A stretch of DNA of 64,000 bases from Rugalucina vietnamica (lineage: Eukaryota > Mollusca > Bivalvia > Lucinida > Lucinidae): positions 49,152,760-49,216,759 of the forward strand of contig OZ024873.1 in the NCBI GenBank assembly GCA_964017185.1, read 5' to 3'. Within the stretch, counting starts at the first letter, position 1. Each line of letters begins with the position of its first letter. The translations under genes were made by a program, and so were the position numbers. Of the stretch, positions 1 to 64,000 are shown piece by piece. The notes below the pieces were generated by a model. That model was given only the letters and a program-made list of their open reading frames with translations. It did no database searches and was not told the origin of the DNA.

Positions 1-369
1 TTCAAGATTAGCTATGTGAAGTCAATTTGTATCATAAATAGGTTATTTATTGTAAAAAGATCAATTTAAATGACTTACCAAACGCAGCTGGTCATAAAAC
101 TGTGCCGAGTTCAACGATTGTGTGCCGAGTTCGAAATTGCCGCTAATACGGTGTGGCCCCACTGCAAAAATAATTACTTTTAGTTTCAATGCACATCAAA
201 AACAAAATTATAAAGCATACATAACTCAGGCCCCAAGACCTAAAAAGTGACTCCCAAGATTTGCAAGAAATTCAATTTTATGGCGTTGAGATAACCTCCC
301 ACATACATGAAAAGGCATATATAAGATTATTTTTGGGGATAAAATTTGTATGGGTTTTCAAATTGCTTA

Positions 370-603
370 CGACTGTTCGTTTGGACTGTTGGAATGCCAA
401 AGGACGATAGTTTGTGTTGAGGCTTAACCAGTTAACAATTTTTCAATCATGTCGGGACGGAGCAAACGCTTACTGGGTTTAACCAGTACTGAAGGGAGTT
501 AATGTGTCTTGCTCAGGGACACAGCACGATGACGCATGCGGGGATCGAACCCAGGACCTCTCGATTAGGATTCCGACGCTCTACCACTACGCCACCGCGC
601 ATG
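370..603 (-). mobile_element. tRNA-derived SINE (copy 1)
   Basis: Read on the minus strand, about 601-530 is a tRNA-like head with an A box (GGTGGCGTAGTGGTAGAGCG) and a B box (GGTTCGATCCC). A non-tRNA body follows with the phrase CTGAGCAAGACAC. No CCA or mature tRNA context, so this is a SINE, not a tRNA gene. Part of the body (GTCGGGACG region) recurs near 2540 and 26055. Confidence 0.7.
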
Positions 604-1368
604 ACTTTTACAAACTGTTTTATGAAAAGGTGGTATTGAAACGACATGTTCTGAAAGATGGAAAAAAAATAGCTTATCCTGACTTAAAATCCAGCAACCT
701 TCTGTCTACAATTATTAAAGACCAAAGTGCTTTCGGTCTGGTGTTTTTCCTGGTAATGTAGGCCGTTCATACCTTTTGATCTTGGAAATATGTTTTTCAG
801 TCTGTAGCTTCTACAGACATGGTGATAGTACGTTTACGCCTGCTAGGCTTTTCTGTCCTTTAAACTCGTGGAGAGGTTGTTTGGTTGCACAGTGTTGGTT
901 GTTTGATTTGTTGCTTGTAGTGTGCGGTAAAGAGCCGATTTTGCTGTTTACCGGTTTTATTAATGATAATGATAATCTCTATGTTTGTTTTTATTTAATT
1001 TTCTTTCTTTATGAAATCGAGTATAGTTTTCGGCGTTGTCCCCAGTAAAACGATAATCGGTGTCCCAGGAAAAGTGGTTTATCTTCATTATACTACTGTT
1101 TATTGTGCCTGCCTCTCTGTCGTGCTCGTTGCCTCGTTTCTGTCGAAACTTAGCCGGATGGCTACCTTGTTGGGAAAGAGCTAGTCATTCTGCTCTTCGT
1201 GTGTGTTGTCGGAAAAATGTTTTGTTGTGTTTTATGTATTTTCTTTCCCACCTGGTGTCTATGTTGGGACTTACAATGTAATCGCATCGATTCCTGGTCC
1301 CTCTATTCTTACTTTGCAAATGTGACGGAGCTGTTTTTTTTTTTTGTTTTTTTTTTACAAAGGTAAAA
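604..1368. other. No recognised gene
   Basis: Only short T-rich ORFs without recognisable domains are present. A poly-T run lies near 1333-1357. I see no splice-bounded exon or repeat match to the rest of the window. Confidence 0.4.
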
Positions 1369-1598
1369 GACCGACATGAGAAAACCGGTCTTCTGGGTTT
1401 CCGACCAGGTCCTACACAAACCGGCCAGTATAGTCCCAGAAAAAGGCTAGTAACTAGAATTTTTGGAAGTAGGTTAAGGAGGCATTGTACTATCTAGCGA
1501 AAACAAAGACGTTGATCAGCTGTGCAGTTACTGCACAGCTGATCTTCGCGTTTGGTTTCATATATATGCAAAGTCCAGTTTTGTCATGACGCGGCTCA
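1369..1598. mobile_element. MITE family B, copy 1
   Basis: Family B is a ~230-bp element with terminal inverted repeats of the type TGAGCCGCNTCATGAGAAAA. It has an internal palindrome (GCGAAAACAAAGNCGCTGAT) centred on TGCAGTTACTGCA. This copy has a degenerate left end and a clear right end (GCGGCTCA). Confidence 0.75.
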
Positions 1599-1653
1599 TA
1601 TGATGTAATTACAGACTGTTATGAGCCAAAGAAAAATTAAATTCCTTGAAGAC

Positions 1654-1856
1654 TGAGCCACCTCGTGGGAAAACCAACAATGTGGTTTCCGAACAGGTCC
1701 GACACAAACCGGCATGTACAAACACAGAAAAGAGCTAGAAGCTTGAAAGTTTGGATTTAAGTAGAAAAGGAATTGTACTATCCGAGTAGCGAAAACAAAG
1801 GCGCTGATCAGCTTCGCGGTTACCGCAGATTATTGGTTATTTCATGAGGCGGCTCA
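1654..1856. mobile_element. MITE family B, copy 2
   Basis: Both terminal repeats are recognisable (TGAGCCACCTCGTGGGAAAA on the left, GAGGCGGCTCA on the right). The right arm of the internal palindrome is shortened, so the copy is internally deleted. Confidence 0.75.
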
Positions 1857-2007
1857 AGTAATGTTTGTGTTCCAGTTAATATACACTATATTGTCCGTTC
1901 CAAGAGCGAGCACAGACTGCCAATCCATGTCTGTTTGATTGCAGAAACGATGAACATTTTTGAAATGCTAACAACTTGACGAAATGAATGAGAGAAACAG
2001 AATGATA

Positions 2008-2233
2008 TGAGCCGCGACGCGAGAAAACCGGTCTTCGGGATATCCGACCAGGTCCCACAGGAACCGGCCTGTACAGTCACAGAAATAAGCTAGAACATTG
2101 CAATTTCGGATTTACTGCACTACTATATGTGTAGCGGAAACAAAATCACTGATTGGCTGTGCTGTTACTGCGCAGTTGATCTGAGTCTTTGTTTTCGCTT
2201 ATGCGATAATCCGGTTTTCTCATGACGAGGCAC
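2008..2233. mobile_element. MITE family B, copy 3
   Basis: Starts TGAGCCGCGACGCGAGAAAA and ends at a degraded right terminus (CATGACGAGGCACA). The internal palindrome has diverged (GCTGTGCTGTTACTGCGCAG). Confidence 0.7.
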
Positions 2234-2272
2234 AAATTGTTTTATTTATCACATAAATTTGCGTTCGACAAC

Positions 2273-2477
2273 TGAGCCATCGCCATCCCCCCAGTTCCGA
2301 CACAGACCGGTCTGTACAGTCACAGAAGAACGCTCTATTTGGATACAAATAGTAGAGGTATGGAACTATTCGTGTATCGAAAACAAAGGCGCTGATCAGC
2401 TGTGCAGTTACTGCACAGCTGATCTGCGCCTTTGTTTTCGCATATGCAAATTGTTGGTTTTCTGATGCGACGGCTCA
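2273..2477. mobile_element. MITE family B, copy 4
   Basis: Left end TGAGCCATCGCCATC, right end GACGGCTCA. The central palindrome is CTGATCAGCTGTGCAG joined to its complement. This is the fourth family B copy in 1.1 kb. Confidence 0.75.
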
Positions 2478-2504
2478 ACTAGATTTCTGTCTCTTTGAAC
2501 GACC

Positions 2505-2800
2505 GTAAACAGCACAGTTGACAATTCAAATAATATGGTCATGTCGGCACGTTGTCTCCGTGTTCTTGCACATGTTGCACTTCTACCTAACATTGGGATG
2601 TAAGTGGCATACGAAATGGGCTAGAAATAAAACCACTCATGGCAAGTAAAGAACAGTAATGATTATAAATGGATGCTTTGACGTCCACTTTTCCAGGGCT
2701 AAGCGTGTTACCAGTAATCAGATTGTAGTCTGTAATAATTAGATTTCCCTAGAGGCACAGGCTCGCATGCCCGATGAGCGAGCCCCAGATGTAATGTACA
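2505..2800 (-). repeat. Interspersed repeat sharing a SINE core
   Basis: About 290 bp resemble 26030-26330, with shared phrases GGTCATGTCGG, CCTAACATTGGGATGT and ACCAGTAATCAGATTG. The GTCGGGACG part also occurs in the SINE at 370-603. Probably an old SINE copy; no tRNA head is visible. Confidence 0.5.
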
Positions 2801-2861
2801 CACAGTGACTCAGTCTGTGCATGAGCATAGGGGTGACATGTAGATGTATGGGCTAACGTTT

Positions 2862-3091
2862 CATCACGAAATGTCCGTGTACTATGTACCCCCATTGAAC
2901 CCCACTTTTACATAGCAAAACTGGGGCATGCAGGGATATACCTATTGGCGAGGCGGTTCTATCGTGTACCCACAATCTATGTTTTGAGCAAAAATAAGAA
3001 AAAAATATCAATTTTTTTCAGCTGATTTTTTTTTTTTTAATTTTTGAAGCTCAAAAATATCTGTTTATTGCATGGACAAGTTTTCGTAATG
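2862..3091 (-). mobile_element. MITE family A, copy 1
   Basis: Family A is a ~240-280-bp element with imperfect terminal repeats (CATTACGAAAACTTGCCCAT on one side, ACGGACATGTTTTCCTGATG on the other). Its palindromic centre is ACCCACAATCTATGTTTTG around CGCCTCGNCGAGGCG. This copy is inverted and has lost much of one central arm. Confidence 0.75.
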
Positions 3092-4598
3092 TATTATCTT
3101 GCACAATGACACAATTTATCATGATTTTAGTAGCAAAAGAAAGTCCTATTACATATGCCAGTCAATGGAATAACGCATACCAAAACGTCAAAACAAAATC
3201 ACGCTTGCCATTTTAGCCTAGATAAGAATTCCATTCATAAAGTGTCTAATGACCGTCAATAACAGAGTGCCAAACCAATTTTTTTTGGCAGTTACAACTG
3301 TCAAATTGTTTCAAATACGATCGATCGGAGCACACACCCGCTTTTGTTCAAAGTTTGACACCAAAATGCTTGTCTAGTCTTTACGTGAAATCTTTTTTTA
3401 TTTATTGTTAATAGGAGATAATATGTTTCAAAAATGTCATTTCTCGTAACTTGATCCAGATTAACAGCCAATAGTATGGAAAAAAATTGTAAAATACACT
3501 TGTTGTAGCCATAGCGGATCTGTAGATTCTCCGGATCAAAATTTATTTCAAAAGAATTTTACAAAAATATGAAACAAGATTTTTTTAAACGAACTTGGCC
3601 ACTTGACTCTTGATTCAAACATGTTTCATTCCATGGTCAATGACCGTGGATAATGACGTCAACATCTTGTTCACGTCAATGGTTCCCGGCTCATATATAG
3701 AAACACGATGGAAAAAGCGTTCTTTTACACACGGCGATTCGCCGAATTTCCCGAAAATGAAAGGTACCATGTAAGTTATCTTTCGATTTTGGTTGCTAAT
3801 ATGTTTTCCAATTATTTTCTGTCATTTTGACGAAGTTTCCGTCCTAAAATCGATTATTAGGACATAATTAATGAGAAACTTTGAAACGGTGGCATTGTAG
3901 TTACTCCGGATCACGTTTAACCGCGTACTGTCATTTTATGCTCTAAAAGGACTTGGATTGTTTGATGTTTGTAACTTAATGTATATTTTTACATTCCGGG
4001 TGTTTATATGATAGAATTAAGTGTAAACAATGAAATAATCTGCGTTTTTTTTAACAAGCATCATATACTATTCCGACGCTATTCAGATCACCCATGGAAC
4101 ATCGTGTCTTCGGTGGGGGTGGGGTTGAGCAAATATAGCTGTGGGAAAATGCCGCCGAAAAATGCACATGTTTTGGTCCTAGGAACATTTCATAAGGCTC
4201 ACTGTATTACTACATGCAAAAAATTTGAAGAATAAACCCATCGGTGGTGATATATAGTCCATGATCCGGAATACCTCCAACTGATTCGCTTTGACTTCAA
4301 TCATGCATAGACTTTCACGGTCCAGTAGTTACAGTCGCGTGCTTGATCAAAAATGAAAACCATTACAGTTGATGAGGAACTGAATTGGCTTCAAGATAAT
4401 ACTAAGTTTATAATACTCAAGGCATTCATATGCGCATGCGCAGCAATTTTCATGAACTTGATCCGGAATGGGTTGAATAATTGTACATTTGGTACAAAAC
4501 GGACCGATTAGGCATTGATACATAAAACACATCAATTTTAAAGCGTTTCCCCATGTTCGACACAAGCACATGTAAACAATGTTTTTTTCAACATCATA
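3092..4598. other. No recognised gene
   Basis: AT-rich sequence with no ORF of recognisable family. A possible promoter at 3654-3770 is listed separately. ORFs at 4008-4235 (+) and 4347-4571 (-) show no domain and no splice context. Confidence 0.35.
3654..3770 (+). promoter_or_regulatory. Possible TATA promoter with a short first coding exon
   Basis: In order: a CRE-like TGACGTCA at about 3654, a TATA-like CATATATAG at 3692-3700, and an ATG at 3757. The four codons MKGT are followed by a good 5' splice site (GTAAGT at 3771). The spacing suits a promoter and first exon. The exon would end in a phase that does not fit the R-spondin FU1 exon and encodes no signal peptide, so any gene it belongs to is unknown. 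Confidence 0.22.
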
Positions 4599-4850
4599 TG
4601 AGCTGCGTCATTAGAAGAAACCCGTTTATTTGTCTATGAAGACGCAGATAAACTGTACATAAGTAGTGTCTTTGTTTTCGCCATGGGAATAGCACAATCC
4701 CTATTCTTTTTAAAATCCGAAAATTTCAATGTGCAAGATAGTTCCGTGAGTGTAAAAGACCGGTTTGTGTCGCGTCGAATGAGCCGCGATGTGAAGAAAA
4801 TCCGACACAAACCAGACTGTGCATACACAGAATACATTGAGCTAGACCAT
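4599..4850. mobile_element. MITE family B remnants (copy 5)
   Basis: Two partial, back-to-back family B pieces. One starts TGAGCTGCGTCATTAGAAG; the second starts at the TGAGCCGCGATGTGAAG near 4780. The inner palindrome is mostly lost. Confidence 0.5.
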
Positions 4851-5551
4851 TATATCCCAAATGATACAGTATAAAATGCTGCATAAATAACCTGTTCAAA
4901 AATTGACCCTTCGACTTAAGGCTTAAGGACTTTTCTCAGCTTATCAGTAGAGAGCCTTTGATAAGCATCAAGCTTTCATACCAGTCCTTATCGAATTATA
5001 TATATGTAAATGTTGTTTAATCATATGTATGTGAATTTGTTGGAATATATACGTTTAAACTTCATTTTGCTAGCGCTTGTCCAGGCAGTACGCTTGACAC
5101 AATTTCTGACAATACACCTTTAAAGAACAAAATATATACTTGCCAAAAAAAGTAAAGCATTCGTTTAAATTTTCCTCATAGTAGGCATTAGGTTGCAATA
5201 TAGTCGCTGGATTTTATGGTAACATTTCGACCAATTCAGTAGTGGCAGTAAAATTGTAAGCAGTGCCCGGAAACAAGCACTAACTTAGCCAAATTCCCTT
5301 TACGAAAATGTAGGCTGGAAACAACCAAAGCTTTCGGTGAAGAGAACATAAATTTATTTTATCATATGACGTCGCTGTTTTCCAGTGGATAGCGTCATGT
5401 CATAAAAATCGTATGACCACACGTGTATTCACTTTTGCGGGAATATATAACGTCATTGACGACGTCCGTAACAACAATGTAAATTTTCATTGAAAATATG
5501 TCCACTTCGAAGGCGATAAAATCCTATTTTAAAAGTCATATGATAAAACGA

Positions 5552-5643
5552 ATCTTACACTCGTGGTCATTTCATATGAAATTTATTAAACTCGCCAAAG
5601 GCTCGTTTAATAAATTTCATATGAAATGACCACTCGTGTAAGA
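5552..5643. repeat. Near-perfect 41-bp inverted repeat (hairpin)
   Basis: The left arm beginning ATCTTACACTCGTGGTCATT is matched by the complement ending AATGACCACTCGTGTAAGAT. The loop is about 7 nt around CGCCAAAGG. It is probably the centre of a palindromic MITE. Confidence 0.8.
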
Positions 5644-5838
5644 TCCTCTATGTATCACGTCTCTTTCAAATTAAGTTTAATATGGTTCTTTACTTCTTTG
5701 ACCAGTTTATACATCGTTTTCCTTCACGTAAAAGCCATAATTTTAATGTCTGTAGCAAACAATACTAATTAGTCTGGGGTTACGTTTGCTAATTGCGAGA
5801 AAACAGAGAAAATAATAACACAAATAACGCTCCAAATT

Positions 5839-6074
5839 TGAGGCGCCTCATGGGAAAACCAACAATCTGCATAGGCGAAAACAAAGACGCAGATCAGCTT
5901 CGCGGTAACCGCGAAGCTGATCAGCGCCTTTGTTTTCGCTTCTCGGATAGTACAATTCCTCTTCTACTTAAATCCAAAATTTCAAGCTTCTAGCTCTTTT
6001 CTGTTACTGTGCAGGTCGGTTTGTGTCAGACCTGTTCGGTAACCACATTGTTGGTTTTCCCACGAGACGGCTCA
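5839..6074. mobile_element. MITE family B, copy 6
   Basis: A well-preserved copy, with TGAGGCGCCTCATGGGAAAA on the left and CACGAGACGGCTCA on the right. The central palindrome GATCAGCTTCGCGGT is joined to its complement. Confidence 0.85.
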
Positions 6075-6299
6075 TTTCTCCAGACGTATCAAATTACCGC
6101 TGACTGCCGTTAACAACCGGTTATTTAGCTATAGAAGGTCAGACTTACAACTTTACTATGCCTAATTACTACGAACTACACTAGTCTGTCGTGCGACATC
6201 GCAGCGTGATTTCCTCTGAATAATGACATGCTATGAGAGAAAACGAGAAAGTTGGTTACAATCGAAAGTTCACATTCTTGGTTTTGATAGTCTATCAAG

Positions 6300-6540
6300 T
6301 TGTATATGACACCAGGAAAATTTTATAGTTTGCAAGGGTATACCTAATTTTCTTACTTTTGATCCAAAACACACATTGTGGGTTCTTGTTAGAATCGCCT
6401 CGGCGAGGCGGTTGTAACGTGTACCCAAAATGTATGTTTTGGCCGAAAATATTAAAACAAACAAAATTTTCCACCGAAACTTTCATTTTTTTTCTTCCGA
6501 TAAAAATCTCTGTATTTGCATGTACAAGTTTTCGTAATGA
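6300..6540 (-). mobile_element. MITE family A, copy 2 (divergent)
   Basis: Inverted, divergent copy. The centre keeps CGCCTCGGCGAGGCGGTTGT. The right end keeps GCATGTACAAGTTTTCGTAA, matching the family A terminus. Confidence 0.65.
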
Positions 6541-6895
6541 ATAATATCTCGGAGGATGTACGGTCTCCTTTAATATATTGAATCTGTACATCGGGTATAC
6601 ATCCAGCCTTAAGATAAATATGAGAACTAAAATGCTCTAAAATCATATTAAATCATAAAGTATGGGTATTAAAACCATACGATGTTAAAATATTGCACAT
6701 TTCTTGAAAGAGATTTTTATTCAAAATTTGTCAGCATTTCTATCTGTTTCCATGTGTTCTAGTCATCGATCATAGAGGAATAATTTTTATTGTATGAAAT
6801 TATCTCATTTTTTTTCAGTTAAGTATACATGTAACTCAGTACGAATTCTATCCGACATTTTAAAATAAAACCTGGCGTCCTTTTGTGGGACAAAG

Positions 6896-6962
6896 GCAAA
6901 CAGCATAGCCCCAGATGTGACGCCGCAGAAAGCGGCGTCCCATCTGGGGCTATCCTGTTTGC
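6896..6962. repeat. GC-rich 30-bp-arm hairpin
   Basis: GCAAACAGCATAGCCCCAGA pairs with TCTGGGGCTATCCTGTTTGC. The inner arms GACGCCGC and GCGGCGTC close a 5-nt loop (AGAAA). The stem is strongly base-paired and lies in otherwise AT-rich DNA. Confidence 0.75.
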
Positions 6963-7406
6963 ACAGAGACATTTCATCGAAAAATGAGATAAGAAATAAT
7001 AATCACTCCTAATATCCTTAAAAATGAAAGAGGACTCACCCAATTGATAACGATGGGAGAATCCATTTGTCAAATTTGGGTTAAAATAAAACCTGTCAAT
7101 GATATATTTATAGTAACAAAGTCGTAAAAATTGTAGAACTCTTCGATGAGCTCTCACCAGCATCACAACCTTGGACTTCGGCTTGAAGTTCCAGCAAGTT
7201 GCACCTTGCTGACAATGCACTCTCAAGCCGTGTTCATGTACATTTGCACACGGTAGTATTTTTGCACTTGAACACGGCTTTAGTCTTTTATAAATTAAAC
7301 ACTGGTAACGAAATAAGTTTCAAGATTTTAATAATTATTAACTCGAAATTTCCATGCACATGATTTAATTTTTAGAGTTTTGATAGACCTACATTGTAAA
7401 ACTATT

Positions 7407-8186
7407 TTATAACCATTTTCTGCAAAAGAAAACGCCAAGCGCTGCTGCGCCAGTGACGATGCCTAGCTGAATGCCATAATCTGTAATTTTCTTCCAGTTT
7501 GTTAACGTCTTCTTTGTAGTATTTGCTTTTCCCGGGTACAGTGTTTTTGCTAATTGTTTGCTTTGTTTATAACAACTACTAACTGAACGCATTTGCTTGA
7601 CACCATAGTTGCTATCAGGAATTTCGTCAGCAAAATGTACTCTGAGGTGAGACACACTGCGCGACTTTCTAGTTTGGCTTTTATCAGATTCCAAACCGTG
7701 TAGTATGTACAAAGAGTTATCATTATGACGTATAGTTCCATGACCCTTTTTGACCATGGCACCGTCACCTTCGCATGCGTTCCGGCGTGGGCTTTGGTCA
7801 AGCGCCTCCTTTTCGTATTTTCTTGCCGATCTTCTGCTCTCATAACAAAGGGCAGTGATCATCTCTTGACCATTCCAAAAACACTCCACGGACAGATCGT
7901 CATTCATGGTCGTCAGTTCTCGATTCGGCTCGTCTTCCTGCTTCAAAACGTCTTTTGCTTCGCGGCTAAGCATCAGCCATTTATAGTGGAATGTCTCGTC
8001 GCTCGGGAGAAACAGCGCGACTTGCCATGTAGCCGCACCGACGTATTCCGCTATGACCGCTCTGTCGGTGTTCCATTCTCCCATCGCCTCGTGGGACCCG
8101 GTCAGTGCTAGACATTGGGCCACAGGGTCGTGAGTGGGGACGTGGACGAGAAACAGGACTCTCACCTCACTGCCCTGATATTGCAT
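7407..8186 (-). CDS. CBM20 (starch/glycogen-binding) protein with C-terminal membrane anchor
   Basis: A 259-residue ORF. Residues ~7-105 look like a CBM20 carbohydrate-binding module: GSHEAMGEW with W38, a second tryptophan W54 before LFLP, the HYKW stretch at 68-70, and NRE at 88-90, all positions typical of CBM20. A hydrophilic, basic linker (~110-235) follows. The C-terminus (~237-255) is one hydrophobic helix ending in FFCRKWL, so the protein is probably tail-anchored with the CBM facing the cytosol. The vertebrate glycogen tether STBD1 joins the same two parts in the opposite order (N-terminal anchor, C-terminal CBM20). The ATG follows a 3' splice site (TTTTCAG) directly, so a 5' exon, coding or not, probably exists. 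The tail-anchor reading and any role in glycogen trafficking are inference. GPCPD1-type CBM20 enzymes are excluded by length. Confidence 0.75.
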   Translation of the reverse strand: MQYQGSEVRVLFLVHVPTHDPVAQCLALTGSHEAMGEWNTDRAVIAEYVGAATWQVALFLPSDETFHYKWLMLSREAKDVLKQEDEPNRELTTMNDDLSVECFWNGQEMITALCYESRRSARKYEKEALDQSPRRNACEGDGAMVKKGHGTIRHNDNSLYILHGLESDKSQTRKSRSVSHLRVHFADEIPDSNYGVKQMRSVSSCYKQSKQLAKTLYPGKANTTKKTLTNWKKITDYGIQLGIVTGAAALGVFFCRKWL

Positions 8187-8248
8187 CTGAAAATGAATAG
8201 AAAGTAGAGTATGGACAGAAAAACATAATGGAATTGATCCAACTAATT

Positions 8249-8486
8249 CATTACGAAAGCTTGCTCATGCAATAAACAGATATTTTTTTAGCTGTTTTAG
8301 CTGAACATTTTTGATATTTTTCTTATTTTTGCTCAAAACATAGATTGTGGGTACGGCGAGGCTGTTCTAACGAGTACCCACGATCTATGTTTTGGAGCAA
8401 AAATAAGAAAAAAATAGGTATATCCCTGCAAATTCTAGTTTTGCTATATAAAAGTGGGGTTCAAGGGGGTTTACATTACACGACCC
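8249..8486 (+). mobile_element. MITE family A, copy 3
   Basis: Begins CATTACGAAAGCTTGCTCAT. The palindromic centre (ATAGATTGTGGGTACGGCGA) has lost part of its left arm. The right terminus is truncated after the GGGGTTCAAGGGGGTTTACA segment. Confidence 0.7.
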
Positions 8487-8802
8487 AACACAGACATCAG
8501 ACGGAAAAGGAGAGCACAAGGCATCATACATGAATATATCTATCTTCATATATTGAGTCGAACAATTTCTGATCATCATCTCAGGTGTGGGGTGGGTGCT
8601 AAATTTTGAATTTAGCAAGATGGGGAGAACATTCGGGATGGGCCATTAAAACTAATTACAAGAAGCTAAACAGAGGCATACTAAAACGCATACCCCTGAG
8701 CCCCTGATCTAAATAAGAGCCTTGAACTCTTCAGCAGTCTTTGACGAGACCACTGAAGAGGGAATTCCATAAATGGATAGTCCTAGGGAAAAAAAGAATT
8801 CT

Positions 8803-9663
8803 TCAGAGCATCACTATAGGCCATATATCTTGTGAATTGTAAATCCTGGTACGTCTTAAGTTGGGTGCTGGGGTCAGATATTTATCAAGAGACGCTGTAC
8901 CGGAGTGGACCTTGTAGAAGAAAGTTAAGGAGGACTTCACCCTGCGGTCCTCCAGGGATGGCCACTCGAGTTCGTCCAACATATCGTCGACGCTACTCCT
9001 GTCCCGCCATCGCCTGCAGGTCCACCTGGCTGCTGTTCTCTGCACTTTCTCCACCTTTTTGTCTCAGTTTCATCATAGGGATGCCAAATAGGAGCTGCAT
9101 ACTCGAGCTGAGGACGAACCAATTTATTGTATGCAACTTCCTTTGTTTGCCGAGGTGCAAGAGCCAAATTGCGCCGAAGGAAACTCAATGTCTTAGTTGC
9201 TTTGCAAGAAATTTCAGAAGTATGTTGAACTCATTCCAAGTCGTCAGTGATAGTAAGTACAAGGCATTTGGCGCATCGAACCTGTTCCAGAGTAGTTGAA
9301 GGTAATTTGATTGCTAGGGAGGTGCCGGGTCACCCTCATTGATTGACATTTGGCGACATTGAATTTCATTTGCCAATCGGTCTCCAATTGTGCAAGGCTA
9401 TTCAGGTCATCTTGTAGAATCTGGCAATCAGTGAGTGATTTGATATTCCTATATAAAACACAATCGTCTGCAAAGAGACAAACTGATGACCTGATATTGT
9501 ACGGAAGGTCAATATCAAGAAAAGGACCGGTCCCAAGACCGATCCTTGCGGGACTCCAGATAAGTCCGGGACTGGATCTGAGGCTTGGCCATCTAACACC
9601 ACTTTTTGATATATAACAATATGCAGTAAGAGCAAGACTTAACTTTTCCCTCAAGGTGATCAA
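8803..9663 (-). pseudogene. Decayed non-LTR reverse transcriptase fragment
   Basis: Minus-strand pieces in several frames reconstruct the order of a Jockey/CR1-like RT. First comes SGVPQGSVLGPVLF (about 9580), then SSVCLFADDCVLYR with the F/YADD catalytic box (about 9470). Next is LETDWQMKFNVAKCQSM (about 9370), and the thumb region LVRPQLEYAAPIWHP (about 9100) ends in SSLTFFYKVHSG (about 8880). At least two frameshifts and no endonuclease: a dead 5'-truncated LINE copy. Confidence 0.75.
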
Positions 9664-10316
9664 CCGACTGGCATAAACGTATAAAAGATATCGTGCAAAC
9701 AGAAAATAACAGGCTAAGGCCAGTAAAAAGGTTCAGAATTGTAGGTTTAAATTGACGATCCGCGTGATTTTTTAAATTATATCACACCAGATCGCAGGCA
9801 GTCCAAATTCATCCACCCGCTGGCATACAGACAAATCAGCACTTCTACCAATTACTGCAAGTATAGCTTTTTTCCAAGAACTGTAGTACATTGGAACGCT
9901 TTACCCATCAGTATTGTCATGCTCCCCACCGTGGCACACTGCAGTCATGCTGTTTGCCAGGTGGTGCATGTGTCTCCCTAATCACCAGATTCTGTTTTTA
10001 TCTTTAAAACTATACTAACACTCTTCTTTCACTGTAAAAATCATTTCAGTCACTTCACTTTTCTTTTATTTCAGCTAACCCCCTTTAGCACTTGGTATTC
10101 CGGAATTCCTTCTGAAGTCCTCTGATGAGGTTAAGAAGTAGTGGAAGATAGATAGATTATATAAAATTATGGATAACCAACTTGCGCTGCGACAGAGACA
10201 TCATAGAATACGAAATGGAGCCAGTATATAACCACTATCAGATAGTCAAAGATCGCTTGCGTGAATCTGAACATTGCATTCTGAAAGATTTGAAATCGTG
10301 GATGACAACGAGCTCA
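9664..10316. other. No recognised gene
   Basis: Unassigned AT-rich sequence. The 75-codon plus-strand ORF ending near 10409 runs into the palindromic MITE C and shows no family match. Confidence 0.35.
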
Positions 10317-10606
10317 GGCCCCGAGGTTATAAAACTTTCTTCATGCTCAACTCAGCTGAGCTTAAATTTTCAAATCCTCATAAATACTAAAATATGCCAA
10401 ATGTATTGAAATTGAAGGTTTAGAACTCCAAAGCCTGTAATTTATCCTGCTCATAAATGTTAAAATGCCAACAATTGTTGGCATTTTAACATTTAAGAGC
10501 AGGATAAAATGCCAACAATTGTTGGCATTTTAACATTTATGAGCAGGATAAATTTTAGTCTCAGCTGAGCTGAGCATGAAAAAAGTTTTATAACCTCGGG
10601 CCCAGG
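10317..10606. mobile_element. Palindromic MITE family C, copy 1
   Basis: Terminal inverted repeats CCCCGAGGTTATAAAACTTT and its complement enclose CAGCTGAG and the palindrome ATGCCAACAATTGTTGGCAT. The central palindrome occurs twice here (about 10464 and 10509), so the core has been tandemly duplicated. A second element is at 45857. Confidence 0.8.
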
Positions 10607-11387
10607 TGTAGTATTGTCAGGGTGGCGTTCCTTCAGTATTCTGATTCTGGCCCGCAGTGTAGACATATTCGCAAAATATTCGTTATATGCTAACGTAAGA
10701 TGAATAAAATGAGAAAACACATTATTACGTGTATGGTATTCTTATTGTCTGGATATAAAATTATTGGTCTTTTAAATGTATATCTGTGCCTTTCGTTTTC
10801 GTTTCAGTATAGTTCGAAGGAGGGCGTACATACATGAGACACAGCTTGCATAAAACCCACAAAGAAAGGCAATGTGAAACTTAAAAGTAAAGCAAATGTA
10901 AATTCTTTATTTAGAGGGCTACCCATTTGGTTAAAACCAGTCTTAGCACTAATTTTATATTAACATGTAATCAATATATCAGAATCAGAATAGTTTACCG
11001 GTGAAACGTTAAACTGACAATAACACACCAGGGTATTATATAAAGAAGTAAACGTACCTTGTATGTTTCACCCGATGACGTGATACCGTATTGTCGTTGA
11101 TCGTTCTTATGTGTAGCGCAGATTCTTTTATGGCATGATTGATACGTTGTGTCTCTTACACTTCGGATATCAACGAAATATAGACGTTGCTAAGAGACGA
11201 CGCAGCACGCGTAATTTAGAAACGTCGGAACGTCAACGTCGTTGTGTAAAAAATTAAACTTTTTTTTTTTTGGCGACGTTTCATCATTTGCATGCTAATG
11301 AAAATGTGTTGAAGCTGATTATGTATATTCGTAACGTTTGTTACCCTTTCTGATTTAAATCATGACTGGCTTTCTTGGTATTGAAAC
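10607..11387. other. No recognised gene
   Basis: No ORF with a recognisable domain; a poly-T tract at about 11262. I see nothing else in it. Confidence 0.35.
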
Positions 11388-11664
11388 CGTTATAAAAACT
11401 TGTCCATGCAATATACAGAGATATTTTTTTCAGGTGTAAAAAATGAAAATTTCATTGGAAAAATTTTGATACATTTGATACACAATGTATTTTTAATTGA
11501 TTGTGGATACACGTTAATTAGAACCGCCTCACGGAGGTACCCACAATTTATGTTTTGGACCAAAATTACGAAACAGGTATACCCCTGTAAACCCATTTTC
11601 ACATTATAAATGTAGGGTTTAAGGGGGGGGGGGGGGGATATTTGACGGACCTGTTTTCCTGATG
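11388..11664 (+). mobile_element. MITE family A, copy 4
   Basis: Starts ACTTGTCCATGCAATATACA. The centre carries ACCCACAATTTATGTTTTGG. It ends GGACCTGTTTTCCTGATG. A homopolymer G run (11627-11637) sits just before the right terminus. Confidence 0.75.
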
Positions 11665-12153
11665 TTTTTTTCTGGTGTACATCACTGGTTTGAAGATTTA
11701 AGTTTTAATATTTCGTCGAATGCTTAAGTATGTATTGTAATATCATATTGTAACTTTCAGTTGCCCTTGCATTCTTTTAAGACATAAAATGTAAATAAAT
11801 AGTGAATGCTATGTGACTGCAATTTTTCAACCCAGCAATTATCGTAATAGAGTAGAAGAAAGTTCAATTCTGTGGCATATTATTAACATTTATACCCTGT
11901 AATCAGCATCGTTTAGTTTTCAATGTCCTTTGACACATCAAAGATTGACAAACAAGGGAATTTGGATGTTAAATCTAACATTGTTAAGTAGAGTTACCCG
12001 CGTGACATGTTATTGTGGACTTGTTACCAAATGGTTACACTTATTGCGCATAGATGTCAGTTTAATACGTACATGTAAAATATGCATAATTTTCTTAAAT
12101 AAATATGCATGTCGGAAAAAAAAAATATTCAAAAAGCCAATTCTATTTTTGAT

Positions 12154-12156
<3 letters not shown>

Positions 12157-12186
<30 letters not shown>
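12157..12186. repeat. Poly-T tract
   Basis: Almost 30 consecutive T. It creates artificial poly-Phe and poly-Lys ORFs on both strands. Confidence 0.9.
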
Positions 12187-12187
<1 letters not shown>

Positions 12188-12370
12188 GAGGCTCTCCCGA
12201 GAATGACCAGAAAATAATAAAAAAAAAATCTGACCTAAGCAAATTCGTAAAGAGAAACAATAATGGAATGCGGGTTTTATTCCAAAGACGACCAGAAAGA
12301 AAGTATCAAGATGCAGAGAAGACTTATAGTTGGATGCCTAATACTTACTGTCCATACACCATCTTTAAAC

Positions 12371-12699
12371 CGGCCTCGGTGGCTCAGTAGGTAGAGTGTC
12401 CGCTCCGAGATCGGGAGGTACCGGGTTCGATCCCGGGCCGCGACAAATTAAAGTCTTTAACAATGGTACTAGCTGCTCCCCGCTTGGCACTCTGATTTTC
12501 GGGGTAGGGTTAGGGCTGGTCGCTCCGGTGTCAGTATAATGTGACTGGAGGTGGTATCAGGTAAAAGTGTCTGGGATCTGATACCACAGTGAGGCCGCAC
12601 TATAAAAGTGAGCATTGAGCTCCCTGTCACAACCAGACACCGTCGTGATATGACAGATAATGTTGAAAGCGACGTTAAACCCGAACAAACAAACAAACC
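12371..12699 (+). mobile_element. tRNA-derived SINE (copy 2), near full length
   Basis: Head with A box GGTGGCTCAGTAGGTAGAG and B box GGGTTCGATCCC (12371-12445). The body has GAGGTGGTATCAG. The tail is GCGACGTTAAACCCG followed by AACAAACAAACAAAC, a simple-repeat 3' end typical of SINEs. It is well preserved, so a relatively recent insertion. Confidence 0.85.
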
Positions 12700-12789
12700 A
12701 TCTTTTATAAACCGACTTGTTCAAAATCTCCATTTTCTGAAAAACCTCCATCAGAATATGGCTGCCACCCATTCAGTGCATTTAAAGTC

Positions 12790-12850
12790 TTTTTTTTTTT
12801 TTTTTTTTTTTTTTTGGGGGGGGGGGGTGAAGGGGGTGGGTGGGGGGGGG
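12790..12850. repeat. Poly-T/poly-G homopolymer tract
   Basis: About 26 T followed by G-rich runs broken by single bases. Low-complexity DNA, and the source of the false glycine-rich ORF across it. Confidence 0.9.
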
Positions 12851-13167
12851 TTGAAATGCACCAAACCAATACATAAGTGTATATTATACATAACTGAGCT
12901 CCAAACGCTTAAAATCATTCCACATATTTGCAAGAATTTCAATTTTAACATGTTTGGATTATCTCCCTTGTACATGCAAAATGCCTTTCTAAAAAGATTT
13001 TTGGCCATAAAATTTTCATTAGTAAACCGATTTTGCAAGATCTTTGTGGCATTTTTTAAGACTTGGAATGAAAGAGGATGTCATGATCATTTTCTGGAGG
13101 TATTTCAGAAAAGGGTGATTTTGAAAACGACAGTTTCTGAAAGATGGTGTAAAGACAGTGGAAGTAA

Positions 13168-13226
13168 CATTACGAAAACTTGCCCATGCAATATTTGGAG
13201 ATTTGGAGATTTTTTTTTCAGCTGTG

Positions 13227-13262
<36 letters not shown>

Positions 13263-13393
13263 GAAAATTTTTGATATTTTTCTTATATTTGGTTCTAGCG
13301 AGTACCCGCAATCTATGTTTTGGACCAAAAATAAGAAAAGTAGGTATATCCTGCATACCCAAGCTTCACTATATAAGGGGATATTTCCTGATG
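13168..13393 (+). mobile_element. MITE family A, copy 5
   Basis: Starts CATTACGAAAACTTGCCCAT and contains a poly-A expansion at 13228-13259. The left arm of the central palindrome is missing, and the right end keeps only TTTCCTGATG. Confidence 0.75.
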
Positions 13394-14210
13394 TGATGGA
13401 TTATAAATTTGTATACAAAATTTTGCATGTAGATGATACGTTTATACATGTACTCACTGCAAAGGAATCTTAATCAAAACTGCAAAAATAAGTCATCGTC
13501 GAAACTATTCAATAAATAGCCAATTTCACATGGATTTGCATTTTCGTTTCGTTTGGTGATATGCCTCGCCTCGAGAAATTTGCTGCTTTAGTTTCCAGCA
13601 AGGTACAAGTTAGACACAAATCAGTCTGGTCGAATTCAGAAACAGGCCGGAGAATAGAATGGAAGATTCAGATTTTGTAACGTGTTGATTTTGTAACGGA
13701 CAAATAAAGGTGTTTTAAGATTCAGACAGATATACTGGCTCCTTGTTGCTTTTGATGTTCCCGTATGTTTGAAGGCTTATAATGTGATACGAGTGAAAGG
13801 CATACCTTTAAATTTCGAGACCTTTGATCTGAATAGTAAAACCGTAATTATTGCATCGACCAATAATGTACAATTTATAACAAAATATTGTGATGCATTC
13901 AGTACATTTTTATTTTTCTCTCTCAATCATAATCAGATTTGTGGGGCCAATTACAATTTCAATAACTAAACAATGGTTGGATTAGGAAATTGTTTTGTAC
14001 ATGGAACTGGAATATTTTGTAACAGGCTTTCGCCTTTTTCTAAGACTGGCAGCGTACATGATTGTTGTCTTATGGATTCCTGGTAACACTGATTTTCATC
14101 ATACTGCGGGCTTTTACCATCATTTTGCCAAACAACTTAGTAAATCGAGGATCGTACGATCCGTGCCAAATTTGTTATATTATCCTCCCTCCGTTGATAA
14201 AGTTTTGTTT
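13394..14210. other. No recognised gene
   Basis: Contains a degraded family B-like patch around 13590-13680 (TTAGACACAAATCAGTCTGG). The rest shows no structure I can name. Confidence 0.35.
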
Positions 14211-14211
14211 T

Positions 14212-14212
<1 letters not shown>

Positions 14213-14282
<70 letters not shown>

Positions 14283-14311
14283 TCTCTTCCTCCTCCTCAT
14301 TATTATTATTA

Positions 14312-14376
<65 letters not shown>
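14213..14376. repeat. Compound microsatellite (ATC)n-(ATT)n
   Basis: About 23 ATC units (14213-14283), a short CTCTTCCTCC bridge, then about 25 ATT units. The poly-His/Tyr/Asn/Asp/Ile ORFs across it are artefacts. Confidence 0.97.
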
Positions 14377-14378
<2 letters not shown>

Positions 14379-14495
14379 ATAATAATAATTAAAAAAAATC
14401 TGGGTTGTAACAAATGCATTTTTTTTCCTTCTCGACATGAGTGAAAAATTGTTAACTTGAGCATTAAACCTCAATTCAAACATTTTTCTTTAGAA

Positions 14496-14599
14496 GATAA
14501 AAATAATTGTTAGATCCTTTGGAAGCAGTAAAACATTGAAAGCGAGAAGATGGGCCATATTGTACAATTTCGGATAATGAACCTTCGTCAGTGACCCTT
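14496..14599. repeat. 104-bp direct repeat, unit 1
   Basis: Nearly identical to 14873-14975 (AGCGAGAAGATGGGCCATAT and GAACCTTCGTCAGTGACCCT). A third, inverted and diverged copy lies at about 30303-30370 inside the R-spondin intron. The two units flank about 273 bp. Confidence 0.85.
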
Positions 14600-14872
14600 T
14601 AAAAAACTGGCAGCGAAAGCCAGACATTTTTTCTGCAATTTCAAAAATTTACATCGGTGAAGTCTAAATCAAAGACTTGTATTCCCAAAGGGGCCAAATA
14701 ATCAAAACACTGTTAAGAAAATGATTCTTAATGTACAATATATTTGAAACACTCCAAATATATTCACTGATCCCAAAGGATCAAAAGAAAAATATAATCT
14801 GCACTATGGATGATGTACGGGGAGACTTTTTAGGGCCGCCACACGGCACAACACCAGCTGCAGTAATAGCAA

Positions 14873-14975
14873 ATAAAAATAATTGTTAGATCCTTTGGAA
14901 GCAGTAAAACATTGAAAGCGAGAAGATGGGCCATATTGTACAATTTCGGATAATGAACCTTCGTCAGTGACCCTT
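14873..14975. repeat. 104-bp direct repeat, unit 2
   Basis: Second unit of the pair starting at 14496. Its sequence is almost unchanged, which suggests a recent local duplication or LTR-like ends of a small element. Confidence 0.85.
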
Positions 14976-15302
14976 GAAGTTAAAAAGGGCTTTAGGCAAG
15001 GTTTGCGGCGATATACAATTTCTACATCTAGGCTGTTTTCTAAACTGCTACATACGACCTACAATAAATGAAGTGCCTAAAACGATACTCCAAACGTTTA
15101 AGAATTATAAATATTTATTATCCCAGAAAGCAATACAAACTCCGTTGTAGACAGACACTGTGAAAACTTAGTGTTATTACCTCATAAATATACGATTATT
15201 AACTTCATCTAAATTCCTGTTAATACCAGCCAAAGGAAGTTTGTCGAGAAAAAAATACAGTCTCCTCGTAAATTACGATGTTGTTTTTTCTCTCCCAGTT
15301 AT

Positions 15303-15545
15303 TGAACCACTTCGTGGGGAAAACCAACTATCTGCATAGGCGCAAACAAAGGCGCATGTTAGCTTCGCAGTAACTGCGAAGCTGATCAGCGCCTTAGTTT
15401 TCGCTACACGGATAGTGCAATTCCTCTTCTACTAATATCCAAAATTTCAAGATTCTAGCTCTTTTCTGTGACTGTACAGGTCGGTTTGTGTCGGACCTGT
15501 TCGAAAACCACATTGTTGTTTTTTCTCTCCCAATTATTGAACACT
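15303..15545. mobile_element. MITE family B, copy 7
   Basis: TGAACCACTTCGTGGGGAAA on the left. The central palindrome TTCGCAGTAACTGCGAA is clear. The right terminus has decayed to TTGAACACTTTGTG. Confidence 0.7.
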
Positions 15546-15924
15546 TTGTGTCTGGCTAGTTTAGCCAGACATAACAATAACAATTTTGAAGAAATAAAAA
15601 GTAACGAATTTAGGTAATCTAATGCTCTCGAGGTTAGATGAGTACTGTCCGGCTAATAAATCGACCAGCTATTTCTGCCGAAGTTCTGTATAAATTTTTT
15701 AGACAATGGGGTTCAGTATCCGGGTTCCTATTCTTTTGAACGAACCGGAGATTCTAGTCAACGTCAAGAAACTTCCAAATTTTAATCTGACTTAAATTCA
15801 AATTCATGAATAAATGTATTTAGCGAATCACAAGTCACAAAAGAAGTATAGAGTGACAATGCGTACCGTCAGTAAAAAACTGGAACATCGGGATTCTTGC
15901 CATTTATACCTGTAACAGGTCTTT

Positions 15925-17187
15925 TCTGTCTTTTCAGCGATCATAAGACGATATCCTCTATGTCCACTGGGTTGTATGAGTTGCTCAGAGATGAATGGCT
16001 GTATTAGTTGTGGTCCTAACTTCTATATGTTACTTTCTTTTCAGCGATCATAAGACAATATCCTCTATGTCTACTGGGTTGTACAAGTTGCTCAGAGAGT
16101 TGCTCAGTTGTGTTAGTTGTAGTCTTAACTTTTCAGCGACCATAAGACAATATCCTCTATGTCTACTGGGTTGTACAAGTTGCTCAGAGAGTTGCTCAGT
16201 TGTGTTAGTTGTAGTCTTAACTTTTCAGCGATCATAAGACAATATCCTCTATGTCCACTGAGCTGTACAAGTTGCTCAGAGATGATGGTTGTGTTAGTTG
16301 CAGTCCTAACCTCTATATGTTTCTGTCTTTTCTGCAATCAAAGGACAATGCCTTCTATGTCCACTGGGTTGTACGAGTTGCTCAGAGATGAATGGCTGTG
16401 TTAGTTGTAGTCCTAACTTCTATATGTTACTGCATTTTCAGTAATCATAGGACAATATCCTCTATGTCCACTGGGCTGTACGAGTTGCTCAGAGATGAAT
16501 GGTTATGTTAGATGCAGTCCTAACCTCTATATGTTTCTGTCTTTTCAGCGATCATAGGACAATACCCTCTATGTCCACTGGGTTGTACGAGTTGCTAAGA
16601 GGTGAATAGATGTGTCAGTTGTAGTCCTAACTTCTATGTGTTACTGCCTTTTCAGCGATCATTGAACAATATCCTCTATGTCCACTGGGCTGTACGAGTT
16701 GCTCAGAGATGATGGCTGTGTTAGTTGCAGTCCTAACCTCTTTATGTTTCTGTCTTTTCAGCAATCATAGGACAATATCCTCTATGTCCACTGGGTAGTA
16801 CGAGTTGCTCAGAGATGAATGGCTGTTAGTTGTAGTCCCAACTTCTATATGTTACTAACTTTTCAGCAATCATAGGACAATACCCACTATGTCACTGGGT
16901 TGTACGAGTTGCTCAGAGATGAATGTTTGTATTAGTTGTGGTCCTACATTCTATATGTTACTATCTTTTCAGCGAACATAGGGCATCATCCTCTATGTCC
17001 ACTGGGTTGTACGATTTGCTCAGAGATGAATGTTTGTATTATTGTGGTCCTAACTTCTACATGCTACTGTCTTTTCAGCTATCATAGGACAATATCCTCT
17101 ATGTCCACTGGGTTGTACGAGTTCCTCAGAGATGAATGGCTGTGTTAGTTGAAGTCCTAACTTCTATATGTTATACTGTCTTTTCAG
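15925..17187 (+). repeat. Tandem array of R-spondin 3' splice site plus FU1 exon start (12 copies)
   Basis: Twelve head-to-tail copies of a ~106-bp unit precede the functional FU1 exon. Exon-like starts lie at 15938, 16045, 16137, 16229, 16336, 16442, 16549, 16656, 16762, 16867, 16973 and 17079; the real exon starts at 17188. Ten intervals are 105-109 bp and two are 92 bp. Each unit holds a pyrimidine-rich TCTTTTCAG acceptor and the start of the exon (CGATCATAGGACAATATCC). It ends at the FYMLL codons and runs straight into the next acceptor. The acceptor is intact in every copy except 16336 (CTG for CAG). No copy but the last has a 5' splice site, and some have frameshifts (for example a base missing near 16891). 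Splicing to an upstream acceptor would read into a stop. Confidence 0.9.
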
Positions 17188-17379
17188 CGATCATAGGACA
17201 ATATCCTCTATGTCCACTGGGTTGTACGAGTTGCTCAGAGATGAATGGTTGTGTTAGTTGCAGCCCTAACTTCTACATGCTGCTGGTTAGGAACGGAATG
17301 AGACAGACCGGAGTGTGCACACACAACTGTCCTACAGGGTTCTATGGTGTCAGGAGGTCCAACTTCAGCCAGTGCTATA
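17188..17379 (+). CDS. RSPO: R-spondin exon: furin-like repeat 1
   Basis: Acceptor TCTTTTCAG, donor A|GTAAGAAT. It encodes CPLGCTSCSEMNGCVSC, then the ligase-binding hairpin and NCPTGFYG. It is the only copy of the upstream tandem array with the 3' half and a donor site, so it is the functional exon. Confidence 0.9.
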
Positions 17380-20300
17380 GTAAGAATTATTTTATTCTTA
17401 AGTTGAACCATCATGAAACATATGCTCCATGAATTTTGAGGTCATCAAAACGGGGGATGGACTGGCGTAGACTGAGGTAAAGCCTTGGGCCTAGTCAACA
17501 TTGAGATAATCGGGTGGTTAAAATGCTTGTTAAATGCAAGAACAGCTGTAGTACATTGTACGAGTTTAATGAGTTTTGACGGATGACAGACACAGTCATG
17601 TACATATGTAAAACGACTGAACAGGGAAATCCACAATAAAGGTCAATAAAGTATCATATGTTCACAGAAGAAGAAAAAATATGTGAATAAATAATGTTTT
17701 CTCAAATATTCGTATCAAAACACGTACACCAATAAAATTATGTCCGTGCCGCTAGAATCCATCCAAACAGATAATTATGTAATTTTAATGTTGACAAGTA
17801 CATCAAGCTAGCATATACTTAACAAAATTCCCAACGCACCTAGTAACGTTTTGTTAAATATTTCAAAAAGTCTTCAAATTCTCTACACTACGAAAACTTG
17901 GCCATGCAATATACAAAGATTTTTTTTTCAGCTTAAAAAAGTTAAAATTTCATTGGAAATAATTGGAAACATAGATTGTGGATACACGTTAGAACCGCCT
18001 CGCCTCGCCACAATCTATGTTTTGGAGCAAAAATTAGAAAATAGGTATACCCCTGCATACCCCAGTTTTACTATATAAAAGTGGGATTTTAGGGGGTATA
18101 CTTTACACGGACATGTTTTCATGATGCATGGTGAAAATAACCATTTTCAAACAGAATGCCGAAACTTTTTCGCAATCGGTTATGTCGAATATAATCGAAC
18201 TTTTGGAAACCGTGCCCTTCATTCGAACAATCGAAATCTGCTAAAATAAAAAACAGAATCGATACGCCGGTGAAAATCGCAAATTAAGTCCAAAAATCGT
18301 GATCTGTTCAATAATGTTATTGAATTTGAGTAAAACGTACAACACCCATTGAAATGAAAGTCAGTTTTGAATAGAAAAAAAAAGCGTCTCAAAAAGACTT
18401 GTAATAATAATAAAAAACAATTTGATTTATTAAGGATCCAGATCGTTTTATATTACACAGACAGTACCTGGTGGATACTCGAACCCCATTGCTCTTACTA
18501 GCACTAAAAGCGATTTCGTATTGATTGAATATGGCCCGGTCACAATTTTAATACAACGCAATGGACTAGGTGAGAAAACTATTCCTTAAAACAGTCATAT
18601 GTCTCCTCTATTAAAAATAAGAAGAAGTACTTCATCAATCCTACAAGCGTTGCCATGGCAACGCCCAGAAGAACCATGGGTAGAGCATATTTTGCACTTT
18701 TTGGTCTATTCTTGACCATTTCTGAACATATTTTTTATTTTTTAAGTGTCAGCCCACACGACGAACAAAATGATACTTAGCATACAATATCTCTGGACGA
18801 TACTTCATAATTATTTCATAACAAGACATTGTTCGTCGTGTGGGCAGGTAGTTGAAAATGATGTTGAATGGTGAAAACTAGACCCAAATTTGCAAAAAGT
18901 GGTATTTCTATGCTTTTCGGAGCGTTGCTATGGTAACATGTGTAATTTGAATGTGATAGTTGTGCTAGAATTTATAAGCAGGGGCCTATACCTGCTATGT
19001 GCAATACTTTTCTCCTCAAAATTCAAAAAAAAAAAAAAAATAAAATAAATTTTTTACCAACACATGAGGCCGAAATCAGGCCTTAAATTCCCTAGGCCTG
19101 CATGTGAATTATTGTTAAGTGCAACGTCTTGGAACGACAGACAGACGTCTCAGCTACGATCAGAGGCAAATTTTTGTCTCACCTGTTTTCGGAGGTTTTT
19201 TATCAAAGTTGTACCCTTGGCTTTGTTCCACTTTTTCCAAAATCTGTTGGTCATACAGTTTCGGAAAATATATACCTTTTTATCATTCTATGCCACAGAA
19301 TTCCGTTATATCCAAAACATTATTTCATCTTCAAAAATCATGAAAATTTAAGAAAGGGGAGCTAACTTTTTATTTAGGAATCGGATTTGGCCGAAACATA
19401 ATATAATTAAAGCTGATGTGTATACCCTGGTTACAAATAAGTTTGGACAGAATAAGATTAATAGCTAGCTAGAAAATAAGAAAACTTTGTTTTCGCCATT
19501 ATAACCCTATGGGACCTATCCGTTGCCATGGTAACAAGAGTTTTAATCCGTTCCACCCTATATTCTAATAAAAGTTTTGTCCTGATAAAAGTATGCTTCA
19601 TGTGAAATTTGATGGCTCTGGGTTTATTGGTTTAAGAAATTTTACACTTTTTGTTGTCGATTTTTTCTCTACGGACAGGACATTTTTGACCGAAATAAAA
19701 ATTCCATAATTCTACATTGTCATTGGCGTTGGTATAATATTTTTCTCATGACAATTATCAGTTCTGAAGACTCCATCCCCCAATGTGGTTTTGAACATCC
19801 AGAAGTAAAAGACGTTATAGATGTAATGTATGGGTTACGGACAGGACACTTTTTCGTTACATTGTATTCAGTACTTTGGGATATAAATTTATATCCAGCG
19901 ATAAAAGTAAGCCACACTACTGGTTATTGTTACTGATTAGGTATGTCCAAATATTGTTTATAACCCATTGAAAGTAGAATTGGATGTAACAGTCTGACTT
20001 ATCAGGCATGTCACTCCGTTCTCATTTTAAAATATCTCAGTTTGGCACACGTCATCAGCTTTGGTAATCATGGCATAACTCAAAAACAAATAGTCGTAGC
20101 CCATTCAAATAAACGGCAGAATAAACGGGATATGATCGTTTACTAGCCACAAAATATTTTATATGCGCATAAAGTGTCAGTTTCAATCCCTCATACCCAT
20201 AAAAAGAAGCAATTTTCAAGTGAGAGAGTATAACACCTGTTTTTGGGGTATTTTTGGCTATATAAAATTATACTGCGAAAAAATGGCTTGTCCAATCAAC

Positions 20301-23300
20301 ATGAGTTTTTTTTAGGCCAGTTTGAATTAATTGATCTTGACATCCTGCAAGTCAACTTAAGTATATTAGTGTTGACGTTTTCATTACCCAACCGCATAAC
20401 ACTTAGTAAATTTAAAATTGTCATCTGATCTAAGCTGACCCGAGAGGTAAAGGTGACTGAAAATGTCAACATAAGAAGAAACGGTAGACGCTGAAACTAG
20501 AGGTACCATGATATCACCATGCGACTTGTTAGAATGATAGGCGAAAATAAAATGCTATTGTTCCATTGATTGTAAACGTATTTTAAACGTATCTACGCTA
20601 AACGAGCTACCCTCTACTTTGCCGAACGCTCTAGCGAATTTGTAGCGACAGAGATGCGAATTCTTTATTGTGACTTCCATTTGACGAGCATCAATGTGTC
20701 TAATTCCATTCAAAAATTACCAAAAGGCAGTCATCACGATCAGCAGGTTTTAGCATGATCCTTGTATGACGTGGTCACGTGGTTAAATTTATTTGAAATT
20801 ATCTAGTCTTTATGCGCAAATGTTCGTCAAGGAATAGTATGCAAAATTTGAAAGCAAAATCTTTAATGAAACGAAAGTTATTTAATTTTTAAAACGGATG
20901 CGTTGGCATTTTTGCCAAGTGTATATGTCTGGGATAACAAGCCCGATTAAACAGGCCTGTATTATGGTTTATGGCGATTTTACGGCCCTTAACTTTAATC
21001 CTTTGGCAGCTTTTCCTTCGTTGATTTAAAATGAAATAAAATATAATTTCTGGATTTAATTTTATGGTCTGAACTAATAATAAATACGTATTTAAAACGT
21101 AAACAAATATTTTAGAAGTCAGAATTTTCATGTTAAGGTACAAGTAGGCAATGATCAGGCAATGGCGCAATCAGAAATTCCCACTCCACAAATCGAGGAT
21201 TGGGAAAAAACTAAAATGACACTTAGGTACTTATACCAAAAAAACATATCGTAAGCCGAATGAGCAGCTATTCCCCAATAGGCGACCTCTCAGTTGCCCG
21301 AACTTAACTAAAAATATGAAACATATGAAAACATAATGCTCAAACAGCAGAAAAAATCGACTCCACAAAACAATTAGAACCACTACAGAAGTATCGCCTT
21401 GGTAAAACGATTTTGAAGTAGTCTTTTTAAAAGGTCAGCTGAAATATGTGTAACAAAACTGCAGACGAATATTGTTGCTTTGCATCTATTTAGAGAAAAC
21501 ACCATTTGAGCCGCATCTTGAGAATACCGAAAATGTGTTTTTTTAACAGGTCCGACACAAACCGAGTTGTACAAGCACAGAATATGGCTGGAGGATGGAA
21601 ATTTCGGATTTAGAAAGTAGAAGGACTGTACCATCAGTGTGATGAAAACAAAGAAGCTGATCAGCTTCGCAGTACAGCTTCGCAGTTACTGCGAAGCTGA
21701 TCTGCGTCTTTGTTTTCGCATATGCAGATTGTTGGTTTCCCCACGCGGCGGCTCATTTAAATATCATGCATTTACCTTCTTAATCGAGCGCACAGACCCA
21801 CGATCGGCTGGAAAATAATCATCTCCAACCAATGGAACTGTTTTTCAAGTGGACCTGCTGTGCGATGCCCTTTAAAGATTTAAGCTCACTGTGCAGTCTA
21901 CACGCATGAAACCGTTCAGTGAGAGCCACTTGGAGAAAATTCTGCTCTATGTATGTCTTGAACAAACTGCTCACTCACTAGAGATGATTTGCTCTCTGCT
22001 TAAAAGCATATACAGTTCGCTTACCTAAGCCAAAAACACCACGGGTGCAGCTGTATAGGGACCACTTTGGATCTGTTCTTTTGGGAGACATTTGAGCCAC
22101 ATCATGAGAAAACAAACATTTTGCATATGCGAAAACAAAGCCGCAGATCAGCTTCCTGCTCTGCGCCTTTGTTTTTGCTACGCAGTTAGTAGATCCCCTC
22201 TACTTTGTAAATCCAAACTTTCCAGCCCCTAGCCATCTTCTGTGCCTGTACAGCTCGGTTTGTGTCGGACCTGTTCGGAAACCACAGTGTTGGTTTTTGC
22301 ACGAGGCGGCTCATTTCGGAAGCCATGATTTTCTCCAGTCGAGGCCTCAATTATCACTGCACATGGTTGGTTAATCAACACTGGAATCACAGCCATTGTG
22401 ATCATGTGCGTGAGAAAACCAACAATTTGGGTTCCGACCAGGTCTGACACAAACCGGACTGTACAGTCACAGAAGAAGGTTTGAAGCTTGGAATTTCGGA
22501 TTGAGGAAGAAGAGGGTTTGAACTATCCATGTAGCGAAAACAAAGACGCTGATCAGCTGTGCAGTGACTGCACAGCTGATCAGCGTCTTTGTTTTCGCTT
22601 AAACATGTTGTTGGTTTTCTAATGCATTGGCTCATTGTGTTCTGTGATGCGAGTCTAGAACATACCAGTATAGTTGTGTTTGATGACTTCATTGTTCTTG
22701 CCTAACCTGTGCCCCATGCTAAGATATTTGAGCCGCATCATGAGAAAAAACAACATTTTGCATATGCGAAATTAAAGAAGTTTTCGCAACACAGATAGTA
22801 GAACTCCTCTTCTACTTTTATCCAAAATTAAAACCTTCTAATCTACTTCTGTGCTTGTACAGATCGGTTTGTGTCGGACCTGTTCGGAAAACAAATTGAT
22901 GCGGCTCATTTGCTGCTCCAGAATTTCTCGTATTGTCATTTCTCTCTTGTCTAGTATCTTGGTTTTAAATATACTATGCAAAATAAATTTAGCAATTTTT
23001 GATGTTACATATATTTGTGATCACCTCAGATCAATATTGGACATTTCTTTAATTTAAATGACAAGAACAGTGTCGTAGGCACATGATACGATGAATTTAA
23101 AAACGCCATCCTTTAAAGAGGCTTCTGGAACAACCAACAAATACAGAAAGGGTGTGATTGCAAAATTCTCAACCATTGAACAAAATGAAATCAGCTGACT
23201 TTTGTTTCGTCCATTAGGCCCATTCTTTTCAACCCCTCTTTATGAACGTTGTTGATTATGTGACAAGTGCGATTTGGTTTTCTCGGTACCAACTTTACCT

Positions 23301-26300
23301 ACCAAAAAACGACGTCAACGCGCCGTCAGTAGGTCGAAATTGCCTTAATTTTGGGTAATTTGGTTTCCATTGATTTTATAAAAACAAAACAAGACAAACT
23401 AAGCACAATGCAGCCAATACCGTGGTCAGTAACACTTGAAAGATTCAGAACCATAACGCGTCATGCTAGTTAGATAACGCTGACGTTAAACTCTTTATTT
23501 GAGCTCACATTATAAAGCCAAGATAGGGAATTTGGCAAACTCTCTTTATTTTAACATATCGGTATGCATCAGACATTTAAACTCATTGCCGATTTTTGAG
23601 AAAATCAGTAAGAATTGTAACTGTAAGGCGATAACGTAGGAGCAAAAGAAAAAACATCGAATTCAAAAACTTACAATCTTAATTTCTCGGCGATAACATT
23701 TTGTTTCCAAACGGTTTAAATGTTTTCCTTTATTTTGATGACTAGAGAGTTGCTTAAGCATGATTTTGGTTTCCCACTTTAAGCAGACCTGCTAGTTTTG
23801 ATCATATGTCTTAAATTGTAACGTCACGTTAGTATCGCCGTAAGGTTTGATTTTTTCGAAATGTTTCACTTGGAAGCTTTTGCCGAAAGGTTACCACTTA
23901 CGCCCATATTCCAAAATATGACTTTTATTCATTATGTGAAGAGACTAGCAAATGTTACGAAAATTGCTAAATTTAATTTGCCTAGTATATGATTGTATAT
24001 TTTCTTGATGCCCATTTTTCTCTTTTGTCGAATTTTATTTGCATTTGATCGAAGTAGTCCCCCCCCCCAACCCCCACACACGAAGTACAATAATAGTCAG
24101 CGTCGTTGCATTCATATTTCAGTACATTTGTATTTCGCCATGACCAAGTGAAAACAGTATTCGTTACAGTTGTTGTTTTTTTCTTCTAAGAATTCTTTTA
24201 TAATTATAAAGTGTACACGGACTCTAATGTAATCTATAAGTGATCTTTTTTAGATTCTAGTTGCGAGATCTCACTCCGCTATATTACACATATATGTTCC
24301 ATATCCCTTCGTTGCGATCCCAGTTGGCTTTTCAATGGTGAAACGAAGTGTCGATAATTGCAACTTTTTCAAGATAAATCAAGAAGAATACACTTCACCA
24401 ATGCATTACTACCAACATATTTTGTCCGTTTTTAGCGGTTTTATTCTCGTTTAAAAACTTCTGAGTGCACTAAATCGTCCGTATATGTTCGTATGTTTAC
24501 GCCGAGAATTGACTTCCGACCATTTCCATATAAGGAAAGTTAATTGTCAATTAATATTTAATTGACCAATTAGTATAATGCAGCGCGTGTTGCTGACGTC
24601 AAACGCCGCGCGCCGAATTCAAAATGGCCGACCTGATTGACGTCATTTGTAGAAATACGTGCATATCATTGGACAGGGCCAAATCCTGACCTTTCAACTG
24701 GAATAAATTAATGTTCGACGTCAGTTTCCGTAAACGTCGGCATATGTGTTCGGCTCGTTCCGGAAACGGCCCCACACGAGTGAACACGATGACAAACAGC
24801 TGAAAAATGAATCTGTTAGAAAGAGAAAACGCAGAATTTTGAGGAGAAAATTTTATTGATAGAAACTTAAATATGTGTTTCATCAAATAGCGAAGTGTCG
24901 GTGAGCATTTCTTTTTATTAACGATGGAATTCTATGTAAATCAATCGGTGTGTAAAACCACTTGTTTTCGCCATCTTGTTTTACGGATGGACACGAGGCT
25001 GAAAGTACATTCGGAATGGTGAAGAGACGTTTCGCTCCATGGAGATTGTACTCATCAGCTGAGTGTACGAGTCTATTTTAGATTCAAGACAGGCTGTTAA
25101 TATCCTGAGCCCAGTTGTTCAAAACTTCGTTAGCTTAACGTTGTCGTAAAGCCCTCAGTTTGTCAACTATAACTCGACTTCAAAAGCAATTACACTGTTT
25201 TTTTTTTACGGAGTGTCTATTGACAGACGTCTGTCAATAGCAAATATTCGGTAAATGTGCTATTATCAGACGTCTGTCAATAGCAAATTTACGGTAAATG
25301 TGCTATTACCAGACGTCTGTCAATAGCAAATATTCGGTAAATGTGCTATTACCAGACGTCTGTCAATAGCAAATATTCGGTAAATGTGCTATTGACAGAC
25401 GCCCAGGGTAATAGCAAATTTACCGACTTTCTGCTGCTGACAGACCAGACACATTATATCCCATTTACATGAACAATGCCCACTGAATAATTTTATACTT
25501 ATATTTTAACTTTTTGATAAAACCCTGGATGCCGGATGTGGAAAAAGAAATACGAGACCTGTAAGAGAAACAGATACATGTAAACTCAATGCATTTTCTC
25601 TTTTTCTTTCTTTTTTTTTTCTTTCTCTTCTTTCTTTATTTTATTTTATTTTATTTTTTTATCTATTTATTTTATTTATTTATTTTTTTTTTGAGAAATG
25701 CTGAACTTACAAAATATCTCACGTGTGTGTTTGTGTGTGAGTGTGTTTGCAATCGAACGTCTATGATGCCGAAGTTTCCTTTGCATTTGAAGAAAATCAG
25801 TTTTGTCCAGAAATTCAAATTTATTTTCGTTCGTGAATTTCATATTGAGCGTACATGGATGTGATTATTCAAAAGTAATTGATAATGTTTTTCGTCTATA
25901 AGATCTCTAATTTGATCGACCTTGATCGTTACAGTTCATGTTATGTTTAAAGCTTTTCATGGTTTATAAACTTATCTCCAGTATGCATGTTTGTTTTTGT
26001 TTGTTTGTTTGAGTTGATGCTTTTCGTCCCAGTTAACAGCAATGGTCATGTCGGGACGTTGCCTCCATTTCATGGGACTTTACCCAACATTAGGATGTCA
26101 TGACACTCAAAATGTGCTTCATAATTATAACCATGCACCAAACTAAGCCAATAAGGTTTATATGTATGGATGGTTTGACTATACCACTTTTCCTGGGCAG
26201 GCTCAGACATCAGCGGTTAACCAGTAATCAGATGGTCGGTCAGTAGATTAGAAGCTTTGCCTGGAGGCACAAGCAGCCAATCTATTTCTCCTAGGCCACA

Positions 26301-26634
26301 ATGGGCGGGGGGCCATATTCACACCCGACCACATGTATGTTTTTATTCAAGTTGCGGCTGTCAATCCTTTAGAGTCCATGTTTGCACAACAATGAGGATA
26401 AAAGACGGGTAGAATATTGTTCCGCGCACCTTGGAACCATTGCGTTTCTTATTTTGTCGGTATAGTTAAATTCAAATGTATCAGTTGAGTTATGAAAAAA
26501 AAGAAGTTATTTTAACTCGGCAAATCTTAACAAATCATTGTTCATCAAGCGCGAACATAAAATATGACCAAATCTAAGTATTTGGAAATGTGTGCTGGTG
26601 TGCGTGCGTGCATGTGTGCCCCCCCCCCCCCCCC

Positions 26635-26683
<49 letters not shown>

Positions 26684-29600
26684 CTATAGACGGCATTATG
26701 GTCGATTCGAAATCGAAACTGACAGACACATTTAATGGAAGTTGAGAACCCGGATAAACAACGTTAGTGAGATCAGGGGTGTTGGCTATAAGCTGCGTAG
26801 AAACCACACTTTTGTTTTCTTTTTCCCCGGCTCAGGTGTCATAAAACTAGAATACCCCTAACATGTTTTTATAGTACGCATGGCAAACACTTCTCTTTTC
26901 ACGCCTTGAGGCATATTCACATTCTTTTGCAAATTACGATGAACATAGTCAATTAATCCAAGTTTATAGAAATGCCTACCGAAAAACTGCTTAAGTTGAA
27001 ATTATATAAATGCAAATTATATGTGCGTGACAAGTAAAAAATAAAATAAAATAAAATAAAATAAAATAAAAATAAATACATATCTTAGTATATGGAAATG
27101 CATATTCTCTAACAAAAAAAAAATAATTGTTTCAGATAATACAATATTAGTTTGCTAGCTGCGAGTACATGTATACAGTTTCTGGAATATTTTATACCAA
27201 GAAGAAGGTGACAGAGCATCTTTTGTTAAGAACAAGGTCTGTCTATAGGAATGTAGGAAAAAAAGTCACAGGAAAATAAAAAGCCACGGAAAAAGTCACA
27301 GATTTGGGTAGGAAAAAAAGTCACAGGAAAAAAAAGTCACAAAAAAGAATTATGCTTTTTCTCAACTTTTGGTTAGGAATAACATTTTTATTTTTATTAT
27401 ACCATTATTATCACTTTATGTTTTGTTTGGATTGATGTTTAGCCTATTTATGTCCCACTTAACAATATTCGGTCATTCCGGAACTGAGCTGATACTTCCT
27501 GGGTACTTGACCAGTCATTTGGTAACATGAAATAGGCTTGTTTAAGGACACTGCATGGCAACAGTTTGTTTCAAACAAAGTTCTAAGGAACCATGGTCTG
27601 AAACTCTACCATAATGCCACCATGCTCCTCATATTGGGTGGATTCTCATCCATTCAATGTTTTCCATTCTACGGTCATGTTTTGATTCTTATTATGACAT
27701 TTCCTCATAATTAATTGCTTTCTTTTAACATGAAAATCATGTCCTACTACATTTATGTACTCATTTATGTATTTTCTCTCGGTCTTTCATAATTGTGTGA
27801 CTTTATTTCCTGTGACATTTTTTTCCGTGACTTTTTTTCCTGTGACTTTTTTTTCCGTCCACCGTCTATAGAAGAGAGACCCTGGTGTGAATTATCGCGG
27901 TATAGATTGGCATGCGCGCATCTAATGACACATTTGCTATTTAGCTACGTTGTCTCTATACCATCGTAATCGTAAACATTCGAAGGCTCAAAGTGAGCTT
28001 ATAATATAGGCATGATCCGGTGTCCGTCCCCGTCGTCGTCCACAATTTCAGAAAGGTCGCAGTACGTTTGCGCGACCAATACGTTTGCGCTTGGCAGATC
28101 AACTTGAAATTTTGTGGAGTGGGAATTTCTTTCTGATTGCGCCATTTCCTGATCATTGCCTATTTGTACATTTTTATGTGGAACCTCCTTGTGTAGTGAC
28201 ATTGAACCTGTGTTCGAGATATCTTTGTCACATGACACAATGGCCGCCACGCCCATTATGGTAAAAACACTTAAAATCTTTTTCTCCAGAACCGGTGGGC
28301 CGATTCCACGAAATATGTAGCATCGGGGACTCAAGCCCATCAATCGTTCAACGCGCGCCTCTTACTCGCTTGGGGCACGTTACTGAAGCAATCTCTCGTA
28401 AAATTGGAACGCGCATGTAGCGTACACTGTCGTTCCTAGAACGTGTACCAAACGCGTTCAAAGCGTCTTCAACGCGCATGTAACGCGCATGGACCTTATT
28501 CGAAACGTATAAGACACACGCCCGCGACATGCCGGGCTTTGAGAAAATTTAAACATGCTTAAAAATCTTTTTAGCCCAAACACGCGTGGAACACGCACCG
28601 ACCTACAGCGACATATATCAACGTACACCAAGCGTACAAAACGCGCATGTATCGCATTTCTAACGTGTCTCTGACGTGCTCCTGACGTACGCTGGATTTT
28701 ACAATCTTGTCGACACGCCCGGTGTGCGTTTGGCTTATAGACTAATGTGTGACTGCTAATCAACATAATATACTGAGTACACACACAGGTCGTTCGCAGT
28801 CTCTTGCATTAGATTTCCGATTGGTTCAAGAATTATTACAATGACTTCTCCTTGACCAGCTGATTTTCGCTGCTAACATTTGACATTTCGGAACTTCCGG
28901 TTTTTCTTTTCTTGAATATCTCGTAAACGGTTGCAGATATTTTCCTAATATTTTATATTTGGATACATATTGATGATATGCATTGAATGAGCCATGAAAA
29001 TTGTCAATCTAAGAAACTTAATTTTTTCACCCCATTTTCTGCAATTTTTCAGAAAATTTTTGTTGACAGTAAAATTTAGGGGGTAGGGTAGATTAAACTA
29101 AAATATTACACATCTTCAAATTAATTACACTAGTTCGACGTTAATTTTAGCAGCAGTGTATGTGTACATGGTCTTCTAAGTCATTCGTTGTGTCTTTGGT
29201 ATGCTGGTTTTAAAATTTTAGGTGGTTTTATGAAATGGGCTTTTAGAAACAAAACAGCCGAAGAAAGGCTGAAAATGGCGATTTTCAAGTTGTCGGCTCT
29301 CTCTTATATGCTCACTACCCTATATATTTCTTTTTTTTTTATTCGAACAACATTACCAAGTTCTATGTTGTGTGAAAATATAAGAAAAAGTTTGAATCAA
29401 CAAATATGGGTTTGGCACATTTTAAATTATGGATATTTTCTGACTTTTCAAACATGGGGGTAGGGTTGGAAAAGGAATCGTAAAATTTTGTCATCCACTT
29501 CAAATTGCAAATTTTTCTATGCTTTTGGTCCAAAATAGTCTGCGTTACATAAATATTATGATTTTTGAAAGCATTCTTAGTGTATTTTTGTTCCAGAAAT

Positions 29601-32033
29601 GTATGTTTCAAAGAATTAAAAATTAAATCAATTTTACCAAATTTAAAACATGGTGCTCAGAGGTCTCATTCAGAGGCCTGTCGCTTGAAAAAATGCACAC
29701 TACCCTATATTTATTTTGTTTTCAAATGTCTTGTGTTGTATTTTGGAATAAAAAAAGAGTAGTTAGAAAAAAAGTTTGAATACTTTTTCAATGGCAGCGA
29801 ACATCCTTAAGCAATCTGCCAAATACTTTTGCCAGGCGTCTGGTAATAGCAGATACACCGAAAATTTGCTATTGACAGACGTCTGGTAATAGCACATTCA
29901 CCGAAAATTTGCTATTGACAGACGTCTGGTAATAGCATATCTACCGAGTATTTGCTATTGACAGACGTCTGTCAATAGACTCTTCCTTTTTTTTATTATT
30001 GAAAAACAAATGTGAGAATGCAATTAATTCTGACATTTTTTTTTTTCAGCAAAAACGTACCAGTGTATTTGTAATATTGCCATTTGAAATTTTAACATCG
30101 TTAATTTTGAACAACTGGCCCCTGGCAATCATAGAGACAGAAAAAATCGTACAAGCGGATGAACTACCATACCATGCATTAGAGCCATTTTCTAAACTAT
30201 TTTTTACTTATTTGACCCGCTTCAGGCATGATTCATTTTATTTAGACTTTTCTGTGTAAAAAAAATTGAAATTGCAGTATATTAATCTGGCTATCGTCGC
30301 CGGTTTATAAAGGGTCACCGATGAAGGTTCATTACCCGAAATTGCGCAATATGACCCATACCCTCCCCTTTGAATGTTTTCATTGCATCCAGAGTATCTT
30401 ACTTCTTATATTTAATATTCCTTTTGATGCTTTCATCTTTAATTATTCAAGCAAGTTCAACATTCTCGGTCTATTTCCAGGGTGTAGTATAGATCATTGC
30501 GAGGCGTGTTTTAGTCGGACCTACTGTACCAGATGTACTCCGCCACATGTTGCCTATAGAGGGGAGTGTATAGATGGGTGTCCTAATGGACTGCACTACG
30601 CCAACTACTCTAAGGATTGTAGAGAGAAAGGTTAGTTAGATACCCTTAACTCCAACCAATAGTGTGTCTGGCCCTTTACTTGAAGTAATAGCATTCAGAC
30701 AAGCTGACGATTTTCTTAACATATACAACTCTCTTCGCTGAAATTCGACCTTTGACCTCTGATTCATGGATGAGTATGATTATCTATATTTCCTTCTGGT
30801 CAGTGCTTTTTACTGTTCATAACTTTCACTTATGCACGTACAAATTCCAAATACATGTAAATATATACTGTCTTCTTTGTCTATTCTATTATTGGCTCAA
30901 ATATTTGTTGTTGCATGGCTTTTACTTGTCCTTGATAATAAATACTCTGCTGATTTTCTAGTTGACTGTATGGTAGGCCCGTGGTCCAACTGGGGCAGCT
31001 GTAGGCGGAACGGTCAGACATGTGGCTATAAATACGGGATAGTTTCACGAGCAAGATCAGTACTAGAATATCCATCACCCAATGGCGACCAGTGCCCTAC
31101 ACTCACAGAGAATGTATGCTGTCGAATGAGGATGCGGCATTGCGCAGGTAGGGCTTGTGTTCACACAACCGCCCAAGTCCCATGGTACATGTGAACTTCC
31201 AAATTTTCATGATCTTTTCCTTAAATTATTTTGAAACCTATTGTAAACCAATACGCCGCCATGAAATAGTAGCACATGCACACAATAATTATTCTTAACT
31301 ACTAGTCGAATAGTTAATTATAATTAAGAGAATATAATAACTGAAACCAACTCATTGAAACTCTCTGACAGTTAGTAGCACTATATGCTTTTGTATGTCA
31401 GAATTATATGTAGATCTTGCTTGAGCACTGTCACGGAATACATTTCAGCTTAAAACTCAACATGACCAATACTTACGTTATTCATAGAAAAAAAGCTACT
31501 TATTGTCAAAATTGCAACACTAGTTACTTATTGTATCTGAGTAAGATTTGTCATTATTTTTGAAATTGTATTCATGAACAGTCTCTCCCATCTACGAACT
31601 CTACTGTTACTTTCTATAAAGTTATTAACGACTTGTGCAGGACAACTGCGCACCCACTTCAGAGGCACTTTGTAATTCCTGGCAATTCATCCGGAAATTC
31701 TGAACTTTTTCAGATCTGATAAGTAATCATTCAAATCATATAAACCTGAGCCGGATATTGCCCAAACCCCACAAGGCTAGACGTCGTAAAACGAACAAGA
31801 CAAGACGTCGAAAAAAGAATAGAAAAGGTCGCAAACAAAGAAAGCATCGTAATGGTCGAAAAGACAGAGAGAAAAACAGACGAAATCAGCGAAAAGGAGA
31901 TAAAAGAAAGAGACGAAAGAAGGACAAACGAAATAAAATTAGAAAACACAATGAAACAAAAGCATGGTGGAAGCGTATTTGTCGGCGCAAGGTCGTTTTT
32001 AACGATTACTTTCGTGCATATACATACAGTTAG
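17188..32033 (+). CDS. RSPO: R-spondin (secreted Wnt/LGR agonist), exons 2-5
   Basis: Coding exons 17188-17379, 30481-30630, 30962-31147 and 31714-32033; every junction is phase 1 and consistent with GT-AG ends. The order is furin-like repeat 1, furin-like repeat 2, one thrombospondin type 1 repeat, then a very basic tail, which is the R-spondin architecture with one domain per exon as in vertebrates. R-spondins potentiate Wnt signalling by bridging LGR4/5/6 receptors and the ligases ZNRF3/RNF43. The FU1 hairpin RNGMRQTGVC matches the RSPO1 stretch holding the ligase-contacting R66 and Q71. FU2 has CFSRTYC, where RSPO1 has the LGR-contacting F106 and F110, so F is kept and the second is Tyr. 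The signal-peptide exon was not found in the window. The first exon listed needs one base from it. Confidence 0.9.
17886..18126 (+). mobile_element. MITE family A, copy 6
   Basis: Starts ACTACGAAAACTTGGCCATG and ends GGACATGTTTTCATGATG. The central palindrome is partly collapsed (ACCGCCTCGCCTCGCCACAA). It sits in the large R-spondin intron. Confidence 0.75.
18649..19535. promoter_or_regulatory. Three RFX X-box-like motifs
   Basis: GTTGCCATGGCAAC at 18649-18662 is a perfect palindrome and equals the consensus RFX dimer site. GTTGCTATGGTAAC (18924-18937) and GTTGCCATGGTAAC (19522-19535) are close variants. They lie in the R-spondin intron. Binding is inferred only; the motifs could be part of a repeat. 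Confidence 0.4.
18750..18847. repeat. Inverted repeat around CCCACACGACGAACAA
   Basis: AGCCCACACGACGAACAA near 18752 is matched by its complement TTGTTCGTCGTGTGGGC near 18831, with a loop of about 60 bp. The first and second RFX-like sites lie on either side of it. Confidence 0.7.
19540..21130. other. Intron sequence, no recognised feature
   Basis: Unique AT-rich intron DNA. Several 60-95-codon ORFs have no domains or splice context. An imperfect ACGGACAGGACA repeat occurs at about 19672 and 19839. Confidence 0.35.
21507..21755. mobile_element. MITE family B, copy 8
   Basis: TGAGCCGCATCTTGAGAATA on the left, CGCGGCGGCTCA on the right. The central palindrome holds a duplicated CTTCGCAGT segment. 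Confidence 0.8.
22093..22313. mobile_element. MITE family B, copy 9
   Basis: TGAGCCACATCATGAGAAAA on the left, CACGAGGCGGCTCA on the right. The central palindrome is shortened to GATCAGCTTCCTGCTC. Confidence 0.8.
22398..22634. mobile_element. MITE family B, copy 10
   Basis: The left end is worn (ATGTGCGTGAGAAAACC). The centre is a good palindrome, CTGATCAGCTGTGCAGTGAC with its complement. The right end is ATTGGCTCA. Confidence 0.75.
22729..22908. mobile_element. MITE family B, copy 11
   Basis: TGAGCCGCATCATGAGAAAA on the left, GATGCGGCTCA on the right. The whole central palindrome is deleted, leaving GCGAAATTAAAGAAGTTTTC. Confidence 0.75.
22909..24598. other. Intron sequence, no recognised feature
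   Basis: No gene or repeat match found. A short poly-C stretch lies at 24060-24068. Confidence 0.35.
24599..24799 (-). CDS. Possible terminal exon of an unknown gene
   Basis: On the minus strand a 3' splice site (CATTTTTCAG) is followed by 66 open codons and a stop. The peptide begins LFVIVFTRVGPFPERAEHIC and is rich in charged and hydrophobic residues. I recognise no family. Codon usage looks more coding-like than its surroundings, but no upstream exon was found, and the region lies inside the R-spondin intron on the opposite strand. A chance ORF is quite possible. Confidence 0.2.
   Translation of the reverse strand: MFVIVFTRVGPFPERAEHICRRLRKLTSNINLFQLKGQDLALSNDMHVFLQMTSIRSAILNSARGV
25217..25437 (+). 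repeat. 43-bp tandem repeat array, left end (5 units)
   Basis: CAGACGTCTG cores start at 25224, 25267, 25310, 25353 and 25396 (the last is CAGACGCCCA). The units are joined by TCAATAGCAAAT and GGTAAATGTGCTATTA. Confidence 0.9.
25597..25692. repeat. Pyrimidine/TTTA low-complexity tract
   Basis: About 95 bp of T with interspersed C and A, including TTTATTTTATTTTATTTTAT. The phenylalanine-rich ORF over it is an artefact. Confidence 0.9.
26030..26330 (-). repeat. Interspersed repeat related to 2505-2800
   Basis: Shares GGTCATGTCGGGACGTTGCC, ACCCAACATTAGGATGTCAT and ACCAGTAATCAGATGGTCGG with the earlier copy. A GTTT microsatellite (25988-26010) abuts it, as expected for a SINE 3' tail in minus orientation. 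Confidence 0.55.
26619..26682. repeat. Poly-C/poly-A homopolymer tract
   Basis: About 16 C followed by more than 45 A. Length in the assembly is likely unreliable. Confidence 0.9.
27036..27075. repeat. (AAAAT)n microsatellite
   Basis: Seven or eight AAAAT units, lightly interrupted. Confidence 0.9.
27240..27867. mobile_element. MITE family H with GGAAAAAAAGTCACA-rich ends
   Basis: The left end has several GGAAAAAAAGTCACA-like units (27258-27345). The right end has their complements (27797-27855). Both are bounded by CTATAG. A degraded tRNA-derived SINE (about 27440-27635, minus, A-box-like GTGGCATTATGGTAGAG) lies inside. Confidence 0.6.
28113..28175 (+). repeat. Family F repeat (GGAGTGGGAATTTC type)
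   Basis: TGGAGTGGGAATTTCTTTCT through CCTGATCATTGCCTA. The same ~60 bp occurs at 21136 (-), 34800, 50105, 50480 (-) and 61195, so it is an interspersed repeat, possibly a transposon end. Confidence 0.7.
28346..28759. mobile_element. CpG-rich MITE family D, 5'-truncated copy
   Basis: Same family as 46797-47424, shown by repeated AACGCGC-type phrases, AAGACACACGCC and the right terminus ATGTGTGACTGCT. The left terminal repeat is absent. Confidence 0.7.
29833..29971 (-). repeat. 43-bp tandem repeat array, right end (4 units)
   Basis: Cores start at 29833, 29876, 29919 and 29962, each 43 bp apart. Orientation is inverted relative to the array at 25217-25437. The outermost unit has the perfect palindrome CAGACGTCTG followed by TCAATAG. 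Confidence 0.9.
30303..30370 (-). repeat. Diverged third copy of the 104-bp repeat
   Basis: GGGTCACCGATGAAGGTTCA here is the complement of the GAACCTTCGTCAGTGACCC end of the units at 14496 and 14873. Confidence 0.65.
30481..30630 (+). CDS. RSPO: R-spondin exon: furin-like repeat 2
   Basis: Acceptor TCTATTTCCAG, donor AAAG|GTTAGT. It encodes CSIDHCEACFSRTYCTRC and CIDGCPNGL, the second furin-like repeat with its full set of cysteines. Confidence 0.92.
30962..31147 (+). CDS. RSPO: R-spondin exon: thrombospondin type 1 repeat
   Basis: Acceptor TGATTTTCTAG, donor GCAG|GTAGGG. It encodes VDCMVGPWSNWGSC, whose WSNW is a C-mannosylation-type WxxW, then TCGYKYGIVSRARSV and a closing pair of cysteines. 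The TSP1 repeat binds heparan sulphate in vertebrate R-spondins. Confidence 0.92.
31714..32033 (+). CDS. RSPO: R-spondin last exon: basic C-terminal tail
   Basis: Acceptor CTTTTTCAG; the frame joins the TSP1 exon in phase. About 105 codons, of which the central ~60 are mostly Lys and Arg (KARRRKTNKTRRRKK onward), like the heparin-binding tail of vertebrate R-spondins. It ends in YFRAYTYS and TAG. An acceptor at about 31641 would give an early stop, so I chose 31714. Confidence 0.85.
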
Positions 32034-32499
32034 AGAAAATGCTCCTCCTTGCTTTGTTTCATTAGGCTATCTGTAGACTTATTCAACTACCAAATGTCTA
32101 GAACACCTTAAAATAAGTAATTGCAGTAAATAAAATAAGGATACATATCAAAGTGGAACAAAAAAGGTTTTGGGCAACTTATAGATGTATTTGTGTCAAC
32201 TAGTGTTGTTACAAAAGCCTTAATACAAATGAATGTTGTTTAGTACAAAAGGAAAATTCTCTTTGTCACAATCATTCGGAAAGCTACAGTCTATAGAAAA
32301 ATATAATGATAAATTATAAACTTTTAATGATAGCTTTATGACATCGTGTCATGATTCATTTTAGAATCTAGTGACCGTTATATCTCTTTAAGCTGTTAAC
32401 CTATATTTCCGGGTGATAAAATTTTGCAGCTTGTTTGATGCTGCTTTGTCAATAGTAGTTTGAACAAGTCTACACTAGTCTTTAAGGTGCTAAGAGACA

Positions 32500-32721
32500 A
32501 TGAACGAACTGGTGATTATATATCCACCAGGTGAAACACAGTCACACACGGACGAACCCCCAGGAAGTAGACGGTTAAGAAATTTACCAGTGGACTGTTC
32601 ATCTTTGAGAGATGCTGAAACAAATAACGTCGAAAGCGGTGAGAGTGAAGATAACGGCGATCAAAATACAGAAGATACAAGAGTCACAGATACACAGAAT
32701 AACCAGAACGACCCAACTTGA
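32500..32721 (+). CDS. Small acidic ORF downstream of R-spondin
   Basis: 73 codons from MNELVIIYPPG, hydrophilic and rich in Asp/Glu/Asn. No domain, signal peptide or membrane segment. It lies in the likely R-spondin 3' UTR, and an AATAAA-type signal follows at about 32785. Either a chance ORF or a UTR ORF; no function can be given. Confidence 0.2.
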   Translation: MNELVIIYPPGETQSHTDEPPGSRRLRNLPVDCSSLRDAETNNVESGESEDNGDQNTEDTRVTDTQNNQNDPT

Positions 32722-33959
32722 AGTGTGTTAGATGCGCAGATACAGTGTCGGATAAAAACAAATGGACAATACTTGTTCAAGGATAATAAAAGTTATACTC
32801 AATGATTAAGATGTATTCAGACGAACCAATATAAATTGGTCGGATCCATATCTAAATGCAGTTCACGGTGATCACACATTAAGTTTGTATTGTTTTATGT
32901 AGGGGATAATACTCATGAAACTGAAACTGGAGTATGTGAGTTTGAGTTATGTTTCCTTGTGGTGATATTGCTTTATTGTAAGATCTTTTCTAAAAATGAT
33001 GTTGTATGAGTATTTTGTATACTTTGTTTCGAAGGGCAGTGCAGCATTGCATGTCTCTGTGTAAAATATTCATGAGATAATTTATCTTTCCCCCCGAGAC
33101 ATTTATGAATACCCCTTGAAATAAGTCATTAACACTTTCGACGTATTGAAACGAACGAATGCAATGAGTAACGCTACAACCATATTAATCTTGGCATCTC
33201 ATCAATCAACTTATTAAATTTTCTGTCGACTTTGTACAAGGATGTTACGTTAAATTCGGGGTTTTCGATGTTTGTTTTTTTTTCACTGCAAAATACGTTA
33301 AATTGACTATTGTAAGTTGACTGTACAAATAATAGTAGCTAGTTTAACGTTGTTGGCTAGTGCCAGTAAACTGTAAATAGCCATTTTGGCTACTGACAGT
33401 AGACTGTTAATAGCCACCCCGTTTTAATCAATATACATTTAGAACCTGCCCTCTACAGTTCACAGATATGCATAATGAGTTGCCCGGTCGGATCAAATGT
33501 TCGACAGACATACATGTAGCATTCGTGGTTCAAAAATATTCAATGTGAGGTATTTAGTCAGTTCAGATAATACTCAAATATATGTTCATATATTAGGTAA
33601 ATAAAAAATTGTTCGAAACGGCCACCATGTACATTGGTATAGCTATCGGTTTTGTTATGATGGGATGGTATGATACTCATAAATTGTGATATTGTGCTTT
33701 CGTTACGTTATGTTCACTTGTTGTCATATAGTCTTGCTTGTTTATGAAATTTTAAAATGATGTTGAATATTATTTGTTAAAGGGGAAGGTAAAGGCTTTC
33801 AGTAATTACTTAAGTGATTGATCTGATCCTAGGTACGTCATATACAAAGCTTGAAAAATATACTTGAATCGTCTGCACATTTGCTATTTTTGTAAAGGAT
33901 CATGTCTAATGATAACACCTTTTGAATGAGATATTAATTTATTGTTTGAAATAATTGGT
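32722..33959. other. No recognised gene
   Basis: Likely R-spondin 3' UTR followed by intergenic sequence. A possible poly-A signal is near 32785. I see no other structure. Confidence 0.35.
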
Positions 33960-34102
33960 GCCCTCGTTTTCCTACACAGATAGTACAACCCTCTTGTTCT
34001 TAAATCCGAAAATTTCAATCTTATAGCCTGCTTCTGTGGTTGTACAGGTCGGTTTGTGTCGGACCTGGTCGGAAACACAGATTTTTGGTTTTCTCATGCA
34101 TA
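33960..34102. mobile_element. MITE family B, partial copy 12
   Basis: Only the right half is present: CTACACAGATAGTACAA, then GGTCGGTTTGTGTCGGACCT and TTTTGGTTTTCTCATGCA. Confidence 0.6.
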
Positions 34103-34121
34103 TCTTAAGTCTGTCTGGAAA

Positions 34122-34358
34122 TGAGCCGCTTCGTGGGAACACCAACAATGTGGTTTCCGAACAGGTCCGACACAAACCGGCTTGTACAAGCACAGAAAAG
34201 AGCTAGAAGCTTGAAATTTCGGATTTAAGTAGAAGAGGAATTGTACGATCCAAGTAGCGAAAAACAAAGGCGCTGATCAGCTTCGCAGTTACTGCGAAGC
34301 TGATCTGCGCCTTTGTTTTCGCCTATGCAGATTGTTGGTTTTCCCATGTGGCGGCTCA
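34122..34358. mobile_element. MITE family B, copy 13 (best preserved)
   Basis: Terminal repeats TGAGCCGCTTCGTGGGAACA and CATGTGGCGGCTCA. The central palindrome GCGCTGATCAGCTTCGCAG joins its complement over TTACT. Suitable as the family reference. Confidence 0.88.
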
Positions 34359-34387
34359 AATAACACGACTCAGGGCAGCAGTTCTTC

Positions 34388-34660
34388 ACATTACGAAAAC
34401 TTGCCCATGCAATATACAGATAATTTTTTAGCTGTAAAAATTGAAAAAAAAAATGTTGGAAAATTTTTGATATTTTTCTTATTAGTGCTCAAAACATAGA
34501 TTGTGGGTACACGTTAGAACCGCCTCGGCGAGGCGGTTCTAACGAGTACCCACAATCTATGTTTTTGAGCAAAAATAAAAAAAAATAGGTAAACCCCAGT
34601 TTTACTATATTTAAGTGGGGTATAAGGGGGTATACATTTCACGGACATGTTTTCCTGATG
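34388..34660 (+). mobile_element. MITE family A, copy 7 (complete)
   Basis: CATTACGAAAACTTGCCCAT to GACATGTTTTCCTGATG. The full central palindrome ACGTTAGAACCGCCTCGG and complement is present. It directly abuts the long palindrome that starts at 34664. Confidence 0.85.
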
Positions 34661-34663
34661 AAT

Positions 34664-36010
34664 ATTCAGAAATAAATTGACAACTCTTCTTATTTTTGAA
34701 CAATCGTCACTGGCAAGAAATGGACAACTGGATGAACTTGTTTATAATCTATGTTAAGAATGTGTATAAATATTTAGTATAAACATTTTTCCACCTCGGT
34801 TTTTGGAGTGGGAATTTCTTTCTGATTGCGCCTTTTCCTGATCATTGCCTACTTGTACATTTCTGTATATAGAACCTCCAGATCTTGTTATGTTTTATGC
34901 CTAAATTGATTACATAACATATGGAGCCAAATTTTTAACAAGCGTTTTGCTGATATTCGAGTTTCAAAGATTCCACAAGGAACTATATGGTTAATAGTTT
35001 GTACTTCTATTTGTAAGTTATGAAAGAATAACCATTTTTGTACTAAGGCTGAAAATTTAGTGTCTTTATGAGCACTAACTACAAAGTTACACCCTGATTT
35101 TCACTCATTGTACATTTTAGAATTTCATGGTAAAGCGCTTGTTACAATGTAAAACTAAGCATGTTAGTGTTACATTGCAAGAAAACTAATATTGTACCAG
35201 GATGGTTTTACGACCAATGCTTTCTAGTGTGTTCCTTCATGGGGTAAGCATGTCTCAAAGCACCGTGGAGTCACCAATGGCTTTGTATTCTGCCAAAACG
35301 TGGGTTGGCATTTCATCATAAAGTTTCATGATTTGTTCATCCGGAACAAATACTATAGTGGGCTAAATTAATTGTTAGGCAATGACTCACATCTTCTCTT
35401 CTTGGTATTCCAAGCATCTTCTATAGTGTTTCAGTCATTGAAATTAACATGCTAATAAAGGATGCGAAAAAATAGCATTTATGCAAGGCAATGTTCTTTG
35501 TATTTATTCTGTATCCACCATGCACATTATTGATATTCGAGGAGTGTCTGTTTTTGAATGTCCTGGGGATTCCCTTGACTTAAAGCCTATACAAGAGAAT
35601 TGAAATATCACGAAAAGGAGCTGTGAGAATAAAAGCTTCTCAGTGAAAGCCCCAGTCCCCTATGGTATTTTATGCCGAGAAAAACCATGAATTGTATGAT
35701 TATATAATGCCAACACCCGTTTTGACAGAATACAAAGCCATGGGTGACTCCACAGTGTTTTAAGACATGATTACCTCATAAAGAAACTCGAGTATCAGCG
35801 AAAGTTTTCTTAAAATTTGGTCCCATATGTTATGTAACCAATTTATGGCATACAACATCATAAGAGCTGGAAGTTTTATAAACAGAGTAAATATGTTTAT
35901 GTTTACTCATACTTAACACATTATATAAACATATTCACCCAGTTGTCCATTTCTTGTCAGTGACGATTGTTCAACTACAAGAAAAGTTGTCAATTAATTT
36001 CTGAATATTG
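34664..36010. mobile_element. Foldback-like element, ~1.3-kb interrupted palindrome (copy 1)
   Basis: Sequence runs inward from both sides as complements. GAACAATCGTCACTGGCAAG (34698) pairs with CAGTGACGATTGTTCAA (35957). CATAACATATGGAGCC (34913) pairs with the complement near 35824. The GGAGTCACCAATGGCTTTGT stretch (35267) pairs with the complement near 35738. A family F piece (34795-34860) interrupts the left arm. A related element is at 48905. Confidence 0.75.
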
Positions 36011-36322
36011 CAGGGGTATATTAAGAACTGAACGCAGCTGTATGGGTATGTCATGTACGTCTTTCTATGATTATAATATATTCAGTTTTGTACTTTTGTA
36101 TTTATTATGAAAAATGTCACCAAATTCATATTCGTGAGCTGTAAATAAACTGTTGTAATCTTTAGTGTGAAGTCATCTTTATTGTTCATCCATTTACGAA
36201 TGTACAAATACTGGCTATTTAGACTGGAAAATATACATAACGTCGTTAATACTAAAATATTTATGTCAGAAATGTTTCGCTTTTAGATCATATCTCTCCA
36301 GGATCGTTTCAACCCTTGTGTT

Positions 36323-39300
36323 TTATTCCTGCCTCCTTGTGATGAGAATATAATGTCCTTTCATGCTTTTTAAATTTGTCATTTGATTAAAGACATCATC
36401 CTTCAGCTCTCGTTCTGATTGACGTACGTCTTGCTTCTCCTCAGTTTGTTGAAGATGTTTTGCATCGGGTAGATCTGTTTCTTGTTTTGATTCAATCTCC
36501 TTATCTCCCATTACTTCCTGTACGGTTTCCATCATCTCAATCGTTTTGAGACACTCGAAATTAAAATTTGGACCTACAAAAACAGCACAGACTTATTTTA
36601 TTCACAAGTACGAGGGGCGTTCTTTAATTCTTGTCATTTGCTTGATTACTTTTCCCGTGGACTGACAACGAAAATGTTGTTTATACTGTATGTAGTGAAA
36701 GCCCAATCTTTTCTGATCAGATAAGTATCAAAATCGTTGCTGTCTGGCACAGGATTCTATAGTAATTGCATTCTAAAACAGTGCACAGTAATGACACTGC
36801 GTTATTTTCCAATTAATTTACATTATGTAATTTCGATCACAAGTATAGAAAATGCTATAACATTCGCAACACTAAATATAGGCACACTTCCATTTTACAA
36901 ATAAATTTGCTATTTATGTGAGCATCAGAATACACTTTTGTAGAATGTTTTCACTTTTACTGTATGGAATTATTGGCCCTGCTTTGTGACGTCATAATAA
37001 TTTGAATACACGCCATTTAAAATCACTGCACAGGTAACGCATTTCAATATTTTCATATTTTTCAAATTGGATTGTCTGGTGAATATATCAAATTTATTGT
37101 TATCTTAATTTTGTCTAAAATGGTCTAAATGGATGTTCGCTGTAAATTGCTAAACTGGAAATTTAAAAATTACGACAGGTTTAAGGTAAAGCAGGCGCAT
37201 TGTTTCTAGGGGAGCTGTTCGTCTCTATCGTAATAGAATCCTAGTCAAATTTTCTGATTGAAAACGTCTATCAAAACGCTTCTTAAACATATCAAGTAAA
37301 TAGATTTTGGGACGTTGTAGGGGTATTAGCACATGATTATATTGTGGTATGGACGACTCTTTCAAAGGAATTTTGTGTTATTTTTCAAAATGTTACAAAT
37401 AATAAATCAAGGTTTTGGAGGATGAACAATCCAAAACTTTTATCAATGGAATAAGCAAAAGTGTGGTACAAATCAGCATTAAAAGTTTTGGATCAGTCAT
37501 AACCTGGAAATGAAATTATGAGGCTCTGAAACCACTATACCGGGCTTCTTTCAACTAAATAATTCATAACAAACAGGTGTAGTGCTATGTTACAGTTCTC
37601 GTAAATTGCAATTTCTGTTTTAGGAAAATAAGATTTCGCCTATGTGTTAGCAAGGTAATGAAGACTCCGCAAGTATAAAATTGTTCTTCTAACCGTTCTA
37701 ATTCAAACATTATTATAATTTTTGTGACTGGCTGAAGTACGTGTATGCAGTGTCATAGAGGTACCCCTCTTCAGAGACTCAGTTTGCCATGATTAATTGT
37801 ATCATCTTAAAATCGTTGGGTGATTTCAATATCGCAAAGAACCTATCTATAACTACCAAGTAGTTTTCTTCTGGTAAAGATGATGGTTTAGGAGAAAACG
37901 AGTCGATGACAAGAATTAAAGAACAACCCTCGTAATATGAAAATGTGAAAAATGTTTTTAGAATATGTAAATTTAGATGGGAAGTGTAATTATAATTGAA
38001 GTACCAATTTTATTTTGATACTTCTACAGTGTAATTTTTCTGTTTTCTACATTTTCTCAAATCGATACGAGATACACGTGTTTTAATTTAGGCGTTGTTG
38101 CATAATTCACGACGTTGTACCAAAATATTTTCGAACATAGTTATTCTGACTTCATTTTTATTTGCAATGTTAAAATGATGTTTAATCTAAACTTACCAAA
38201 TAACCTTTCGATGGTCGATTGTGGCAAGTTGTGAGGAGGTCCTAGAACAAACAGGTAAAAACGTAATCAATACAATGGATATTTGGTCTTTAATTGTTGA
38301 TTGATGGTCAAACATAGCATCAGGAAAACATGTCCGTGCAATGAACACCCCCTTAAACCCGACTTTAATATAGTAAAACTGGGGTATGCAGGGGTATACC
38401 TATTTTTCTTATTTTTGCTCCGAAACATAGATTGTGGGTACACGTTAGACTCGGCGGTTCTAACGTGTACCCACAATCTATGTTTCGGAGCAAAAATAAG
38501 AAAAATATCAAAAATTTTCCTCTGAAAATTATCGATTTTTGACCTGAAAGAATTACTGCATATCATATGGGCATGTTTTCGTAATGGACACTGGGCACCT
38601 CCTACAATGTGAGCCGTGACGCGAGTTGATAGTGAAAGTGGAATGGCTTACAGAACATGATTCATTTAGCATGAAAATATATAAAAATGATAATGTTTTC
38701 TTATAATATTTCAACCCAAAACAAAATCACTTTCTGATGATTTAAACTTGTACCTGGGTACACTGTTTCATCATATTCTGTAGCATATAAAATAAGTCGA
38801 CAGTTCTGTGACATCATTGAGGTAAGATGGTCAACATATCTGAAACAGATAGAAAAATGTGGCGGAATGATGACCTAGAAGAAGAAGAAGAAGAACTAGA
38901 AGAAGAAGAAGAAGAAGGAGGAGGAGGAGGAGGAGGAGGAGAAGGAGAAAGTCAGAAGACAGACACAATATATAAAGATAAAGAAAGTGAGGACTATTGT
39001 AGACTTTAGTATTGTATATGAACGGGATGCTGACGTTTCATGACGAACTTTTATTGGGGTAGTTTTAAATGAGATCCAACAGAAATAAGCTATTAGGCCA
39101 AATTTAAAATTATTTCTGTTTGTCCTCTCCCTATCCTGTCTAGGCGTCAGGTCAGATTATCTTGGCGTCAGGTCAGATTATCTGCTACTGTAACATGTAA
39201 TCAGTACTACCTGTTGCCATGCGGTGCAGATGGGGCTCGTTAGCCGTGGACGGCAACCCATCTAGGAGTTTGCTAGTTCTCTACACAAAAACCTAGCTGG

Positions 39301-42300
39301 GCAGGGGGAACTCATTAGTTTTGGTTGACAGTCCTCCTAGGAGTTTACAGGTCTCTAAACAAAACCTATGAAAGGGTAGATGGAGCCCTTCAGCTGTGGC
39401 CAGCAATTCATCTAGGAAAAGGTAATTCCAAAATAAAACCTGTGTGTCTGGATATGCCTGGTCCAGATACGCAAAGACTGTTTCGGTAGACGGAGCGGAA
39501 GAAATCATCAGATTCAACGGTTCAGAAAGCGATACAGCAACATGTTGTGGAACATGCAGAGCGTGATAAGGCACTATAGATGTTACGGTCATCCACTGCA
39601 TCCAAACCTAACTCCAGACGTCTTGACCTGTGTCTTGCCTCTGGTCACAGTTGGGTGAGGACGAGTGAGTGAGGTTGACGCTGCGCACCTCTTCCTCACT
39701 ATAATCCAATTTCATAGCGCACGTCATCTTATTTCTCAACACACAAGCACTTGCATACACAACAATTTCATCACACATGCACCCACATACCTACAAAAGT
39801 CCTGTGGCGATGGGCGAGCGGCGAAGCAGCAGGTGTAGGACACACTGGGAGCTGTAGTTGCAGACCTGCACGCAGGCGGCTCAGTTCTATATGGTCGTTT
39901 TCCGTGAGGAGAAGCAGTAAGCGAAATTCGGCAGTCGGCTGAGCGACTGAGCAGACCTATTTAGGACCGCACTGCTCACCCCCGTAGCATGGGGAAGGGG
40001 CTAGAAAAGGTGCCCTAAACAATTGCCTGCTTCAAACCCCCTGGCTGGTTAACCGCGATCAGCGGGGATCCCTTTTTAGCGGTCGAAAAAATAAGAAAAA
40101 AACAAAGATAATCCCTTTGAGGATTGGCGCATGGAATGTGCGAACATTGATGGACAGTGCTGGGTCAAATAGACCGCAGCGTAGAACGGCCCTTGTGGGC
40201 AGAGAACTTGGGAGGTATGGAATTCAGATAGCAGCTCTGAGTGAGACTCGGTTAGCAGATGTTGGGGAGATCAAAGAAGTTGGTGCTGGATACACCTTCT
40301 TCTGGAGTGGACGCAAAAGTGAAGAGAGGCGTGAAGCAGGAGTTGGCTTTGCCATTAAAACAGAACTTGTTGGTAAGCTTTCAGGATTGCCAAAAGGCAT
40401 CAATGACCGCCTAATGACATTGAGACTTCCTCTGTCAGGCAATAAACATGCAACTATTGTCAGTGCCTATGCACCCACGATGACCAATCCAGATGAGGTT
40501 AAAGACAAGTTCTATAATGACTTAGATGACATTATTTCTGCTACACCCCGTACAGACAAACTTATCTTTCTTGGAGACTTTAATGCCAGAGTTGGTACAG
40601 ACCATCAGACCTGGGAAGGAGTTATAGGTCCAGAAGGTGTTGGAAAGTGCAACAGCAATGGTCTCTTGCTTCTAAGGAAGTGTGCTGAACATGATCTTCT
40701 AATCACCAACACAGTCTTTCGTCTACCTAACAGAAATAAAACATCCTGGATGCATCCCCGTTCCAAACATTGGCATCTCATAGACTATGTTATAGTGCGG
40801 AGAACAGATAGGCAGGATGTCAGAGTGACAAAGACTATGTGTGGTGCAGACTGCTGGACAGACCATAGACTGGTTGTCAGCAAACTCAACCTTAGAATCC
40901 AGCCTGCGAGGCGACCTCAAGGCAAGAAAGCTGCTAAAAGACTGGATGTCTCAAAGCTGAATCAAGACAGCATGCGACAAGCTTTCTTAACAGACATTTG
41001 CAACCAACTGGATGCAATCAATCTCAGTTCCGAGAACCCCGAAGAAAACTGGACAGTCTTCCATAAAACAGTTCATTCTTCAGCTGCTACTACTTTAGGA
41101 CATCCATCTCGCAAACATCAAGACTGGTTTGATGAGAATGATGACGAAATTCAGAAGCTTCTTGAAGAAAAACACAGATTGCACAAGGCACATCAAGATG
41201 ATACTAGCTCAGTATCCAAGAAAGCAGCCTACAGCAACGTTTGTAAGACAGTCCAGACCAAGCTTAGGGACATGCAAGATTCCTGGCTGAGGAAGAAAAC
41301 AGAAGAAATTCAGTCTTTTGCAGACAGAAAGGACATGAAGAAATTTCATGATGCACTGAAAACCATTTATGGCCCTAAGAGTTCTGGAGCCACCACATTA
41401 CTCAGTGCAGATGGAAACACTCTTCTCACAGACAAAGAGGCTATCTTGAAAAGGTGGGCAGAACATTTCAATAGTGTGCTAAATCGACCATCAAGCATCA
41501 ATGAGGATGCAATTGACAGACTGCCACAGATAGAGTGCAATGTTCTGTTAGATGAATTTCCAACCGTCATGGAAACAAGAAAAGCAGTTCAACAACTGTC
41601 TTCTGGCAAAGCTCCAGGTGCAGAAGCAATTCCTGCAGAGGTTTATAAGGCCGGGGGGCTACCCATGGCAGAGAAACTGACCGAGCTGTTTCACTGTATG
41701 TGGAGGAAGGAGGCCATCTCACAAGAATTTAAGGATGCATCCATAATCCACCTATACAAGCGGAAAGGAAATCCACAAGTCTGTGAAAACCACAGAGGCA
41801 TTTCCCTCCTATCGATTGCTGGGAAGATACTAGCAAAAATTCTGTTGAACCGCCTGAATGTTCATCTTGATCAGAAGGGACTTATCCCAGAAAGTCAATG
41901 TGGATTCCGAAAGGACAGGGGGACGATAGACATGATCTTCACAGCAAGACAGCTTCAGGAGAAATGCCAAGAGCAGAATGTAGATCTATACATGACGTTT
42001 GTCGACCTCATCAAAGCGTTTGACACAGTAAGTCGTGATGGACTGTGGAAAATCATGGCCAAGTTTGGCTGTCCACCCAGATTCATAGCAATGGTGCGGC
42101 AATTTCATGATGGCATGCAGGCACGTGTGCAAAATGATGGAGAGTTCTCTGAACCCTTTGAGGTAACAAATGGGGTCAAACAGGGCTGTGTTATGGCACC
42201 AACACTGTTCAGCATGATGTTTTCTGCCATGCTCATGGATGCTTTTCAGGACAGTGACACTGGTTTTCCAATCAGGTACCGTTTTGATGGCAATATATTC

Positions 42301-45300
42301 AACCTTAGAAGGTTGCAAGCAAAAACTAAGGTGCAGACCGATGTGCTAGATGAGCTCCTCTATGCAGATGATATGGATAAGAATGCCAGCTCAGAGGCAA
42401 AAATGCAAAGAGCCATGGATCAAGTCTCACAGTCATGTGATAACTATGATCTCACAATCAGCACAAAAAAGACAGAGGTTGTACACCAGCCAGCACCTGG
42501 AAAACCGTACAATGAACCAACCATCACTGTGAATGGAGAAAAACTGAAAGTTGTTGATAAATTCACCTACCTGGGAAGCACTCTTTCCAGAGCAGTGCAC
42601 ATTGATGATGAGGTCACTGCAAGAATTGCAAAAGCCAGTGTGGCATTCGGAAGACTCCGTGCAAATGTCTGGGAGCGAAATGGAATCAAGCTTGACACCA
42701 AGCTGAAAGTCTACAAGGCTGTGGTACTTCCAACCCTCTTGTATGCATGTGAGACCTGGACAGTATACCAGCGTCATGCAAAGAGACTTAACCATTTCCA
42801 CTTAAGCTGTTTGAGAAAGCTGTTAAAAATCAAGTGGCAAGACAAGATCCCAGACACAGAGGTCCTGAAGAAAGCAGGGATGCAAAGCATGCATACTGTC
42901 TTAAAGCTAGCACAGCTAAGGTGGACCGGCCATGTTATAAGAATGCCTGATGAGCGACTTCCAAAGAAAGTCTTCTATGGAGAACTACAAGAGGGAAAGC
43001 GCTCTCAAGGTGGCCAGAAGAAACGCTACAAAGACACCCTGAAAGCCTCTCTGAAGGATTTTGACATACCAATTGGGTCTTGGGAACAGACTGCACAGGA
43101 GCGATCAAAGTGGCGAGGTCTCATCAACAAAGGAGCAGCTCTCCATGAAAAAAAGAGAATCTGTGAAGCTGAAAGAAAGCGCAGAGAACGCAAAGCCAAT
43201 ACCAATGGGCCACCAGCTGATTCAATGACATTGACTTGCTCTACTTGCAACCGACAGTTTAGAGCTAGAATTGGCCTAGTCAGCCATCAAAGAACTCACC
43301 AACACACACGAACCTATTCAAGAAATAATGATGGTCTTTCTCATTAGTGAGAGACGAACCACCATCCTGTCTAGAAAAGTTGGGTAGGTAGGTAGGCTTT
43401 TTTTTAATGAACTACTGTATTATGCGTTATTTTTGGTCAAAGGAATTAGCTACAATTTTGTCAAAGCTACTCACAATTACAGTTGCATTTTATGTTTTGT
43501 AGTGCTTGAACATAATAACAAAATATCCAATTGGTGAGGAGGGTCATGGTTTAAATGAAAACACATTACTTTCAAGGGAAAACAATTTATTTTATACTTT
43601 ACAGTGAAAACCAATGTATATCAAAACTTGATAAAATTGGTATTTTCATTGATATGAAATTTCACTGATATCAAATCTCACTGATATCAAAAGTCACTAG
43701 TGACTGATATCAGCCTATATCGTCACTGTAGATTTTGGATTACTTCTGATGTTTCCATTTACTTGACGTCATTAAATGTGTCTCACTTCAGAAACTCAAA
43801 CGCCTATAACTCCGTTATTTATGAACGAAAACATAAAGTGTGGGTATTCATTTTCTTAGTTAGAACGTTAGGAACAACGTGGTACCAAAATTATTTTCAA
43901 AAATTTTTAGTTTTTTGCATTTTCATCGCCTGCCTTGTGAATTGGAAAATGCCCGTGTATTGTATGATATAAAAAGAAAATTTGCTTTTTTTTTCGGTGA
44001 ATACCAAATATATTTCATTTCGTGAGTTGAAAACATCAAACTTTTCACTCGTGCTGCGCACTCGTGAAAATTCTGATGTTTTCAACTCACTCGATGAAAT
44101 ATATTTGGTATTCACCTCAAAAAAGCAAATATCCTCTATTTATCTTCTGACAGAAACATTTAAACAAATCTGGTGAAAGGGCAATAATTTTTTTTGAGTA
44201 GGCGCCATTTTTGGTGAGTGGGTAGGGAGAGGGCAAACAAACAAATTTCTATTTTTGGCCTTAGAAAAATTGTATTAAAACAAAGAGACTTAAAATCAAC
44301 CTCGGCAGATCTGATGTGTTTATGGATGTTATAGAGCCGGAATCCACCATAGCACCACAAGGTCTTTCCACATCTCTACAATATACAAACATAAAGACAA
44401 GGTCTTTCCACATCTCTACAATATACAAACATAAAGACAATGTCTTTCCACATCTCTACAATATACAAACATAAAGACAAGGTCTTTCCACATCTCTACA
44501 ATATACAAACATAAAGACAATGTCTTTCCACATCTCTACATTATACAAACATAAAGACAAGGTCTTTCCACATCTCTACAATACACAAACATAAAAGATT
44601 GCCTTAGTTTCAACACAATTGTCACCGAACATATCACTCAAACATTCAAACTAACACGCTCGTAAATCGTTTTAAAAGATATTTGAAACATTGCATGCGA
44701 ATACAACGAAATAATGTGTTAGTTTAAACCGTGAAACAATGTCCTGGGTACTTAATGAATCTATGAGACCAGGACATCTCAGGCAAGTTTTCAAAATATT
44801 GAAGTCTCATTCGAGGCTCTGCCTAGGATGAGATTTGAACAAACTGAAAGCGAGCACGAGATTTCCTTGTTGATGCCTCAACAACATAATTGATTATCTT
44901 TCGCATCCACCTCTTAAAACATTTTGAATATGCTCCAAGTGCTGTTCAGGCAGCCATTTTGTTGGCAACAATACGGAAATTAACCATTTGATCCCATTTC
45001 ACAGATTGAAGTGAAAAAATAACTTTGTATTTGCACTCACCTTACAAAAACATCAAATCAGCATTTTTTGTGCATAAAATTCTCAGCATTATTAAGTTTT
45101 GATTTTTTTTATTAAAGCAGCAGACTACAATTACTCTTGATAACTTCCTGAAACTAACACACATACGCATTGGTATTTAACTCTGACAGTTGACAAGGAA
45201 TAAGTAAGCAACCATAAGGTGTATATTTATACTAGCTAAAAAAGAAATGATTGACATTTTGAGATAACTGAAAAGTGCTAGCTAGTACTGGGATAGAAAA

Positions 45301-48039
45301 ATCCCTGGCGGACACACAAAAGGGATACATGTATGCTTGTCAGGTCATCCATGTTTTGCTTAAACATTTTATTATATATACTGTGACTTTTATTGATAAT
45401 GAGCTTGATATTGTACATACCCGTTGAAGCACAGAACGTCACAACAATATAACCGTATCTTGCCATCTTCAGTCTGTCACAATAAAATATGAATAAAATA
45501 ATAAATATAAAAAGTGTATTATTTAAAACGAACATTTCACAGATAATTACTTATTAGAAGCAAGACAATAAGTACTTGGTGCTAAATAATTAAGAAGTTG
45601 ACGTTTATTTGAATGCTTTGGAGCAAATTAGTTTCGTGGACGAACGAGTTGTTTATGTTACAACTACCCCTTCTGCAATCATGCTAGAGCTGGGTAAGGA
45701 TACGATTGTGTTAAACAAAAAGTCTGCAATTTAAATGCACAGCCATGTAAAATTCGTGACTGCGAGTTATATTAATTGCGATGACTATTAAACAAATCCA
45801 GCCGGAGTTGATCCATATTAACAGTTTTTATCCTCATAAAGGACTACTGGTTACCTGGCTCCGAGGTTATAAAACTTTTTCATGCTCAGCTTAGCTGAGA
45901 CTAAAATTCATCTGGCTCATAAATGTTAAAATGCCAACAATTGTTGGCATTTTAACATTTATGAGCAGGATAAATTACTAGTTTTTGAGTTCTGAACCTG
46001 AATTTTCCACCAATTTTGACTATTTCAACATTTTTTCATGCTCAGCTTTTATAACCTCGGGACCTGGTTACGGAATGGTTACCTTATATAACGTCCCATC
46101 AATTTTATCCACCTTCTCCTGTAAACACTTCTGTTTCAGCTTAGAATCGAAGAAATCTTTAATGGAATCTGAATTGCAATCTGTACCGACAACTTCATAA
46201 CCTAGCTCGTAAGCCCTATAAATTATCAAATTGAAGCGTCTTGCAATCATGGCATGCCGCATGCCAATAGATGATTATCTTACTTACAAACTTTATTCCC
46301 CATAATCGTATAAGGTTCTTGTATGTTTAGGCCATCTTTAAATGATTCTTTGTTTGCTGTGCTCCTACCCATCAATTTCAGAACGGTAGGTAGGTAGAGC
46401 ATCTTTTTTTTTTGGTAAGCCAGAAAAAAGCACTGAAATCAGTACATGAATATGATTATATATATCTAAAGATAATTCATTGTTGAAATATTGTTTAAAA
46501 CTAAATTAGGAAGCTTTGATTAGAAAACTTATCTGAAACTGAGCTATTGTTTTTAGTTAAAAAAAAAAAACAGAGTGGCCATAATTTTTTTTGGTATAGG
46601 GCCAATTTTGATGGGTTTGGTAGGAGCACAGCAAACCAATAATTTTAATGGTCGGCCTTAAGAACCGTATTATAATAAATCTTACTACGTGACACCAAGT
46701 TAGGATCTACGTTAGCTACTGGTACATGGCGGTTGTTGAGGACTACAATTCATTATGATGACAATAAACTGTCCCAGTGGATAATAATATAAAACAGCAG
46801 TCACACAGTAGCGCATAACCCAAACGCGCGCCTCTCAACACGCTGAAGACTTTGGACGTATAACTTAAACTCGCTTTAGCAGTCACACACTAGCGCGTGA
46901 CTGAGGCGAGTGCCGGACGTATAAAAAATCTCAAAGTTTTGGAGTACGGTTGTCATACGCCCCACACACGCTAAGCACGCGCTACAGGCGCGCTTCGAAC
47001 GTTCAACGCGCGTTTCACACACGCTTGTGGCACGCTACTGAAGCCACATCTAAAAAAATCCGAACGCGCATGGAACGTACACTGGCGTGCTTCAAACGCG
47101 CACCAAACGCGTTCAGAGCGTATTCAACGCGCCTGTAGCGCGCGTGGAACTTATTCGGGACGTATAAGTCACACGCACGAGACACGCCGAGCTTGTAGAA
47201 AATTTTCAACTATGTTTAAAAATGTTTTGAGCCCAAACGCGCACGAAACGCGCAGAGACTTTTAGCGACGTATAGCGACGCGCGCCGGAGTACACCAAGC
47301 GTACCCAACGCGCTTGTAGCCAGTTTTGAACGTGTTTCCGACGTGCGTCTGGCGTATGTGGAATTTTGCTATTTTTTCAACACGCCCGGCGCGCGTTTCA
47401 CTTATACGCTACTGTGTGACTGCTAAGCTGTTTCTTTGCAGTCGGAGAACATTCTATTGATACATGTACGTACCATTTCATATCTGCTGAATTCCCACAG
47501 CACGGAAAATACACTGTCTTATTATCTTTGCCTTCAAATAGTCTGTCAGCCAAAGCCACTAAATGTCTAAAACAAACATAAAACACCAAAAGCATAATCT
47601 CAATTACCGAATAATTACCACGCGTGTCCGGTAGCATGAGACCTGGTTGATGTTCACCACTATAAACCATTACTATCGAACACACCATTGTTGCGATTTC
47701 GTTTATGCTTAATTTTGTCTTTATAATAATGGAGATTAATATAATGCAGCACACATCGAATGGTGATCTCGCCAGTATTTGAAGATGCTAATGGTTTTTG
47801 GTACGCAATACGTATTTGCATCTATCTAAAAGCAAACAAAATGTACTGATCACTATCAACATACTGTTCGCGAAAATAAATTTATATGTTTTAGGATGAC
47901 ACAACTTTATATTCATCGTGTATCTTACTCACTCGTCCGGCTCTACTGATGCCCAGTGATCTTTCATTTTCTGAAACCATTCGCTCCATTCTCCCACAGT
48001 CCATATCCCAGCTTTAACCTGCTCGATGGTCGCCGCCAT
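36323..48039 (-). CDS. TPMT-like SAM-dependent methyltransferase, complete 8-exon gene (gene 1)
   Basis: Exons, minus strand: 48039-47933, 47566-47474, 46215-46083, 45473-45421, 44375-44301, 38839-38754, 38241-38197, 36573-36323. All junctions are GT-AG and in phase; the total of 843 nt gives 280 residues plus stop (human TPMT has 245). TPMT-family enzymes transfer methyl from S-adenosylmethionine to thiol or related acceptors in the cytosol. Diagnostic motifs in order: VYFPCCGNSADMKW (family motif FPxCGxxxDMxW), ELGYEVVGTD (SAM-binding loop), IRLYCCDV, GAMVDSGSITSI and LILYATEYDE; then GPPHNL, the usual active-site-side loop. The last exon adds a charged extension of about 60 residues, ending in MKGHYILIT. 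The natural substrate is unknown. Introns hold a LINE, a mariner-like element and MITEs. The start is the only ATG in exon 1. Confidence 0.88.
36611..37932. mobile_element. Mariner-like non-autonomous element
   Basis: Terminal inverted repeats CGAGGGGCGTTCTTTAATTC (36611) and GAATTAAAGAACAACCCTCG (37913-37932) are flanked by TA on both sides (36609-36610 and 37933-37934). That is the Tc1/mariner target duplication. The 1.3-kb interior has no transposase-sized ORF. It lies in the last intron of TPMT-like gene 1. Confidence 0.8.
38318..38585 (-). mobile_element. MITE family A, copy 8
   Basis: Inverted copy from CATCAGGAAAACATGTCCGT to GGGCATGTTTTCGTAATG. The centre has GTACACGTTAGACTCGGCGG and is short. 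It lies between exons 6 and 7 of TPMT-like gene 1. Confidence 0.85.
38878..38948. repeat. (GAA)n/(GGA)n microsatellite
   Basis: About 70 bp of purine repeats, 39 bp upstream (in transcription) of TPMT exon 6. Read on the coding strand it is a TTC/TCC polypyrimidine tract. The Glu/Gly-rich plus-strand ORF over it is an artefact. Confidence 0.9.
39143..39184. repeat. 21-bp tandem duplication
   Basis: GGCGTCAGGTCAGATTATCT occurs twice in a row. Confidence 0.85.
39603..43400 (+). mobile_element. RTE-type LINE, apparently full length
   Basis: A GC-richer 5' leader (about 39603-40116), one long ORF (40117-43347) and a very short 3' end with GGTAGGTAGGTAGG (43383-43396). A short tail of tandem tetranucleotides is characteristic of RTE elements. 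The left boundary is approximate, judged from base composition. It lies in the intron between exons 5 and 6 of TPMT-like gene 1, in the opposite orientation. Confidence 0.75.
40117..43347 (+). CDS. LINE ORF: AP-like endonuclease plus reverse transcriptase
   Basis: 1076 codons without a break. The N-terminus is an exonuclease-endonuclease-phosphatase fold: RIGAWNVRTL at 2-11, SETR at 42, GDFNAR at 153, TDHRLV at 248, the nicking enzyme of non-LTR elements. The reverse transcriptase follows with FVDLIKAFD (~628), GVKQGC (~687) and the catalytic YADD at 749-752. The C-terminus has a C2H2 finger, CSTCNRQF to HQRTH (~1041-1062). Proteins of this kind are often annotated craniofacial development protein 2-like. 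The first codon listed is TTG; no ATG lies in frame upstream before the stop at 39985, and the first in-frame ATG is codon 12, inside the endonuclease motif. The natural start is therefore unsettled. All visible catalytic motifs are intact, so the copy is young. Confidence 0.93.
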   Translation: MRIGAWNVRTLMDSAGSNRPQRRTALVGRELGRYGIQIAALSETRLADVGEIKEVGAGYTFFWSGRKSEERREAGVGFAIKTELVGKLSGLPKGINDRLMTLRLPLSGNKHATIVSAYAPTMTNPDEVKDKFYNDLDDIISATPRTDKLIFLGDFNARVGTDHQTWEGVIGPEGVGKCNSNGLLLLRKCAEHDLLITNTVFRLPNRNKTSWMHPRSKHWHLIDYVIVRRTDRQDVRVTKTMCGADCWTDHRLVVSKLNLRIQPARRPQGKKAAKRLDVSKLNQDSMRQAFLTDICNQLDAINLSSENPEENWTVFHKTVHSSAATTLGHPSRKHQDWFDENDDEIQKLLEEKHRLHKAHQDDTSSVSKKAAYSNVCKTVQTKLRDMQDSWLRKKTEEIQSFADRKDMKKFHDALKTIYGPKSSGATTLLSADGNTLLTDKEAILKRWAEHFNSVLNRPSSINEDAIDRLPQIECNVLLDEFPTVMETRKAVQQLSSGKAPGAEAIPAEVYKAGGLPMAEKLTELFHCMWRKEAISQEFKDASIIHLYKRKGNPQVCENHRGISLLSIAGKILAKILLNRLNVHLDQKGLIPESQCGFRKDRGTIDMIFTARQLQEKCQEQNVDLYMTFVDLIKAFDTVSRDGLWKIMAKFGCPPRFIAMVRQFHDGMQARVQNDGEFSEPFEVTNGVKQGCVMAPTLFSMMFSAMLMDAFQDSDTGFPIRYRFDGNIFNLRRLQAKTKVQTDVLDELLYADDMDKNASSEAKMQRAMDQVSQSCDNYDLTISTKKTEVVHQPAPGKPYNEPTITVNGEKLKVVDKFTYLGSTLSRAVHIDDEVTARIAKASVAFGRLRANVWERNGIKLDTKLKVYKAVVLPTLLYACETWTVYQRHAKRLNHFHLSCLRKLLKIKWQDKIPDTEVLKKAGMQSMHTVLKLAQLRWTGHVIRMPDERLPKKVFYGELQEGKRSQGGQKKRYKDTLKASLKDFDIPIGSWEQTAQERSKWRGLINKGAALHEKKRICEAERKRRERKANTNGPPADSMTLTCSTCNRQFRARIGLVSHQRTHQHTRTYSRNNDGLSH
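43996..44115. repeat. ~58-bp-arm inverted repeat (hairpin)
   Basis: GGTGAATACCAAATATATTT is mirrored by its complement ending at 44115. The inner arms are GTGAGTTGAAAACATC and complement, and the loop is around GTGCTGCGCAC. Likely a palindromic MITE core, in the intron next to TPMT exon 5. Confidence 0.85.
44361..44595 (-). repeat. 40-bp tandem array of a TPMT splice acceptor (6 copies)
   Basis: Units start at 44361, 44401, 44441, 44481, 44521 and 44561. On the coding (minus) strand each reads TATGTTTGTATATTGTAG followed by AGATGTGGAAAGACC, that is the 3' splice site and first 15 nt of TPMT exon 5. The real exon is the last in transcription order (acceptor at 44376-44377). Five extra acceptors lie upstream of it, at 44416 to 44576. 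Confidence 0.92.
45857..46068. mobile_element. Palindromic MITE family C, copy 2
   Basis: CCGAGGTTATAAAACTTTTT to TTTATAACCTCGG, with ATGCCAACAATTGTTGGCAT in the middle. Its right end lies only about 14 bp from the 5' splice site of TPMT exon 3 (46082), inside the intron. Confidence 0.85.
46302..46676. mobile_element. MITE family I
   Basis: Inverted ends GTTTGCTGTGCTCCTACCCA (46352) and TTTGGTAGGAGCACAGCAAA (about 46616), extended outward by AAGGTTCTTG and complement. A (GGTA) repeat lies inside at about 46386. A half copy resembling the right end is at 44180-44280. Confidence 0.65.
46797..47424. mobile_element. CpG-rich MITE family D, full copy
   Basis: Terminal inverted repeats GCAGTCACACAGTAGCG and CGCTACTGTGTGACTGC. 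The interior is strikingly rich in CGCGC and AACGC words. A second internal terminus (CAGTCACACACTAGCGCG, 46880) suggests nesting. It lies in the TPMT gene 1 intron between exons 2 and 3. Confidence 0.8.
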
Positions 48040-48373
48040 ATTTGTTTACAAATCAATACTGTGTAAAATAGAAGTTTTGCTCTGATTGTCAGGTGCAATA
48101 AACTAAGGTTATTGACTTGTCTGTGCGGCGAAGTAATCGGAGAATCTGAATATAAAATCGCATTTTACACAAATTTTTAGTATATGCATGCACTGAGCGT
48201 ACTGTCGTAATTTATTTTTTATTTTTAAACATAGCGAAGCTTGTCTTATACATCTTAGTTGTTCATAATTAAAGATGATTCCGTTTTCAACCCCTTTTTT
48301 ATTTTCAACGGCCTTAACTTCCATTTTAATCGACCGTCTCCTTATTCGGAAAACCACGTGCGCTTGTTGGAAT

Positions 48374-48629
48374 CATTGGAAAACATGCCCATGTAATCTA
48401 CAGATTTTTCTTAAGCTGTAAAAATTGAAAATCTTCAGGAGAAATTGTTTTATATTTTCCATATGTTCGCTCAAATCATTAATTGTGGGTACGTACTATT
48501 TTGGATCAGAAATAAGATCAGAAATAAGAAAAATAGGTACATGTATACCCCTGCAAACCTAATTTTTTCTATATATAATAAAAGTGGGGTTTAAGGGTTT
48601 TACTGTTCATGGACATGTTTTTTCTGATG
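48374..48629 (+). mobile_element. MITE family A, copy 9
   Basis: CATTGGAAAACATGCCCATG to GGACATGTTTTTTCTGATG. The central palindrome is almost entirely lost (ATTGTGGGTACGTACTATTT). Confidence 0.75.
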
Positions 48630-48904
48630 ATAAGCACAGAAGTCAAGTTCTTAACTCATTGAATTGTGTGTAGTATTGAGCTTCTCTTACGACTTACGTA
48701 TCCGTCACAAGATTCAATTTGGTTTCATATGGTACATATCGACTGAATTATGCTTCAAAATGAACCTGCTTGACAAATGAGTTCATGTCGATTCAGTGGT
48801 ATGGAAATGGCAATCGCTGTTCGAATTTATGTACATACAAAATGACATTTAAAGACAATCTGGTAGGTGCGCAAGTATACAGCTACGTTCAGTTATTAAT
48901 ATAT

Positions 48905-50402
48905 CCGAACAATATTTAGAAATAAATTGACAACTCTTCTTCTTGTTTTTTGAACAATCGTCACTGGCAACAAATGGATAACTGGATGAATTTGTTTATA
49001 GATTTTGTTAAGTATGAGGGTAAATATTTACTCTGCATAGAAAAATTAAAGATCTTTTGATGCTTTTGATTAAATAATATATGAAGTCATTTTTTCGCAG
49101 GATATTCGCCTTTCAAAAATTCCAGAAAGAGACACGATTAACGGTTTGTAATTTTATTTGTAATTTATGAAAGAATAACCATTCATACAAGGTTGAAAAT
49201 TTTGTGTTTTTAAGGGGCTCTGTTTACGAAGGATGCGAAAAGAATCTAGAATCTATGTTTATGCAAGACGATGTTCTTTGTAATAATTCCATATCCGCAA
49301 AACATGAATTTCTTGATATCAGAAGAACGTTCCTCTTTGAATGTCCAGGTGATTTCCTTGACTTGAACCTAATATGTTTGGAATACCATTAAGAGGAGCT
49401 GTGATAGATAGCGTAAGAACAAAACAGCTTCTCTGTGAAAGTTTCGACCCACTGTGGTATTCTGTACTGAGAGTTGTATGATGAAATGCCAACCCGCGTT
49501 TTGACAATATACAAAGCTCGAGATGAAGCCACAGTGCTTTAAGAAATGCTTATTGCATGACGGAATCCACTAGCAAGGTTTCTTTGTACAAATTTCCTGG
49601 TGGAAATAAAGCTATTCATTTTAGATGGTTGGGGCCGGAGCTCCTTGTCTGTTGCTTGGCCAACCGGGGCTCAACTGGTGTTTTTCTTTTGCTCACGGTT
49701 TCAGTAAGTTATTCGGCACCCAGGGATCGCTTACTGAATTTGTGAGTCCTCGTTTTTGATTCATCATGGTGGTGTTCATGATTTATTTGTTTGTCCTTGA
49801 TGATTCATTGACACCACGAGGACCAAACAACGAACTAAATATTGTGAACCGCTGCAGATGAGGGTGAGGTTAGGCGCCAGTAAAATCGATTTAAGCACCC
49901 CAGTAATTTTACATTACTAATCGTTCCAAAGCGATAATGCTGTTGTGGTTCCATTTGTTTTATGTTTTGGAGTCGAATTTTTGTGCTGTTTAAGTTCGGA
50001 TAACTGAGTGGCTGCCTACTGGGAAATAGCTGCTTACTCGACTTACGATATGTTTTCTAAGTATAAGTACCTAATTGTCAATTTATTTTTTCCCACCTCG
50101 GTTTTTGTGGTGGGAATTTCTTTTTGATTGTGCCTTTTCCTGATCATTGCCTTCTTGTACCTTTCATGTGGAATCTTTGAAATTCGAATATCAGTGACTT
50201 TTTGTGAAAACATTGGGCTTCATAAACTGCGTAATCAAATTAGGCATAATGCATCACAATATCTGAAAGTTTTATATATACAAAGTAAATATTTACCCTC
50301 ATACTTAACAAAATATATAAACAAATTCTTCCAGTTGTCCCTTTCTTGCAAGTGACGATTGTTCGAAAACAAGAAGAGCTGTCAATTTATTTCTATCTAT
50401 TA
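48905..50402. mobile_element. Foldback-like element (copy 2)
   Basis: The left arm (AAATTGACAACTCTTCTTC, GAACAATCGTCACTGGCAAC, GTTAAGTATGAGGG) is mirrored by 50290-50400 (CCCTCATACTTAAC, GTGACGATTGTTCGAA). The interior 49220-49560 is related to 35460-35780 of copy 1 but has no coding potential. A different repeat (49900-50165, also at 60970) interrupts the right side. Confidence 0.7.
49900..50165 (+). repeat. Family G repeat, copy 1
   Basis: Shares with 60970-61260 TTTGTGCTGTTT, AACTGAGTGGC, GAAATAGCTGC and the closing GTGGGAATTTC family F segment. About 270 bp. Confidence 0.65.
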
Positions 50403-50757
50403 CAGAGGCATATTAATAACTGAACGCAGTTTTATAAATATATAAATATTTGTCTGATGTTTTTTTAAAACAAAAGGGTTAAAGTTGGCAATGATCAGAA
50501 AATAGTGCAATCAGACAAAAAATCCCAATCTAAAAACCAAGGTGGGAAAAAAACTAAATCAGGTACTAACACAAAGAGAACATATCGTAAGCCGATTGAG
50601 CAGCTCAGATAAAACCGCCAGTATCATCATTATTTATGGTTGTATGGCTTTCCCTTGGGTATACAGAAATAAAAACAAAGACATCGGTTCACAAAACTTT
50701 TATAAAGAATATTGGCACCATTATAAGACAAGACTTGAAGTTATTTATGGCACAATC

Positions 50758-51034
50758 ATTACGAAAACACGCCCATGTAATATATAATTTTTCTATAGTT
50801 GTAAAAATTGAAATTTTTCTGCAGAAAATGTTTGATATTTTTCTTATTTTTGCTCAAAACATAGATCGTGGGTACACGTTAGAACCGCCTCGTCGAGGCG
50901 GTTCTAACGAGTACCCACAATCTATGTTTTGGAGCAAAAATAAGAAAAATAGGTATACCCCTGCATACCCCAGTTTTGCTATATAAAAGTGGGGTTCAAG
51001 GGGGTATACTTACCACGGACCTGTTTTCCTGATG
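50758..51034 (+). mobile_element. MITE family A, copy 10 (complete)
   Basis: CATTACGAAAACACGCCCAT to GACCTGTTTTCCTGATG, with an intact palindrome ACCGCCTCGTCGAGGCGGT. Confidence 0.88.
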
Positions 51035-51913
51035 ATTTTGTCCCGAAAAAGCCTTTCTTCGTGTTGAATTGCATGTAAATGTCAACAACCAAGATGTTTC
51101 ATTTACATTACTAAACTGAGTGTAGGTTGGTGTAGTTCGGTGCCGTTTAATCGGGTTGTCGTCAGCGCAATTGTTTGTTTCTCATATCACATTCAGTGTT
51201 TCCATTCACCATTTGAATGTGTGATTCAGGTTAGTGCACAACGTTTGGCCAAGGATGCTTTCAGAGTCTAATCTAAAGTTCGATTCCGATAATTCTCAGG
51301 TTCTTGATCTTTTTTGTCGTTTACTGATATTATGTAGTTTGACTATATCAATTGCTCAAATAATCATACTTGACTAATTGTATTTCTCTGAATGATTATA
51401 AGCAGATAAAGTTTTGATTTATTTCATTTTGTATGGTTCCTTTCGCAATCACTGATAAGGCGCATCATGCAATATTGCGTTTGAGTTTTAATGTTTAGCT
51501 GAGATTTCAATTCACTTTTTCGTAATAAGATTGTATCGACCAATCATAGATTTCAAGTTCATCATTTGATTGAACACTTCTTCTTTCTGTGCTTTCAACG
51601 TCTTATCCGCACTAGATTCTCCTTGACCTTTGTCTTGACAACCGTTACCATGGTGACCGCTGTGATGTTCACGTGACTTGTCCTCTCCACTATCTCCCTC
51701 TTTCCAGTCTTGAAATTCATCCATTTGCATCATATCGAACGTGAAGAGAGATTCATAGTTGAATCCGTCACCTTATGAATACAGAAAATAAAGACAATGG
51801 GTTGGTACATTTTATCTTTTTGATTCCATCTATTAGTATTTCCGGGTGGTATGCGGCTCGAGTTGCGTTTGGTTAAGCAGCGAGTTATGATTTGCGCTAA
51901 CTCGTAGCATGTC

Positions 51914-52037
51914 GTAGCTTCAACTCGTGAGTGTGTGACAGCTTCTAAATTTTTCCAACTTAACTCGTGGCATCTCGCGCGACAAGCGGCGACTTATTCG
52001 TGCCAAGTCGTAGCTTCAACTCGTGAGTGTGTGACAG
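51914..52037. repeat. Direct repeat of GTCGTAGCTTCAACTCGTGA
   Basis: The phrase, continuing GTGTGTGACAG, occurs at about 51914 and 52008, roughly 93 bp apart. The region also has several ACTCGTG words. Possibly part of a MITE ending in GTGTGTGACAG. Confidence 0.7.
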
Positions 52038-52093
52038 GCCCTTAATAATTAATTATTCATGGTTTCTTATCATTGGTTGGTACACTGTAATAA

Positions 52094-52690
52094 ATATACT
52101 GGACAAATAAAGTTAGGGATCAAACTTTTAACGCGCAATTTCTACCAGATTTCGAACTGCTGGTAAAATGAAACATTTCTATCATCAAGGTAATTCATTT
52201 TGTAAGCTTTGTATGCTTAAGGATCGAAACAATACGCTTTGCATTCAACACGACACGGCTTTAAGTCAGACTACCCTTAAAATGAAAGTGGTATGAAATT
52301 CCCATAGAGAAATGATGGTGTGTAAGTTTGTTCGTGCGAAACTTTTAAAATGGCTAGCAATTTCCAATTTTTTTCAACTAGCTGACCTAAGAAAAGATGA
52401 ATCTTGATGACTATCATGCAAATTCGCAACATTATCATGAATGGGCAAAATTAATTTTTTTTTGTGGAATCAGAATTAATGGACTTTTTATCAGTTTGGT
52501 TTTTCGGGTAGTGTGCTTTAAAGAACAGCTGTGCTTAAGTCAGATGATGCACGATTTCAAAACTGGTGGCATATGAAAGTGCAATTAAACTGCTAATCCA
52601 CAATATAAATGAAAGATTGATTTATTATCGATTGGCTTAAAAATGCATCCTTAAAAGTTTGATCCTTAACTTATTTTGACCAGTATATAA
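52094..52690. mobile_element. MITE family J
   Basis: Inverted ends: TATACTGGACAAATAAAGTT with GGATCAAACTTTTAA (52095-52133), and TTAAAAGTTTGATCC with TGACCAGTATA (52651-52687). No ORF inside. It lies in the last intron of TPMT-like gene 2, next to a family B copy. Confidence 0.75.
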
Positions 52691-52741
52691 CCAAAATCCA
52701 ACTCCAAAACCCGAGATACATAGGCAGATACATATGATATT

Positions 52742-52988
52742 TGAGACGCGTCATTAGAAAACCGGAGCTTTACCTATGCGAAAATAAAGGCGGAGATCAG
52801 CTGTGCAGTAACTACAGTAACTGCACAGCTGATCAGCGCCGTTGTTTTCGCTACACGGATAGTATAAGTCCTCTTCCTAAATCCGAAATTCCAAGCATCT
52901 AATATACATGTAATTCTGTGACTGTACAGGCCGTTTTGTGTCAGACTGGTCGGAAACCCCGAAGATCGGTTTCTTGCATCGCGGCTCA
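52742..52988. mobile_element. MITE family B, copy 14
   Basis: TGAGACGCGTCATTAGAAAA to CATCGCGGCTCA, with the palindrome CTGATCAGC intact on one arm. It ends only about 25 bp from the 5' splice site after exon 7 of TPMT-like gene 2. Confidence 0.8.
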
Positions 52989-54058
52989 TATCGCCTCATG
53001 ATGGTTTGCTCACCAAAAAGCTCTTTAACAGTCGCCTCAGTAATGTTATGTGGAGGACCTGCAAAGAGAGAACTTGATACATATTAAGTGTATGAATTAC
53101 TCGTTTAAGCGAGACAAAATATTGAAATAAACAATGTCTATGATTAGACTGGGAGGATATCCACGCGAATTTGAAAGACTGTATGAATGAATGTGTTTTT
53201 GAAACAATAAAATTGATAATAATAATAAGAGTGGTGTTCCAAAATGTGCAGTCTAAAGAACATAAAAAAGTTATAAACAATGAGGGTTGGTCAATAAAAA
53301 CACAATGTCCGGCTTTATATATCAACGAGATGCAATTGTATAATTGTAACACGGAGGATTAAACAAAATTAGCAAAATCCTCGTTTCTTACCCGGATAGA
53401 TACTTTCATCAAATTCCACGGTATAAAGCATCAGTCTACAGTTAGGTGTCATCATGGATATAAGATGCTCCACATATCTTTCATATAAATAAAAAGAAAA
53501 TATGTCAGATCGTTGTCTTTGAGAAAATAAACAGAATAAATATACACAAATCAGCAAGCAACACTTAAACTGCTTGGTTAAATTCATTTTTCTACCGCTT
53601 TCTTAAGAGAGACATTTAAATGTACAAAACAATCGATTCCTAAAAATTGGGTAAACCAAGGATATAAATGTATTTGCTTTTTAGTTTACGAATATGTCAA
53701 ACGGGTAAAATCTATAAATTGAATTACTGTAGCATTAATAAGATTTTAATTTAATGTTTTTCTTTTTTTTCTGATTTAACGAGGATTCCTAACAGCCCGA
53801 AAGCCACTCATAGGTTTCCTTAAAATGATGACGAAATGTACAAATTTACATCATTATCGCACTATTTCTGATTTGATTTAGGAAATTCACTCACTTAGGA
53901 AGGTCCTGTTTGTTCATCGCCGTAATTGATGCCGAGTCAATAATAGCACCACACTGGCCTTCTATGGATCTGTGGGTAAATTTGAACATTGAAGATGGCA
54001 TTTGGTATATCAACTAACAATGATAGCCGCAGAAAAAGCATGTTCATGCTTCAATGCT

Positions 54059-54356
54059 TCGCGAAATTTATTTATTTATTTATTTTTTATTTTTTTTTTT
54101 TTTTTGATTCAGTTTTATGTCCCTTTCAAGCTTTTTCACTCATATTGAGACGAAACAATCGGTAGGTGGGGCGAAAACCGGAGTACCCGGGGAAAAACCA
54201 CCTGACACACCCGCAAGCAGAACATGGCTTGTCTCACATATGAATTCGTGCCCCGTGCGAGGCGCGAACCCACATCGGTGAGATGATCGAATGATCAAGA
54301 GCACTGAAGTCAGCGACCTTAACCACTCGGCCACGGGGGCCGCCTCGCGAAATTTA
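54059..54356 (-). mobile_element. tRNA-derived SINE (copy 3) with target-site duplication
   Basis: The minus-strand head GTGGCCGAGTGGTTAAGG is a tRNA-Leu/Ser-type A box, and GGTTCGCGCC is the B-box region. The body ends in a poly-A tail with AAATA units (54071-54105). It is flanked by the 12-bp duplication TCGCGAAATTTA (54059-54070 and 54345-54356), direct proof of retrotransposition. It lies in the long intron of TPMT-like gene 2. Confidence 0.92.
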
Positions 54357-54659
54357 ACGTGTCTTTTAAAAGAGTTTAAACTCGGTGAATAGAGCACTTT
54401 CAGATACTGGTGCGGAAGTTTGCCCCTTAATTGACTGACAGTGATATTCAAAATAATCTTTGTTTGATGGAATTTGACAGCATATCTTGGGAGTATATTA
54501 ATATGGGTAATTTAAAAGGGGATAATTCTAAAGGTATTTTTCCTTGTGCATGACCCGATTTGATTGAAATACTAACTGGCACAAATTGTTAGCTGTACCT
54601 ATGATTAAAATTTGAAGTATCTGCGGAGTAGATTATAAATGATCAATTTCAAAACCGGC

Positions 54660-54690
54660 CCTCCATCGATATATATATATATATATATAA
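54660..54690. repeat. (AT)n microsatellite
   Basis: About ten AT units. Confidence 0.9.
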
Positions 54691-54821
54691 TATGAGATTT
54701 AGGTAATATACATCAAACAATCAAACCCTGTCGGTAGCACTGGATCCAATTTGGATGCTAAAATGATATGCGGTAAGTATATATGGAGATTTTATCATCA
54801 ACAGTGCAAAATCCTATTTGT

Positions 54822-54859
54822 GCCTGAGCGCGCTTTCGCCTTTCGGCTTCTTCAGAGGC
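54822..54859 (-). ncRNA. Hammerhead-ribozyme-like motif
   Basis: On the minus strand, GCCT pairs with AGGC to form stem I. Inside is CTGAAGA (core CUGANGA), an AGCCGAAAGGC stem-loop and GAAA. One extra A precedes stem II and stem III is very short, so activity is uncertain. It lies about 660 bp downstream of the Penelope GIY-YIG end, on the same strand; Penelope-like elements are known to carry hammerhead ribozymes. Confidence 0.4.
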
Positions 54860-55521
54860 TTACTAAATACTACATAATAAGAGTGTGATATCTACATCTG
54901 CCTGTCATAGGCAGTCCAAAACTAGGAGACAAAATGTAATCTAAAATTCTACATACTACTCATAACATTGTAAAACCTTATATAACTACATAAGAAATAA
55001 ACACACCGCTACAAACTAGAAAAATGTAACTACAGCAAAGTGGCTACGGAATTTTGAAAATGAAGAAATTTGGAAAATTAAACAGAAATTTAACAAAATT
55101 ATGATTTTTGTGGGCTAATACATCTTGGAGAGGTTGGAAACAGTGTTAGAACTGTCAAAGTTGAAAATAAAAAGTACTAAATGGCGTAAAATCGTATAGC
55201 TGAAATTGAGAGAATTTCGTGACCGTTCACCTGTAGGATTATCGGAAATCTGAAGCGTCACCTGTAAGATTATCGGATTTCTATAGCGTCAGTCGTTAAC
55301 ACACCGCTACAAATGTAAATTATAAGAACTGCTCATAAGTAAGGTACAGGTGAAGGCGGAGTCTCTATGTGCAAAATGAAGGAGTAAAGCCTATCAGGAT
55401 ATGGATAGACAGTGTGTAAAGGGGGATGAAGTCCAAAACGGGACATCAAATCGGATCAAATATCCATATTAGGCTAACTATACATGCTGGCCTATTGCAC
55501 TATGCTGTAACACTACTGTGT

Positions 55522-55692
55522 TTAATCACCTTTATTGATACCATGTGGCTGGAGTGTGTTCAGGCGTCTGATCCAATACGTTTCACGAGCTTTTCTTGCC
55601 GAATCAGACCAGTTGATGTCATGGTCAAGACAGCATAGAGCAACGTGGCTGTTAAAGTCATGTCCAGGTAAAGTGAAGTGTTCCGCTTGTAC
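55522..55692 (-). pseudogene. Penelope-like element fragment: GIY-YIG endonuclease C-terminus
   Basis: 57 codons ending in TAA. AEHFTLPGHDFNSH, ARKARETYWIRRL and LQPHGIN match the conserved end of the GIY-YIG nuclease domain that closes Penelope ORFs. Upstream, in-frame stops appear at once, so the element is 5'-truncated. Confidence 0.75.
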
Positions 55693-55724
55693 TTGTCATC
55701 AACCTATCGAATTTATTTAATGTT

Positions 55725-56110
55725 GGCCATCTACAATAATATGGTTTTAAATATTTTATGCGTAAATCTCTAAATGCAGGACATGTAAGGAGAAAGTGAT
55801 ATTCATCACCAACTACATTCATTTGACAATGTTTACATATTCGTTCATACCTATTTGTACCAAAATAACGTCTTGTTTTGATTTCTAGATTATGGGATGA
55901 TAAACGGAATTTTGAAAGAGCAATTTTGTATTTTGTATTTTCTTTCTGCTATATTATCTAAATATGTTTCAAACTCAAAGGAATGTTTATATCGGCTGTA
56001 TGAGGCTAGTCTGTTAGAACTGTTTATATCACTATACCAACGTTAATGATATTGGTCTAAAATTCTTTGTTTAATTTCTGGAATATAAATGATTTGAGTA
56101 TTATAAACTT
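55725..56110 (-). pseudogene. LINE C-terminal fragment with zinc-knuckle
   Basis: The minus-strand frame reads RYKHSFEFETYLDNI, FRLSSHNLEIKTRRYFG, RICKHCQMN and GDEYHFLLTCPAF. The C-x2-C ... H-x4-C pattern with DEYHFLL is the C-terminal motif of CR1/Jockey-like non-LTR elements. An in-frame stop occurs before it, so it is dead. It abuts the Penelope fragment. Confidence 0.75.
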
Positions 56111-57620
56111 ATTATTATCTTGAAGCCAATTTAGTTCGTTTTAAAAATTTCTCTTCTTTTTCGTATATATATTTTTGTAAAAATCTTTCGGAAATCTTTC
56201 GAAAATTATTTCGATCCGGATCATCTACAGATCTGCTATGGCTACAACAAGTGATATTAATGTTTAACACGCGCAAGATCTACGTTTCGTATATAAATTA
56301 CTGTAATGCTGTAAAATACATGCATAAAATCGATGATATCTTAGTTTCATGTATCTGGATAATAGAGTTTCCCAACACTTTATTTAGTGTCAGGGTTGGC
56401 ACTTTACAATCATCATGATCATTTACCACTTCCTTTTCCTCCAGTGCTATGTATTTTATTTCGACTTGTTGTATATTTGTTTAACATGAATATTAAATTA
56501 AAGTTAACATAAAACATGTAAAACAAAACATCAAAATTATCGCAACGGCTATTCTACCCCAAATAACCCCTTACTTGTCTGGTTCCTTGATTGTCCATTC
56601 GGCTTTGTCAAACCTTTCTTTCCATTCATCTTTCGTCCATATACCAGCCTTAACTTCCTCTAATGTAGATGCCATATTGTGTTTAGGTGTTATTTAATCG
56701 ATAATCAACTTCTACCAGGTAATAAAATACATCTTGATACAATATATAGTACTCTTGACCTTGACTTGACAAAAGTACAATGTGCTTTTGAAAGTTGTAA
56801 GGTTATTTAATACTAAACCATCTTCTCTTTAATACAAAACCATCTCAAAACATCGGTTACCATAGGTGCGCTTGTTTGGTAGGTATAATGCATTTCATCG
56901 GATTGGTTTATTTGCCAACCGGTACACCTGTTCTTTTCTACAGATATGCGAAATTCAAATGTAAAAAAAAGAGAATCAGTGACTAGAACTGGACAACTGG
57001 AAGAATCATTGAAAATAGCCATTCTTCCAAGCCGAAATGGAATAACTTGAACCATAAACCAGAGAACCAATGATCACCTGAGATCTGGTATACTTATATA
57101 CCAACAAACTTGTTTGACTATTATGTTCATATACATGTATATAGCACCACGGCTGGGATAGATAAAACCCTGGGGTTATTGTTGTTCAAAATCATAAATA
57201 TTCCTGGAAGCTTTTCCATCCAAATTACATATTAACAGAGTTTTGCATATGTGGCCTAAGTTGTTATTTTTGTAAATCCTTATGTCTACCGAAACTGAAG
57301 TCAGTTGAACTGCTTTGTTATATAACTTATCAACTGTTTCAATCTTTTTTTTTTCTTCATATTTTATTTAATCAAATAAATAAACACAAGCCAAACATAG
57401 GCACCATGTCATAATGCACATTCATGCACAGAAGACTAGACAATGAGGAGTATTTGATGTCGACTGAAAGATAATTTTATTAGCTAAAAAACCTAAGTTA
57501 TTTGTACCAACAACGTAGGTTTTTCTGAAAAATAATCAAACTTATCCCTTTTAATTATCACAAAATACTCCTCAATATCTCGAGGTGTGTTTACCTGTAA
57601 CAGTATGATTCTGCATATCA

Positions 57621-57774
57621 TGTAGATTTCATGCACTGAACTGAACTCCGGCTATTTATATCTACATGTACCTGACATGTTTATAGACTAGTATATAATG
57701 TAGATTTCATGCACTGATTTGAGCTCAGGCTATTTTTATATCTACACATACCTGACATGTTTATATAGACTTAT
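57621..57774. repeat. 78-bp tandem duplication
   Basis: TGTAGATTTCATGCACTGA starts at 57621 and again at 57699. The units share ATATCTACA and CCTGACATGTTTATA and differ at several bases. Confidence 0.8.
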
Positions 57775-57879
57775 ACATACAATTATGATAATTTCATGCA
57801 GCCCATGCTAATTTCATGCTAATGCTATTTTGGCTACTCAGGTGGGTAATATGGATGTCTGGAGGTTAATTTAGAAGAC

Positions 57880-58460
57880 CTGCCAAATATACTAACCTCT
57901 GGGACCTAGGTTGATCTGATTTTCATCAGTTTGGTCCAGTTTTCATGAAAATATAAAGATTTATTGAGAATGAAGGAGCCAGTGAGGAGACAGGATTTTC
58001 TTAAGTCATATAAAAAACATGTATATTGCCCCGGGGCCCAATTTTTGTTTTCAGAATCATACATTTTCAAACCATTTGCCCAATGTCTGCAAGATTTCAC
58101 TTCAGATGCCATTTTAACACCCCTATTCAAATGCATGAACGACCTATGCTGACCTTGCAAGATCATCACAGGGTCATGATTTATGAACACATTATATTAC
58201 TCTAGTTCCCTATGATACATTGGTTTTGCCATATATGGGCCTGGCAGCCATCTTGGTCATGTGACCTGAATTATAAACACTTTGGTCCCCCTTCATATAG
58301 ATGCTTTATGTGAAATTTGGCTTTGGTTGGCCAAGGGGTTCCAGAGAAGATCTTTGAAATGGTGCACGAAGGACGACGACGTCGGACGGACGGACGCTGT
58401 TTGCCTGCCTGTCCTTTTAGCTTAACTGTGAGCCGAAGGCTCAGTTGAGCTAAAAACTAG
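57880..58460. repeat. Probable interspersed repeat
   Basis: It has a GGACGACGACGTCGGACGGA word and the ending CTCAGTTGAGCTAAAAAC. The mirrored CCGTCGTCGTC segment near 28030 suggests a second copy in opposite orientation. No coding potential. Confidence 0.45.
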
Positions 58461-58540
58461 GTTAGCAAATAAATATAAAGAAAAGTAAAAGGTTAGCATT
58501 GATCAGCAATTGGTGCAATCAGATCCAAAACCGTTCGTAA

Positions 58541-58818
58541 CATTACGAAAACTTGCCCATGCAATATACAGAGATTTTTTGAGCTTTAAAAATTTAATAT
58601 TTCAGCTGAAAACTTTTAATATTTTTCTTATTTTTGCTCAAAACATAGATTGTGGGTACACGTTAGAACCGCCTCGCCGAGGCGGTTCTAACGAGTACCC
58701 ACAATCTATGTTTTGGAGCAAAAATAAGAAAAATAAGTATACCCCTGCATACCCCAGTTTTTCTATATGAAAGTGTCGTTCAAGGGGGTATACAATACAC
58801 AGACATGTTTTCCTGATG
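58541..58818 (+). mobile_element. MITE family A, copy 11 (complete)
   Basis: CATTACGAAAACTTGCCCAT to GACATGTTTTCCTGATG, with the perfect central palindrome GAACCGCCTCGCCGAGGCGG. It is 105 bp from the lone TPMT exon 1. Confidence 0.9.
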
Positions 58819-58922
58819 AGAAACAATATCCTATCTTTTTCCTTATCCCCACTCTTTTCAATTGCACCATCAGTTCACGTTTGTATTTCAAGACATCAAA
58901 ATCTATAAAAATCTTATCTTAC

Positions 58923-59023
58923 TTGTCTGGCTCTTTCGCTGCCCATTCGTCCTTTTTAAACCTTTCATTCCATTCTTCTTTCGTCCATATTCCCGCCTTA
59001 ACTTCTTCCACTGTCGAAGCCAT
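58923..59023 (-). pseudogene. Third TPMT-like exon 1, alone
   Basis: ATG and 33 codons (MASTVEEVKAGIWTKEEWNE) end in GAC AA|GTAAG. The length (101 nt) and phase are identical to exon 1 of gene 2, and the sequence is close to it. No exons 2-8 are found before gene 2's own exon 1, 2.2 kb downstream. It could be an alternative first exon of gene 2, since the phase matches, or a remnant of a lost tandem gene. A TATA-like TTTATAAGG lies upstream, near 59060. Confidence 0.65.
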
Positions 59024-59504
59024 TTTGTATGTTAATGAAGATGTTACGAGTTTTCAACCTTATAAAAGCACTGTAAAATCAATAGCCGGGCAATGATTAT
59101 ATATAGTACAAATGTACTGTTTTTAATTTATACGACCAGTCGCTTGTAACATTTTCTTTACTGATAGTCATCAGCATGAAGGTGTGCTCGTATTAGCTTC
59201 ATTGCACAACCATCCGCCCACGGTCTTACAGGGAATTGATTGTTACGATCAGAACTGTTAAACAAAAAAGAAAAATGCAAACCGAAAAACGACGTCGCTA
59301 TCATCAGTTGTTCATAATAATATTTTCTTCTGGATTCCTTACTTTCACAAGTCGATGTTAATATTTGCGTGTCACGCGTAGTTTAATGTGCTTATTTAGC
59401 CCTCACAAGACTGGTATTCTCTTTGCGTGACATAGACAAATGCATAACCCGTGACAGGTGTTGCTCTGCAGAAAACGCCACCCATCATTCTGTTATCATT
59501 GTTA

Positions 59505-59528
59505 TTGTTTGTTTGTTTGTTTGTTTGT
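59505..59528. repeat. (GTTT)n microsatellite
   Basis: Six TTTG units, ending in a GTAG. Confidence 0.85.
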
Positions 59529-59946
59529 AGGAATGATATCAAAACAGGAAATCAAAATTCACATTCATTCTTGTGGTCTCTATAAATAAAAGTAAACTTT
59601 CACAAATAATAATGACTGGTCGAGTCCATTCGCCACAAATGGTTTAATATAAAAATTAAGAGTACGGCTATCCGCAAAATAGCAATACATCAACTAATGT
59701 CCTTGAGCGTACTGAAAAGACATAATTAACCCATTTGTGACAAAGGGGCTCGCCAATTATAATCATTTGGGTGAGTCCAATTCAATTTTAGGGACATTAG
59801 GAGTGATTTTAAATATTTAATTCATTTTTTGATAAAATTCCCCTTTGCAAGTTACGGGGCAAGTTACGGAATATCCCCTCTGAAATGGGACGCCGCGTGT
59901 CGCGTGATTAATATGGGTTGAATATGTTGTAAACATGTATATACAG

Positions 59947-60900
59947 TCATGTGCATGTATATTGATATGTGTCTTGGCATATATGTGAAAAATAGTGGCT
60001 CTGGACTTTCAGCCTAAACCCAAACAAAATAGAGCACCATTTCAATATACTTGTATGCTGAGGTATTTTAACTGAAGTACCTCCATCCACTACAACTTGC
60101 TGGTTTCTTGCTGTTAGAAATGCCTTTATCCACTTGCTGCCTTGGGATCTATTATATCTTGACGCCATATCCACTTATGCAGCAATCGAAAAAAGCTTTG
60201 GAGAAACCTAGGATGAGTTTAGACTAGCCACTAGTCTCTTTGTCATTACTTTTTCATATTTTTTCTCATACAATTTTAATATTTCATTGAATTGTTCATT
60301 GTTTGCCTTGACTCTAATATAGAAATCTTAAAGAAAGTTCATTAGTGAGGGTTGCTAGCTCTGTCTCAAAACTTCGGCCCGCTCTGAAGTCATGTTGACA
60401 ATCTATCAGGATCCCGTAGTGCTCCAGGTGTTTCATAATGCTGCTGACGATATGTTCTTACAGGTAACAGCACAGGGCCTGACTCTATTCCCCTTTTTGA
60501 AGATGGCAGTGACATTTGCTCTACGCCAATTTAGGACGCTATCAAGTTCTCAACATACTGACTATAAGTTTGTCGCTCTGCACTTGAAACTTTAGTCTTC
60601 GTGTTTCTGTAGCTGCCAATGTCCTTGGATTTCTTTGTGGTTTTCTGCCTCTGAGAAAGCTTGTTCTTCTTTCTGTGTAGGCTGTGATTGTTTTAGAAAT
60701 CCATGCCTTCGATTTCTCGGACTGTCATTGATGAAATGTATGTCTGCATCGATGAATGGTATATTTAAATTCCAGCCGTGCATTTATATCCAGAGAGATG
60801 TTTTTTGTTGTTTTTTTTTTTTTCGTTTTTTTTTCCCAGGCAAGACGGTGTCAGGTCGTGTAACTCTGATCTAAAACCAGAATAGTCAGCTTTCTGGTAG
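59947..60900 (-). pseudogene. Decayed non-LTR reverse transcriptase
   Basis: Order on the minus strand: WRRANVTAIFKKGN (about 60510), SSIMKHLEHYGIL and DCQHDFRAGRSFE (about 60410-60350), then SKWIKAFLTARNQQVVVDGG (about 60110). These are Jockey-like RT blocks in several frames, with stops and deletions; the YADD block is missing. Confidence 0.7.
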
Positions 60901-60969
60901 TTGAAGATACGCCTTGGACAACTTGGTTTCTTGATCAGACTGAGACTAGACTACGAAACCCGCTTTAAG

Positions 60970-61260
60970 CCCCCCCCCCGTAATGTTTTATTACTCGATG
61001 CTTATGATTAGTTTTATGTTTTGGTGTTGAATTTTTGTGCTGTTTGCAGCTTATGTACGATTTCATACTTTAAGTAATGTTCGGGTAACTGAGTGGCCGC
61101 CTATTGGAAAATAGCTGCTCACTGCTCGGCTGACGAAATGTTTCTTAGTATCAGTATAATCATCAGTTCAGTTTTTTTTCAACCGCGCTTTTTTTAGTGG
61201 GAATTTTCTTACTTAATGTGCTATTTCCTGATCATGGCCTACTTTTACCCTTTTCAATGT
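60970..61260 (+). repeat. Family G repeat, copy 2
   Basis: Diverged second copy of 49900-50165, including GGGTAACTGAGTGGCCGCC and the closing AGTGGGAATTTTCTTAC. Confidence 0.6.
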
Positions 61261-61784
61261 CAAAATACTAGGTATATGTATAACTTTTGTTTGGTTCCAG
61301 AGAGTCATTACTTGTGAAGAAGAGTTTAAGGCTATTGACACTACTTTCCTTTATTCTTGTAGATTGAGTAACCAGTTGGCACAGAAAAAAAATCTTTAAA
61401 TTTCTTTAATATTGTAAATAAACATAAAACAGGTCCTTTAAGAGCAGTGAACATATTAGTGAGTAAGTATCTATTTACTTGCACTCATCGTCTAGTGTAT
61501 GATGTTCAGGTTAAAATCATCCCAAAATCCATAGATGAGCACCATTTTGGGTAGTTATACGGGGTCTAAATTCCCGGAGCCTGTTCAAGTATTCAGGGCC
61601 ATTGATGTATGGTCAGATGCTCACTGGTAGAGCTTTTACTGTGCAATTCTTTTGCCAAATTCAAGTCTATCAATTTCGGCAATAAAGCCAAAACTAAAAT
61701 ATGACCATATAACAGGTAATGTCTTTCAAAGATCGTTCAAAGATCGTGGCAAAAAGTTCGAGTAAGCGTATGCATACAAAAGTC

Positions 61785-62915
61785 GCGCAAGATAAGATAA
61801 GATAAGATTTATTTTGAGTCGGCAACTATCATAACAGTACAACATAAGCTCTGATGAGCTTTTTAACCGACTAATTAACAACAATTGTATATAATCAACA
61901 AAAGTAAAACAGCTGAAAAACATCAATTATGAAAGACATTGACAATATTAAATACACGTGTTAAGATTGAATATAATATATTTATGTTTAACTTTTGTTT
62001 TAAATAAGACTTATATTAATTATAATGCTTAATAGTCAATTTCTCCTAAAACATTTTATATGTTTATGTATATGCATTTAGTAAATCTTATTATATAGTT
62101 ATTTTTTAAAATATGACTTAATAAATTATTATACTAGTAGTTTTTTTTATATGTCTAGATCAGTAAATTAGCACATTTGATAATCTTGCTTAACTTTATA
62201 ATAATGAAACCCGTGGATCCAATGGACATGGCACCAGAGCGTCACCGAAGCTTCTCCACGAGCCAGACCGACTTTCCAGAAACGTTTGTGTCCAGAGCAG
62301 ACGGTTAGTCGAAAGGACATTAAAGGTTTAAAAACAAGAACAAAATTATAAAAAATGAACATAGAACATGTAACTAAAATACAAAGAAAACACATAAAAC
62401 AATTCTAATTTAAACATATTGCTACTCCTGTGCTGTGGTTACTTTTAAGTATAGTTGCAAGCTATACATTTGCATTCTTTACCATTCCAAGATAAAATCA
62501 TCTGCCGAAACTGGTTAAAATTAGAACACTTTCTACATTCTTCTGGAAGTGAGTTCCAAAGCACAGGTGCAGTGTATCTAAAGGAGTTCTTACCAAACTT
62601 ACTGGTTCTAACACTTGGAATCTGTAAAATGTTTGAATAACGAAAATTATAACGATTTTCACGTTTTTGGAGAATATTTGTAAGAACTGGCGGTGCTAAA
62701 TTATTCAAAATTTTAAACGTTTCAATGGCCATAGTTCTCATTCGTCTTATACATGTTATATGTAGAGTTGAAAGTTTTGCTTTGGTAAGAAGATCCTCAT
62801 ACGAGGTGGAAAAATCATTATAGACAAAACGTGCTGCGCCCAGTGAAAACGCTAAACATATGTTAAAACTTAAATTTCTGTCTCGTATTTTATTGCAAAA
62901 CTTTTCATAACACAT
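61785..62915 (-). pseudogene. 5'-truncated LINE with 3' ATCTT tail
   Basis: The 156-codon ORF 62915-62445 matches the C-terminus of CR1/L2-like RT proteins: SLGAARFVYNDFS, MRTMAIETFKILNNLAPPVL, SFRYTAPVLWNSLPEE. Its 3' UTR runs to a tandem (ATCTT)n end at about 61785-61815, the terminus typical of such elements. The 5' end is cut in the RT thumb. The open ORF suggests a recent insertion. Confidence 0.75.
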
Positions 62916-63548
62916 ACTAATTTTATATTATTTATGTTTCAATTTGCGCTTTGATTTGATTCTGTTAAAGAAAACAGAGGCATGCTATTCGCATTTGAAC
63001 AAGTAAGCTTTCGGCAGTGCATGGAACCAACCACAGTCGCTTCCGAGGTATCGGTGTGGAGCGGAGAGAAGTTAGCCAGCTGAACTAATCAGTATCGTGA
63101 GACGTTTTTGGCACCATGACTTTGAATTTTGCCTTGTTGGACCGATTAAAGCTGTATATATATTCTCACACACCCTGCCTATAGAAGCCAAAAAGTGCAG
63201 TGATATATTCAGTGTTATTACCCAACCCTCTGTATAAAAATAAATTGAATAGCTTTGACTATCTGCACAAATCAGTGCATAATTGGCACGCGATGTACGA
63301 AATGCATGTAATGCGACAAATGGGACGTCACACGCCGGTCCATAGTTTTGACTATACCATGCTAGTGACGTCACCCATGCAAACTAAATGGGAAAACGGG
63401 ATGGAATAGTTTTAACTATACCATGACCGATGACGTCAACGTCACGAGCATAACGTAGACTATCTCGAGCGTCAATAACGTCGCGCGGCAATAAGTAGTC
63501 AATTTTGTAACGAAATCGCTAATGATTTCTGGTTTAGTTGGGTCACAA

Positions 63549-63739
63549 AGCAGTTATTTCATGGCTGTTTGGCAGAATAGTCAAAACTATCTATGTCCCT
63601 CGGTGCCGTTGACAGCTCAGTGCGCAATTGCCCTCGGCCTAACCGGGCCCGGGCCTCGGGCAATAATGCATTGAGCTGTCAACGGCACCTCGGGACATAG
63701 TTTTGACTATTCCCCAGCCAGGCATGAAATAACGACTGG
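63549..63739. repeat. 95-bp-arm GC-rich palindrome
   Basis: The left arm CAGTTATTTCATGGCTGTTT ... GTGCCGTTGACAGCTCA and its complement on the right end in AACGACTGGG. The centre is CCGGGCCCGG. Likely a palindromic MITE; the GACTATACCATG words to its left (63350-63425) may be part of it. Confidence 0.8.
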
Positions 63740-63946
63740 GCGGATTAGCGTGACGTTACTTTGCGCCGTTCTGATGCCATTCTGATTAAATTTTGACGTC
63801 AGCTATACCAAAAGTCACGTTACCTTGACATTAGACGGTGTAACATCATTTCAACGCGGTCAAAACGTAACAAATATATGTAAATATATGCGATGCAGTC
63901 AAAAGTTTGGCGGGTACGGAAGAGTATTAGGGCCAGGTATTTTTTT

Positions 63947-64000
63947 TAATCGACCTAGTAACTCGAAATTTCGACTCAGTAATTCGAAATTTCGACTTAG
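63947..64000. repeat. Tandem repeat at the window edge
   Basis: AACTCGAAATTTCGACT and AATTCGAAATTTCGACT repeat with a ~20-bp period and run off the end of the window. Confidence 0.6.

Follow-up and report, generated by a model that had tools for sequence, protein, structure and literature searches.

The window, the whole stretch of 64,000 nucleotides analysed here, carries an R-spondin gene on its plus strand, with exons for the FU1, FU2, TSP1 and basic regions that are all in phase 1:

17188-17379, plus strand: real FU1 exon, 192 nt, phase 1-1, followed by the donor GTAAGA at 17380
30481-30630, plus strand: FU2 exon of 150 nt, phase 1-1 (boundaries and phase assigned by eye)
30962-31147, plus strand: TSP1 exon of 186 nt, phase 1-1 (boundaries and phase assigned by eye)
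31714-32033, plus strand: last coding exon with the basic (Arg/Lys-rich) region and the stop, read by eye

The translated FU1 exon has its best PDB matches in RSPO1/RSPO2 chains (E 8.8e-16) and matches Pfam Furin-like_2 above cut-off (E 1.4e-18), in agreement with an earlier note on this DNA that had named the gene as R-spondin and the exon as FU1. The FU2 exon also matches Furin-like_2 above cut-off (E 2.4e-9), and the sole Pfam match of the TSP1 exon, TSP1_spondin (E 3.3e-9), scores 37.3 bits and stays under the curated cut-off of 41. By eye, the last base of the FU1 exon and the first two bases at 30481 form one codon, yielding the continuous FU1-FU2 reading expected of the family. A scan for the signal-peptide exon across positions 1-15930 of the plus strand gave no candidate at the first threshold and five weak ones after relaxation; this exon may lie beyond the window.

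Several further elements surround the gene. An uninterrupted frame of 1119 amino acids at 39988-43344 (plus strand) encodes a non-LTR retrotransposon with endonuclease and reverse-transcriptase domains (Pfam Exo_endo_phos, E 6.3e-8, and RVT_1, E 1.3e-32). The broken frames at 8806-9732 (minus strand), with a reverse-transcriptase-like motif, SGVPQGSVLGPVLF, recognized by eye within 9405-9638, probably represent a decayed retrotransposon. An open frame of 285 amino acids at 7410-8264 (minus strand) matches the starch-binding domain CBM_20 (E 2e-11) and is possibly an exon of a neighbouring gene. The FU1-FU2 intron harbors two 43-bp tandem arrays (25217-25401 and 29829-29978), the units of which share ACAGACGTCTG when compared by eye and perhaps belong to one satellite family; six near-identical 40-bp tandem copies (96% match) are found at 44357-44595. 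Dispersed repeats with many partial copies in the window, on both strands and at 67-94% identity, are situated at 15302-15524 and 17879-18129, just upstream and just downstream of the array described below.

This array runs directly up to the real FU1 exon at its 3' end and is organized as follows:

15910-15937, plus strand: presumed ancestral 3' end of the intron before copy 1, with the tract TCTTTTCTGTCTTTTCAG
15931-17180, plus strand: head-to-tail array of twelve copies, the unit joining TTTTCAG to the initial ~98 nt of the FU1 exon
16038-16221, plus strand: copies 2 and 3, 99% identical, each without 17 nt of the tail
16222-16859, plus strand: copies 4-9, including copies 4, 6 and 8 with common variants
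16328-16334, plus strand: copy 5, acceptor lost (TTTTCTG)

Thirteen TTTTC(A/T)G heptamers occur in register, at 15931, 16038, 16130, 16222, 16328, 16435 and 16542 for copies 1-7, at 16649, 16755, 16860, 16966 and 17072 for copies 8-12 and at 17181 for the real exon. The copied exon starts accordingly lie at 15938, 16045, 16137, 16229, 16335 and 16442 (copies 1-6) and at 16549, 16656, 16762, 16867, 16973 and 17079 (copies 7-12). Copy lengths are, in order, 107, 92, 92, 106, 107, 107, 107, 106, 105, 106, 106 and 109 bp, and aligned pairwise the 13 units are 81-99% identical. The twelve tandem copies of a 3' splice site with an exon start reported in the earlier note are thus confirmed, as is the retention of CAG in all of them except copy 5; the unit length of ~106 bp given there describes the anatomy correctly apart from copies 2 and 3, which are shortened to 92 bp.

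Chance similarity was rejected as a source of the array because of its blastn and Tandem Repeats Finder (TRF) scores. The consensus unit has 13 matches in the whole window with E values of 1.3e-29 or better and the next best match reaches 0.73, while TRF assigned scores of 1554 (period 107) and 1603 (period 213) to 16221-17279 and of 471 to 16037-16310. Tandem arrays are often misassembled in general, and an assembly or sequencing artefact would be one way to account for so many copies. We hold this to be scarcely credible here, as the copies differ by 1-19% with private substitutions and indels, unlike stutter errors, and the window does not contain a single N. It is also very improbable that a transposable or satellite unit present elsewhere in the genome was captured by, or seeded, the array. 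The window is indeed rich in dispersed repeats and other short arrays, but the unit is made from the splice site and exon start of the gene itself and continues into the FU1 domain, with no other copy found by blastn within the 64 kb.

Coding status and splice signals of the copies

Entered in the phase-1 frame, each of the twelve copy acceptors leads to a stop codon, just as the earlier note had claimed. The stop lies 47-173 nt downstream, before the donor of the exon is reached; the real exon is open. Frame-breaking indels are present in eight of the twelve copies (2, 3, 4, 8, 9, 10, 11 and 12). The 51 distinct substitutions in unit columns 10-105 of the copies comprise 34 that alter the protein or introduce a stop and 17 silent ones, a silent share (33%) slightly above the 21-28% expected without constraint, which we count against our main reading. 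All five differences between the real exon and the array consensus in the repeated stretch are silent (chance 0.0004-0.0016; Fisher 0.007 against the 17 of 51 in the copies); two further differences, in columns 106-107, were left out as they lie beyond the edge of the repeated exon stretch. On the grounds of stops, frame-breaking indels and substitution patterns, the copies mutate as non-coding DNA, whereas the real exon is under protein constraint. Usable alternative coding exon starts were likewise considered and dismissed: every copy leads to a stop, and two thirds of the changes (34/51) are non-silent.

Two segments of this region are of particular relevance for splicing:

17152-17187, plus strand: acceptor region of the real exon with CCTAAC and tract, mostly the tail of copy 12; putative branch-point use
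16549-16601, plus strand: copy 7, candidate 53-nt poison cassette with an in-frame TAA, followed by the donor-like GAG/GTGAAT at 16602

Splice sites were scored with matrices of approximate vertebrate frequencies, which rank sites poorly since the real donor scores only 0.04, a value matched by 9% of 703 intronic GTs. With the approximate acceptor matrix the real acceptor scores 4.2, and six of the eleven AG-bearing copies reach at least this value (one of them ties with it), so that acceptor strength alone fails to single out the real site. Judged by these scores, some of the copies are probably able to act as splice sites.

The exon start also carries the coding letters CCTAAC (Pro-Asn). In intact units, 26 nt separate these letters from the next acceptor; their distance to the real acceptor is 28 nt. 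A CTAAC-type motif is located 16-40 nt upstream of the real acceptor and of seven of the twelve copy acceptors (2, 5, 6, 7, 8, 9 and 12), six of which also keep AG. It is out of range for copies 1, 3, 4, 10 and 11. At acceptors 3, 4, 10 and 11 the motif is lost or too near, the loss of 17 nt of tail in copies 2 and 3 placing it only 9 nt from the next acceptor; copy 1 is instead preceded by the old intron end, where CTGTAAC is a possible ancestral branch point. The best branch-point candidate of the real exon resides in copy 12.

The statement in the earlier note that none of the copies has a 5' splice site holds for eleven of the twelve, in which no GT scores above -2.2 with the approximate matrix and which hence offer no good candidate for the 5' splice site of their own that characterizes a decoy or poison exon. 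It does not hold without qualification for copy 7. Its donor-like site is the sole GT in the copies that outscores the real donor and reaches 3.6 bits, about the 99th percentile of the 703 intronic GTs, with ~1.4 GTs of such strength expected by chance among the 136 examined (approximate matrix). Within the real FU1 exon, a further donor-like sequence, CTG/GTTAGG at 17286, coincides exactly with the right edge of the repeated unit and scores 2.1 as compared to 0.04 for the real donor, again with the approximate matrix.

Origin of the array and conservation of the copied acceptors

In the intron before copy 1, the left edge of the unit falls inside the pyrimidine tract (TTTTCTG/TCTTTTCAG); the right edge falls inside the exon (ATGCTGCTG/GTTAGG), and by eye CTG is present at both. 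A tandem duplication reaching from the pyrimidine tract of the pre-FU1 intron to ~98 nt inside the exon would have copied the 3' splice site together with the exon start, and the CTG microhomology may have served as trigger. Unequal exchange, partly in steps of two copies, could then have expanded the duplication to twelve copies. The tree of the units resolves only the pair 2+3, and mean identity is nearly flat with copy distance (87.0, 88.4, 87.0 and 88.4% at lags 1-4 without copies 2 and 3). Shared variants, which occur in blocks and in alternating copies, were therefore used to trace the history. Copies 4, 6 and 8 have variants in common at columns 42, 81, 91 and 102, and together with the TRF period of 213, which scored slightly above that of 107, this suggests a two-copy amplification step. 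Copies 1-4 share a letter at column 16, copies 1, 10 and 11 share letters at columns 73 and 82, and copy 11 and the real exon share letters at columns 96 and 100. Diverged head-to-tail copies with higher-order or mosaic structure, as in minisatellite-like arrays, are indeed present, and the array is best read as an old minisatellite-like tandem duplication across the 3' splice junction that was enlarged by unequal exchange.

The real exon may itself have taken part in such exchange. Columns 1-80 of the real exon do not differ from the consensus, and columns 81-105 contain every one of the five silent differences (P 0.0007-0.0016 given the possible silent sites, in a post hoc test), which is not explained by simple divergence and which we count against our main reading. 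The pattern is suggestive of an exchange between exon start and array that took place once the tail had diverged. Extended to a recombination reservoir, the idea would be that array-exon exchange repeatedly replaces the first ~80 unit columns and thereby homogenises or endangers the coding segment. The letters common to copy 11 and the real exon and the mosaic look of the copies, as seen at columns 73 and 82, point in this direction. We nevertheless regard such a reservoir as improbable: the post hoc test concerns five sites, the array consensus includes the real exon itself, the comparison is one without outgroup, and extra constraint on the exon start would yield the same pattern.

The earlier note had laid stress on the survival of eleven of the twelve acceptors, an outcome that neutral decay would also give. 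At the overall divergence from consensus of 7.6% (94/1244 cells), neutral decay would leave AG intact in 10.3 copies (P 0.46) and CAG in 9.5 (P 0.25), and retained AGs were discarded as proof of selection since the observed count of eleven is near this expectation. The heptamer TTTTCAG as a whole is less variable: one of its 84 cells is changed, as against 93 of 1160 cells in the rest of the unit (one-sided Fisher 0.009). Eleven of the twelve copies have it intact, compared to an expectation of 6.9 (P 0.013). Counting copies 2 and 3 as one, the only way in which copy kinship was handled in the conservation statistics, raises P to 0.021. Column permutation gave 0.04 by cells and 0.06 by distinct states. 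Four other windows of seven columns match the heptamer in conservation or exceed it, and the whole 3' splice module, i.e. branch-point region, tract and heptamer, has 24 of 326 cells changed versus 70 of 918 in the exon body. Taken together, these comparisons lean towards neutrality, and the low variability of the heptamer indicates that the acceptors may have been kept.

Low variability of the heptamer would be in line with a selected splicing brake, in which the many acceptors would sequester U2AF/U2 and channel a fixed share of the transcripts into stop-containing RNA, with copy number tuning R-spondin dosage. In favor of such a brake, all twelve acceptors lead to stops, and several copies equal or outscore the real acceptor and have branch-point-like motifs; it would resemble the regulatory decoy exons of OGT, the 3' splice sites of which bind U2AF according to passages of PMC12017769. 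On the other hand, AG and CAG survive as under neutrality, the 3' splice module does not surpass the exon body in conservation, four other windows equal or exceed the heptamer, five of the twelve copies have no CTAAC-type motif in range, and copy 5 has lost its AG. The OGT decoy exon, moreover, has 5' splice sites of its own in the passages of PMC12017769, for which eleven of the twelve copies do not offer a good candidate. We therefore consider the brake unlikely on this balance of sequence evidence. Of the three roles left undecided in the earlier note, dampener, poison switch and neutral expansion, the tests mostly favor neutral, non-coding DNA, with the heptamer test leaving room for a selected role.

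Expected splicing outcome and relation to known systems

Under exon definition the acceptor nearest to the donor should dominate, and use of earlier ones should result in unproductive RNA destined for nonsense-mediated decay. This expectation makes tolerated leakage the main reading and the selected brake its main rival. Once duplicated, the copied exon starts would have turned into intron, lost their coding constraint and mutated in a roughly neutral manner, all but one of them without a plausible donor. By chance, CCTAAC would place a branch-point-like motif in front of the acceptor that follows each intact copy, the real acceptor among them. Splicing of the upstream exon would probably be directed mainly to the last acceptor, as this one alone forms a normal-sized exon of 192 nt with the donor at 17380. 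Together with this donor, the earlier acceptors delimit exons of 301-1442 nt that contain stops, and nonsense-mediated decay would be expected to remove the transcripts arising from them. On balance, some leakage would be tolerated, perhaps with a mild drop in R-spondin output. In sum, we think it probable that a duplication across the 3' splice junction grew neutrally to twelve copies in front of a real acceptor that remains dominant, with the leakage being tolerated. That copy number, with coding letters used as branch points, sets productive R-spondin splicing and makes the array a length-variable rheostat on a dosage-sensitive Wnt amplifier is a doubtful proposition. Should the copies be used, variation in their number would have a direct, tunable influence on R-spondin output.

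The gene as such conforms to the RSPO family, which has the order FU1-FU2-TSP1-basic region with one exon per domain and phase 1 throughout; the array sets it apart. A survey from 2025 covers 1496 RSPO homologues from 430 species and mentions a third FU repeat in some fish RSPO3 proteins (PMC12111769), the words 'exon' and 'intron' having zero occurrences in its main text. Titles and abstract beginnings of the literature matches listed do not describe an R-spondin gene with such an array, nor do the passages of the papers compared here describe a dozen acceptor copies without donors.

Known decoy exons, as portrayed for OGT in passages of PMC12017769, have intronic acceptors that compete with the real exon and lead to a stop if used, and the acceptors of the array could act likewise. 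In the OGT case the decoy exon is equipped with donors and U2AF binding to it is reported, whereas eleven of the twelve copies lack a good donor candidate. Internal tandem repeats at exon-intron boundaries are also known from human segmental duplications, where they alter splicing (PMC2812944, in part). In the portions of that paper at hand they are variable, reside in recent paralogues and possibly create novel introns with transcript support, whereas any effect of our array on splicing is predicted.

Tandem duplication over a 3' splice junction is a known route to new introns. In Drosophila, novel intron positions have originated by tandem duplication followed by intronization of one copy, with stops inside the new intron, just as proposed here; the unit described in these passages (PMC2891723) lies within coding sequence and carries the proto-splice site AG/GY, whereas the unit of the array spans an old intron end. 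A tandem duplication across an intron-exon boundary led to intron gain in potato, and fission-yeast introns spanning two and four short duplicates are mentioned in the same source (PMC4974935, in part). The potato case comes close to the array: the duplicated segment comprises the end of an intron together with the beginning of the exon that follows, and the exonic part of the upstream copy turns intronic and inherits the 3' splice signals (PMC4974935, same passages). There, a single duplication gained the donor GTAAG and gave rise to a new intron, and the branch point stems from the old intron (PMC4974935, same passages); here, twelve copies have no general donor, and the branch-point-like motif stems from coding letters of the exon. 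The array suggests that a splice site can borrow branch-point-like motifs from coding sequence. With twelve nearly equal acceptors before one donor it also constitutes a natural experiment on spliceosome choice, in which the acceptor taken could be the first, the strongest or the one nearest to the donor.
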